Of a DNA stretch of 52,479 nt, positions 1 to 52,479 are shown piece by piece (the first letter of the stretch is position 1; each line of letters begins with the position of its first letter). Origin of the DNA: Actinomycetota bacterium (GTDB lineage Bacteria; Actinomycetota; Acidimicrobiia; Spongiisociales; UBA5794); NCBI GenBank assembly GCA_030123765.1, contig JASJXX010000007.1:1-52479 (forward strand), in the 5' to 3' direction. A program made the translations under genes and the position numbers. The notes below the pieces were generated by a model. That model saw only the letters and a list, made by a program, of their open reading frames with translations. It did not search any database and was not told the origin of the DNA.

Positions 1-3000
1 CTAAGAACACCCTTTGGAGTCGCCGCAGTTGAGACAGCGGTAGCACGAGCCGTTGCGCACCGTGATGTGGCCGCATGTGTCACAGAGCGGCGCGTCACCC
101 ATCTTGTCGGCGAGCATGGCCTGCACCGCGGCAGTCTGGGCCTCCTGGGCCGATCCGACCGCAGCTGGCGCTCCAGCCCCAGCGAGCGGCACCCGGGCGG
201 CCGTCATCGCCTGTGCTGGTGCACTGTCGGCGAATCGCGCGGCACGGACCTGCGCATCGACGTCCTGCTCCGTGACCGCGTCAGCGAGGTCAAGCTGGAG
301 ACCGGCGTCGACCGCGGCGCCTTTCGGTGGCTCCGGCAGGTCGCCAAGGCGCTCCGGGGGAACCTGTGCCAACTCGTCCCTGTGCAGGTACTCGATGCCC
401 AACGCGCGGAACACATAGTCGATAATCGAGTTCGACATCTTGATGTTCGGATGCCCCTCCACGATCCCGCGTGGCTCGAACGTCTGGAACGTGAACGTGT
501 CCACGTACTCCTCAAGCGGCACACCGTACTGGAGCCCCTTGCTCACCGCGATGGCGAAACAACCGAGGATTCCACGAAGCGTCGCACCCTCCTTGGCGAG
601 GTCGAGGAAGATCTCGCCAAGCGTCCCATCTTCGTACTCGCCCGTGCGCAGGAACACCTTGTGACCGCCGATCCGAGCTTCCTGGGTGTAACCGACGCGC
701 CGTGCAGGGAGCAGGAACCGCGGGCGGGGCATCGACGCGTACGCCTCGGAGGGAGACATGCCCGGCTCGTACAGCCCGGAGAAGATGTCGACCTCGCGTT
801 GGATCGCAGCGGTCACCTCGCCAGAGTCCTCATCCGAGACCCCTTCGTCCGAGGTAGAAGACAGCGGCTGCGAAGCTTTTGACCCGTCGCGGTAGAGCGC
901 CATCGCCTTGAGCCCCAGCTCCCATGACATCTTGTAGGACTCTTCGATGTCTTCCACCGTCGCCTCGTTCGGCATGTTGATGGTCTTGCTGATAGCTCCA
1001 GAGATGAACGGTTGGGCTGCCGCCATCATGAGGATGTGGCCCGTGTGGTGGATGTACCGCTCGCCGTACTTGCCATTCCTGTTCGCCGTGTCGAATATCG
1101 CGAGATGTGCGTCACGAAGTCCTGGCGCCCCCTCGATGGCCTGGCGGCCACAGATGATGACGTTGGCCTCCGCGATCTCAAAATCGGTGAATCCGAGAGC
1201 GGAGAGCATGTTGAACCCGAGGCCGTTGTATTCCTCCACAGTGAACCCGAGGCGTTGCATCGTCTCCTCGCCGAGCGTCCACTGGTTGAAAGCAAAACCG
1301 ATCTCGAAGACGCCTGGCAGCACCGCTTCAATCTTGGCGATGTCCTCGTCGTTGAGGCCCTTCGCCTGGAGCGTTGCAACGTTGACGTGCGGGGCCCCCT
1401 TGAGGCTCATTGTTCCAATGACGTACTTGATGATCCGGGTGACCTGTTCCTCGTTGTAGCCGAGGCGGACGAGCGCCGGAGCGACAGACTGGTTCGCGAT
1501 CTTGAAATAGCCACCGCCGGCGAGCTTCTTGAACTTCACAAGGGCGAAGTCCGGCTCAACACCGGTCGTGTCACAATCCATCAAGAGGCCGATTGTTCCT
1601 GTAGGCGCGAGCACCGTGGCTTGCGCGTTGCGGTAGCCGTGCTCCTCGCCGAGGCTGATCGCTGTGTCCCACGCGTCATGTGCTGCGGCGAGCATGTCCG
1701 GTGGGCACACGTCCTGATCGATGCCGACCACGGTGTGACCGATCGCTTCGTACTCGGACTGGTCTGCACCGTACGCAGCGTTGCGGTGGTTGCGCATGAC
1801 GCGCAGCATCGAGTCTGCATTCTCGGGGTACAACGGGAACGGGCCGACCACCGACGCCATCTCCGCTGAGGTGGCGTAGGAGTGGCCCGTGAGGACTGCG
1901 GTGAGTGCTCCAGCGATGGCGCGGCCTTCGTCGGAGTCGTACGCGATGCCCATCCGCATGAGAATGGAACCGAGGTTGGCGTATCCGAGCCCGAGAGTGC
2001 GGTAGTCGTAGGAACCTCTGGCGATCTCCATTGAGGGGAAGTGCGCCATGGTTACCGAGATCTCAAGCACCATCGTCCAGAGACGGATCGCGTAGCGGTA
2101 GGCCTCGATGTCAAAGCCGCCTGTTGCGTCGTTGTAGAACGTGCCCAGGTTCAGCGACGCGAGGTTGCACGCTGTGTTGTCCAAAAACATATATTCGCTA
2201 CAGGGGTTAGACGCCCGGATCTGACCGCCGGCAGGTGAGGTGTGCCACTCGTTGATCGTTGTGTGGAACTGCACGCCGGGGTCTGCAGACGCCCATGCTG
2301 CCAGCGCTATCTCGTGCCAGAGCTCCCGTGCCTTGACGGTCTTCATCGTCGCACCATCTGTCCTGCGGGTGAGGTTCCAGTCCTCGTCGTTCATCACGGC
2401 GTCAACGAAGTCGTTCGACATGCGAACCGTGTTGTTCGAGTTCTGGCCAGACACTGTGGCGTAGGCGTCGCCGTTGAAGTCAGATGAGTAGCCCGCGGCG
2501 ATGAGCGCCCGGACTTTCTCCTCTTCGACGACCTTCCAGTTGACGAACGTCTGGATGTCAGGGTGGTCGACGTCAAGGATCACCATCTTCGCCGCGCGCC
2601 GGGTCGTTCCACCGGACTTGATCGCGCCGGCGGCCCGGTCTCCGACCTTGAGGAAGGACATCAGGCCTGAGGACTTCCCTCCCCCAGAGAGGGGCTCGCC
2701 TTCGGCTCGAAGGTTCGAGAAGTTGGTGCCGGTACCGGATCCGAACTTGAAGAGGCGAGCTTCCCTGACCCAGAGATCCATGATCCCCCCGGCGTTCACC
2801 AGGTCATCATCAACAGACTGGATGAAGCAGGCGTGCGGTGAGGGACGGCTGTATGAGTCGGGGGAGGGGGTGAGCTCGTCGGAATCGGGCTCAACAAACC
2901 AGAAGCCCTGCTCAGGACCCGTGATGCCGTAGCGGTGGTGGAGGCCGGTGTTGAACCACTGGGGGGAGTTCGGTGCAGCCATCTGGTGCAGGAGCATGAA

Positions 3001-3387
3001 CGCGATCTCGTCCTCGAATGTCTGGGCGTCGTCCGGTGATGCGAAGTACCCGTGTTCCTCTCCCCACCACCTCCAGGTCGCAGCGAGCCGATCGATTACC
3101 TGGCGAGCGGAACGTTCAGGACCGAGCACGGGGTCGCCGCCCTCATCCAAGAGTTGGTTCCCCGATTCGTCGACCTGGGGGACACCGGCTTTGCGAAAGT
3201 ACTTCGACACCATGATGTCAGCGGCGATCTGTGACCAAGCAGCGGGGATCTCAGCATCTTCCATCTCAAAGACGACTGATCCGTCGGGATTCGTGATGCG
3301 AGAGTCGCGTCTCGACCACTCGACCGAGTCGTAGGGGCTGACGCCCTCAGTGGTGAACCGTCTCTCAATCCTGAGGCCTGCTGCCAT
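1..3387 (-). CDS. nrdJ: Adenosylcobalamin-dependent (class II) ribonucleoside-diphosphate reductase
   Basis: Class II RNR motifs (NPCSEYMFLDNTACNLASLNL, APTGTIGLLMDCDTTGVEPDFALVKFKKLAGGG) and C-terminal Cys motif CDTCGHITVRNGSCYRCLNCGDSKGCS. Start set at MAAGLRIERRF, which is preceded by GGGAGGG; the ORF track start is further upstream. Confidence 0.95.
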   Translation of the reverse strand: MAAGLRIERRFTTEGVSPYDSVEWSRRDSRITNPDGSVVFEMEDAEIPAAWSQIAADIMVSKYFRKAGVPQVDESGNQLLDEGGDPVLGPERSARQVIDRLAATWRWWGEEHGYFASPDDAQTFEDEIAFMLLHQMAAPNSPQWFNTGLHHRYGITGPEQGFWFVEPDSDELTPSPDSYSRPSPHACFIQSVDDDLVNAGGIMDLWVREARLFKFGSGTGTNFSNLRAEGEPLSGGGKSSGLMSFLKVGDRAAGAIKSGGTTRRAAKMVILDVDHPDIQTFVNWKVVEEEKVRALIAAGYSSDFNGDAYATVSGQNSNNTVRMSNDFVDAVMNDEDWNLTRRTDGATMKTVKARELWHEIALAAWASADPGVQFHTTINEWHTSPAGGQIRASNPCSEYMFLDNTACNLASLNLGTFYNDATGGFDIEAYRYAIRLWTMVLEISVTMAHFPSMEIARGSYDYRTLGLGYANLGSILMRMGIAYDSDEGRAIAGALTAVLTGHSYATSAEMASVVGPFPLYPENADSMLRVMRNHRNAAYGADQSEYEAIGHTVVGIDQDVCPPDMLAAAHDAWDTAISLGEEHGYRNAQATVLAPTGTIGLLMDCDTTGVEPDFALVKFKKLAGGGYFKIANQSVAPALVRLGYNEEQVTRIIKYVIGTMSLKGAPHVNVATLQAKGLNDEDIAKIEAVLPGVFEIGFAFNQWTLGEETMQRLGFTVEEYNGLGFNMLSALGFTDFEIAEANVIICGRQAIEGAPGLRDAHLAIFDTANRNGKYGERYIHHTGHILMMAAAQPFISGAISKTINMPNEATVEDIEESYKMSWELGLKAMALYRDGSKASQPLSSTSDEGVSDEDSGEVTAAIQREVDIFSGLYEPGMSPSEAYASMPRPRFLLPARRVGYTQEARIGGHKVFLRTGEYEDGTLGEIFLDLAKEGATLRGILGCFAIAVSKGLQYGVPLEEYVDTFTFQTFEPRGIVEGHPNIKMSNSIIDYVFRALGIEYLHRDELAQVPPERLGDLPEPPKGAAVDAGLQLDLADAVTEQDVDAQVRAARFADSAPAQAMTAARVPLAGAGAPAAVGSAQEAQTAAVQAMLADKMGDAPLCDTCGHITVRNGSCYRCLNCGDSKGCS

Positions 3388-3428
3388 ACGTTGCCCTCCC
3401 TGGGCGGTGTGCCACCTAACCGGTGGCG

Positions 3429-3449
3429 ATATCCACAAACTTATCCACA
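3429..3449 (+). promoter_or_regulatory. DnaA-box-like sites upstream of nrdJ (ATATCCACA 3429-3437; TTATCCACA 3441-3449)
   Basis: 3441-3449 matches the consensus DnaA box TTATCCACA exactly; 3429-3437 differs at one position. Confidence 0.5.
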
Positions 3450-3450
3450 A

Positions 3451-3499
3451 CCACAACATGTAGTACTGCGAGTGCTTATGGACCCACTATATGTTGCGT
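3451..3499 (-). promoter_or_regulatory. Tandem NrdR-box-like palindromes upstream of nrdJ
   Basis: CCACAACATGTAGTAC (3451-3466) and CCACTATATGTTGCGT (3484-3499), compared by eye with acaCwAtATaTwGtgt. Centres are 33 bp apart, close to three helical turns. Confidence 0.6.
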
Positions 3500-3663
3500 G
3501 GACACATAAGTGTAATTACATCTGTGTCACTCGTCAACCATCTTCTGAGTGCCGGTCAAGATAGCTGATTCAGGGGAAGCTGACGCATTTCTAGCGGAGT
3601 GGAGTGACACATTGCCAACTAAGGGGCAACCGTGTTTTCGCGATGTTCAGCTCTTTTCGCGAC

Positions 3664-5109
3664 CTACGAGAGCTCACCCTCCTTCGATGAGGGCGAACCC
3701 GCCGCCCTCATCCTCAGAGTCGTACGGACACTCTCGATATCTGTGGGGCAGGTCTTGGATGCCTTCCAGTAGCACCAACCTGTGGGGAGGAAGAAGAACT
3801 GGAAGAGCGAGAGGCCCAACGCGAGGTTGAAGGGTGGTGGGAGGGTCGTGCGCATCAGATCCGCTGTCACGGCCGTTAAGCCTGATCCTGTCGACCTCCC
3901 GATCCCGTTGACGAAGTTGCCTACGCCGAACACGGTGCCGCGGTGTTCGGGGAGGTTCACATCAGAGATCAGGGCGAACCAGTTCGGCGAGTCAGCGGAC
4001 GTGAGGGCGAGAGCGATGAGAGCTGAGACGAAGGCGAGTGTGACCCACGGGTTCGTGGCGACGGCCCTCAGCACCTCAGGGATGAAGGTGGCAGTGCCCG
4101 CCCCGTCGGTTATCTCAAGTCCTTTCAGCGGCGTCCAGAAGAAGATGAGGAAGAACGGGATGGCTCCCAGAATGCCGAACGACGACACGTACGCGCGGCC
4201 CGCCAGGTTCCGGCGCTGCCAGCGATCACCGACGTGGCCGAAGAGGATGGAGAAGAGCGCGCCGATCGTGAAGAGCGCTGCAAAGAGTCCGCCGACCTGC
4301 TGAGCAGTTGCTTGCGAGTACCCCTCCGCGATCACTTTCTCCTGGTAAAGCAGAGGCACCCATATGAGGGATCCGTAGGCGACCTGTGCGGTGAGGCCCT
4401 GTAGGACGAGCCACTTGTTCGTCTTTACTCGACCGATTCCGGCGAGCTGCTGACGGTTGATCTTGTAGCTGTATGTCGCACCGCTCGCGTAGAGGGATTT
4501 GAGCTCTGGCTCCTTGTAGCCCCGGGGGGCATCAAAGGTGGTCAGGAACAGGAGCGAGAACACGAACCCTGCTCCAGCGAGAATGAAGAACGGCGGTGCG
4601 TGGTTGTGCGCGCCGACTTGAGACGCGAGCAGGCTGCCGATGAGCGATCCGATTCCCTGGCTCAGGCCCCAGAAGGACATTGCCAGGCCCCGCCGCTTGG
4701 GTGCGATGAAGTCTGAGATCACGGAGAAGCCGACGGACGCGATGGAGCCGAGCCCGATGCCTGCGACCACCTGAAGTCCGAAGAGCGGCCAGTACGACGT
4801 GGCGATACCTGACAGTCCGACTGCCGCTGCCCAGATGACCGTTCCTCCCAGCAGGAGCTTCTTGCGGTCCCGGGAGTCAGCGAGGTAGCCCCACACGACG
4901 GCGGTTATAGCCGTGACCAGTACCTGTGCCCCGGTGAGAAGGCCGATCGCAGCGGTGCTCACACCGAACGTGTCGCGCAGCTGAGGCACCATCGAAGGGA
5001 TGAGAGCGATGGCCGCGTTGTCGAGTGATGCGAGGATGACAAACACAACGATCGTGTAGATCACGTGGGCGCGACTCCCCCTCCATGTTCGGCCCGCCGT
5101 GATTGTCAT
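3664..5109 (-). CDS. MFS transporter (Spinster-like)
   Basis: About 12 hydrophobic segments; MFS loop motif GYLADSRDRKKLLLGG. Confidence 0.85.
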   Translation of the reverse strand: MTITAGRTWRGSRAHVIYTIVVFVILASLDNAAIALIPSMVPQLRDTFGVSTAAIGLLTGAQVLVTAITAVVWGYLADSRDRKKLLLGGTVIWAAAVGLSGIATSYWPLFGLQVVAGIGLGSIASVGFSVISDFIAPKRRGLAMSFWGLSQGIGSLIGSLLASQVGAHNHAPPFFILAGAGFVFSLLFLTTFDAPRGYKEPELKSLYASGATYSYKINRQQLAGIGRVKTNKWLVLQGLTAQVAYGSLIWVPLLYQEKVIAEGYSQATAQQVGGLFAALFTIGALFSILFGHVGDRWQRRNLAGRAYVSSFGILGAIPFFLIFFWTPLKGLEITDGAGTATFIPEVLRAVATNPWVTLAFVSALIALALTSADSPNWFALISDVNLPEHRGTVFGVGNFVNGIGRSTGSGLTAVTADLMRTTLPPPFNLALGLSLFQFFFLPTGWCYWKASKTCPTDIESVRTTLRMRAAGSPSSKEGELS

Positions 5110-5211
5110 GCCCGTATCGTCGCAGCGACCGCGTCGCTACGTGCTCGCTAGCGTGTGTGTGATCGTCTCCGCGGGAGAAGCTGACTCTTCGCTCATAGCT
5201 AGTCTCGCTGT

Positions 5212-7032
5212 ATGACCAACCGTGCTCCGCTCCCGACTGCCGTCTGGGTGCCGGATGCCGACACGGTCGACCACTCGCACGTCATGCGCATCATGCGCCG
5301 TCTCGACATCGACTCTTACGATGCTCTCCACAGATGGTCGGTCGCGGATCCTGACGAGTTCTGGGGGATGGTCGTCGCTGAACTTGACATCGTTTTTCAC
5401 CACAGGCCAACGTCGATCCGTGGCAGCGACGACGCTGCAGCGCCTGACTGGTTGCCCGGGGCGTCGTTCAATATCGTGCGGTCCTGTCTCGACCATGATC
5501 CAGCGTCCGTCGCCATCGTCGCTGGCTCACAGGGATCAATTCGCGAGATCACGGTGGGTGAGCTGACCGCTGACGTCGCTGCCTTCGCAGATGGCTTCAA
5601 GCGCGCCGGATTCACTGAGGGTGACGGAGTGGCGATCGTGATGCCGATGACGGCGGAGGCGGTTGTCGCGTATCTCGGCATCATCGCGGCAGGCGGAGTG
5701 GTCATCTCGATAGCCGACTCGTTCGTATCTGGAGAGATCGCGACCAGAATCGGGATCACCTCCCCGGTCGCAGTTATTACCCAGGATGAGGCCGTGCGCC
5801 TCGGGCGGGTGATCCCGATGTACGACAAGTGCGTCGGGGCCGGGTCCCCTCGCTGCATCGTGGTGGAGACCGGAGCAGGCGTCTCGTTGCGGGAGGGCGA
5901 TGTCACCTGGCAAGACTTCTTGAGTGAGGGAGCAGTATTTGATCCGGTGAATCGACCGGCATCCGCGCATACGAACATTCTCTTCTCCTCCGGTACGACG
6001 GGTGAGCCGAAGGCGATCCCCTGGACGCAGTCGACGCCGATCAAGGCGGCGATGGACGGCCGGTTCCACCAGGACATACACCGGGGAGACGTCGTGGCAT
6101 GGCCGACGAACCTCGGCTGGATGATGGGGCCATGGCTCCTCTACGCGGCGCTGCTCAACGAGGCGGCGATTGCGTTGTATGACGACGCTCCTACTACTCA
6201 AGGGTTCGTTCGATTCGTTGAGGACGCCGGCGTCACGATGCTCGGCGTGGTCCCCTCCATCGTGGCGTCGTGGCGAACGTCCGGGATCCTCAGTTCCGGT
6301 GACTGGACGACGGTCAGGGTGCTCTCATCGACGGGTGAGGCATCGAACGCTGACGATTACACGTGGCTCATGAACACCGCAGGAGGCGTGCCCGTCATCG
6401 AGATCTGCGGCGGAACCGAGATCGGTGGCGGCTACCTCACCGGGACCGTGTTGCAGCCTGCTGTGGCCTCGCGCTTCACGACGCCCACCCTCGGAATCGA
6501 CCTGGTGCTGATGGACGAGTCAGGGACGCCGTGCGATGAGGGCGAGGCGTTCCTCGTCCCGCCCTCGATGGGACTCTCGACCGAGCTGCTGAACGGTGAC
6601 CATCGTGCCGTCTACTTTGACGGCTTGCCCGAGTATCAACGTCCGCTGCGCCGTCACGGAGACCGGTTCGTGCGCGAGGCTGAAGACGTGTACCGGGCCC
6701 TTGGCCGGGTCGACGACACGATGAACCTCGGTGGCATCAAGGTCTCTGCGGCAGACATCGAAGGAGCGATCGGCACGCTCGAGGGTGTGCGGGAGGTGGC
6801 AGCGGTGGCAGTGCCGCCATCGGGCGGCGGACCAGACCGGCTCATCGTGTTCGCTGTGCCGATCGACACCGCGCCGGATACCGGTGTGCTTCGCGACGAG
6901 ATGCAGGCGAGGATCAGGGAGAACCTCAACCCGCTCTTCAGAGTGCACGAGGTCGTGCTCATCGACGCACTGCCGCGTACGGCATCTATGAAGGTGATGC
7001 GACGCTCACTTCGCGTCAGCTACGCCGAGTGA
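5212..7032 (+). CDS. AMP-binding acyl-CoA synthetase / ligase
   Basis: ILFSSGTTGEPKAIPWT (A3), EICGGTEIGGGYL (A5), C-terminal GRVDDTMNLGGIKVSAADIE and late Lys context ASMKVMRR. Confidence 0.85.
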   Translation: MTNRAPLPTAVWVPDADTVDHSHVMRIMRRLDIDSYDALHRWSVADPDEFWGMVVAELDIVFHHRPTSIRGSDDAAAPDWLPGASFNIVRSCLDHDPASVAIVAGSQGSIREITVGELTADVAAFADGFKRAGFTEGDGVAIVMPMTAEAVVAYLGIIAAGGVVISIADSFVSGEIATRIGITSPVAVITQDEAVRLGRVIPMYDKCVGAGSPRCIVVETGAGVSLREGDVTWQDFLSEGAVFDPVNRPASAHTNILFSSGTTGEPKAIPWTQSTPIKAAMDGRFHQDIHRGDVVAWPTNLGWMMGPWLLYAALLNEAAIALYDDAPTTQGFVRFVEDAGVTMLGVVPSIVASWRTSGILSSGDWTTVRVLSSTGEASNADDYTWLMNTAGGVPVIEICGGTEIGGGYLTGTVLQPAVASRFTTPTLGIDLVLMDESGTPCDEGEAFLVPPSMGLSTELLNGDHRAVYFDGLPEYQRPLRRHGDRFVREAEDVYRALGRVDDTMNLGGIKVSAADIEGAIGTLEGVREVAAVAVPPSGGGPDRLIVFAVPIDTAPDTGVLRDEMQARIRENLNPLFRVHEVVLIDALPRTASMKVMRRSLRVSYAE

Positions 7033-7102
7033 TCTCCCGCGCTTCGGCTGGCGATCGCCAACTGGCTCGTATCATCGGCTGGAGCGATCGAGGAGGTCCC
7101 TG

Positions 7103-7990
7103 ATGGGGGTCGATGCGGCGTACGAGGCTTTGCGAGAACGTGTCAGAGGGTTGACCGGTGTCGTCATGATCATCGGCGGATCTGAGGTAGGCAAGACCAC
7201 CCTTGCCCAGATGCTACTGCGCGATGCGGTTGAGGGTGGCCGTACGGTGGCGTACGTCGACGGCGATCTCGCGGCAGCCACCGTCGGCCCTGTCGGATGT
7301 ATCGGGATGAAGGTCCTCTCCACCGTCGGTGACTGTGAGACGCTCTCTACCCCCGATGAGTTGAGGTTCGTTGGCGCGATCGAGCCGAGCGGTGTCGTGC
7401 TGCCTCATGTTGTGGGGGTGGCCGCCCTTGTCGGTATTGCCAAGGAGAGGGCCGACCTCGTGATCTGTGACACGACGGGAGTCATCACGGGGGTCGTTGG
7501 GCAGACCCTCAAATATCACCTTGTCGAACTCGTGCATCCTGAGTTCATCATTGCTATCAGACAGGGACAAGAACTTGATCCCGTCATTGCGATGCTACGC
7601 AGGTTCCTCTCCGCGCGCGTCGCTGAAGTTGAGCCACCCGATGATCTGGTTCCTGCTTCTCCGACCGATCGGCAGGACGCCAGAGCGGTCGCGTTGCGCA
7701 AGGACATTGGTGATGATCCACCGAGATGGCGGGTGCAGACGACCGTGTTCGCCCCGACCCTCCCCGATGGATTCGATGTCAGCAGACTCGATGCCATGCT
7801 CGTGGGGGTGCAGGATGAACGCGGGAGATGCCTGGGGCTTGGTGTGCTTGAACACACCGACGGGACGGTGAGTGTGGCAACAAGGTACGGTGACGAGATG
7901 CGCGGTCTGAGGCTCGGGTCGATCAGAGTCGATCTCGACACCTTCGCTACTAGCCGGGTCCGCCTGCGCGAGCTGATCTTTGGAGTCTGA
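7103..7990 (+). CDS. Clp1/Grc3/Nol9-like polynucleotide 5'-kinase family P-loop protein
   Basis: Walker A GGSEVGKTT; YVDGDLAAATVGPVGCIGM (like DxDxGQxxxGPPGxIGL); LVICDTTGVITGVVGQTLKYHLVELVHPEFIIAI. Preceded by GAGGAGGT. Confidence 0.7.
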   Translation: MGVDAAYEALRERVRGLTGVVMIIGGSEVGKTTLAQMLLRDAVEGGRTVAYVDGDLAAATVGPVGCIGMKVLSTVGDCETLSTPDELRFVGAIEPSGVVLPHVVGVAALVGIAKERADLVICDTTGVITGVVGQTLKYHLVELVHPEFIIAIRQGQELDPVIAMLRRFLSARVAEVEPPDDLVPASPTDRQDARAVALRKDIGDDPPRWRVQTTVFAPTLPDGFDVSRLDAMLVGVQDERGRCLGLGVLEHTDGTVSVATRYGDEMRGLRLGSIRVDLDTFATSRVRLRELIFGV

Positions 7991-8033
7991 CTCGCACGAC
8001 CGGCCGAGCTGGTCCATAGCCGCTTCCGGGCTG

Positions 8034-8576
8034 TCAGACGTCAGAACTCAGCGCCCTGTCCTTACTCATCACCGCGAAACCCGCGTCGAGATCGCGAACG
8101 GTCATGATTCGTCGACCTGGCTGAATCGCTCCCTTTACATCACCGACAGAGAGGCCGAGCGCCTTCCACGCAAGAGCGTGCCCTTCAAGGGAGTCCTCCG
8201 TTGTAACCGCAATCCCGTAGATCGAGGCCTGCCGAACGGGTGACTCGACCACTTCGATTACGGGGCCACAGCGAAAGAACGCCGCCGGACGGCCCTGCAC
8301 CCTCATCTTGAGCCGCGGCACATCCCCAATGCGGTCGAAGGTGGTGATCGCCGCGTTCAGGTCGGGGACGAGAAGTACGACGTGGTCGAGGGCGAAGCCA
8401 GCAACCTCCGTGCCTGCCGGTGCTACCGTCGTGTGCACAGGGAATGCTGGCGCCGAAGGCTCCCACCCCCATTTCGGGTCGCCGGTCATGAGCACGACGT
8501 CGCCGAGTTTCGGGTTCTCCGGCCAATTGAAGATGGTCCAATCAATGGGGAGTTGTACGGCGGTGAGTCGGCTCAT
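8034..8576 (-). CDS. VOC/glyoxalase-fold protein
   Basis: FALDHVVLLVPDLNAAITTFDRI...RLKMRVQGRPAAFFRCGPVIEVVES. Confidence 0.75.
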   Translation of the reverse strand: MSRLTAVQLPIDWTIFNWPENPKLGDVVLMTGDPKWGWEPSAPAFPVHTTVAPAGTEVAGFALDHVVLLVPDLNAAITTFDRIGDVPRLKMRVQGRPAAFFRCGPVIEVVESPVRQASIYGIAVTTEDSLEGHALAWKALGLSVGDVKGAIQPGRRIMTVRDLDAGFAVMSKDRALSSDV

Positions 8577-8802
8577 GGATTACACCCTAGGGAGGATGAA
8601 GGCCCGACGAACCCTCGTCGTGTTGCCCCGCACTTCCCCGAACGAGGTACTTCGACGTTGGCACATCGGGCCTTCTCTTCGCAACATACGACACGGGTGA
8701 CGTGACATCAAGAGGTCCGATCCATGGAGTTCTCCCACCCGCTGGCTGACCAACGCGCGCAACTGGCCGCAATCGTCCTCATCTCGGCATCGCGTCGCTC
8801 AC

Positions 8803-8858
8803 TTCTCCACATATCCACAGCTATCCACAGGTGCTTGTGCACAACCTCTTGTGCGCAA
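8803..8858. promoter_or_regulatory. DnaA-box-like cluster plus paired TTGTGCRCAA dyads
   Basis: TTCTCCACA (8803), ATATCCACA (8811), CTATCCACA (8821), TTGTGCACAA (8835-8844), TTGTGCGCAA (8849-8858), within about 300 bp of apparent non-coding DNA. Confidence 0.4.
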
Positions 8859-8882
8859 GTTCCCCACCACAATGTTTCGCGG

Positions 8883-10112
8883 TTAGGCGGTGATGCCCTC
8901 GTAGAGCTCAAGGAGGCGAGTTGCGGTGGCATCCCATGAGAAACGCTGACTGAACGCGACGGCGCCGTCTGAGAGCCGGTGAGCGAACGATGGATAGTCG
9001 AGGATGGCGGCCACGGCGGCAGCGAACGCCTTTGGATCGTGGTCGTCGACGAGCAGGCCAGACTCGGATGCACTGACGACGTAAGGGAGGCCGCCGGTGT
9101 TGGACGCGACGACCGGAGTGCCACACGCCTGGGCCTCCGCGGCCACGAGCCCGAACGACTCGCTTCGGGAGGGGACGATGAGCACGTCTGCTGCGCGATA
9201 GTGGTCGGCGAGAACGGAGTGGGGTTGGGGATCGAAGAACCTGACGTGGTCCGAGAGGTCATGCCGGGCGATGATCTCGTGACACTCGACCAATTCGGCA
9301 GCGCCGTGCGTTCCGCTTGCACCGCCTACGACGTGGAGCCGTACGTCACCAGCGTCGCGCCCTCGGGAAGAGAGGAGTTCAGCGATCGTGTGAAGAGCGA
9401 CGTCGGTGCCCTTATGGGCCTGAATGCGACCGACGAAGAGAACGATCTTCTCATCTGAGAACCCGAGCTTTCTCCGAGCATCGGCTGTGTTGCCGCGTTG
9501 AAACACGTCATGGTCTACACCAGGTGGCGAGATGCAGAGCTGCTCCGGGGCTGCGCCGTAATGCTCGAGCAAGTCGTCGAACTCGAACGGCGTCGACGCC
9601 ACCACACAGTCGGAGTTCCGGATGATTTCTGCCTCGGTGAGGAGTCGCTCCGTGCTCGAGATCGCCTCATCCTTGCGGCGGGCCGCGTCCTTGACCCTCC
9701 CAAGGGTGTGGAACGAGTTGGCGAGGGGGATGCCGAGCTCATCCTTCATCCGTACCCCGGTCCTGCCCGACAGCCAGTAGTGGGCGTGAACCAGGTCGTA
9801 GGTGTGGCCCCTCGCCTGGATCCAGTCGATCACGCCACTGGAGAACGCAGCGACGTGTGCGGGCATGTCGTCGATCTTGAGTTTCGACGCTGGCCCGGCA
9901 TCGATGTGGACTACCCGGTAGCCCGAGACGATCTCGCTCACGGGGGGGAGGCCAGGGTCAGCGGTCCTCGTGAAGACGGTCACGTCGATGCCGCGTCCTG
10001 CCATTGTCCGCGACAGCCGGTCGAGGTACACGTTCATCCCCCCCGCATCGCCGGTACCCGGCTGGAGCAGCGGAGAGGAGTGCATGGAGATGTATGCCAC
10101 GCTTGTGATCAC
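8883..10112 (-). CDS. mshA: D-inositol-3-phosphate glycosyltransferase-like GT4 protein (mycothiol biosynthesis)
   Basis: N-terminus ISMHSSPLLQPGTGDAGGMNVYLDRLSR matches the MshA signature; ESFGLVAAEAQACGTPVVASNTGGLPYVV is a GT4 motif. Confidence 0.8.
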   Translation of the reverse strand: MITSVAYISMHSSPLLQPGTGDAGGMNVYLDRLSRTMAGRGIDVTVFTRTADPGLPPVSEIVSGYRVVHIDAGPASKLKIDDMPAHVAAFSSGVIDWIQARGHTYDLVHAHYWLSGRTGVRMKDELGIPLANSFHTLGRVKDAARRKDEAISSTERLLTEAEIIRNSDCVVASTPFEFDDLLEHYGAAPEQLCISPPGVDHDVFQRGNTADARRKLGFSDEKIVLFVGRIQAHKGTDVALHTIAELLSSRGRDAGDVRLHVVGGASGTHGAAELVECHEIIARHDLSDHVRFFDPQPHSVLADHYRAADVLIVPSRSESFGLVAAEAQACGTPVVASNTGGLPYVVSASESGLLVDDHDPKAFAAAVAAILDYPSFAHRLSDGAVAFSQRFSWDATATRLLELYEGITA

Positions 10113-11014
10113 GGCGTTCGGCCTTCCAGCATGAAGAGTGGGCGCGCCTGGGCGCCGTGACGATACTTGTACTGCTCGGTTCCCTTGAGGAAGTCGAAGA
10201 ACGTAGCGCCGCGCTTTATCTGCGCTTCGATCATTGAGGAGAGAAGTACGATGCCGGGTGATGCCAGCGCTGCGCCCGGGTCGTAGGCGGAGTTGTAGTA
10301 GTAATAGCCGTTCTCGGTCTCGAATCCGAATGCCGCAGCGCGAGGTACATCGTCGCAGACCAGGAGGTGGATCGACGCTCCAGCGGTGTTGAGAAGCTCC
10401 GTGAAGTAGTCCTGCATCGGAGCGGTCATGAACTCTCCCTTGCCGGCTGCCGAGAGGCGATGCATGGTGCAGAAGAGCTCGATGGCGTCTCCGGTGTGAC
10501 GCTCGATGGCGAACTCCCCGAACTCCGACTCGAACTTGCGCCGCTTACGGCGTGCCTCGTGGCGTTGCTTCTTGCTGAGCGACGCCAACCACCCGTCAAA
10601 GGTGTCGGGCAGAGCGAGAACGGCTGTGCTTGCATGAAGCGAGACAGTGGCCGAGATGCCCGCGTCCTCTAACGCCTCCGTGATGGGCGGAACGGTCTCA
10701 GAAGGCAGCGAATCGAGCCTGAAAGGCATGTCAGTGAAGTGCCGAAGTGCAGCGACGACCATTCGTGAGCCCTCCGAACCGAGCGGCGAGTGGTAATCCG
10801 TCAGGTCGGAGTCTCCTGCAAACTCGACGATGCCGCCGGTGGCTACGACTGCCACAATCCCGCTCTCCGTCGCCTCAATGTGCAGCTCTGCATCACGGTC
10901 CGTCCGGTGGTGCCACACGGCTTCAAGGAACGGCCGCTGCGGGAACGGTCCGGTGTCTTGCGCGATCGCCGCGAGATCTTCGGGGAACGAACTCCAGTCA
11001 CTGTTCGTCGTCAC
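10109..11014 (-). CDS. GNAT/FemAB-like (BioF2-type) acetyltransferase domain protein
   Basis: LSKKQRHEARRKRRKF...FELYYNSAYDP-like region (YYYYNSAYDPGAALASPGIVLLSSMIEAQIKRGATFFDFLKGTEQYKYRHG). GTG start overlaps the upstream asparaginase stop. Confidence 0.7.
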   Translation of the reverse strand: MTTNSDWSSFPEDLAAIAQDTGPFPQRPFLEAVWHHRTDRDAELHIEATESGIVAVVATGGIVEFAGDSDLTDYHSPLGSEGSRMVVAALRHFTDMPFRLDSLPSETVPPITEALEDAGISATVSLHASTAVLALPDTFDGWLASLSKKQRHEARRKRRKFESEFGEFAIERHTGDAIELFCTMHRLSAAGKGEFMTAPMQDYFTELLNTAGASIHLLVCDDVPRAAAFGFETENGYYYYNSAYDPGAALASPGIVLLSSMIEAQIKRGATFFDFLKGTEQYKYRHGAQARPLFMLEGRTP

Positions 11015-11943
11015 GCGTCGATCAGCTCCATGTGACCGGCCTCGCGTCCCGCTCCCATGACGGGCGGGCGCATCTGGTCCTTGAGCGCTTCTGCCATTGC
11101 GTTCGGGAGTGCTCCTACGCGACGAGCGGTGATGAGCGCAGCGGCGACCGCGACTTCGCCACGCCCCGAGTCGGACCTCGTCACGATCGTGACGCCGCTT
11201 CGTGTCATGGCGTACAGGCCCTCGGCCCCGACCTTCTGGGGACCGCCCCACCACATCCCTGCACGGCCGTCGGGTCGGAGATTGTCCGCCACAAGGGCGG
11301 GGAACCGCTTCATCGCGTGAGCCATCGGCCTGAGCTCCGGATCGGTGTCGAGCCTGCTGAATGCCAGCGCCAATCCCCGTACCGATCCCCGGAGGGTGGG
11401 CGAGCCGCACCCGTCCACGCCGACCGGCTCAGGGTCGAGCCCAGTCATCTCGGCAACGATGGTGACAGTCAGCTGCTGGAGCGGGTGGTTCGGTTCGAGA
11501 TATGTCGTTGTCTCCCACCCGGCGATCGTACACGCCGCAAGCCAGCCGGCATGCTTGCCAGAGCAGTTGTGGAACCGCGGTTCCGGCACCGAGTTCCCCC
11601 GCCGCGTCTGCATATCGTGGGCAACGCGGTTGTGCGGTCTTCCCGGAGTGCAGCGGAGATCTGCGGTGGTGAGGCCGTGATCCTGGAGGATTGCCTCGAC
11701 GATGGCGAGGTGCACAGGGAAGCCTCCGTGGGAGGCGCAGGTGACGGCGAGATGCTCGACAGGGAGTTCGAGCCCGGCGCGTGCTGCCGCGAGCGCCTGA
11801 AACGGCTTGATTGCAGACCTGTAGTACAACGGTGCATCCGGGTCGCCCGACGAGAACAGAACATCGCCATCAGAATTGACAGCGAGCGCTGTCGCGTTCT
11901 CGGACGACTCAGTGAGCCCCGATCGGACCCTCTCAAAGCGCAT
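11011..11943 (-). CDS. Asparaginase (AsnaseII / Rhizobium type)
   Basis: YRSAIKPFQALAAARAG, CASHGG, HNCSGKHAGWLAAC, VDGCGSPT motifs. Confidence 0.85.
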   Translation of the reverse strand: MRFERVRSGLTESSENATALAVNSDGDVLFSSGDPDAPLYYRSAIKPFQALAAARAGLELPVEHLAVTCASHGGFPVHLAIVEAILQDHGLTTADLRCTPGRPHNRVAHDMQTRRGNSVPEPRFHNCSGKHAGWLAACTIAGWETTTYLEPNHPLQQLTVTIVAEMTGLDPEPVGVDGCGSPTLRGSVRGLALAFSRLDTDPELRPMAHAMKRFPALVADNLRPDGRAGMWWGGPQKVGAEGLYAMTRSGVTIVTRSDSGRGEVAVAAALITARRVGALPNAMAEALKDQMRPPVMGAGREAGHMELIDA

Positions 11944-11946
11944 CGA

Positions 11947-12489
11947 TCAGCTGCTCGAGAGCAACTCGTCGGCGCTTGCGGTCCCCTCCCTGTACCGCCT
12001 GGTGAGTTCTCCCGTGATGAGGTCGTGTGCGTCGTACACGGCTCTGCGTTGCTTCGAGACCGCGCGCTCGGCCTCTGACAGGTCGTCACGGATATCTTGA
12101 AGGTCGTCGGTGCTTATCGAGGAAAGGTTCGCGAGGAAACCACCGGTCAACGCATGGTCGACGCTGCGTCTGCTGGCACCCGAGAGTTCGGGCAGGTCGA
12201 GGGACCGTTCACGGTCGAGCGGATTCGATGTCTTCCCCGAAGGTGCGTCTGCGAGAATCTCGGGTAGAGCTTCGATGAGGGTGCGGGTCTCCTCACCGCT
12301 TCGTCGCCGGAGCTCGAAGTTGAGGAGGTCAAGCCTCCCGTGGATCATGCGCCTGTAGTAGGACAGCTCTGTATCGAGATCGTCGCACACCGCACGACGG
12401 GATCGCAGGTCGTCGAGAGGGAGGGCTTCAAGGTCGGTCGTGAATGCCGGGTCGGTGACCCGGTCGATGCGTCTGCGTTGGTGCGTCAT
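11947..12489 (-). CDS. rsiG: RsiG-like anti-sigma factor
   Basis: DTELSYYRRMIHGRLDLLNFELRRR resembles the RsiG helix. Two copies of a D/E-x3-S-x2-R-x3-[H/Y]-x3-D pattern. Start set at MTHQ, with AAGGAG 8 nt upstream. Confidence 0.7.
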   Translation of the reverse strand: MTHQRRRIDRVTDPAFTTDLEALPLDDLRSRRAVCDDLDTELSYYRRMIHGRLDLLNFELRRRSGEETRTLIEALPEILADAPSGKTSNPLDRERSLDLPELSGASRRSVDHALTGGFLANLSSISTDDLQDIRDDLSEAERAVSKQRRAVYDAHDLITGELTRRYREGTASADELLSSS

Positions 12490-12514
12490 TCCGTACTCCT
12501 TGGACGGAGACAAT

Positions 12515-13658
12515 TTAGCAAGACGAGCGCACCGTGGGGTACGGGTTCACAGCCCTGCCGTTCGGCCTGATCTCAAAGTGGAGGTGAGGTGACGTGTAAA
12601 CGGCGTTTCCAGAGTTACCGACGAAGCCGATGACGGTGCCTTTCGTAACGCGCTGGCCGGAGGAGATGCCCCGGGGGTGCCTCTCGAGGTGCGCGTAATA
12701 GTAGACGGTGCCGTTGTCTGCGAAGAGGTGTGTCGAGAGGCCACCAAGCCTGTTGGACGACAACTTGATGCGACCGTCCACGACCGCGACGAGCGGGGTA
12801 TCGCGTGCGCTGAACATGTCGACGCCTCGGTGTTTCCGTCCACCGGAACGGGGGAAGCCCCACGAATCAATGAATGACGTTCTTCCCTGGACGGGGCAGA
12901 TGAAGCCGGGTGTCGCCGCGGCGGGCGCACCTCCCGCGGCTCCTTGGCGTGATGCAGATCTCTCAGCCTGCTGTTGCCGTCTTCGGTCATCCGCGATCCT
13001 CTTCTGCCTGATCTCCTTGTGCAGTCGGTCGATCGCCGCCTGGAGGCTCGCGTCCGCTTCGGCGAGAATGGAGGCCTGCTGCTGGCGGAGTTCATCGATC
13101 ACATCGACGATGACGGCCGCAGCGTCCTGGTTGACGGCAACATCGGCTCGACGTACATCAAGGTCCGCGGAGCTTCTCTCTACCTGGCGGGATACCGCAT
13201 CGAGGTTGTTGAGGGAGGCGAGCTCTCGGTCCGTCGCTCTTGCGAGCAGTGCCTGGGATGTGACGAGATCCTGGATGGACGCCGCGGCGAACGCGGATCC
13301 GACGAGGTTGCGCTGACCGGAGGTGTATGCATTGATGACAATGCTGCGGGCACGTTCTTCAAGCTCACTGACCTGGGCCTGGTATCGGGTGACCGCGTCC
13401 TCCATACGTCCGATACGGTGGGAGATGTCCTCGTACTCGGCGAGGAGGACTTCGTACTCGTGCACTGCTTCGTCGAGTTGCTCCGTGACTTCCTGATAGT
13501 GCTTGTACGCGTGCGACTTGCGAGCCTCCGCGATCTTCCTTGCCTGTGTTGCTGCGTCGACGTCCGACTGGGTTTGTGCGGACGCAGCGATGGGAACGAC
13601 CGCGAGAAGGCCGATTGCGAGGAGGAAGATTGCCCAGCGCTTCGCGCGAGTTCGTGAC
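12515..13658 (-). CDS. Secreted coiled-coil M23 family peptidase
   Basis: Signal peptide (RAKRWAIFLLAIGLLAVVPIAASAQ), coiled coil, LytM motifs HRGVDMFSARDTPLVAVVDG and SPHLHFEIRPNGRAVNPYP. Confidence 0.9.
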
Positions 13659-13738
13659 ATGGAAGCCGTCAGGCTAGTGGTGAATTCCGTAAACACGCGA
13701 AGTCGGGAGACGACCGTCGCTCCGTCTCCGCCCCTGCC

Positions 13739-14728
13739 TCAAGAGAATGTCCAGATAGCCATCCAGAACAGGGGCGCAGCGACGGCGGCGCCATCGAACA
13801 TAGCGAGGACTCCGGGGGGATCCTCTGTATGGCTCACCGCACCGGTCCTCAGCATCGATCCGAGCGTGCGACCCGCGATAACGCCAGCCGCGGCTGCTAC
13901 TCCACCGAGCAGGCCCGCGGCGACGTCCAGTTCGGGGATCGCCATTCCCGAGATCAGACCTGCGAGGAGCGCACCGAGGAGCGCACCCACATTGGCGTCC
14001 ACGGACTGGATTGCTTCACCGTATGCACCCGCGATCCATGCGCCCAGAAGGGCGAAAACGGTCACCAACACGAATGCGACGACGGCGTGAGACCCGGTGA
14101 GGCGGATGAGCACCAGGCCACCTGCCGCTGCGCCCGCGGTGAGCGTGACGAGCGTCGTCGCTGCGGTGGTTCGGAAGTCCCGATGGGAGCGGTCGAAAAT
14201 TGGCCATGCGGCAGCGACGACTACCGCCAGGGCGATGCCTCCGGCGAATCCAGCGAAACCCCACGCAAACGCGCCCACCGCGCAAGCTGTTGCGCCGATG
14301 AGCGGCGGGTACACGACGAAGGGCTCCCTGACACGCTTTGAAGACTCTGCGAGATCCCAGACCCAGGCGAGGATGGCGCCAACCGTGACGAAGGCAAACC
14401 AGGTCGGCCGGGCCCAGGTCACTGCCAGGAGTGCGACGATGAGAGCGACCGACTGCACGTTCGGTCCAAAGTCGAGCCTTGTCGACGCCACGGCACCGCC
14501 CGACACGGGTGGGATAAGCGCGACCTCATCAGTTGCTGAGATGGCCACGGATGATTCGGCCGGCTCGCCGTTCACCCACACGCCCGCGGAGGAGGCCCCG
14601 GACGCAAAGGCGTCGCCGAACTTCAAGTCTGCCTGAGCGAGGAGGTCGCCGACCGTCGCCGCGTCTATCTCGACACGGTCGGTCCCAGCCGACTCTCTGA
14701 GGTTTGCGAACAGACGCAAGGTGGCCAT
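13739..14728 (-). CDS. MoaD/ThiS-like domain fused to CdsA-like membrane domain
   Basis: N-terminus MATLRLFANLRESAGTDRVEI...VWVNGEP...DEVALIPPVSGG (MoaD ending in GG), then about 8 hydrophobic segments ending DPPGVLAMFDGAAVAAPLFW, like the CdsA C-terminus. Confidence 0.75.
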   Translation of the reverse strand: MATLRLFANLRESAGTDRVEIDAATVGDLLAQADLKFGDAFASGASSAGVWVNGEPAESSVAISATDEVALIPPVSGGAVASTRLDFGPNVQSVALIVALLAVTWARPTWFAFVTVGAILAWVWDLAESSKRVREPFVVYPPLIGATACAVGAFAWGFAGFAGGIALAVVVAAAWPIFDRSHRDFRTTAATTLVTLTAGAAAGGLVLIRLTGSHAVVAFVLVTVFALLGAWIAGAYGEAIQSVDANVGALLGALLAGLISGMAIPELDVAAGLLGGVAAAAGVIAGRTLGSMLRTGAVSHTEDPPGVLAMFDGAAVAAPLFWMAIWTFS

Positions 14729-14800
14729 GGGAGGAGCGTAGCGGACGGTGAACGGCTGACGATGAACCGTCACCGACTTGCTGTCTCACCTCGTAGCGAC

Positions 14801-16051
14801 TCAGCGAACGATCGTCCCCACGCATGCACCGAACCCGATAGAGACAGCACCATCAGCCGTGCACCGCCCGCGGATCGTGACCGTGTCACCGTCGTGGAGG
14901 AAAGTACGACTTGATCCATCAGGGAACTCGATCGGGTTCGTGCCGTTCCATGTGATCTCGATCAGGGAGCCGAATTCATCGCGGGTCTGACCCGACACGG
15001 TTCCGGAAGCGAACAGGTCGCCGGGCCTGATCGTGGCACCGTTGGCTGTGATGTGCGCGAGCTGCTGGGCCATCGTCCAATACATGTTCGTGAAGGAGGT
15101 GCGAGTCAGATCGAAGGCTTCCGCGCTCCCGGCGGGCGTGATCTCGACCGAGAGGTCGAGGTCGAGTCCGATATGGTGGTCCGAACTGAGATACGGCAGA
15201 GGGACGGGCTCCTGATCGCCGGCAGGTACGCGGAACGGCTCGAGCGCTTCAAGTGGCACGATCCACGGAGAGATCGTGGTTGCGAACGACTTACCGAGGA
15301 AGGGACCGAGGGGGACGTATTCCCAGGCCTGGATGTCCCGTGCCGACCAGTCGTTGACGAGGCAGAGGCCAAAGATGTGATGCTCCGCGTCCTCAACGCT
15401 GATCGGTGTTCCTATCCCGGGTCCTCCACCGGTTATGAACCCAACCTCGAGTTCCATGTCGAGGCGCTGCGAGGGGCCGAACACAGGACCGCTTGATCCT
15501 CGTAACTGCCCGTGCGGTCGCTTGATCGGGGTGCCCGAGACGACGACTGTCCCTGACCGCCCGTGATAGCCGACAGGGAGATGTCTCCAATTGGGGAGGA
15601 GCGGCTCGCTGTCAGGCCTGAACATCTTTCCGAGGTTGGTCGCGTGCTGTTCGGATGAGTAGAAGTCGACGTAATCACCGACTCTTATCGGCATGCGCAT
15701 CTGCACGGGGCCCGCAATGACCAGATCGTGCGCTTCGCAGAACTCCCTGCCTGCACGGTTCGAAGCATCGAGTACCGAGACGATGCGGCTTCGTACAGCG
15801 GACCACACACCCCGTGAGTGTTGAAGGAGACCGTTGAGATCGTCCCGGCGGAAGGTGTCACGGTCAAGCTCTGTCGTGGCGAAGAGTCCTACCGCTTCGG
15901 CCCTCGCGAGGTCGAGTATCGAGTCGCCGATCGCGACACCGCATCGCACGCCGGAGGCATCGACGAATACGCCGTATGGAAGGTTCTGAATGGGGAAGTC
16001 TGACCCCTCGGGAACCTCGACCCACGATCGTGTTGCTGCATCGATCATCAT
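14801..16051 (-). CDS. fahA: Fumarylacetoacetase
   Basis: LPYGVF, YVDFYSSEQHATNLGKMFRP, LPVGYHGRSGTVVVSGT, NDWSARDIQAWEYVPLGPFLGKSF motifs. Confidence 0.93.
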   Translation of the reverse strand: MMIDAATRSWVEVPEGSDFPIQNLPYGVFVDASGVRCGVAIGDSILDLARAEAVGLFATTELDRDTFRRDDLNGLLQHSRGVWSAVRSRIVSVLDASNRAGREFCEAHDLVIAGPVQMRMPIRVGDYVDFYSSEQHATNLGKMFRPDSEPLLPNWRHLPVGYHGRSGTVVVSGTPIKRPHGQLRGSSGPVFGPSQRLDMELEVGFITGGGPGIGTPISVEDAEHHIFGLCLVNDWSARDIQAWEYVPLGPFLGKSFATTISPWIVPLEALEPFRVPAGDQEPVPLPYLSSDHHIGLDLDLSVEITPAGSAEAFDLTRTSFTNMYWTMAQQLAHITANGATIRPGDLFASGTVSGQTRDEFGSLIEITWNGTNPIEFPDGSSRTFLHDGDTVTIRGRCTADGAVSIGFGACVGTIVR

Positions 16052-16968
16052 GCCCCCTCCCCTATGAACCCGAGCTCCTCGAGTGCGTCTATCGGTTCAT
16101 CGATGTCACACGATCCGTATGCAACGAATCCCGACTGCCGCATCCTCCGTAGTGCCGAGCCCGGGATCTCGTGGCTGGTCCATGAAGCGAAGGCCGTGGA
16201 CATCGCGAACGCCTTCACGTCAGTCTCCGCGATGGCAGCCTCCAATGTGTCCAGAGATGCTCCTGTTGCTGCGAGGGCAGATGCTATGACGAGGTTCACG
16301 AATCCGTGTTGCCACACGCCGAGGCCGTCGTCGAAGTGGCGGATGGGTTGGTGAAGTCCTGCGGTGGCCTTGAAAGGAAGTTTTCGATCGGTCGCCGTAG
16401 CGATGAATCGGGCTACCTCCGACGGTGTCGGGAAGAGATCCGGCCTCTCTCCTCCACAGCGGAGCTTCGCGCCTCCGATCCGGTGTCTCGCGTCGAGCGC
16501 ATCGGCGATGAGGCCGATCTGGTGCTCGACAGGGTGCGCGCGGTCAACTTCGATGTAGGGAACGACTTCTGCGCCGACAGAGAACACGGCGTCGAGAAGC
16601 GCTGACAGAGATCTGGCCGTCGGGTCGACGAGTCGGGCTTCCGCTGTCGCAACAGTCATCACCGGTTCCATCTCGGCATGGAAGTCTGCTGCCAGCGCAG
16701 CGGACTCTCCAGGGGGCAGATCGAAGATCGCCCCGATCTCCCATGGGTGCTCACCGGAGGCGAACGTCGAAGTTGCGACAGCGGCGAGATCTCTGAGCTG
16801 CGAGGTTCGACATAAGAAGCGTCCCGCCACCCAGGCTCTGGGTCCTGAACGCAGCTGGCGGTACGTGGCGACGGCGTCATGCATCTCAAGGGAGGACGGA
16901 GGGAACAGTCCGGCGTAGTCGATGAGTGCTGCGAAGGCAGCGGTGCGTGCATCGAGGACGAGTCTCAT
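16048..16968 (-). CDS. Conserved protein of unknown function between fahA and hmgA
   Basis: ATGA overlap with hmgA; MRLVLDARTAAFAALIDYAGLFPPSSLEM...; no recognised catalytic motif. Confidence 0.8.
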   Translation of the reverse strand: MRLVLDARTAAFAALIDYAGLFPPSSLEMHDAVATYRQLRSGPRAWVAGRFLCRTSQLRDLAAVATSTFASGEHPWEIGAIFDLPPGESAALAADFHAEMEPVMTVATAEARLVDPTARSLSALLDAVFSVGAEVVPYIEVDRAHPVEHQIGLIADALDARHRIGGAKLRCGGERPDLFPTPSEVARFIATATDRKLPFKATAGLHQPIRHFDDGLGVWQHGFVNLVIASALAATGASLDTLEAAIAETDVKAFAMSTAFASWTSHEIPGSALRRMRQSGFVAYGSCDIDEPIDALEELGFIGEGA

Positions 16969-18131
16969 CGACCCTCGAGCCAGGTCCACGCATAGCTGTC
17001 GTCCTCGGAGTCGCGCGCTCCGGGTCCGAGGTCAAGAGGCCGGAACGTGTCGATCATGACGGCGAGTTCCTCGGTCCCCTCTCTCCCGATAGATGCCTCG
17101 ACAGATCCGGGCTGTGGCCCGTGCGTGTGGCCCGCGGGATGGAGCGAGATTGAGCCCTTCTCGATACCCGATCCCTTGCGGGACGTGAAGTTGCCATCGA
17201 CGTAGAAGATCACCTCGTCACTGTCGACGTTGGCATGGTTGTAAGGAGCGGGGATCGCGTCGGGGTGATAGTCGAAGAGTCTTGGCACGAATGAGCAGAT
17301 CACCACTCCGGGCGCCTCGAAGGTCTGGTGGACGGTGGGGGGTTGATGGATTCGACCGGTGATCGGCTCGAAGTCGTGGATCGAGAATTTGTACGGGTAG
17401 AGGTAGCCATCCCATCCAACGACGTCGAACGGGTGGTGCTCATAGATGAACTTCGTGACGCCACCTCGGTGTTTCACGAACACTTCAACGTCGGATCCCT
17501 CGTGCAGCAGCGGAGCGGCGGGGCCATGCAAGTCACGCTCGCAGTACGGGGCATGCTCGAGGAGCTGGCCGTTTCGCGACAAGTACCGCCTCGGTGGCCC
17601 GAGGTGGCCCCGGGTCTCGAGGATCAGCGCCCGGACCGGCTCGGATGACTTGTCGATTATGTAACGGTGGATCACGGACGCGGGGATGATGAGATAGTCT
17701 CCCGGCTCGAACCTGATCGCGCCGAACACGGTCTCAAGTGTCCCTGAGCCCTGTTCGACGTAGACCATCTCATCACCGGTGGCGTTCTTGTAGAGATCGG
17801 AGTCGTCCCCCCCGACGTAGTACGAGATAGCGCAGTCGGCATTCGCCATCAACAGGGCCCGTGCACGGACGGGGTCACCCCCCGTTTTGAGCTGGTGCGT
17901 CTTGAAGTGGCGTGGTCGCAGCGGATGGTTCGCGGCGCATTCCTGGTCCTCTGCTTCGACCGGCTCGATCGCCTTGAGAGCGGTCGGGGGGTAGGTGTGG
18001 TACATCAGTGAGGAGTCGAAGGAGAACCCCTCTTCGCCCATCAGCTCTTCGGTGAAGAGGGATCCGTCCGGTTGACGGAACTGAGTGTGGCGCTTTCGCG
18101 GGATGTCACCGACGGACCGGTAGTACGGCAT
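16965..18131 (-). CDS. hmgA: Homogentisate 1,2-dioxygenase
   Basis: MPYYRSVGDIPRKRHTQFR, YVEQGSGTLETVFGAIRFEPGDYLIIP, HTHGPQPG motifs; AAGGAG upstream of ATG. Confidence 0.93.
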   Translation of the reverse strand: MPYYRSVGDIPRKRHTQFRQPDGSLFTEELMGEEGFSFDSSLMYHTYPPTALKAIEPVEAEDQECAANHPLRPRHFKTHQLKTGGDPVRARALLMANADCAISYYVGGDDSDLYKNATGDEMVYVEQGSGTLETVFGAIRFEPGDYLIIPASVIHRYIIDKSSEPVRALILETRGHLGPPRRYLSRNGQLLEHAPYCERDLHGPAAPLLHEGSDVEVFVKHRGGVTKFIYEHHPFDVVGWDGYLYPYKFSIHDFEPITGRIHQPPTVHQTFEAPGVVICSFVPRLFDYHPDAIPAPYNHANVDSDEVIFYVDGNFTSRKGSGIEKGSISLHPAGHTHGPQPGSVEASIGREGTEELAVMIDTFRPLDLGPGARDSEDDSYAWTWLEGR

Positions 18132-18252
18132 GATACTCCTTGGAGTGCTCGGTGCCATGGTACGCGAGTACGCGTGGTGCGTCTTGCGCGATTTCGGTCG
18201 CACAATCTGACGCCGGTTCCTAGGGTTGGAACAGGATTTTCAGAGGAGGCAC

Positions 18253-19368
18253 ATGGATACCGATCTCACCCTTCGCGCGCAGGCGTTCGCAGCGAAGGAT
18301 CCGTTCCCGATGAAAGGTTTCGGCCCCGTCGAGTGGTGGGTCGGTAACGCGTTCCTGACAGCTCAGGCATTCCGCGCGCTACTCGGCTTTCAGATCGTCG
18401 GTTACGCAGGCCCGGAGACGGGTCTGCGCGACCGATCCTCCTACCTGTTGCGAGCGGATCGGATCCAGTTCATCGTCAGCGGCGCCCAGGAGTCCGACCA
18501 TGAGATCGCCGATCACGTCAAGGTGCACGGCCCTGGTGTCAGAGATGTGGGGTTTCTCGTCCCCGATGCGGTCGCAGCGTTCGAGATGGCGGTCGATCGT
18601 GGCGCTGAGCCTCACAGAGAGGCTGTTGTGGTCGAGAACGACCGCGGCCGGATGGTGCAAGCGACCATCAAGGCGTACGGCGACACGGTGCACTCGCTGA
18701 TCGAACTCGAAGGTGAAGATCCGCGGTTCGAGCCGCGGGAGGACACCGTCGCCCGGTCGACCGGCCTGTACGCGATCGACCACGTCGTAGCGAATGTTGA
18801 ACTGGGCAAGATGGACGAGTGGGTCGAGTTCTACGACCGGGTCTTCGCCTTCACCCTGCTCAAGCACTTCGATGACGATGCGATCTCAACCGAGTACACG
18901 GCGCTGATGTCGAAGGTGGTGACAGGGGGGGATGGGGTCATCAAGCTTCCGATCAATGAGCCCGCTCACGGTAAGAAGAAGAGCCAGATACAGGAGTATC
19001 TCGATTTCTACGTGACTCCCGGCGTCCAGCACCTTGCGCTGTCGACCGAGGATCTCGTGACGTCCATTGCAGACATCCACAGCCGGGGGATCGAGACCAT
19101 CTACGTGCCTCACGAGTATTACCCGGCGGCCCGGAAGCGTCTCTCCAACATCGATATCGACTGGGAGATCATCGAGAGGCACAGCATCCTCGTCGACCAG
19201 GACGACGACGGGTATCTGCTGCAGACATTCACCAAGATGATGCAGGATCGCCCGACCGTGTTCTTCGAGTTCATCGAGCGGCGTGGCGCAACCGGATTCG
19301 GGCTAGGGAACTTCAAAGCCCTCTTCGAGTCGATAGAACGCGAACAAGCCAAACGCGGCAACCTCTAA
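18253..19368 (+). CDS. hppD: 4-hydroxyphenylpyruvate dioxygenase
   Basis: Two VOC halves; GPGVRDVGFLV, GLYAIDHVVANV, GVQHLALST, DGYLLQTFTKMMQDRPTVFFEFIERRGATGFGLGNFKALFESIEREQ. Confidence 0.93.
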   Translation: MDTDLTLRAQAFAAKDPFPMKGFGPVEWWVGNAFLTAQAFRALLGFQIVGYAGPETGLRDRSSYLLRADRIQFIVSGAQESDHEIADHVKVHGPGVRDVGFLVPDAVAAFEMAVDRGAEPHREAVVVENDRGRMVQATIKAYGDTVHSLIELEGEDPRFEPREDTVARSTGLYAIDHVVANVELGKMDEWVEFYDRVFAFTLLKHFDDDAISTEYTALMSKVVTGGDGVIKLPINEPAHGKKKSQIQEYLDFYVTPGVQHLALSTEDLVTSIADIHSRGIETIYVPHEYYPAARKRLSNIDIDWEIIERHSILVDQDDDGYLLQTFTKMMQDRPTVFFEFIERRGATGFGLGNFKALFESIEREQAKRGNL

Positions 19369-19391
19369 CCCACCCCCCACCCCCCACCCCC
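19369..19391 (-). other. G-quadruplex-forming motif (G5-T-G6-T-G6-T-G3 on minus strand)
   Basis: Plus strand CCCACCCCCCACCCCCCACCCCC directly after the hppD stop; single-T loops. Confidence 0.7.
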
Positions 19392-19394
19392 GGC

Positions 19395-19442
19395 CTTTCT
19401 GCGTCTCTCGCGACGGCATACCGTCGCGAGAGACGCAGAAAG
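19395..19442. repeat. Perfect palindrome: 22-bp stem, 4-nt loop (left copy)
   Basis: CTTTCTGCGTCTCTCGCGACGG-CATA-CCGTCGCGAGAGACGCAGAAAG. Confidence 0.9.
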
Positions 19443-19497
19443 CGTGGGGGCGGAGCGGAGGGGTCGTATCGGGGTGTTCGTTGTGACATTGTGAGAA

Positions 19498-20415
19498 GTG
19501 TCGACATCCGACGAGCGCCTCGCGGCAACAGCCGAGCAGCAATATGGCCTTTTCACCCTGGCGCAGGCGAGAGTCTGTGGAGTCGGCAGTTCGACGGTGC
19601 GAGATCGCGTGGCGCGCGGGCGGTATCGGCGACTGCATCGAGCGGTGTACACCACTGCCGGGAGCGCGCCATCCTGGTATCGCGACGTCCTGGCACTGGT
19701 GCTGTCTGTGCCGAGGCTGTCGGCGGCGTCTCACAAGACCGCAGCGTATCTCTGGGGGATGACGTCGCTGCGACCCGATCCGATCGAGGTGGTCACGGTC
19801 CGGCATCTTCGTGCGAAGCGGTGGTCTCCCATGATTCACGAGTCGGTTGATCTGGCTCCTCGGGACGTGGCGACCGTCGATGGAATCCCGACGACGACTG
19901 CCTGCCGCACCGTCGTGGATCTCGGCGCGACGGCCTCGCCGCGGTTCGTCGAGCGATGTCTCGACTCCGGACTCAGGACCGGATTGTTCGCCGCGCGGGA
20001 TGTGGAAGCACTCATCAGGCGTGTCGCTCGCTCTGGGAGAAACGGGATAGGCACGATCCGTCCGCTCATCGAGGAACGGCTCGAGTGGAACACGGTCACG
20101 GAGAGCGCGCTCGAAGACCTCTTTCGCACGCTCGTCGCAGAGTCCGGGGTGCCGATGCCGACACCACAGTTTGTCCTCATGGATGATGCGGGCGAATTCG
20201 TGTGTCGAGCGGACTTCGCTTATCCGGATCGGCGGGTTCTGATCGAGCTCGACAGCGAGCGATTCCACATGGACGCTCGGACGTTTCAACGGGATCGAGA
20301 CAAGCAGAACCGTGCCCACCGTCTCGGATGGACGGTGTACCGCTTTACCTGGCGCCAGCTTCAGGACGATCCCCGGTCAGTCCTCGAGCTTTTGGCGTCC
20401 ATCGCGACGGAATAG
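19498..20415 (+). CDS. AbiEi-type N-terminal wHTH plus C-terminal DUF559 (Vsr-like endonuclease fold) protein
   Basis: GLFTLAQARVCGVGSSTVRDRVARGRYRRLHRAVYT and C-terminal RADFAYPDRRVLIELDSERFHMDARTFQRDRDKQNRAHRLGWTVYRFTW. Confidence 0.75.
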   Translation: MSTSDERLAATAEQQYGLFTLAQARVCGVGSSTVRDRVARGRYRRLHRAVYTTAGSAPSWYRDVLALVLSVPRLSAASHKTAAYLWGMTSLRPDPIEVVTVRHLRAKRWSPMIHESVDLAPRDVATVDGIPTTTACRTVVDLGATASPRFVERCLDSGLRTGLFAARDVEALIRRVARSGRNGIGTIRPLIEERLEWNTVTESALEDLFRTLVAESGVPMPTPQFVLMDDAGEFVCRADFAYPDRRVLIELDSERFHMDARTFQRDRDKQNRAHRLGWTVYRFTWRQLQDDPRSVLELLASIATE

Positions 20416-20436
20416 CGTCGCTTAAGACGCAGAAAG
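20389..20436. repeat. Diverged second copy of the 19395-19442 palindrome
   Basis: CTTTTGGCGTCCATCGCGACGGAATAGCGTCGCTTAAGACGCAGAAAG; 39/48 identical to the left copy without gaps (counted by hand). Contains the last codons and stop of the DUF559 gene. Confidence 0.8.
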
Positions 20437-20438
20437 CC

Positions 20439-21281
20439 TCAGTACTTTGTTGGGACGAAGGTCTGGTCTGAGATCGGTGGCCTGATGTAGCCCTTGTCAG
20501 CCTGACGGGGCGGGAGCTCCACGGATCCAAGCGTGCGATCCTCGTAAGGGATCATCGAGAGCAGATGGCTGATGCAGTTGAGCCTCGCTCGCCTCTTGTC
20601 CTCTGCGTCGACGACGAACCAGGGTGCCTGTGCGATGTCGGTGTGATCGAACATGGTGTCCTTCGCCTTTGAGAAGTCCACCCACCGGGCGCGAGACTCC
20701 AGGTCCATCGGACTCAGCTTCCATCGTTTCGTCTTGTCATTGATGCGCGCCTCGAAACGGCGCTCCTGTTCTTCGTCGCTGACAGAGAACCAGTACTTGA
20801 TGAGGATGAGGCCGCTGCGCACGAGCATGCGCTCAAACTCGGGGCATGACCGCAGGAACTCCTTGTACTCGTCCTGGGTACAGAACCCCATGACAGGCTC
20901 AACGAGTGCCCTGTTGTACCAGGAGCGGTCGAACAGGACGATCTCGCCTGCGGCGGGGAGCTGCGCGACGTATCTCTGAAACCACCACTGGGTCTTCTCG
21001 CGCTCGGTCGGTATGGCGAGAGCGACGATCCTACAGACACGTGGGTTGAGCCGCTCCGTGATTCGCTTGATGGCACCTCCCTTCCCCGCAGCGTCCCGCC
21101 CTTCGAAGATGACGATGACCCGGAGCCCTTCGCTCCTGATGTAACTCTGAAGCTTCACGAGTTCTGTCTGGAGGCGTTCGAGCTCCTCGTCATAGACTCT
21201 CTTCTTCAGCCGTGGCGTCTTCGCCCTCTCGGACCGCCTGGCTGTGTCGAAGAGTGAAGCTGCGTCCTGCGTCTCGGCCAT
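20439..21281 (-). CDS. ppk2: Polyphosphate kinase 2
   Basis: VIFEGRDAAGKGGAIKRITERLNPRVCRIVAL, WYFQRY-like WWFQRYVAQLPAAGEIVLFDRSWYNRALVEPVMGFC. Confidence 0.92.
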   Translation of the reverse strand: MAETQDAASLFDTARRSERAKTPRLKKRVYDEELERLQTELVKLQSYIRSEGLRVIVIFEGRDAAGKGGAIKRITERLNPRVCRIVALAIPTEREKTQWWFQRYVAQLPAAGEIVLFDRSWYNRALVEPVMGFCTQDEYKEFLRSCPEFERMLVRSGLILIKYWFSVSDEEQERRFEARINDKTKRWKLSPMDLESRARWVDFSKAKDTMFDHTDIAQAPWFVVDAEDKRRARLNCISHLLSMIPYEDRTLGSVELPPRQADKGYIRPPISDQTFVPTKY

Positions 21282-21354
21282 GCTCCCACGATAGGCGGGT
21301 GCGCTGCAAGAAGTGGGGGGAGCGGCCGGTGTTCCCGGAGTACGCTTACCCCTC

Positions 21355-22200
21355 ATGAAAGGCCCAATCTCATTCCTCAGCGATTTCGGTCACGTCGACG
21401 AGTTCGTCGGAGTTGTTCATGGCGTCATTGCACGCATCGCGCCTTCGGCTCGCATCCTTGACATCACCCACGGAATCAGCCACGGCGACATACATGGAGG
21501 AGCGATGGCACTCACCCGGGCCGTGCAGTTCATGCCCGACGGCGTATTCCTCGCCATCGTCGATCCCGGCGTCGGCACCGACCGCAAGGCCATTGCTGCC
21601 CGGACCTCTGTGGGCTACTTCGTGGGCCCGGACAACGGGCTGCTCGCCCCGGCGGTAGCGATGGTTGGCGGCGCAGATCTCGTCGTGTCGCTCGAGGATC
21701 CACAGTTCCAGCTTCCGGCACGAGGCTTGACGTTCGCAGGCAGAGACGTCTTCGGCCCTGCTGCGGCCGTTCTCGCCTCGGGACAGGCGGAGATAGAAGA
21801 CCTCGGGACCGTCCTTCCACCAGGCTCGCTCAGCCCGCTGCTCATACCACTCTGCGAGCCGGCGGGGGATGCCACCGTCCGCGGGGCCGTGCTGTGGATC
21901 GACACCTACGGGAACATACAGCTCAACATCGCCCCTGAGGACCTCGCCGAGCTCGAACTCGACGAGGGCGATGTCGTCGCGGTATCAATCGGGGTGACCG
22001 AGCATCGTGTCGTGTGGGGCTCCACCTACGGAGACGTCGAGGAGGGAGAAGCGGTCCTCCACGTCGACTCCCACGGTCAGATGGCGATTGCCGTGCGCGC
22101 CGGGCGGGCAGCAGACGACTTTCCACTCGGTGTCGGTGACACCGTCGTCCTGGGTCGGCCGAGTGGCGGAGCCCGCATCCCTCTTCAGATCATCCAGTAG
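21355..22200 (+). CDS. SAM hydroxide adenosyltransferase (DUF62 / fluorinase-chlorinase superfamily)
   Basis: ISFLSDFGHVDEFVGVVHGVI, DITHGISHGDI, VDPGVGTDRKAIAA, GPDNGLLAPA, IDTYGNIQLNI. Confidence 0.85.
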   Translation: MKGPISFLSDFGHVDEFVGVVHGVIARIAPSARILDITHGISHGDIHGGAMALTRAVQFMPDGVFLAIVDPGVGTDRKAIAARTSVGYFVGPDNGLLAPAVAMVGGADLVVSLEDPQFQLPARGLTFAGRDVFGPAAAVLASGQAEIEDLGTVLPPGSLSPLLIPLCEPAGDATVRGAVLWIDTYGNIQLNIAPEDLAELELDEGDVVAVSIGVTEHRVVWGSTYGDVEEGEAVLHVDSHGQMAIAVRAGRAADDFPLGVGDTVVLGRPSGGARIPLQIIQ

Positions 22201-22223
22201 AGCCGGGGGATGCCCGGGTCGGG

Positions 22224-22319
22224 TCACGGGTTGAGACCGCCGGAGAGCAGCTTGATGACGAACGCGGTCACGATGACCGCGAGAACGACGGCTACGGCGA
22301 TGGAAGTTACGGGTCGCAT
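22224..22319 (-). CDS. Candidate 31-aa single-TM microprotein
   Basis: MRPVTSIAVAVVLAVIVTAFVIKLLSGGLNP; not in the ORF track; no obvious Shine-Dalgarno. Confidence 0.4.
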   Translation of the reverse strand: MRPVTSIAVAVVLAVIVTAFVIKLLSGGLNP

Positions 22320-22364
22320 ATCGAGAAGATAACGTGTGCCGGGAACCCTTCGTCACAGGCACTC

Positions 22365-22393
22365 TTGTGTGAACGCACTTTATTGCTTAGACT
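22365..22393 (+). promoter_or_regulatory. Candidate sigma-70-like promoter for aioB/aioA-like genes
   Basis: TTGTGT - 17 bp - TAGACT, about 30 bp upstream of the TTG start at 22426. Confidence 0.4.
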
Positions 22394-22425
22394 CTTGCTG
22401 TGCGATTACATGATCGGAGAAAATC

Positions 22426-22975
22426 TTGCAGGCAACACGCAGAGAATTCCTCTACGTAGCAGGAGCCGCCGGAACGGGCACCGCTCTGTTCTTCATCTCT
22501 TCATCCTCCCGAAGTTTGTCGGTCTGACGGGCCAGGCGAAGGCGCTGCAATAGTCGGCGTCTTCCCAAGCGTGAAGGTCGCTTCCCTCTCTGAACTTCAA
22601 GAGGGTGTCCCCGTTTTCTTTGACTACCCGCAAGTCGGACAGGGGAACATCCTCGTCAAGATGGGTGAGCCGGTCATCGGCGGAGTCGGTCCTGATGAGG
22701 ACATCGTTGCTTTCTCGAGGATCTGCACCCACATGGGATGCCCGATCAGTGAGTACCAGCATGAGTACAAGGCGCTCGGCCCGTGCGTCTGCCACTTCAC
22801 GACGTTCGACCTCATCCATGGAGGAATGGTCGCCATGGGCCAGGCCACCCAGAACCTGCCCCAGGTCATACTCGACATTGACGGCGACGCGGTCATGGCT
22901 GGTGGGCTCCTGCGCCTCGTCTACGGATACGACAACGCCATCGAGGGTGGAGAACTGGTAGGAGGAACGCTGTGA
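22426..22975 (+). CDS. Arsenite-oxidase-like Rieske small subunit (AioB-like); Tat signal and Rieske domain in different frames
   Basis: Frame 1 from TTG 22426: MQATRREFLYVAGAAGTGTALFF (Tat signal). The Rieske domain (VKVASLSELQEG...CTHMGC...CVCHF) is in another frame; intact in-frame part is 22571-22975. Confidence 0.7.
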
Positions 22976-25449
22976 CGCAGACCCCTGCATTCGTGCCGCT
23001 GCCTCCGGTTGACGCCGAGGTCAAGGTCATCTGCTGTGAATACTGTCCCGTCGCGTGCGGTTACAAGGTCTACCTCTGGCCCGAGGGGAGGGACGGTGGC
23101 CGCGCTGCAAGCGAGAATGCTCTCGGTATCGACTTCCCGACAGATCCGCTCTCTGGCAGATGGCCCTCAGAGAACATGCATACGGTCATCGAACAGAACG
23201 GGCAGCAGACGAACGTCATCATCATCCCCGATGGGGACTCTGATGTCGTGAACGTCGGGGGATCCCACTCGGTTCGCGGCGGAGCGCTCGCCAAGAAGCT
23301 GTACACCAAGAACGGTCTGACATCGGATCGGTATCTCACGCCACTGTTGAAGGTCAACGGGGAACACGTCCCTATCCCATGGGATACCGCGATCGAGCTT
23401 GTGGCCCGTCTCTCGCAGTATGTTCTCGAGGAGTGGGATGAGCTCGCGTGGGGCTTCAAGATCTACTCGTACCAGTTCTACGAGAACGTCTTCGCAGGTT
23501 CCAAGCTTGCTCTTGGCGAGATCGGCACACCAAACTTCTCCGCGCATCATGCGCCTGCGGCCGGTGACGACGTTCCAGGTCTCTCGGACACGGGAGTTGA
23601 CGCATTCGGATCGGCCTTTGTGGACGACAAGGCTGCAGATGTGCTGTTCATCGTGGGTTCAGACCCGTACGAGACGAAGACGGTCCGGTTCACCCAGTGG
23701 ATGCAGCCGGGTGGCGCGACCATCATCTACGTCGACCCACGAAAGACGTTCACCGCGAACTACGCGGTGCAACGCGGTGGTCTCCACCTCCAGTTGCTCC
23801 CTGGAACAGACACAGCGCTCCTGGGCGCTATCGCGCGCGAGATCGTTGCGAACGGTTGGGAGGACGCCGAATTCATCAGGGATCACATGGCGTCAGCCGA
23901 CGAGATCGCTGCTGAGGGAAAGTGGCGCAGGGTGAGGTTCGGCCGTTCCTTCGAGCAGTACAAGGAATATCTGATGGCTGAGCATGACTTCAGCCCGGAA
24001 GGCGTTGAAGCTGCGACAAGTGTGCCTTATGACAAGATCCGGTCGGCAGCCGAGATGATGTCCGGCGGCGGCGGCGGCGATCGCCCTAAGACGATGGTCC
24101 TGTTTGAGAAGGGCCTCTACTGGTCACACAATTACGAGAACACTGCGGCGATAGGCAGCCTCGGTATGTTGCTCGGAGCTGTTGGACGTGAGGGCCGCGC
24201 GACGTCTCGCCTGGGTGGACACCAGCGTGGCGGCCAGAAGGCGGCTGGCTATCCGAAGGACAAGTCGCCGCACTTCTTCGAGGATCACCCTGTCGAGATG
24301 GACACCGAGAGGTGGCTCTATGAAGGCAAGACTCGTCTCCGCTGGATTGTTGGCACGAACTGGATCAGCGCGATGGGCGCGTCCAACGCCCTTGAGGCGA
24401 AGGTGAAGGAGCTTACGACAATGGGTCCGGAGGTCACTTCGACCGACGTCGAGGCGGCATACGAAGCGCTCAAGGAGCGGATGGACGCCGGTGGCACTGT
24501 GATCGTGCACCAGGAGATCTACCCGAACGACTCGACACCGTATGCGGACATCATCCTCGCGGCGGGAGCGTGGGGGGAGGACACGTACGCCAGGAACAAC
24601 TCCGAGCGCAGGCTGAGGATCTACGAGAAGATCATGGATCCGCCCGGTGAGGCGCTCCCTGACTGGAAAATCTTTCAGGCCGTCGCTCAGAAGATGGGAT
24701 TCGAAGGTTTCGATTGGCAGGACACGAATGAAATATTCGAGGAGGCCGCAGCGAAGTCGTCCGGCGGACGGAGAAACTTCGCCGCGCTCGTCGAGAAGGC
24801 CGGGGCTGATGGCGTGAGAGGCCACGATCTGCTTGCGACCTACGGCACCCAGGGCCTTCAGACCCCGCTGAAGCTCGAAGGTGGCGAGCTCGTCGAGACC
24901 GTCCGGCTCCACGCCGACATGAAGTTCAATACCGACTCCGGAAAGGCGAACTTCGTGTTCGCTGATTGGGATGCCGTCAAGGAGCGCAACGCGATTCTCG
25001 CGCCCACGGGTGACGAGGTGTGGGTGCTCAACGGCCGTGTCAACGCGCTTTGGAACAATCTGTCTGACAATCTCCGCAGAGAGATCTCAAAGGAGCGGTG
25101 GCCGACAAACTTCCTCGAGGTCAACCCGCAGGACGCGGCGGATTGGGGTCTTGAGAACGGCGACCAGGTCGCCATCGAGTCGGACAGTGTGCTCGACTTC
25201 GTCGGGAAGAAGGTCACGGGTCGTTTCGAGGCGGCGGTGTACGTCTCTGACATCGTTCCACCGGGTATCACGTTCACGTACTTCATGTTCCCGGGCAACC
25301 CGGCGAACGCAGTCGTATCGGGCGACACGAGCCTCCAGCCGCTCAACTTGAGGAACAACTTCAAGCTTGGCAAGGGCACGATCACCAAGATCGGACGATC
25401 CGAATACGCAGACGTGATGTCCTTCGTTCCGAGAAACCTGGTGCCCTGA
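22972..25449 (+). CDS. Arsenite-oxidase-like molybdopterin large subunit (AioA/IdrA family)
   Basis: CEYCPVACGYKVY (C-x2-C-x3-C without a fourth Cys; GGSHSVRGG follows), FIVGSDPYETKTVRF, IYVDPRKTFTANYA. No signal peptide. GTGA overlap with the Rieske gene. Confidence 0.75.
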   Translation: MTQTPAFVPLPPVDAEVKVICCEYCPVACGYKVYLWPEGRDGGRAASENALGIDFPTDPLSGRWPSENMHTVIEQNGQQTNVIIIPDGDSDVVNVGGSHSVRGGALAKKLYTKNGLTSDRYLTPLLKVNGEHVPIPWDTAIELVARLSQYVLEEWDELAWGFKIYSYQFYENVFAGSKLALGEIGTPNFSAHHAPAAGDDVPGLSDTGVDAFGSAFVDDKAADVLFIVGSDPYETKTVRFTQWMQPGGATIIYVDPRKTFTANYAVQRGGLHLQLLPGTDTALLGAIAREIVANGWEDAEFIRDHMASADEIAAEGKWRRVRFGRSFEQYKEYLMAEHDFSPEGVEAATSVPYDKIRSAAEMMSGGGGGDRPKTMVLFEKGLYWSHNYENTAAIGSLGMLLGAVGREGRATSRLGGHQRGGQKAAGYPKDKSPHFFEDHPVEMDTERWLYEGKTRLRWIVGTNWISAMGASNALEAKVKELTTMGPEVTSTDVEAAYEALKERMDAGGTVIVHQEIYPNDSTPYADIILAAGAWGEDTYARNNSERRLRIYEKIMDPPGEALPDWKIFQAVAQKMGFEGFDWQDTNEIFEEAAAKSSGGRRNFAALVEKAGADGVRGHDLLATYGTQGLQTPLKLEGGELVETVRLHADMKFNTDSGKANFVFADWDAVKERNAILAPTGDEVWVLNGRVNALWNNLSDNLRREISKERWPTNFLEVNPQDAADWGLENGDQVAIESDSVLDFVGKKVTGRFEAAVYVSDIVPPGITFTYFMFPGNPANAVVSGDTSLQPLNLRNNFKLGKGTITKIGRSEYADVMSFVPRNLVP

Positions 25450-25460
25450 CCGGCACCAGG
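25437..25460. terminator. Hairpin across the aioA-like stop codon
   Basis: CCTGGTGCC-CTGACC-GGCACCAGG, perfect 9-bp stem; no T tract follows. Confidence 0.35.
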
Positions 25461-25488
25461 CGATACGATCGAGCGATAGGATGCCGCG

Positions 25489-25737
25489 GTGAGCATCGTC
25501 GTATTCACCCGTCAGGGATGTCCGTTGTGTGCCGAGGGCATCGCGATCGCTCGGTCCGTGTTCGGTGGCGACGGCGTAGCCCTCGTGGACGTGGATCTTG
25601 ACCTCGAGCTGCTGGAGCGGTACACCGATCGAGTCCCGGTCATCGAGACCGAGGACGGAGCGGTGATCGATGAAGGCATCATCAGCGAGCAGGTGATCCG
25701 CGCCTTCAGAGCGGGTACTACCTGCTCCCCACGTTGA
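25489..25737 (+). CDS. Glutaredoxin-like (DUF836-type) thioredoxin-fold protein
   Basis: VVFTRQGCPLCAEG CxxC motif; RVPVIETEDG. Confidence 0.75.
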   Translation: MSIVVFTRQGCPLCAEGIAIARSVFGGDGVALVDVDLDLELLERYTDRVPVIETEDGAVIDEGIISEQVIRAFRAGTTCSPR

Positions 25738-26944
25738 CGACGCGTTCGATCGCTGTGTAGACGTGCTCTGACATCTTCGCTTCGTCAGGGTCGAGGAGGT
25801 TGGCCATGACCTTGAGCGTCCACTCCATCAGTGGCCGTGAGCGGAGTCCCACCGTGGTGAGCGTCCGCATGACTACAGGGTTGCCGATCGCCTTGACGAA
25901 CACTCGCGCAACGCGGTGATAGTCGCCGTAGACATCCTCAAGCTCCCTGGAGTAGCCAGCGAGGGCCTCGTCGTCTCCCGCGGCTGCTTCGGCTACCCAC
26001 CGTGCCGCCATTCTTCCTGTCTCGTATGCGTAGTCGATTCCCTCGCCGTTGAAGGGGTTCACCGCACCAGAGGCATCGCCAATGATCACCCAGTTGCGAC
26101 CGACCTTAGGGCCGACGGAGAGCGACATCGGGAGCTTGCCGCCTATCGGCTTCGTATGCGGCGTCACCTCGGTGACCTTCCAATGGTCGGGGAGGGAAGC
26201 GATGTAGGCGTCGAGGATCCGGCTCGTGTTGATGTCCTTCCAACCCTTGAAGGTGGAGATGAGGCCTGCACCAACGTTGATCTCGCCGTCGCCGAGCGGG
26301 AACACCCACCCGTATCCGGGCATGGCTCGTCCCTCGGCGTCGCGGATGTCGAGCTGGCTCTCGATGAAGCGGTCATCTGAGTGGGGGCTCTCGTAGTAGG
26401 CGCGCACCGCGAGGCCGAACGGGTAGTCCTTGCGTCGGGAAGCACCAACGTTCCGTCCGAATCGAGAGTTCGATCCGTCTGCGATGATGACGAGATCGGG
26501 GTGTACGACGCGGGCGCCCTCATCGTTCGTGAGGCGAACCCCTGTGATCGTGTCGTCCGCGACGATGGGCGCGGCCGTTGTCCCCTGCTCGATGGTTGCA
26601 CCGTGCTTCTCCGCCATTCCGGCGACGACGCCGTCGAGATCTGCCCGGCGCATCGTGGCTCCCCAGTTCGGGTACGCGGAGTGTTCTGGCCACGGCATCT
26701 CCATCTTGAGGCCGCCTGCGTAAGCTCGAAGCCCTTCGATGCGGTGCAGGTCGAGGCCGTCGAAGTCGAAGCCCATATCCAGGAGCTCTCTGATTGCTCG
26801 GGGAGTCAGCCCGTCGCCGCATGCCTTCTCACGCGGATAGCGCTTCTTCTCCACGAGGTGAACCTCGACACCGTTGCGGGCGAGCCAGAACGCGGCTGCG
26901 GCACCACCGGGTCCGCCGCCAACGACAAGAACCGTCTTTGTCAT
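25718..26944 (-). CDS. Geranylgeranyl reductase family FAD oxidoreductase (MenJ-like)
   Basis: VVGGGPGGAAAAFWLARNGVEVHLVEKKRYPREKACGDGLTPRA; IGDASGAVNPFNGEGIDYAYETGRMAA. Confidence 0.85.
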   Translation of the reverse strand: MTKTVLVVGGGPGGAAAAFWLARNGVEVHLVEKKRYPREKACGDGLTPRAIRELLDMGFDFDGLDLHRIEGLRAYAGGLKMEMPWPEHSAYPNWGATMRRADLDGVVAGMAEKHGATIEQGTTAAPIVADDTITGVRLTNDEGARVVHPDLVIIADGSNSRFGRNVGASRRKDYPFGLAVRAYYESPHSDDRFIESQLDIRDAEGRAMPGYGWVFPLGDGEINVGAGLISTFKGWKDINTSRILDAYIASLPDHWKVTEVTPHTKPIGGKLPMSLSVGPKVGRNWVIIGDASGAVNPFNGEGIDYAYETGRMAARWVAEAAAGDDEALAGYSRELEDVYGDYHRVARVFVKAIGNPVVMRTLTTVGLRSRPLMEWTLKVMANLLDPDEAKMSEHVYTAIERVVNVGSR

Positions 26945-26983
26945 GAGTAGGGAGAGTACTGACCCGGTAGGCCGAAAAACCCG

Positions 26984-28138
26984 TCAGGAACTGGCAGCTT
27001 CGGTGGCGGCACCACCGACGAGGCCACAGTCGATCTCAGCTTGTTCGAGAGGCTGGCCTCCGAACTCGACACGGTTGAAGAGGCTCACGGCAGCGACCTG
27101 CTCATCGGTCAACCTTCCCCCGAACCCGGGCATGAGGCCGAATCCGCCCACAGGCTTGTTGGTCGCGCCGTAGGTCGGATCTGGCCAGCCTGCCGTGCCG
27201 AGTTGCGTCCATTCGATCTGCTCGGCACATGAGCCTGCCGGGAAGACTGCCAGTAGTGCTCCGCCCGTGAACGCAGGTCCTGCGCCTCCGGAGCCATCTG
27301 CGCTGTGGCAGGCAGCGCACTGGACGTAGAGAATCTCACCCTCAGCGAAGAAGTCGGCTTGCACGAGTCCAAACGCCGACCCGTCACAGTTCACGGTTTG
27401 GCCCGTTGTGGGATCTACGAGCAACTGGCCCGCGTTCCCGCAGTCGGGACCGCTCGGGGTGAGGAGGATGTAGATGATGGCGAGGAGCGGGATGAGCACG
27501 AACGCGGCTGCGAGCCAGCGTGGGTAGCCGCTCCGCGCGCCCGGGGTCTCCTTCGCCTCCTCCGATGGTGTATCGGCCTCTGGAGCGGAGGCCTCGATGA
27601 CGTCAACCTCGGGAGCAGCCTCCGGCTCCTCCTCCTTCGCGGAGGTCGGTGCCGAAGCTGAATCTTGTTCGGGAGGAGCTGCCGTCGCTGGTTCTGGTTC
27701 GGCAGCGGGCTCCGGGCTGGCAGGGGCAGCATCGGCCGCAGCTCTGAGCTCATCGAGATCGACTCCTGCCCAATCCGCGAGGACCTCGTCGATCGTCGAC
27801 TCCGAGTGCTCCGCTCTCGCGGTCGCCGACGAGAGGATCAACTTTGGCGGCATGCGCTTGGCATCTGCCGCGAGTTGTACGAGGGAGTCGGTTGTGACCT
27901 TCGCGGGAGGTGCGGCCGGTGCAGCAGGTGCAGCAGGTGGAGCAGGCGCGTCGGAGAGCGGCTCCGTCGCTTCTGGCTGAGCCGATGCAGGCTCACCTGC
28001 GTCGGCATCGCCCGCCCACTCGCGCAGCACAGCTTCAAGCGTCGTCCCTATCTTGTCGGCGCGTGCCTGGGCCGACCGTTTGACGAGAGACGCCGGCATC
28101 CCCCTGATCTCGGCCACTCGCTGGAGCAGTTCTTCCAT
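26984..28138 (-). CDS. Membrane-anchored cytochrome c with two copies of an N-terminal helical motif
   Basis: N-terminal repeats GMPASLVKRSAQARADKIGTTLEAVLREWAG and RMPPKLILSSATARAEHSESTIDEVLADWAG, Pro/Ala/Glu linker, one TM, CAACH haem site. Confidence 0.85.
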   Translation of the reverse strand: MEELLQRVAEIRGMPASLVKRSAQARADKIGTTLEAVLREWAGDADAGEPASAQPEATEPLSDAPAPPAAPAAPAAPPAKVTTDSLVQLAADAKRMPPKLILSSATARAEHSESTIDEVLADWAGVDLDELRAAADAAPASPEPAAEPEPATAAPPEQDSASAPTSAKEEEPEAAPEVDVIEASAPEADTPSEEAKETPGARSGYPRWLAAAFVLIPLLAIIYILLTPSGPDCGNAGQLLVDPTTGQTVNCDGSAFGLVQADFFAEGEILYVQCAACHSADGSGGAGPAFTGGALLAVFPAGSCAEQIEWTQLGTAGWPDPTYGATNKPVGGFGLMPGFGGRLTDEQVAAVSLFNRVEFGGQPLEQAEIDCGLVGGAATEAASS

Positions 28139-28142
28139 CGTT

Positions 28143-30044
28143 CTACCTCAACGTCTCGATGTAGCTGACAATTGCGTCGATGTCCGCCTCCGAGAGATAG
28201 GAGTAGGACGGCATGATCGACCACGGTCGTGCAGACCGCGGATCGATCAGGTGTGACCTGACAAATGAGGGGTCAAAACCCTCGCGGCTGGCGACACGCA
28301 TCAGGTCCGGCCCGAACCGCATGCCGGTAACCAGCGCGGGATCCTCATGGGCGTAGTCGCCGGCGACGCTCACCGCGCCGAGACCAACATCGGTGACGAT
28401 CGGTCGGACCGACTGGGAGTGGCACTCTGCGCAGCCTTCGGAGATGTAGATTTCGCGTCCCTGGAGTTCGAGGGTTCCCGCCTCATAGGTTCGGAACCGA
28501 TCCGCCGTTAGTGACGACGCGGTGCTCGTGTTGTCCATCATCGGGAGAATTGCCGTGAAGAGCGCTGCGGCTACCCAGACGGCTGTCGCACCCCAGACGA
28601 GGCGTCTCCACGTGAGGTATCGGACGGCACCTTCGAACTGCAGGTCGTACTCGATCGGAGCCTCGGAGACTTCGAGGAGTTCGCTCGAAGTCGTCCTGAT
28701 CCGGAGTAGATATCCGACCTGAGCGATCGAGTACAGCACGAGCGAGATAGCTGCTACCCAGAGGAATGGGGCGAGCGAAGCGACGGCGATCTCATAGCCA
28801 GGCCCATAATTTGGGAAGAGCTGGCTCGACGGACCCGCGATCCAGGAGAAACCTGAGACTGCGCCCCCGGCGAGAAACGCAACGGACGCGCCGGCCACAC
28901 CGATGAGTGACCACGAGAAGTGGAAGCTCGACCCGGATGCCCTACCGCCCCTGCGAACGCTGTTCGCAGCGAATATGGCGAACGATCCACCACCCAGGAC
29001 GATGAGTGTCTCAAGGCCCGTGGTCCACGTGGAGTACTGAACCGCGCCACTCGTCGCTCGCCACGCGGCGAGGAAGTTGACGATGGTCGCTGTAGCGAGA
29101 GCGAGGCCTGCGACGACGCCGTAGCGCAACGTTGCTCGGTCGGGGATGCTGGCAGTGCGGCCTTTCAGCATCAACCCGAGATCCATGACGATCGCGAGCA
29201 GAGGGACGAATGCCGCGATCGCGAATGCAATGGTGAGGGTCTCGTACCAGTCCGGGCTCGCCGAGTAGATGAGTTCGACGCCGCCCATGAATGCCCACAC
29301 GAGCGTGAGTGACCAGAAGCCGAGCGCCGCGAGCGGCCTTGGCTCAGTGGGGTCGACGCCGCTGATTTTCGAGAAGGCGAAGTAGAGGAGACCGACAGCG
29401 AGGCTCACAGCGAAGAGCCGGTTCGTCCCTGCGTACACGAATGCTGCCTGGATCGATCCCGGGATCCCTGACATGAGCGGGATCAGTCCGAAGAGCGCTG
29501 ATGCGGTGAGCCACCAGGATGCAGCGGTGATGTACCAGCCTGCGGCCCCGAGGCGATCAGCTCGTTGCTTCGCCATCGCGGTGATGACGAGAGAAGCTGC
29601 AAGGTATCCGATGGCTGAGATCGCCCTTGTCCAGATCGGGCCTTCCTGGCCGGGGATTCCGGAGGAGAGCCCACCGATGAGGGCTCCGGCGGTCGCGAAC
29701 ACTCCGAACGCGATGAGCACTAGCGCGGTCATGGCGAGACGCTTGCGCCGCAATTCTTGACCCGTGATCTGGCTGAGGACGTAGAACGAGAGGCCGAGGC
29801 CTGCAAGGGTGAGCCATCCGCTGGCGAGTAGGGCGCGTCCGGCTGGTGCGAGCCGACCGTAGGTTGTGTACGCGGTTCCCGACAAGAGGTCGGGGAGAAC
29901 GAGCTGGAGAGCCGCGAGCGTCGTGGTCACGAGCCCGAGCACGAAGAGGAACGTCGCTACCAGTACGTACTTACCGGCCATCCTGGCCCCTCTGTCGTCA
30001 GCCTCAGCTCGGACTGGTTCATGCGGTGCAATGTCAGCGGTCAC
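28143..30044 (-). CDS. CcoN-like (no metal-ligand histidines) / CcoO fusion protein
   Basis: N-terminal region aligns by eye with CcoN (QLVLPDL..TTYGRLAPAGRA; SPDWYETL); C-terminus GREIYISEGCAECHSQSVRP...GPDLMRV...MPSYSYL is CcoO-like. GTG start at 30044 follows GGAGG; the ORF track extends to 30125. Confidence 0.75.
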   Translation of the reverse strand: MTADIAPHEPVRAEADDRGARMAGKYVLVATFLFVLGLVTTTLAALQLVLPDLLSGTAYTTYGRLAPAGRALLASGWLTLAGLGLSFYVLSQITGQELRRKRLAMTALVLIAFGVFATAGALIGGLSSGIPGQEGPIWTRAISAIGYLAASLVITAMAKQRADRLGAAGWYITAASWWLTASALFGLIPLMSGIPGSIQAAFVYAGTNRLFAVSLAVGLLYFAFSKISGVDPTEPRPLAALGFWSLTLVWAFMGGVELIYSASPDWYETLTIAFAIAAFVPLLAIVMDLGLMLKGRTASIPDRATLRYGVVAGLALATATIVNFLAAWRATSGAVQYSTWTTGLETLIVLGGGSFAIFAANSVRRGGRASGSSFHFSWSLIGVAGASVAFLAGGAVSGFSWIAGPSSQLFPNYGPGYEIAVASLAPFLWVAAISLVLYSIAQVGYLLRIRTTSSELLEVSEAPIEYDLQFEGAVRYLTWRRLVWGATAVWVAAALFTAILPMMDNTSTASSLTADRFRTYEAGTLELQGREIYISEGCAECHSQSVRPIVTDVGLGAVSVAGDYAHEDPALVTGMRFGPDLMRVASREGFDPSFVRSHLIDPRSARPWSIMPSYSYLSEADIDAIVSYIETLR

Positions 30045-30259
30045 GCTTGCAGCGTCCTCCTGATGGGGCTTCTTGTTCGTGGTATCACTCGGCGGCTGAA
30101 ACTCTAGCCGCAGACACGGCGGCACCTGTTATCGGTTGGTGATCCTTGATGGAATCGTCGAGAATTCTCGTGCTTCTTTCGACAAATTGCAGGTGAGGCA
30201 ACTTGAGTGCCGAAGCTATCGCCAGTGGCGTACAATGCCGGAGCCCGCTAGGGAGACTC

Positions 30260-30844
30260 GTGAGAAAGCACAAGAATCTCGTCACAGGAATCGCGCTCAT
30301 CGTGATCGGTCTTGCCGTCACGACCGCCGGCTCGATCGTGGTGCACATGACCGAGGCCCCGCCATTTGACAGCCTCGGCAGGGAGCTTTTCCCCAACGTT
30401 CCTCGCGGTTGGATCCTCACCACCGTTGCACAACTCGTCGCGCTCGGCGGTGTACTCGTCGCTATGGCAGGGGTCACGGTCGCCTGGGTCTACAAGCGCA
30501 CTCTCACCTGGGCTACCGCCATGCTGGGAGCACTCCTATTCACGGCTCTGATGTTCATCATTTTTGCCATCATCCCGAACCAGTTCCTGACCCTCACGCA
30601 GGCGACGCTCGAGTGGACTCCGCGGAAGATCTTCGTGACGATCCCTCTGGTCCTGGCACTGAACAACGAGGTCTCGATCTCGTACGCCGTGCTCAAGGAC
30701 ATGATCGCAGCAGGGTACGCGTCGACGATGCTCATCCTGGTCCCGGTCGTGATGTACAAGTGGCAGGAGCGACCGAAGAAGGTAGTCGCGCCGAAACCAG
30801 CACCTGTCTCGCACTATGGTCGGCCGCTGCGAGTCGACCCCTGA
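30260..30844 (+). CDS. Membrane protein of unknown function, first gene of the bc locus
   Basis: Several TM segments. GTG start at 30260 with GGGAG upstream fits better than the ORF-track TTG at 30203. Confidence 0.65.
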   Translation: MRKHKNLVTGIALIVIGLAVTTAGSIVVHMTEAPPFDSLGRELFPNVPRGWILTTVAQLVALGGVLVAMAGVTVAWVYKRTLTWATAMLGALLFTALMFIIFAIIPNQFLTLTQATLEWTPRKIFVTIPLVLALNNEVSISYAVLKDMIAAGYASTMLILVPVVMYKWQERPKKVVAPKPAPVSHYGRPLRVDP

Positions 30845-31287
30845 TGGCGAAGGAAGCCTGGCTCGAGATGCCGCCGATCCGCGACGACTATCAGCTCGCG
30901 ATCGTGGATGTGGAGTACATGGCGGCGGCTGTCAAGCCGAAACAGTTCATCCACATCGATGAGACCGAGTGCATTCTCTGCGCCGGATGCGTCGATATCT
31001 GTCCGTGGAAGTGCATCCATATACTGAGCCCCGAAATCATCACGGAGGTCTTCGGCGTCGAGGATCCGAACGACAAGCCTGAGAATCAGGCTGTGTTCCT
31101 GATTGACGACACCGAGTGCACACGATGCAAACTTTGTGTCGATCGGTGCCCGACGAATGTCATCACGATCGGGAAGTTCGGTGGTTCGCTCGCAGCGCAG
31201 ATCGACGGCTTTGAGTCCGCGCCGTGGGAGTACGACTCGGGCGGACGTGACACGAAGAATGGTCGAGCTTACGGCGTGCGCTGGTAA
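30844..31287 (+). CDS. 2x[4Fe-4S] ferredoxin-type protein
   Basis: CILCAGCVDICPWKC and CTRCKLCVDRCP. Confidence 0.9.
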   Translation: MAKEAWLEMPPIRDDYQLAIVDVEYMAAAVKPKQFIHIDETECILCAGCVDICPWKCIHILSPEIITEVFGVEDPNDKPENQAVFLIDDTECTRCKLCVDRCPTNVITIGKFGGSLAAQIDGFESAPWEYDSGGRDTKNGRAYGVRW

Positions 31288-31317
31288 GCACGACGAGAGA
31301 CTACGAGGAGAACCAAG

Positions 31318-32094
31318 TTGGCAGATGGAAACGGGAGAGGCGGCATCAAGGAAGCCGTAGCAGGGATGGGAAGTCATCTCCGCGAATCTCAGGTGTGGAA
31401 CTCGATCTTCCGCCCTGGCTCCCCGATGCGATCAGACAACAGCGATTCACCCCGGAACCGCTCATACGTGGTGATGAACAACGTGCTGTACCACCTCCAC
31501 CCGGTGAAGGTGAAGCGCCATGGTGTCAGGATCTCCTACACGCTCTGCCTGGGTGGGCTGAGCTTCTTCCTCTTCATCCTGCTCACCATCACAGGTATCT
31601 TCCTGATGTTCTACTACCGGCCAACGTCACCTCAGGCCTATTTCGATCTTCAAGCCCTCGGGTCGGATGTGGCCTTCGGGCAGCTCGTGCGCAATATGCA
31701 CAGGTGGGGCGCCCACATCATGGTGCTCACTGTCTTCCTCCACATGAGTCGCGTGTTCTATCACGGCGCGTACAAGCCACCGCGTGAGTTCAACTGGGTT
31801 GTTGGCATTATTCTGCTGCTCTTCACACTTCTCCTGTCATTCACTGGATATCTGCTGCCTTGGGATCAACTCGCGCTCTGGGCGGTGACCGTCGGATCGA
31901 ACATGGCGGGCTACACACCTGTGTTCGGTGAACAAGTGACTTTTGCGTTGGTGGGTGGAATCCAGATCACGGCAGATACGTTGCTGCGGTGGTACGTCCT
32001 CCACGTGCTCTTCCTCCCCTTCATCATGGTTATCTTTATGGCCGTCCACTTCTGGCGTGTCCGTAAAGATGGCGGCCTCTCCGGACCCCTCTAA
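31318..32094 (+). CDS. Cytochrome b N-terminal half (b6-like)
   Basis: FYYRPTSPQAYFDLQ, MHRWGAHIMVLTVFLHMSRVF, GYLLPWDQLALWAVTVGSNM, LHVLFLPFIMVIFMAVHFWRVRKDG. Confidence 0.93.
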   Translation: MADGNGRGGIKEAVAGMGSHLRESQVWNSIFRPGSPMRSDNSDSPRNRSYVVMNNVLYHLHPVKVKRHGVRISYTLCLGGLSFFLFILLTITGIFLMFYYRPTSPQAYFDLQALGSDVAFGQLVRNMHRWGAHIMVLTVFLHMSRVFYHGAYKPPREFNWVVGIILLLFTLLLSFTGYLLPWDQLALWAVTVGSNMAGYTPVFGEQVTFALVGGIQITADTLLRWYVLHVLFLPFIMVIFMAVHFWRVRKDGGLSGPL

Positions 32095-32103
32095 GGAGAT
32101 ATC

Positions 32104-32979
32104 GTGGCGCAGCTACCAGAGAGCCTCCTTAGACGGTCTGCAGAGGCGCGAGCGAAGGCGGAAGGCCGTTCCGTTGAGGATGTGCTCGCGGAGATAAAGG
32201 GCGAAGCGCCTCCTACGGCTCCTCCTCCCGCAGTCGCGGAGACACCGGCTCCGGCTGCAGGAGGTGGTGGAAGGGATCTTGACGCAGAGGCAGCGACGTT
32301 CGGTGTTCCCCGACCGCTTCTCGAACGGTCGATGTTCGCCAGGTCCAAGGCTGATGGCACACCGGTGCCGGCCATGGCGGGAGTTGCCGCCCCGGCCGCT
32401 GCAGCCACTGCCGTGACTGCCGCGCCTGCCCCGGCGCCAGCTGCCTTCTCGGGGCCACCGCCAGGCGTCCGCACGCAGCGCCTGCTGACAGTTGTCAAAG
32501 CTGGCGCGATTCAGGGGACGGGGAGAGAGCCAGAGGACAAGGTCAATGTGTGGCCACATCTGCTGGCGATCGAATTCGTGGCACTGCTGGCAATGCTTGC
32601 GTTTCTCACACTGTTGTCGGCGTTCGTGGACGCTCCGCTCCTTGAGTTCGCCAACTTCAATCAGCAGCCGAACCCGTCGAAGGCGCCTTGGTACTTCCTC
32701 GGCCTCCAGGAGCTTCTCGCGTACTTCGATCCACAGGTCGCGGGCATCATCATCCCCGGCTTCGGTGTGGCGGCGCTCGCGTTCATCCCGTACATAGACC
32801 GCAATCCCTCGGTACGGCCGTCTGACCGCAAGTTCGCTATCTCGCTCTTCACCGTGTTCTTCGTGGGAGCATCCGTGTTGACGATCTTCGGCTCCTTCTT
32901 CCGGGGACCCGGCTTCAACTTCGTGTTTCCATGGGTCGATGGAATATTCTTCGACGACCTACTGACGATTCTCGAATGA
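32104..32979 (+). CDS. Cytochrome b C-terminal half (subunit IV-like) with N-terminal motif repeats
   Basis: NPSKAPWYFLGLQELLAYFDP in the C-terminal part; N-terminus LPESLLRRSAEARAKAEGRSVEDVLAEIKGE and GVPRPLLERSMFARSKADG. Confidence 0.9.
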   Translation: MAQLPESLLRRSAEARAKAEGRSVEDVLAEIKGEAPPTAPPPAVAETPAPAAGGGGRDLDAEAATFGVPRPLLERSMFARSKADGTPVPAMAGVAAPAAAATAVTAAPAPAPAAFSGPPPGVRTQRLLTVVKAGAIQGTGREPEDKVNVWPHLLAIEFVALLAMLAFLTLLSAFVDAPLLEFANFNQQPNPSKAPWYFLGLQELLAYFDPQVAGIIIPGFGVAALAFIPYIDRNPSVRPSDRKFAISLFTVFFVGASVLTIFGSFFRGPGFNFVFPWVDGIFFDDLLTILE

Positions 32980-33836
32980 CACCTACCACCATCTTCATGT
33001 TGATCATCGTTGCCGCTGCATTGATCGTGGCTGCTGGCATCGTTGCCGTCGCGTCCAGACGTAAGGACTCCGAGGGCGCCGTCACCCAGGCCGAACTTGA
33101 TCGTAAGGCGGCCAAGGCAGACCGGGCAAGGAGACAGGCCATCGAGGAAGTTGCCGCTTCCCACGGAGGTGGCGTGACCACGACCGCGGTCATGGTGGTC
33201 GAGGCGCCAGCCGAGTACCGGGATGACGAGCCGCGCAGAGAGATCTCGGAGGTTGAGTACGGCGTCACGAGGCGGAAGTTCTTCAATCGTGCGATCGGCG
33301 CCGTGTTCGGCCTCTTCATGTTGCAGTTCGCCCTCGCAGGCCTCGCCTTCGTCTGGCCGAAACTGAAAGGCGGATTCGGAACACCCATCACGGTAGGTCC
33401 CGTTGCGGAGATCAAGGCCGAGGTTCTCCGGGAAGGAAAGGTCGTTCCCAAGGCCGTTCCAGCCGCCCAGGCATGGATCATTCCCTTTGAACTTTCAAAG
33501 CTGCCCGGTTCTTCGTTCGAAGAGATCCCGTTCGTCATCGCGGGAGGCGAGTCTGACGGCGTGGGACTCATGGCGTTGTGGCATCGCTGTGTTCACCTCG
33601 GATGTCGCGTCCCGGAGTGCATCCCATCCCAGGGGTTCGAGTGCCCCTGCCACGGTTCAAAGTTCAACCGTCACGGTGAGTACGAGGGAGGACCCGCACC
33701 GCGCAATTTCGATCGCTTCAGTGTGAGCGTGGATAGTGCAGGAAACTTCGTGATCGACACGGGAACGATCGTTCAGACGGCCAGGTCCAAGAAAAAAACG
33801 GTGGCCTATCCGCAGGGCCCATTCTGCGTGGGGTGA
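32976..33836 (+). CDS. Rieske iron-sulfur subunit of bc complex (QcrA-like)
   Basis: CVHLGCRVPECIPSQGFECPCHGSKF; extra N-terminal TM; TRRKFFNRAIGAVFG. Confidence 0.92.
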   Translation: MTPTTIFMLIIVAAALIVAAGIVAVASRRKDSEGAVTQAELDRKAAKADRARRQAIEEVAASHGGGVTTTAVMVVEAPAEYRDDEPRREISEVEYGVTRRKFFNRAIGAVFGLFMLQFALAGLAFVWPKLKGGFGTPITVGPVAEIKAEVLREGKVVPKAVPAAQAWIIPFELSKLPGSSFEEIPFVIAGGESDGVGLMALWHRCVHLGCRVPECIPSQGFECPCHGSKFNRHGEYEGGPAPRNFDRFSVSVDSAGNFVIDTGTIVQTARSKKKTVAYPQGPFCVG

Positions 33837-33843
33837 TCACGAA

Positions 33844-35427
33844 GTGAACTACTTGACCATTGTGAGCGCTGCCGGCGCGGAAGAAACCGCCGCTTTAGGT
33901 GGCGGGCTCGGAATCGGCGCGTACGCACTCATCCTCGTTGTGGCGCTGCTCCTCGGTTGGATGGGATACCTCTTCGTCAACTCTCGCCGATCCAAGATCG
34001 CGGCTCAGGAGCCGGCGCCTCTGAACTTGACCCCCGGCGTTTCAGACGACGAGCTTGAGAACAAGAAGCTGACGCGCGTGCTGCGCGCCGCTCTGCTCGG
34101 GTCGGCGCTCATGGCGATCATCATGCCGTGGTACGCCTTCAACGAACCAGGACGGCAGGAGGCATTTGCCGAGGCAGTTGTCAACCTGGACATCGAGGAA
34201 GGCGCGCACTGGTACAGCCCCGGCGGCTTCGCCTGTGCCGATTGTCACGGTCCGGCAGGGGGCGGTGGCAGCGCACCATTCAAGGAGGTTCGCTCCGGGG
34301 TCGCCACGGTGTGGGCTGTCCCGCCGCTCGACGACGTGTTCTTCCGGTATGAAGAGGATGAGGTCCGACAGTGGATCGTGTTCGGTGTCCATGGCACCCC
34401 GATGCCGGCGAACGGACTGGACGGTGGCGGGTCGATGACCGTCCAGGAAGTTGATCAGGTGATTGCCTTTCTCCGGTCTATCCAGATCAGCCAGCAAGAG
34501 GCATTCGCCAAGTCCCAGGGTGTAGCCGAGCGTGCGCTGACCCAACTTGAAGGCGGTGTCGCGGCGACAGAGAAGCTCATCGCCTTCCAGGTGGCGCAGA
34601 TCGAGGAGGTCAGAGCTGCTCCAGGGAACCTGAACGTCGTCGGTACGCTCCCTGATGACGTCAAGAACTTCCTTCAGGCACCAGGTATGTGCACGGAGGA
34701 GTCCGCGGCACTCGTCAGTACGACGTGTGACCAGCCAGGCACCGACACAGATCGGGACGGGCTCACCGATGAGGCCGAGAAAGGCCTCACCGCGATCGCC
34801 GGGGTCGCCTATCAGCATCTCAAAGAGATCCAATTCCTCGCCGATCAAGACGTGTATGGACTCGTATCACAGCGTGCGTACGACCTTCGCTTCGACCCAT
34901 TCGACGCCTTCACCGGTGGGAGCGGTGATCTTGCGGACGCCGAAGCCCTGCTCCTGCATGTGGGAACCGATGTGCTGCTGCTCTCCGTAACCGCCGAGCG
35001 TCAGGTCCCATTCCTCGAAGGCCTCGAGTCCGGCCTCGCGTTCCTCCAGGACGCTCTCGAGAAGCGCCTCTGGGAGATCGATTTTGCTGCGGTCGCATCC
35101 GAGATGGATGTGAGCGAGGGGGACGCCAGGCTCGCAGTGGGACTCTTCAACGGCTACTGCGCGCAGTGTCACACCGCGGGTTTCTCCGCCGGACCCACCT
35201 TCAGCCAGGGACCCGGAACCGGAGCATGGGGGCCGTCGCTCGTGAACGGTCGCTCCGAAATCCAGTTCCCGGACATCCAGGACCAGATCATGTTCATCAT
35301 CTCAGGGTCGGTGCACGCAAGGAAGTATGGACTCAACGGGCTCGGTTCCGGCCGGATGCCTGGCTTCGGCACGGTACTCTCCGAGCTTCAGATCGAGTTG
35401 ATCGTCAAGTACGAGAGGACGCTGTGA
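33844..35427 (+). CDS. Membrane-bound diheme cytochrome c with Ca-binding-like loop
   Basis: CADCH and CAQCH; intervening TDTDRDGLTDEAEKGL. Confidence 0.85.
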   Translation: MNYLTIVSAAGAEETAALGGGLGIGAYALILVVALLLGWMGYLFVNSRRSKIAAQEPAPLNLTPGVSDDELENKKLTRVLRAALLGSALMAIIMPWYAFNEPGRQEAFAEAVVNLDIEEGAHWYSPGGFACADCHGPAGGGGSAPFKEVRSGVATVWAVPPLDDVFFRYEEDEVRQWIVFGVHGTPMPANGLDGGGSMTVQEVDQVIAFLRSIQISQQEAFAKSQGVAERALTQLEGGVAATEKLIAFQVAQIEEVRAAPGNLNVVGTLPDDVKNFLQAPGMCTEESAALVSTTCDQPGTDTDRDGLTDEAEKGLTAIAGVAYQHLKEIQFLADQDVYGLVSQRAYDLRFDPFDAFTGGSGDLADAEALLLHVGTDVLLLSVTAERQVPFLEGLESGLAFLQDALEKRLWEIDFAAVASEMDVSEGDARLAVGLFNGYCAQCHTAGFSAGPTFSQGPGTGAWGPSLVNGRSEIQFPDIQDQIMFIISGSVHARKYGLNGLGSGRMPGFGTVLSELQIELIVKYERTL

Positions 35428-35936
35428 TGGATCGGCTATCTCGCATGGTGCAGCGCATACAGCGCGAAGAATCGGGTATCACGAAGCTTGAGACGCTCGG
35501 TCTGATCTCCTTCGTCGCTGCTCTGCTCTCCATGGTCCCCGCGGTCCGTGAGTTCGTCGTTGGGCTCATCGGCATCGTATTCGGCCAGATGGACCCCGAG
35601 ACGGGACATCCGAATGAGTTCTCGACCTTCACGAGAGGTGTTGCCATCGTCGCAGGTGCGATCCTCGTGTTCATCGGGTCCGGGTGGTTCCTGCTCTGGA
35701 CGAACCTCGGCAAGCGTCTCTCGTTCCTCCTCACAGGCGCCGCGACTTTCGGGTGGCTCGTGATCAACGGCGTCCTCTTCATCGTGTACGCACCTCGTGG
35801 GGTCCGACCGGAGAACCTTGAGGGCTTGAACTCGATCCAGGTGCGGCTCCCGGCGATCGCGATGACGGCGGGCTCGGTTGTGCTCTTCATCATGTTCTAC
35901 ATAGCGCTCCATCGCTACGAGACAGACGAGGCGTAG
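35427..35936 (+). CDS. Membrane protein of unknown function, last gene of the bc locus
   Basis: ATG overlaps the upstream stop; four predicted TM segments. Confidence 0.75.
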   Translation: MDRLSRMVQRIQREESGITKLETLGLISFVAALLSMVPAVREFVVGLIGIVFGQMDPETGHPNEFSTFTRGVAIVAGAILVFIGSGWFLLWTNLGKRLSFLLTGAATFGWLVINGVLFIVYAPRGVRPENLEGLNSIQVRLPAIAMTAGSVVLFIMFYIALHRYETDEA

Positions 35937-35963
35937 CCCGCTCCCTGTGCCTTGGAGTCTTGG

Positions 35964-36584
35964 CTACATGTGTTTCAGATGGAACGCGAGGATCCCGAGT
36001 TCTGTTGAGAGGTCCACCCTACGCACGGAGACGCCGTCGTCGGTTTTGAGTATCGTTGGGGCGAGGTTGAGAATCGATCGAACGCCGCTAGCCATCAGAC
36101 GGTCGGCGACGGACTGAGCTGTGGAGGGCGGCGTCGCGATGATGCCGATCTCCACCCGCTTCTCTTCGACGATCTGCTCCAGCTGACGGAGCGACTCGAC
36201 GATAAGCCCGTTGACTCTCGTGCCGATCTTCGCCTCGTCGACGTCGAGGACGGCCACGATCTCGAAGCTCCAGGTAGAGAAGCCCTTGTAATTCGCGAGA
36301 GCTGCACCCATGTTCCCTGCTCCGACCACGATGACAGGGTGAACGGAGGTGAGCCCGAGTACCTTGCGAATCTGTTCGCGTAGATCCTCGTGGTTGTAAC
36401 CGACGCCTCGCGTGCCCTGACTCCCGAGGTAGGAGAGGTCCTTACGAATCTGCGCTGAGTTCACGCCCGCCGCCTGTGCGAGGTCCTCGGACGAACATGC
36501 GCTGTCCGTATGGGCCATGTCGCTGAGACATCGCAGATAGAGTGGCAGTCGCGCCACCGTAGCTTCGGGAATGCTGACCTTCAT
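35964..36584 (-). CDS. rex: Redox-sensing transcriptional repressor Rex
   Basis: IPEATVARLPLYLR, VNSAQIRKDLSYLGSQGTRGVGYN, VIVVGAGNMGAALANY. Confidence 0.95.
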   Translation of the reverse strand: MKVSIPEATVARLPLYLRCLSDMAHTDSACSSEDLAQAAGVNSAQIRKDLSYLGSQGTRGVGYNHEDLREQIRKVLGLTSVHPVIVVGAGNMGAALANYKGFSTWSFEIVAVLDVDEAKIGTRVNGLIVESLRQLEQIVEEKRVEIGIIATPPSTAQSVADRLMASGVRSILNLAPTILKTDDGVSVRRVDLSTELGILAFHLKHM

Positions 36585-36697
36585 GGTACGAACCTTAGGG
36601 TCTCGAGGACAGCGGCCAGCTCTCAGTGAGCGCCGACCGGCGGCGAGCCTCCCTCTGTCTACTAATGGGGCCGCTACGGGGGTTAACCTCAGCAACG

Positions 36698-37120
36698 ATG
36701 GAGTTCGCTGACTACCTCCCGATTGCGCTGATGACGATCCTCGGCATCGCCTTTGCCGGTGGGTCGCTCCTGCTCTCAAGATGGATCGCCCCGAACAATC
36801 CGACACCAGAGAAGCTCGCACCGTACGAGTGCGGGATCGTCCCTCTTCAGGATCCCGTTCAACGCTTCCCCGTCAAGTTTTACCTCGTGGCGATGATCTT
36901 TGTCATCTTCGACGTCGAGATCGTCTTCTTGTTCCTCTGGGCTGTCCGCATGGATGAGTTTGGTTGGGCAGGGATCGCGGTAGTGGTGCTGTTCATGGTG
37001 ATGCTCCTCGAGACTCTCGCCTATGTTTGGAAGCGGGGCGCCCTTGACTGGAACGTCGCACGACGTGCCCGGTATCGAAAGGTCGTCGCCCCGGATGCTT
37101 CGATCGAAGAGGCCGCCTGA
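36698..37120 (+). CDS. nuoA: NADH-quinone oxidoreductase subunit A
   Basis: [12 protein letters not shown]...[26 protein letters not shown]. Confidence 0.95.
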
Positions 37121-37605
37121 TGGCCGGGGTATCGAGCGAACCGGGATTTCTTCTCACGACGATCGAGAAGGGTGCAAACTGGGCGCGTACTCGCTCCATG
37201 TGGCCGGCGACTTTTGGCCTCGCGTGCTGCGCCATTGAGATGATGGGCACCGGAGCTGCGCATAACGACCTTGCCCGCTTCGGCATGGAAGTGTTCCGCG
37301 CCTCACCACGCCAGGCAGATTTGATGATCGTTGCGGGGCGTGTCAGCCAGAAGATGGCACCTGTGCTGCGGCAGGTCTATGACCAGATGGCCGAACCGAA
37401 ATGGGTTCTGTCCATGGGTGCATGCGCTTCGACCGGTGGCATGTTCAACAACTACGCGCTTGTTCAGGGTGTCGACGCGGTCGTGCCCGTCGATATCTAT
37501 ATACCCGGATGCCCCCCGGGGCCTCAGTCCCTTATGCACGGAATACTGAGTTTGCACGAGAAGATCATGTCGGGCGAGATCCAGCGCTCCACAGGGTTGG
37601 TGTGA
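37120..37605 (+). CDS. nuoB: NADH-quinone oxidoreductase subunit B
   Basis: [40 protein letters not shown]. Confidence 0.96.
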
Positions 37606-37606
37606 G

Positions 37607-38095
37607 TTGAACGACGTCATCGCTGCTCTCGTTGCACCGTTCGACGCTGCCGAGGTTGTGGAACGCTCGTACGCGTCGAGTGCAACGACCTATCACATGA
37701 TTGCGATCCCTGTGGAGGAGTGGGTTCTCTTCGCTCAGGCTGCGAAGGAGAACGGGTTCGACACCTTCATCGACCTCTTCGCCGCGGATCACTTCTCGGA
37801 AGCGCCACGCTTCGAGGTCACGCTCATCCTGCTCTCTATGACCGCGAAGGAACGCATCGTCGTTACTACGCGCGTGCCGTATGACGACCCGAGCGTTCCC
37901 ACACTCACCAACGTGTTCCAGGGAGCGAACTTCTATGAACGCGAGGCGTACGACATGTTCGGGATTGACTTCCCCGGACATCCCGATCTCACGAGGATCC
38001 TCCTCCCGGACGACTGGGTGGGCCATCCACTGAGGAAGGACTACGACATCGGTGCGGTCCCTGTGCAGTTCAAGGCAGGGAGCGCCGACCTATGA
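37607..38095 (+). CDS. nuoC: NADH-quinone oxidoreductase subunit C
   Basis: [38 protein letters not shown]. Confidence 0.95.
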
Positions 38096-39471
38096 GCGAT
38101 GCAACGGAGAGGGCCGAGAGCGTTGAGGAGAAGCGTCGCGCACAGCACGAGATCTGGGTCTCAGGCACCGAAGAGCGGATGCCGTTCGCGGCGTCAACAA
38201 ACGAAGGCAGCCAGGAGATGCTCCCGCGAGACCAGGACCCTGCACTCGACATCCAACGTGGCATCGCTGTTGACGACGACTTCGTCACGCCCGAGCGTGT
38301 CGTTAGCGCGGAGCGCCAGATTATCAACATGGGCCCGCAGCACCCCTCCACGCACGGCGTGCTCCGACTTCAGATGGAGCTCGACGGCGAGACCGTCACC
38401 AGGGTGAAGCCGATCATCGGATACCTCCACACGGGTATGGAGAAGACAGCCGAGACCCTCAGCTACGCACAGGGCCCAACCAACGTCACCCGCATGGACT
38501 ATCTCTCTCCCTTCGCGAACGAGCTCACCTTTTCGCTGACCGTTGAACAGCTCCTTGGAATCGATGTGCCACCCCGAGCCGACGCGATCCGTGTCCTCAT
38601 GACAGAGCTCAACCGGGTCGCGAGCCATCTTCTCTCGTCGGCGACGATGGGGATGGACGTTGGCGCTATATCCATGATGATCTACGGATGGCGAGAGCGC
38701 GAGATCTGCCTCGACTTCTTTGAGAAGGTCACAGGCTTGAGGATGAACCACAACTATATCCGGCCGGGCGGAGTCGCAGCTGAGCTGCCCGACGGGTGGG
38801 AGGACGACGTGACGAACCTCATCAAGGTCGTCAACGCCGGAGTCGACGAGTACGAGGAGCTGCTCAACGGGAACCCGATCTTTCTTGACCGCACGCTGGG
38901 CGTCGGCGTTCTCACCCCTGAAGAGATTAAGCAATTCGGGATCACCGGTCCTGTAGCACGGGCCTCGGGCGTCGACTGGGACTTACGCAAGGCGCACCCG
39001 TACTGCGGCATCGAGCGGTACACGTTCGACGTGCCCCTCGGCAAGCATGGTGACGTGTTCGACCGGTACAAGGTACGCATCGATGAGATCCGCGAGTCGT
39101 TGCGCATCGCCGAGCAGGTCATCGTCACCATTCCGTCGGGCGACTACCGCACGACCGACCCGAAAGTGACTCCGCCACCCCGGGCGCGGATCGGCGAATC
39201 CATGGAAGCCCTGATCCATCATTTCAAACTGTTCACCGAAGGCGTCAACGTTCCCGCAGGCACGGCGTATCAGGCAGTTGAAGGCCCACGGGGGGAGCTC
39301 GGCTGCTACATCATCTCTAAGGGTGGAGCCCGCCCGTGGCGCATGCGTTGGCGAGCCCCCTCCTTCGCTGTCGTCCAGGCGCTCCCTGTGATGATGACGG
39401 ACTCGCTCATCGCCGATGTGATAGCGACTCTCGCGTCGACGGATCCTGTACTCGGGGACGTTGATCGATGA
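38092..39471 (+). CDS. nuoD: NADH-quinone oxidoreductase subunit D (extended N-terminus)
   Basis: [33 protein letters not shown]-terminal [11 protein letters not shown]. Confidence 0.96.
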
Positions 39472-40097
39472 CGACCGTGATCGCACACTGGAGCCATGAC
39501 AATCGGAAGAGAGCCGAGTCGATCCTCGCCTCCTACCCCGAGAGACGGTCGGCCATCATGCCCCTCCTGTACGTAGCGAGCCTCGAGCATGACTATGTGA
39601 CTTCTGACGCGATGCGTGACGTGGCTGCGCTCATCGGCATCACCCCTGTGCAGGTCCAGTCAGTCGCCTCCTTCTACACGATGTTCAAACGTTCCCGTGT
39701 CGGCGACTACCTCGTGTCGGTGTGCACGTCAATCTCGTGTTATCTCGTGGGGGCAGATGATGTGCTTAGCGCAGTCGAGAACTTGGTTGAGGGCGGCAGA
39801 GATGATGCAGGGGAGGATGCGTCGATCTCCGTAGAGCACGTGGAGTGCCTCGGAGCGTGCGGCGGAGCTCCTGCCGTCCAGGTCAATTATGAGCTGATCG
39901 AGGGTGTGACTCCAGAGAAGGCCGAAGCCCTCATCGGGTGGCTCAGAGCCACGAGCCCCGAGGTGGTCCTCGCCGACGAGATGCAGCAACTCTTCGGGGG
40001 CCGACGGTCCTTCGACTGGGGACCGTCAGAGGCCGAGGGTGCGACGCGGCCGCTCCCTGCGTTCGGACCGTACGGGTCAGCGAGGGAGTGCCGATGA
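39468..40097 (+). CDS. nuoE: NADH-quinone oxidoreductase subunit E
   Basis: VCTSISCYLVGA...VECLGACGGAPAVQVN. Confidence 0.94.
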   Translation: MTTVIAHWSHDNRKRAESILASYPERRSAIMPLLYVASLEHDYVTSDAMRDVAALIGITPVQVQSVASFYTMFKRSRVGDYLVSVCTSISCYLVGADDVLSAVENLVEGGRDDAGEDASISVEHVECLGACGGAPAVQVNYELIEGVTPEKAEALIGWLRATSPEVVLADEMQQLFGGRRSFDWGPSEAEGATRPLPAFGPYGSARECR

Positions 40098-41386
40098 CCG
40101 ACAAGATCCTCACCGTGCGCATGGATGCCTATCCGAGCGATAGCCACAAGTTGCATCGCTATGTCGGAACTGGCGGTTACGAGGCTCTGCGCAAGGCGCT
40201 CACCGAGATGTCCCGGGACGAGATCGTCGAAGAGGTCAAAGTGTCCAACATGCGCGGACGAGGAGGAGCCGGATTTCCGACGGGAGTGAAGTGGGGCTTC
40301 CTTGCGCCGAGCGAACCGCGGTACCTCGTCATCAACTGCGATGAGTCCGAACCAGGCACCTTCAATGACCGGCAACTCACCGAGCGCGACCCCCACCAGC
40401 TTCTCGAGGGCATCGTCATCTCAAGTTATGCGCTCGGTGTGAACCATGCGTTCGTGTACATCCGTGGCGAGTATCCCAAGGCTGCTCGCAGGATGCAGAG
40501 CGCCGTCGAGGAGGCATACGAAGCCGGTTATCTCGGGGAGGACATCCTTGGCAGCGGGTTCTCTCTCGATGTGACGTTGCATCTCGGTGGAGGTGCCTAC
40601 ATCTGTGGCGAGGAGACCGCTCTGTTGAACAGCCTCGAGGGGCGCCGTGGCGAGCCACGCCTCAAGCCGCCGTTCCCCGCGATCGAGGGCTTGTACGGGA
40701 AGCCGACGATCGTCAACAATGTCGAGTCCATCTCCAACATCCCGTGGATCACCGTGAATGGAGGGGCGGCGTATGCGGCGATCGGCCCGGAGCGGTCCGC
40801 CGGGACCAAGATGCTCAGCATCTCGGGCCACGTCAAGGAGCCAGGCAACTATGAGATTGTGATGGGTATGACGTGGCGCGAGCTCATCTACGAGATCGGC
40901 GGGGGTATCCGGGACGACAGAGCGCTCAAGGCATGGATCCCTGGCGGCGCGTCGGCTCCATGGTTCGTGCCCGACGAACACCTTGACACGCTCGTCACGA
41001 TCGAAGACGTCGCAGCGAACGGTTCCATGATCGGAGCGGGCGCCGTCGTCGTCATGGACGAGACGACGAACGTGGTCGCTGCCGCACACCGGATCGTTCG
41101 CTTCTTCGCCCACGAGTCCTGTGGCCAGTGCACACCTTGTCGGGAGGGAACCTTCTGGCTCGAAGCGGTGCTCAAGCGAATCCTCAACGGTGGTGGCCGG
41201 CCCGAGGACATCGACCTGCTTCTCTCCATCTCGGACAACATCTCGCCGGGACTCGTCTGGCCACCGGCGATGACCACGATCTGCCCGCTGGGGCCATCTG
41301 CGGTGTCGCCGGTTACCTCGATCACTCGATGGTTCAGACCTGAGATCGAGGCGATGATCTCGATGAGGGAGGTCGCTGTTGTCTGA
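40094..41386 (+). CDS. nuoF: NADH-quinone oxidoreductase subunit F
   Basis: RGRGGAGFPTGVKWGF; CGEETALLNSLEGRRGEPRLKPPFPA; ESCGQCTPCREGTFW. Confidence 0.96.
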   Translation: MTDKILTVRMDAYPSDSHKLHRYVGTGGYEALRKALTEMSRDEIVEEVKVSNMRGRGGAGFPTGVKWGFLAPSEPRYLVINCDESEPGTFNDRQLTERDPHQLLEGIVISSYALGVNHAFVYIRGEYPKAARRMQSAVEEAYEAGYLGEDILGSGFSLDVTLHLGGGAYICGEETALLNSLEGRRGEPRLKPPFPAIEGLYGKPTIVNNVESISNIPWITVNGGAAYAAIGPERSAGTKMLSISGHVKEPGNYEIVMGMTWRELIYEIGGGIRDDRALKAWIPGGASAPWFVPDEHLDTLVTIEDVAANGSMIGAGAVVVMDETTNVVAAAHRIVRFFAHESCGQCTPCREGTFWLEAVLKRILNGGGRPEDIDLLLSISDNISPGLVWPPAMTTICPLGPSAVSPVTSITRWFRPEIEAMISMREVAVV

Positions 41387-43802
41387 ACTCCCCGGGACCG
41401 TTTCGATTACGATCAACGGAGTCACCCATGCGGTGCCTGAAGGTGAACGGCTCATCACGGCCGCGGAGCGCGTCGGAGAGTACATCCCCCGGTTCTGTCA
41501 CCACGAAAAGCTCAAGCCCGTCGGAAAGTGCCGTATGTGCCTCGTCGAGGTTGAGGGGCCGCGCGGGAGGGCGCTCGTGACGGCGTGCACCGTCCCGGTT
41601 GAGAGCGACCTCGTCGTGGACACGCAGTCCGAGGTTGTCAAGCGAGCTCAGGAGGGTGTGCTCGAATTTCTCCTCATCAATCACCCGCTCGACTGTCCCG
41701 TATGCGACAAAGGGGGTGAGTGCCCCCTTCAGGATCAGGCGATGGCCTTCGGCCGCGGAGAGAGCCGGTTCGTCGAGGAGAAACGAACTTTCCTCAAACC
41801 GATCCCTCTCTCTGACCTCGTGCTCCTGGACCGTGAACGGTGCGTTCTGTGCGACCGATGTGTTCGCGTTGCTGACGACATCGCCGGTGACCCGCTCATC
41901 GAGTTCAACGGGCGCGGCGGCCACGTCCAGATCCTCACCTTCCCGAACGAGCCGTTCTCCTCCTACTTCTCAGGCAACACCGTCCAGGTCTGCCCTGTGG
42001 GGGCCCTCACCTCGGTCGACTATCGGTTCGTAGCCCGCCCGTGGGACCTCGAATCTGTCCGGTCGGTTGCGCTCAGCGACACGGTCCACTCCCCGGTCGA
42101 AGTGCACACCTCCCGTGGCAGGATCGTCAGGGTGTACGGAGCTGACAGCGATGCCGTCAGCGATGGTTGGCTCTCGGATAAGGACCGATTCGGGTTCTCC
42201 ACCTTCCGCTCCGATGAACGGATCACCGTGCCGCTCATTCGAAGTGACGACGGTTTCAGGGAGGCTTCCTGGACCGAGGCTGTCGACCTCGTCGCGTCCA
42301 AGCTCGGGAGTTTCATAGGCGTCGAGGTCGGGGCCATCGGCGGCGCGAACAACACGAACGAGGAGGCCTACGTCCTCGGCAAGTTCATGCGCACCGTCGT
42401 CGGCTCCCCGCACGTTGACGCCCAGCTCGGTGACGGCTTCGACCCGCAGCTCGCCGCGGCCATCACGAACCGAGGAACCATCAACGACCTCGATGCTGCG
42501 GCCACGATCCTTGTCTGGGGGCCGGACCTCAAAGAGACACTCCCGGTTCTCTACCTGCGGGTCAGGAAGGCTGTGCGCAACGGTGCTTCGCTCGTCGTCG
42601 TGAGCCCCTACGCGACAGGCCTTGATGCGATAGCGACCCATAAGATTCGCTACCGAGCGGGCTCGGGCTCCGAGATCTTGCGCAAGCTCGTCCAGGGTCA
42701 CGGCGAGTACGAAGGGGCTCGAGAGGTGCTCGACCTCGGTCCTGTCATCGCTCTCGTTGGCCGCACGTCGCTCACCGAGGATGCGCGGCTCGTCGAAGCC
42801 GTAGCAGCGTTTGCCCGCTCTCTCCCCGAGGCGCGGATACTTCCGATACTCGAACGTGGGAACGTGTTCGGCGCTCTCGACATGGGCCTCGCGCCGACTC
42901 TGCTCCCGGGAAGGGTGAGCACCGGCGATGTATCACGGGCCGCTGACCTGGAGAACGAATGGGGCTCCCTCCCCGAGGTCGCGGGCAAGGACACGATCGC
43001 GATGCTCAATGCCCTCGTGGACGGCGACCTTCGAGCTCTCGTGCTGACAGGTGCAGACCCGGTGCGGGACTGTCCGGATCCTGGTCTGGCGAGCAGGGCG
43101 CTCGACGAGGCCGAGTTCATCGTCGCGTTCGACGCATTCGTCACAGATTCGTCTGTGAAGGCGGACGTCATCCTTCCCGCGGCGGTCTGGGGAGAGGTCG
43201 ACGGCACCGTCACAAATCTTGAAGGCCGGGTCCAGCGGCTCTCCAAGGCGCTCCCACCACGCGGGCAGGCCCTCTCAGTTGCGTCGGCTCTTGACAACAT
43301 CGCCCGGGTGATGGGCACCGACGTCAATGCTGCCGACTGGAGGGTCATCAACAAGGAGATCGCCCAGGTCGCTCCGGCATATGAGGGAGTGACCGCAGAC
43401 TATCTCACCTTCGAGGCTGGCGATGAAGGCGCGATACTCCCCCTCCCCGACGCAGCGCAACCCCTCGGATACATCCCTGTCGATGTCAGCGTCCCTGTGG
43501 TGACCGACAGGTACACGCTCCACTACGCGCCGTCGCTGTACGACGACGGTGTCATCGTGCGCCACTGCGACATCCTCAGAGCACTCCCCTCCCCGGCCAC
43601 GGCACGCCTGCATCCCAGGGACGCGTCCTCTCTCGGTGTGAGTGATGGATCCTCGGTTCGCATCGAACACCTCGAATTCGCGGTGACGGTTGACACAGAG
43701 GTCGCTCCTGGCTCTGTCGTCCTGCCTTTCAACCACGTAGCCACGAAAGGTCTCGCGGCGACGGCGTCGGTGCGGATCGAAGCCGTGAGGGGGGGAGCAT
43801 GA
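41379..43802 (+). CDS. nuoG: NADH-quinone oxidoreductase subunit G
   Basis: PRFCHHEKLKPVGKCRMCLVEVEG; LDCPVCDKGGECPLQDQ; CVLCDRCVR. Confidence 0.95.
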   Translation: MSELPGTVSITINGVTHAVPEGERLITAAERVGEYIPRFCHHEKLKPVGKCRMCLVEVEGPRGRALVTACTVPVESDLVVDTQSEVVKRAQEGVLEFLLINHPLDCPVCDKGGECPLQDQAMAFGRGESRFVEEKRTFLKPIPLSDLVLLDRERCVLCDRCVRVADDIAGDPLIEFNGRGGHVQILTFPNEPFSSYFSGNTVQVCPVGALTSVDYRFVARPWDLESVRSVALSDTVHSPVEVHTSRGRIVRVYGADSDAVSDGWLSDKDRFGFSTFRSDERITVPLIRSDDGFREASWTEAVDLVASKLGSFIGVEVGAIGGANNTNEEAYVLGKFMRTVVGSPHVDAQLGDGFDPQLAAAITNRGTINDLDAAATILVWGPDLKETLPVLYLRVRKAVRNGASLVVVSPYATGLDAIATHKIRYRAGSGSEILRKLVQGHGEYEGAREVLDLGPVIALVGRTSLTEDARLVEAVAAFARSLPEARILPILERGNVFGALDMGLAPTLLPGRVSTGDVSRAADLENEWGSLPEVAGKDTIAMLNALVDGDLRALVLTGADPVRDCPDPGLASRALDEAEFIVAFDAFVTDSSVKADVILPAAVWGEVDGTVTNLEGRVQRLSKALPPRGQALSVASALDNIARVMGTDVNAADWRVINKEIAQVAPAYEGVTADYLTFEAGDEGAILPLPDAAQPLGYIPVDVSVPVVTDRYTLHYAPSLYDDGVIVRHCDILRALPSPATARLHPRDASSLGVSDGSSVRIEHLEFAVTVDTEVAPGSVVLPFNHVATKGLAATASVRIEAVRGGA

Positions 43803-44839
43803 GTTTCCTCATCGAAGCCGGGATCAAGGTCACGTTCGCGTTCGTGTTCCTCCTCCTCACCGTGCTCGCACTTGTGTGGGTGGAGCGGAAGTTCGTGTCT
43901 GACCTCCAGAACCGAATCGGGCCGGACCGTGCGGGTCCGTGGGGAATCCTCCAGACGCTCGCGGACGGCTTGAAGGCTTTCTTCAAGGAGTCCATCACCC
44001 CCTCGCGTGCCGAGGTAGGCCTGTACATAGCTGCCCCCATCGTGTCGATGGTCCTTGCTTTCCTGATGTTCCTCGTGATTCCGATAGGGGCACCCATCGA
44101 GATCAACGGCAACGTCTACACCCTGCAAGTGATGGACCTCAACGTCGGTGTGCTCTACATCCTGGCCATCTCATCTGTCGCGGTGTACGCCATAACGCTC
44201 GCCGGTTGGTCCTCCGGATCGAAATACCCGATGCTTGGCTCCGTGAGGGCATCGGCCCAGATGATCTCCTATGAAGCGGTCATGGGCCTCGCCCTCGTGC
44301 CGGTTGTCATGTTCACCGGCACGATGTCACTCAGCGCGATCGTCGAAGCCCAGCAGGGAACATTCGGCGGATTCATCCCTGCGTGGAACGTCGTCCTGCT
44401 GCCTTCGTTCGTGATCTTCCTCATCGCCGGGTTCGCCGAGACGAACCGAGCTCCGTTCGACCTCGTCGAAGCTGAGCAGGAGCTCGTTGGCGGGTTCCAC
44501 ACCGAGTACTCGGGGATGCGCTTCGCCCTCTTCTTCCTTGCCGAGTACATCAACGTCTTCAACATTGCCGCGCTCACGACAACTCTCTTCCTGGGAGGAT
44601 GGGCGGGCCCTGTCTTCGGGCCGACGGTGTTGCAGTGGATACTCCCGACATTCTGGTTCCTCCTCAAGACGTGGTTGATCGTGCTCTTCTTCGTGTGGGT
44701 CAGAGCGAGTCTGCCCCGCATGCGATACGACCAGTTGATGAACTTCGGATGGAAGAAGCTGATCCCCCTGTCTCTCGTGTGGATCATCTTCACCGCGATC
44801 GCCCTCGGATTCCGCAAGTTCGGAGCACCATGGGTATGA
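43799..44839 (+). CDS. nuoH: NADH-quinone oxidoreductase subunit H
   Basis: [58 protein letters not shown]. Confidence 0.96.
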
Positions 44840-44864
44840 ATGCCATGAACGTGAGGACTGCGCG

Positions 44865-45518
44865 ATGAGTTGGTTCGCTGATCTCTTGGGCCCGTTCCGG
44901 GGTTTCGCGGTGACGCTGCGACAGATCACCCGGCCTCGGGTCACCATCAAATATCCTGAGGAGAAACGCGTCAAGCCAGAGCGGTTCCATGGACGCCATG
45001 TGCTCAACCGCAACCTCGACGGCACAGAGAAGTGCATCGGCTGTGAACTCTGTGCGGGTGTCTGCCCGGCGGACTGCATCTACGTGCGCGGTGCCGACAA
45101 CCCGAAGGACGAACCGGTGAGCGAGGGTGAGCGTTACGGGTTTGTGTTCGAGATCAACATGCTCAGATGTATCTTCTGTGCGCTCTGTGTTGAAGCATGC
45201 CCTACCGAGGCGATCACGATGACCCACCTGTTCGAGATGTCCGTCACCGACCGTGACGACGCGATCTATACCAAGGACGACCTGCTCGTCGAGCGGGACG
45301 GCACGCCGAACCATACGCAGCCCGACTCGATTCTCATCGATCTGAACGAGCTCAAACTTGGTGACGGATGGATGCGGGCGACCTCGCCTTCCGGGCGAGC
45401 TGCTTATGAGGGTGTTGTCCAGTGGAAGCCGTCCGCGCGAACCGGCTCGCTTCCGGCCGAGCGGGGCCAGTCGGGAGCTGGAGAGTCGTCCGAAGAGGAC
45501 GACGGGGAGGTTGACTGA
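44865..45518 (+). CDS. nuoI: NADH-quinone oxidoreductase subunit I
   Basis: [34 protein letters not shown]. Confidence 0.95.
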
Positions 45519-46048
45519 TGGCTGAGATGATCGTATTCATCATCTTCGCTGCCGTAGCACTCATTGGTGCTATCTCGATGGTCGCTGCTTCGAACCCCGT
45601 CTACTCGGTGATCGGCCTCCTCGCGACGATGTTCGCGATCGCCGTGCTGTATCTCATGCTTGACGCACACTTCGTGGCAGCCATCCAGGTAATCATCTAT
45701 GCAGGCGCCGTGATGACGCTCTTCCTCTTCGTCATCATGCTGATCGGTGTCGATACCTCCGATGTTTACGGCGCCCAGACGCTCAGGCAGCGCGTGATGA
45801 CGGGTATCGTCGCTCTCACCTTCTTCGCATCGATCGCGCTCGCAGGCCGCACCGTATGGATCACAGGGAGCGACGCCTTCGGCAAGCCGAACCTCAATGG
45901 AACGGCTGAAGCCGTCGCCGGCGAGCTCTTCGGGACGTGGACGATCGTGTTCCTCTCCACCGTCATGCTGCTGACCATTGCAGCAGTCGGGACGATCGCG
46001 CTCGCCTACTTCCCGCAGGATGGGACACAGGACGAGGTGCCGCGATGA
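45518..46048 (+). CDS. nuoJ: NADH-quinone oxidoreductase subunit J
   Basis: [52 protein letters not shown]. Confidence 0.94.
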
Positions 46049-46350
46049 CTCTCACGATCACGTGGTTCCTCTTCCTCGCCGCCGGGTTGTTCTCGATAGG
46101 TCTCGCTGGCGTCCTCATTCGTCGGAACGCCCTCGTGATGTTCATGTCGATCGAGTTGATGCTCAACGCGGCGAACCTCACTTTCGTCGCGGTGAGCAAG
46201 GAGCTCGGCCTCATCGAGGGCCAGGTCACTGCTCTCTTCGTGATGGTCGTTGCCGCCACAGAGGTGACCATCGGTCTTGCGATCATCGTCGCGGTGTTCC
46301 GCACGAGGTCGAGCGCGAACGTGGATGAGCTTGCCGAGTTGAAGGGCTAG
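46045..46350 (+). CDS. nuoK: NADH-quinone oxidoreductase subunit K
   Basis: [35 protein letters not shown]. Confidence 0.95.
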
Positions 46351-46352
46351 GC

Positions 46353-48227
46353 ATGGTTGATTTTCTCTGGCTCGTCATTGCATTCCCGCTCGCAGGAGCG
46401 GTCGTCAACCTGATCTTCGGCAGACGCATAGGGCAGCCAGCCTCAGGCTGGCTCGCGTTCGGGCTTGTGGCCGTCTCCTGGGCGATCGCCGTCCCGCCGA
46501 CAATCGGATTCATCACCGGTGGGGCGCAGACCGAGACCATCTTCCTTTTCGCTTGGATCCCGCTCGTGGGAGCGGACGCTGCCCTCCTGTGGGATCCGCT
46601 CTCCGCGCTCATGACGATGATCGTCACCGGTGTCGGCGCGCTGATCCACCTGTACTCGATCGGGTACATGAATCGCGATGAGCGATATCCGAGATACTTC
46701 GCCTTTCTGAACCTCTTCATCGCCTCGATGATGATCCTCGTGCTCGCAGCGAACTACGCAATGATGTTCATCGGCTGGGAACTTGTCGGCCTGTCTTCGT
46801 ATCTGCTGATATCATTCTGGTTCACGAAACCTGCGGCTGCGGCGGCAGGCAAGAAGGCGTTCATCGTCAACCGTATCGGTGACTGGGGATACCTCGTTGC
46901 CCTCATGGTCATCTTTGCGACCTTCGGCACGTTCGACTTCAACACGATCTTCAGCACCGCTCCGGGCGTACTCACCGCCGGAACCGCAACGGCGATCACT
47001 CTGCTGCTCTTCGTGGGCGCGGCGGGCAAGTCAGCCCAGCTCCCCCTGTACATCTGGCTACCTGACGCGATGGAGGGCCCGACTCCTGTGTCGGCACTCA
47101 TCCACGCCGCAACCATGGTCACCGCAGGTGTGTTCATGATCGCCCGGTCTGCGGTGCTCTTCGAACTTGCGCCGGTGTCGGGTGTCGTCGTCGCCGTGGT
47201 CGGTGCGATGACCGCGTTAGTCGCTGCACTGATCGCCCTCTCTCAGACGGACATCAAGAAGGTGCTCGCATACTCGACGATCAGCCAGCTCGGATACATG
47301 GTGCTCGGCATCGGCGTCGGTGCGTACGCCGCCGGCGTCTTCCACCTCACGACGCACGCGTTCTTCAAAGCGCTGCTCTTCCTCGGCGCAGGGTCCGTGA
47401 TCCACGCGATGGCAGGGGAGCAGGACATGCGAAAGATGGGGGGCCTTCGCAAGAAGATGCCGATCACGTTCCTGACGATGGGTGTGGCGTGGCTCGCTAT
47501 CTCAGGTGTGTTCCCATTCTCGGGATTCTGGTCGAAGGACGAGATCCTGGCAGAGACGTTCGCGCGAGGTGGGGGCTACTACGTGTTGTGGGCCGTCGGC
47601 CTCTTCGTCGCGCTCCTCACCGCGTTCTACATGACCCGTCTCTTCGTCATGACGTTCCTCGGCGCGCCGAGATGGGATGACGGTGTCCACCCGCACGAGT
47701 CGCCGCGAACGATGACGATTCCTCTCATCGTGCTCGGATTCTTCACCGTGTCTGCCGGCATTGTGAACACACCGGTACGACTGGCGTTCAAGCACTTCCT
47801 GGAGCCGTCCTTCGAAGGTGTCGTGCACGCGAAGAGCCTCGATCTCGGGTTGCTCGCCATCCTCGGGACCATCGCTCTCATCGTTGCCGTCATCGGCATC
47901 GTGTGGTCGTGGCGCAAGTACAGCGGCGCGGAGCTCCCCGCGGAGGACGGACGATGGTGGGAGAGGTCGCGCGCAGCGTTCGGGGTCGACGAATTCTTCG
48001 GACGCAGTCTCGTGGCACCCGGTGCGAGAGCTTCTCGGTGGGTCGCCGACACCATGGATCTGAAGGTCATTGACGGTGCCGCTCACGGGATCGGAGGCGG
48101 CGTCAGGCGAGTCAGTGAAGGTCTGGCGAAGCTTCAGACCGGGCAGGTACGCAGCTACGCGGGTGGCGTGGCCGTGGCAGGCACAATCCTGATCTTCGTG
48201 TTCTTGTACGTAGGAGGAGCGTTCTGA
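46353..48227 (+). CDS. nuoL: NADH-quinone oxidoreductase subunit L
   Basis: GWELVGLSSYLLISFWF; LPLYIWLPDAMEGPTPVSALIHAATMVTAGVFMIAR. Confidence 0.96.
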   Translation: MVDFLWLVIAFPLAGAVVNLIFGRRIGQPASGWLAFGLVAVSWAIAVPPTIGFITGGAQTETIFLFAWIPLVGADAALLWDPLSALMTMIVTGVGALIHLYSIGYMNRDERYPRYFAFLNLFIASMMILVLAANYAMMFIGWELVGLSSYLLISFWFTKPAAAAAGKKAFIVNRIGDWGYLVALMVIFATFGTFDFNTIFSTAPGVLTAGTATAITLLLFVGAAGKSAQLPLYIWLPDAMEGPTPVSALIHAATMVTAGVFMIARSAVLFELAPVSGVVVAVVGAMTALVAALIALSQTDIKKVLAYSTISQLGYMVLGIGVGAYAAGVFHLTTHAFFKALLFLGAGSVIHAMAGEQDMRKMGGLRKKMPITFLTMGVAWLAISGVFPFSGFWSKDEILAETFARGGGYYVLWAVGLFVALLTAFYMTRLFVMTFLGAPRWDDGVHPHESPRTMTIPLIVLGFFTVSAGIVNTPVRLAFKHFLEPSFEGVVHAKSLDLGLLAILGTIALIVAVIGIVWSWRKYSGAELPAEDGRWWERSRAAFGVDEFFGRSLVAPGARASRWVADTMDLKVIDGAAHGIGGGVRRVSEGLAKLQTGQVRSYAGGVAVAGTILIFVFLYVGGAF

Positions 48228-49792
48228 TGCCTGTGCTCGCCATCCTTGTCGTTCTGCCGCTCGTCGGAGCAGTCGTTGTGGCGCTGTTGCCGAAGCGCCG
48301 CTCCGAGCTCGTGTACCCGATCGCGCTCGCCATGTCGATACCGCCCCTCGCCGTGGCGCTGTACATCCTGTGGAACTTCACGGCCGGGTACGGCGGTTTC
48401 CAGTTCACGGAGGAGGTCGTGCTTGCCGAGACCTTCGGGATCGCGTGGCGTATGGGGATTGACGGCATCTCGCTCTTCATGGTCGTTCTTACGGCCCTCC
48501 TCTTCCCGATCAGCATTGCTGCGTCGTGGTCGGTGACCGACAGGGTCAAGCCGTACATGGTTCTGATACTCATCCTTGAGACTGGCGTGCTCGGCGTCTT
48601 CCTCGCTCTCGACCTGCTCGTGTTCTTCGCCTTCTTCGAGATCGTGCTGATCCCGATGTATCTGCTGATCTCCATGTGGGGCTCAGACAACCGGGCGTAC
48701 GCGTCGCTCAAGTTCGTCCTCTTTACCGCTACCGGATCGGCGTTCTTGCTTGCCTCGATTATTTCGCTTGGCATCATCACCGGCGGCCAGATGGGAGCGC
48801 TCGCGTCCTTCGACTTCAGGGACATGCTCGAAATACAGCTCAGCTATGGCACCGAACTTGCCCTCTTCCTCGGCTTCGGAATCGCGTTCGCGATCAAGGT
48901 GCCACTATTCCCCTTCCACACCTGGCTACCGGATGCCCACACCGAGGCGCCTACGGCCGGCTCTGTCATCCTCGCCGGTGTGCTTCTCAAGATGGGGACC
49001 TACGGGCTCTTACGGTTCAACCTGACGCTCTTCCCTGAGGCCAGCGTCAACCTCGCGGTGCCACTCGCGGTGCTTGGCGTCATCGGAATCGTCTATGGCG
49101 CTGCGGCAGCGATCGTCCAGCCAGACATCAAACGGCTCATCGCGTACTCCTCTGTCAGCCACATGGGCTTCATCGTCCTTGGCATCTTCGCGTTCACGAG
49201 CCAGAGCCTGACCGGGTCCGTTCTCCTGATGATCAGCCACGGCCTGACGACCGGGGCGCTCTTCCTGCTCGTCGGGATGATCTACGAGCGGACCCACACC
49301 CGGCAGATCTCGGACTACGGGGGCCTCGCGAAGGTGATGCCGGTCTATGCAGGCATGTTCCTCTTCGCAGCGTTCGCATCGATCGGCCTCCCTGGCCTCT
49401 CCGGCTTCATCGGAGAGTTCACCATCCTCATCGGTTCATACCTCACGCTGCCGGTGCTGACCATCATCGCTAGCTCGGGCGTGATCCTTGCCGCCATCTA
49501 CCTGTTGTGGGCGTACGAGCGGGTATTCACGGGGCCCGTCACCAACTCTAAGCTTGAGGGACTCAAGGACTTGGGGTTCAGAGAGATAGCGATAATGGCA
49601 CCGCTCGTCATTCTTGTCATCGCCATAGGCATCTATCCCAAGCCGATCTTCGATCGCATCGAACCCTCCACCGCGATCATCCTTGACCGTATCGAGGCGT
49701 CAACGGGCTTCGATCTCCCTGAACGTGGCCTTCTCTCAGGTGTGGTCGAGATCGAGTACGACGTTGAGCTCACAGAAGCGGGAGACAACTGA
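48227..49792 (+). CDS. nuoM: NADH-quinone oxidoreductase subunit M
   Basis: FFAFFEIVLIPMYLLISMWG; FPFHTWLPDAHTEAPTAGSVILAGVLLKMGTYGLLRF. Confidence 0.96.
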   Translation: MPVLAILVVLPLVGAVVVALLPKRRSELVYPIALAMSIPPLAVALYILWNFTAGYGGFQFTEEVVLAETFGIAWRMGIDGISLFMVVLTALLFPISIAASWSVTDRVKPYMVLILILETGVLGVFLALDLLVFFAFFEIVLIPMYLLISMWGSDNRAYASLKFVLFTATGSAFLLASIISLGIITGGQMGALASFDFRDMLEIQLSYGTELALFLGFGIAFAIKVPLFPFHTWLPDAHTEAPTAGSVILAGVLLKMGTYGLLRFNLTLFPEASVNLAVPLAVLGVIGIVYGAAAAIVQPDIKRLIAYSSVSHMGFIVLGIFAFTSQSLTGSVLLMISHGLTTGALFLLVGMIYERTHTRQISDYGGLAKVMPVYAGMFLFAAFASIGLPGLSGFIGEFTILIGSYLTLPVLTIIASSGVILAAIYLLWAYERVFTGPVTNSKLEGLKDLGFREIAIMAPLVILVIAIGIYPKPIFDRIEPSTAIILDRIEASTGFDLPERGLLSGVVEIEYDVELTEAGDN

Positions 49793-51267
49793 TGCAGAAC
49801 ATGGCGCTCCTCCCCGTTGCCTTCGAGGTCATCTTGGTCACCGGGGCGATGCTCGTACTCCTGGTAGCTGTCATTGCGGACAAGCCGCGAAAGATGTGGG
49901 CGCCGATCGCCGGTGTCGCGTTCCTCGCTTCGGTGGTCGCGGGAGTGTTCCAGTGGCGCGCGGTTGCGGAGACCGGGGGAGGGCTCTTCTTCTCAACGCC
50001 GGGGTTGGTGATCGTCCGTTCACCGATGGTCGTGATGGACGGGCTCTCGGCATTCGCAGCGATCGTCCTGGGCCTCGTCGGATTCGTTGCTTTCGTGGGG
50101 AGCTGGGATCTCGTCACCGTGCTCGGGAAGCGGTCGGCTGAGTTTGTTGCTCTCTCCCTGCTGGCTGTGGCTGGCCTCCACATGATGACGGCGACACCGA
50201 ACCTGATCGTCATCTTTATCGGCCTCGAGACGGCGTCCATCTGCTTCTACGTGCTTGCAGGATTCATACGGGGGTCGAAGCAGTCGGATGAATCTGCCCT
50301 CAAGTACTTCCTCCTCGGATCGCTCTCATCCGCGATGTTCCTGTACGGCATCGCGCTCGTGTTCGGAGCGACCGGCTCCCTGACGATCTACGGGGCGAAC
50401 TCGATCAGGGACTTCTTCTCACTCACGCTCATCACTGAGCCAGGCATCCTGCTTGCCGGCCTCGCGCTGATGCTCGCGGGGCTCTTCTTCAAGGTATCGG
50501 CTGCACCGTTCCACCAGTGGGCGCCAGACGTCTATCAGGGCGCACCGAGCGGAGCCGTCGCGCTCATGGCCGCAGGCGTCAAGGTCGCAGGGTTCGCAGT
50601 CCTCGCCAGAATCTTCGTCGGTGGCTTCATCTCACAGATAGACACCTGGGCCCCGGTCATGGCCGTCATCGCCGCGCTCTCGATGGTTCTCGGTACAACG
50701 ATGGCGCTCGTCCAGACGGATCTCAAGCGGCTGCTCGCTTATTCAGGTGTTGCGCACTCCGGCTATCTGCTCGCCACTCTCGTCGCCGGCATCGACGGTG
50801 TCCCTCCGATGTGGTTCTATGTCTCCACGTACGCGTTCATGATCATCGGTGCGTTCACCGTCGTCTCGGTAGTGAACGGCCCCACGTCGAGCGGTGCGCC
50901 GATTGCTTCGTTCAAGGGCCTCGCGAAGCGGTCTCCTGCAATGGGTTGGTTGCTCGCGATCATCATGTTCGGTATGTCCGGCATGCCATTCTTCGCCGGT
51001 TTCGTCGGGAAGGTGCTCGCGTTCGTTGTGGCCGGTGAGGCGGGGTACCTCTGGCTCGTCGTGATAGGCACGCTCGCAACCGTGATCGGGCTCGCGTTCT
51101 ATTTGAGGGTCGTTGCGACTATTTTCTCGTCCGAGGGTGACGAGGAGAAGCTCGAGCCCAGCAGGTCCTCGAGGTTCGTGGTCGCGATTTGTGCCGCGAT
51201 CACCGTCCTGTTCGGTATCGTTCCATGGCCTCTCCTGGACGTGGTACGTGAAGCGCTCCCTCTCTAG
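49792..51267 (+). CDS. nuoN: NADH-quinone oxidoreductase subunit N
   Basis: FIGLETASICFYVLAGFIRGSKQSDESALKYFLLGSLSSAMFLYGIAL; FHQWAPDVYQGAPS. Confidence 0.95.
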   Translation: MQNMALLPVAFEVILVTGAMLVLLVAVIADKPRKMWAPIAGVAFLASVVAGVFQWRAVAETGGGLFFSTPGLVIVRSPMVVMDGLSAFAAIVLGLVGFVAFVGSWDLVTVLGKRSAEFVALSLLAVAGLHMMTATPNLIVIFIGLETASICFYVLAGFIRGSKQSDESALKYFLLGSLSSAMFLYGIALVFGATGSLTIYGANSIRDFFSLTLITEPGILLAGLALMLAGLFFKVSAAPFHQWAPDVYQGAPSGAVALMAAGVKVAGFAVLARIFVGGFISQIDTWAPVMAVIAALSMVLGTTMALVQTDLKRLLAYSGVAHSGYLLATLVAGIDGVPPMWFYVSTYAFMIIGAFTVVSVVNGPTSSGAPIASFKGLAKRSPAMGWLLAIIMFGMSGMPFFAGFVGKVLAFVVAGEAGYLWLVVIGTLATVIGLAFYLRVVATIFSSEGDEEKLEPSRSSRFVVAICAAITVLFGIVPWPLLDVVREALPL

Positions 51268-51277
51268 AAGACACCGC

Positions 51278-52479
51278 ATGATCGGGCCCCGATATCTCGG
51301 GCTCGCGCTGGTTGCCGTGGTTGCCGTCGCGATTCCGACGATCCCGAACTTCGCCGCCCTGGTCACCGTGGATCGGTACATCGTGCGAGTCGACGACATC
51401 GTGCTCGAAGACCAGTACGTCACATCAACGTCCGGCCAGGTCGAAGGCATCGTTGAGGGGGACCTGACGATATTCACGGGCAGTCTCACAATCACCGGTG
51501 AAGTGACAGGGTCGGTGACCGTGTTCAGCTTTGGAAGGGTGACGGTCGCGGAGGGAGCTTCCATCGGAGGTTCTCTCCGCGGTACAGCCGGGAGCCTCGA
51601 CATCGCGGGTGTGGTGGCGGGGGACGTCTTTATCGGTGCCGCCTCTGTCGTCGTGGAACCGGGTGGAGTGGTTGGCCGTGACGTGATGGCGTTCGGTGGT
51701 GCTCTGACGAACAATGGGGAGATCGGCCGTGATGTGCGAGGTCGCATGATGCGCGCATCTGTCGGGGGCAGCGTCGGTGGAGACATCCACATAGCAACGC
51801 AGAGCCTTGACGTCGACGCATCTGGGTCTGTCGGGGGCGACATCCTGTACCGATCACCCGCAGAGGCGGAGATCGATCCGTCGGCTGAGATCAGCGGAAC
51901 GATCACCCGGCTCCCCGCGCGGGGAAACTTCCTCTACGACGTCATCGTGAGCCTCGCAGCGGTCATCAGTTTCTTCGGCTTCATCGTCGCCGGCTTTGGC
52001 GCCCTCTGGCTTCTGCGGATGTCGGGGAGCCGCGCGGTGGGCCGTGTGCTGACGAGGCCGATTCGCACGCTCCTCGTCGGGTTCCTTACGGTGATGATGC
52101 TCCCTGTGGTCGTCGTGGTTCTCGCCATGACACTTGTGGGCATCCCCCTCGCCGTGATTGGTGTGCTCATGGGGGGCGTAGCGTTCGTCATAGGGCCCGT
52201 ACCCGCCGTGACCGCGCTGGGGAACCGCATCCTGTGGAATCGAGGTGGGCTCTTCGGGGCCTTCCTCGTTGGTGCCGTCGTGTGGCGCCTCGCTATCTGG
52301 TTGATCCCTGTAGCCGGTGTGTTCGTGTACCTCCTCGCTCTTGTCTGGGGTATCGGAGCGTGGGTCACGGGCCTGGCTGCGGTCCGCCGGGGAGATCCGA
52401 CACCGGCGGCACTCGTGCCGGCCTCGATGATCGTGACCGACAGGGTGCCCGACGACTGGGAGCCACCGCTGGCTCCCCG
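51278..52479 (+). CDS. Bactofilin-like beta-repeat plus membrane domain protein, truncated by the window edge
   Basis: ATG at 51278 open to the window end, absent from the ORF track. Repeats such as GQVEGIVEGDLTIFTGSLTITGEVTGSVTVFSFGRVTVAEGASIGGSLRG, then TM segments. Confidence 0.75.
   Translation, partial: MIGPRYLGLALVAVVAVAIPTIPNFAALVTVDRYIVRVDDIVLEDQYVTSTSGQVEGIVEGDLTIFTGSLTITGEVTGSVTVFSFGRVTVAEGASIGGSLRGTAGSLDIAGVVAGDVFIGAASVVVEPGGVVGRDVMAFGGALTNNGEIGRDVRGRMMRASVGGSVGGDIHIATQSLDVDASGSVGGDILYRSPAEAEIDPSAEISGTITRLPARGNFLYDVIVSLAAVISFFGFIVAGFGALWLLRMSGSRAVGRVLTRPIRTLLVGFLTVMMLPVVVVVLAMTLVGIPLAVIGVLMGGVAFVIGPVPAVTALGNRILWNRGGLFGAFLVGAVVWRLAIWLIPVAGVFVYLLALVWGIGAWVTGLAAVRRGDPTPAALVPASMIVTDRVPDDWEPPLAP

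Follow-up and report, generated by a model that had tools for sequence, protein, structure and literature searches.

A ligand-less CcoN-CcoO fusion protein encoded beside cytochrome b6/Rieske genes in Actinomycetota

A gene found in an Actinomycetota bacterium raises the question of what a relative of the cbb3 oxidase subunit CcoN can do when its haem and copper ligands are gone. To our knowledge, it is by the metal ligands of subunit I that the family is defined throughout the haem-copper oxidase superfamily, and a search of a library of open-access papers gave no description of a ligand-less CcoN. The gene lies in a stretch of 52,479 nucleotides (contig JASJXX010000007.1 of assembly GCA_030123765.1), which is referred to here as the window. 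A preliminary description, made from the letters of the window, had read the product as a CcoN-CcoO fusion that cannot reduce O2 and may serve as a membrane scaffold or electron conduit tied to the adjacent bc complex.

The fusion protein and its lost ligands

The longest open reading frame at this place runs over 28143-30125 on the minus strand and encodes 660 aa. The true gene is very likely shorter, starting with GTG at 30044 and ending at the stop at 28143, because the GTG is preceded by AGGAGG a few bases upstream and because the "VTAD" encoded from it marks the point where conservation among relatives starts. Translation of the same interval on the plus strand gave many stops, as expected for a minus-strand gene. 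In the numbering of the 660-aa frame, the CcoN part covers about residues 45-490 and the CcoO part about 505-660. Pfam search matched COX1 at residues 49-461 (9.6e-20) and FixO at 515-651 (5e-28). The best NCBIfam match was the bifunctional cbb3 subunit I/II fusion model, with 134 bits against a cut-off of 1080; the ccoO and ccoN models matched as well, and all of these scores were far under the curated cut-offs. An AlphaFold model from a three-sequence alignment (the window protein with its relatives L034 and L035) reached a pLDDT of 40.

We built a profile from 26 relatives and searched it with hmmsearch against the PDB sequences. It aligned collinearly with Pseudomonas stutzeri CcoN (3mk7_A) over residues 7-466 with an E value of 1.7e-51, which spans the whole membrane domain. 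Other cbb3 subunits I were matched at 5.5e-45 or better, and NorB was matched far more weakly. Together with the FixO match, this bears out the reading as a CcoN-CcoO fusion. The CcoO half retains both CAECH and the Met of MPSY, so that the C-terminus is intact, as had been described.

In the register of 3mk7, the six His ligands of haem b, haem b3 and CuB are replaced in the window protein by other residues (H60 by G, H207 by T, H257 by V, H258 by E, H345 by L and H347 by T), and none of the six is kept. The four segments that had been compared by eye all proved correct. The sole His of the membrane domain, in SSFHFSW, lies opposite the "HFW" of canonical CcoN, whose His is not a ligand. Kinship with CcoN is thus firm, ligand-position His is absent from the window protein, and the substitutions extend beyond this genome. 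Among 45 full-length relatives from several Actinomycetota families, His was found in 1 of 270 cells at the ligand positions, the single case being L077 (family f7), where it aligns with H257. The active-site Tyr251 is Tyr in 0% of these relatives, and W203 and H337 are likewise gone, while Trp245 is retained in 45 of 45. At the positions invariant in eight canonical CcoN, His was kept in 0.3% of cells and Gly, Pro or Trp in 58%, which indicates that the ligand loss is not due to chance. Judged from these alignments, the fold is kept and the active site is gone.

Since the ligands of haem b, haem b3 and CuB are absent, the ligand-less CcoN should, as far as its sequence tells, neither reduce O2 nor carry electrons within the membrane. 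A protein that still binds haem or copper through non-His ligands or shifted residues, and thus stays redox-active, is very improbable. The His of L077 in the H257 register points weakly in that direction, but it is one cell of 270, Tyr251, W203 and H337 are lost, and no conserved replacement ligand has appeared: no new His, Cys, Met or Lys column reaches 60% across the ligand-less set.

A widespread clade under purifying selection

The survey of relatives covered the phylum Actinomycetota. The profile matched 53 of the 60 genomes nearest to that of the window; 52 of them carry the protein, the 53rd match being just a short cytochrome c match. Class-wide, 118 of 247 genomes matched, some of them by weak cross-matches. 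Of the 40 full-length relatives taken from the class, L077 alone has a His at a ligand position. Five further ligand-less relatives (L116-L119 and L122) came from the families f59, f63 and f89 elsewhere in the phylum. Five divergent CcoN in f69, f70 and f78 (L120, L121 and L123-L125) possess all six His and Tyr251.

In a tree computed under a mixture model with the ligand columns removed, a single branch set all 45 ligand-less proteins apart from the others (support 78/74; 82% of bootstraps). A single change leading to ligand loss suffices to explain this tree, with moderate support. NorB proteins of the phylum branch apart with 100/100 support; this separation and the lack of His at the ligand positions rule out a NorB identity. 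The ligand-less CcoN is therefore lineage-wide and far broader than a single genome.

Seven closely related pairs of ligand-less proteins gave dN/dS values of 0.03-0.21, and dS was saturated in one more pair. CxxCH was present in all 38 CcoO-like frames checked. That the gene is the remnant of a decaying cbb3 oxidase is hardly conceivable. Every catalytic residue has been lost, as decay would predict, but the frames are intact in dozens of genomes, dN/dS is well below 1, the gene is retained in genomes of about 1 Mb, and the synteny and co-inheritance given below are conserved. The selection and synteny results refute a pseudogene. Since a widespread clade kept by purifying selection has lost the six ligands and Tyr251, the data also support the earlier proposal that the protein is unable to reduce O2 in the manner of a haem-copper oxidase.

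The same strong selection might be taken to mean that the ligand-less CcoN has acquired a new role within the membrane, for instance as a menaquinol site or as a proton or ion pathway, comparable with the NrfD-like subunits of alternative complex III, which carry no haem. Polar or charged residues are conserved at the P. stutzeri positions R55, R83, E125, D266, Q269 and K330, the last two being E and R in the family, which is more conservation than a bare anchor might need. However, several of these positions are common to canonical CcoN or lie beside structural Trp or Pro, no new His, Cys, Met or Lys column has arisen at the level given above, and homology to NrfD was not seen in a Pfam scan of the window proteins. 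We regard this function as unlikely.

A conserved cluster with cytochrome b6 and Rieske genes

The features of the window that bear on the fusion protein are listed in Table 1.

Table 1. Coordinates of the fusion gene and the features around it in the window
Feature	Position	Strand	Remarks
Arsenite oxidase AioB and AioA	22571-25449	plus	both above curated NCBIfam cut-offs
Geranylgeranyl-reductase/menaquinone-reductase (MenJ)-like FAD enzyme	25718..26944	minus	frequent conserved neighbour
cytC1, membrane-anchored monohaem cytochrome c	26984..28138	minus	Pfam Cytochrom_C 6.7e-6
Docking-like domain copies of cytC1	27764-28135	minus	
Ligand-less CcoN fused to CcoO-like monohaem cytochrome c	28143..30044	minus	633 aa
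TM213, small membrane protein at the start of the divergent bc operon	30203..30844	plus	37/40 neighbourhoods
2x[4Fe-4S] ferredoxin-like protein, 139 aa	30868..31287	plus	two CxxCxxCxxxC motifs; 39/40 neighbourhoods
Cytochrome b6-type subunit	31318..32094	plus	Pfam Cytochrome_B 1.2e-46
Subunit IV (PetD-like) with N-terminal docking-like extension	32104..32979	plus	Pfam Cytochrom_B_C 6e-8
Docking-like domain copies of subunit IV	32104-32202 and 32290-32367	plus	
Rieske iron-sulfur subunit	32976..33836	plus	Pfam Rieske 3.6e-8; longest ORF from 32931
Dihaem cytochrome c (CADCH, CAQCH)	33844..35427	plus	Pfam Cytochrome_CBB3 2.2e-11; 36 neighbourhoods
TM256, small membrane protein, last gene of the bc operon	35427..35936	plus	36 neighbourhoods

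The cytochrome b6-type subunit has both His pairs for haem b (HX13H and HX14H), and it is the only PF00033 cytochrome b match in the genome of the window. The QcrB and QcrA models scored far under their cut-offs (NF050120, 106.8 of 500 bits; NF050121, 22.6 of 275 bits). cytC1 consists of two N-terminal docking-like domains, a TM helix and a CAACH haem domain; it is monohaem and gave no ccoP match, and FixP_N was matched marginally in an f89 neighbour (E 9e-4). The FAD enzyme was above the cut-off of the NCBIfam model GG-red-SF and matched MenJ at 2.3e-83, but under the cut-off of that model. TM213 had no family match.

We fetched and compared 40 neighbourhoods of the ligand-less CcoN. The cluster is conserved in 39 of them, the absent members lying mostly past contig ends. 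Its order is TM protein, ferredoxin, cytochrome b6, subunit IV, Rieske, dihaem c and TM protein, divergent from CcoN, CcoO and cytC1. CcoN and CcoO are fused or separate depending on the neighbourhood, cytC1 is conserved near CcoO in the 40 neighbourhoods, and both the geranylgeranyl/menaquinone reductase flavoprotein and the nuo operon often lie nearby. The check proposed in the first reading, whether ligand-less CcoN form a conserved clade next to the cytochrome b6 and subunit IV genes, gave a grouping of all 45 proteins in the tree with moderate support, and linkage in 39 of 40 neighbourhoods. The constant ferredoxin of the bc operon perhaps serves for electron entry from the cytoplasm. Locus L034, titled Acidobacteria bacterium N075bin75, carries a same-genus copy of the actinobacterial cluster and is probably a mislabelled MAG.

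The AioBA genes lie about 3 kb from the fusion gene, and arsenite oxidase could feed electrons into the chain of the window strain. That the fusion serves mainly as electron acceptor of this enzyme is nevertheless extremely improbable, as the same queries found AioA and AioB in 0 of 40 other neighbourhoods. AioBA is ruled out as a conserved partner and is a local neighbour only.

Among the 60 related genomes, 50 have both the ligand-less CcoN and a type-1 cytochrome b, two have only the one, two only the other, and six have neither (Fisher p=1.5e-5, with related genomes counted as independent). All four disagreements lie at contig ends. A second type of cytochrome b complex, whose cytochrome b is about 50% identical, was seen at L139 (G039:C63:42000-58000). 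It belongs to a family without the ligand-less CcoN and lies, as identified by eye, near a gene resembling a nitrate reductase iron-sulfur subunit.

Our analysis also found a domain of about 35 residues that opens both subunit IV and cytC1, with the consensus PExLxRRSAEARAKAxGxxVExVLAEWAG. In a genome-wide search (E<0.001), it occurred in these two proteins only, twice in each, and it gave no Pfam match at E<=0.001. This small repeated domain is a candidate docking module. Both of its carriers would expose it on the cytoplasmic side if their topology is that of b6f subunit IV and of a single-TM cytochrome c. Linkage, co-inheritance and this domain, which is common to both divergent operons, strongly support the suggested tie of the fusion protein to the adjacent bc complex, as far as genes can indicate it.

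The genome of the window encodes two intact type-A (aa3) oxidases with CuA-type subunits II, and these are predicted to carry out its O2 reduction. A strong aa3 subunit I was found in 45 of the 52 genomes with the ligand-less CcoN and in 1 of the 6 without the cluster (p=9e-4, related genomes again being counted as independent). Three of these six have no COX1-family match at all. One genome, G028 (95% complete), has the cluster but no COX1 match, and another, G059, has aa3 but no cluster; both speak against the role proposed below.

A variant arrangement was found at L095 (family f15; 3183-12237, minus strand), where the ligand-less CcoN is fused to a C-terminal cupredoxin domain. It is followed in a single run by COX2-cytochrome c, COX1, COX3, COX4, CtaG, CcoO and cytC1, and the run is divergent from ferredoxin, cytochrome b6 and subunit IV. 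With this complete caa3 operon, a single locus unites the dead CcoN with genes of the bc complex and of a working caa3 oxidase, and the fusion shows that CcoN can bear a different electron carrier. Cytochrome c maturation genes (ResB and CcsA-type, or CcmE/CcmF) occur in the loci of f13, f15 and f89. They lie between CcoN and the bc genes, and CtaG adjoins CcoO in L095, so the ligand-less CcoN could be a platform for assembly or maturation of cytochromes c or of the aa3 oxidase, and not a permanent subunit. This appears rather improbable to us. The window has no biogenesis gene between its two divergent operons, and CcoN in most cases is joined to, or lies next to, a CcoO that bears haem, and in L095 is fused to the cupredoxin, which argues for an electron carrier role.

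A proposed role in complex III

We consider it reasonably probable, from the sequence data, that the fusion protein is a non-oxidase subunit of the cytochrome b/Rieske complex (complex III) of this lineage, in which a cofactor-free haem-copper oxidase fold is reused as scaffold or electron relay. Menaquinol would be oxidised at the site formed by b6, subunit IV and Rieske, and electrons would pass from Rieske to the dihaem cytochrome c and on to the CcoO haem. The cofactor-free multi-helix body of CcoN would hold this haem at the outer membrane face, from where electrons may reach the tethered cytC1 and then the CuA centre of the aa3/caa3 oxidase. Conduction through the membrane part of CcoN is thus not predicted; it would take place only at the haem of the attached CcoO or, in a single family, at the cupredoxin. 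The membrane part would be a structural platform possibly keeping complexes III and IV together. The docking-like domains of subunit IV and cytC1 may join both halves on the cytoplasmic side. Plausibly, the protein arose from a functional cbb3 oxidase that lost its active site but kept the subunit by which electrons enter. Genomic linkage and co-inheritance do not prove a physical association of the ligand-less CcoN with the bc complex; we infer this association, as well as the scaffold or conduit role, the order of the path, the supercomplex and the origin from a cbb3 oxidase.

More tentatively, the dead oxidase core may be an obligatory complex III subunit in a major branch of the Actinomycetota, in which it would physically bridge b6/Rieske to aa3 in a previously undescribed, built-in III-IV supercomplex. 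This branch would include streamlined marine genomes from which complex III has been reported missing. The known actinobacterial bcc-aa3 supercomplex (QcrCAB with CtaCDEF) passes the electrons of complex III to aa3 by a tethered haem c. The task would be the same in the same phylum, but in the present cluster a CcoO mounted on a dead CcoN, together with cytC1, would form the tether.

As compared with the cbb3 oxidase (P. stutzeri 3mk7; fused CcoNO model NF011053), both subunits are homologous over their full length, with the same CcoN-CcoO order or fusion, the haem c site of CcoO and the structural Trp, Gly and Pro. However, the ligands of haem b, b3 and CuB and the active-site Tyr are absent, the cluster has no copper-ATPase neighbour, and the partner is a b6/Rieske complex. 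The five ligand-bearing CcoN of the phylum match the profile with E values of about 1e-79 to 1e-90, far better than the other ligand-bearing haem-copper oxidases found there. They differ from the ligand-less proteins in having the six His and Tyr and a multihaem CcoO, and the genes of f69 and f70 adjoin that CcoO and heavy-metal (copper-type) P-type ATPases instead. With the b6f and heliobacterial type of Rieske-cytochrome b complex, the cluster shares split b6 and subunit IV, HX13H/HX14H, Rieske and dihaem c, but it adds the ferredoxin, two small membrane proteins, the docking-like extension of subunit IV and the CcoN-CcoO/cytC1 arm. The CcoNOP fusion of Nitrospina gracilis likewise has an unusual subunit I of the cbb3 type, in which residues near CuB are altered; most of its haem and CuB sites are kept, and the enzyme is considered the terminal oxidase (PMC3578206).

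The presence of this fold without cofactors throughout a lineage would mean that the haem-copper oxidase fold lends itself to a second use, as a respiratory subunit without catalysis. Where annotation is automated, COX1 or CcoN labels would assign to these proteins an oxidase activity and high-affinity O2 respiration that the ligand-less CcoN is predicted to be unable to perform.

The cluster was also found in the genomes of family f12 (L099-L103), which are up to about 1.1 Mb in size with 34-36% GC in the cluster. In these loci, cytochrome b6 has its two His pairs and Rieske its two motifs, and genes for dihaem c and for CcoN and CcoO of the ligand-less type are present as well. The family probably corresponds to "Ca. 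Actinomarinales", the sister of order UBA5794, in which complex III has been stated to be missing (PMC7771536). If this assignment is right, that statement needs correction, and the cluster is a concrete candidate for complex III in these low-GC genomes of about 1 Mb.
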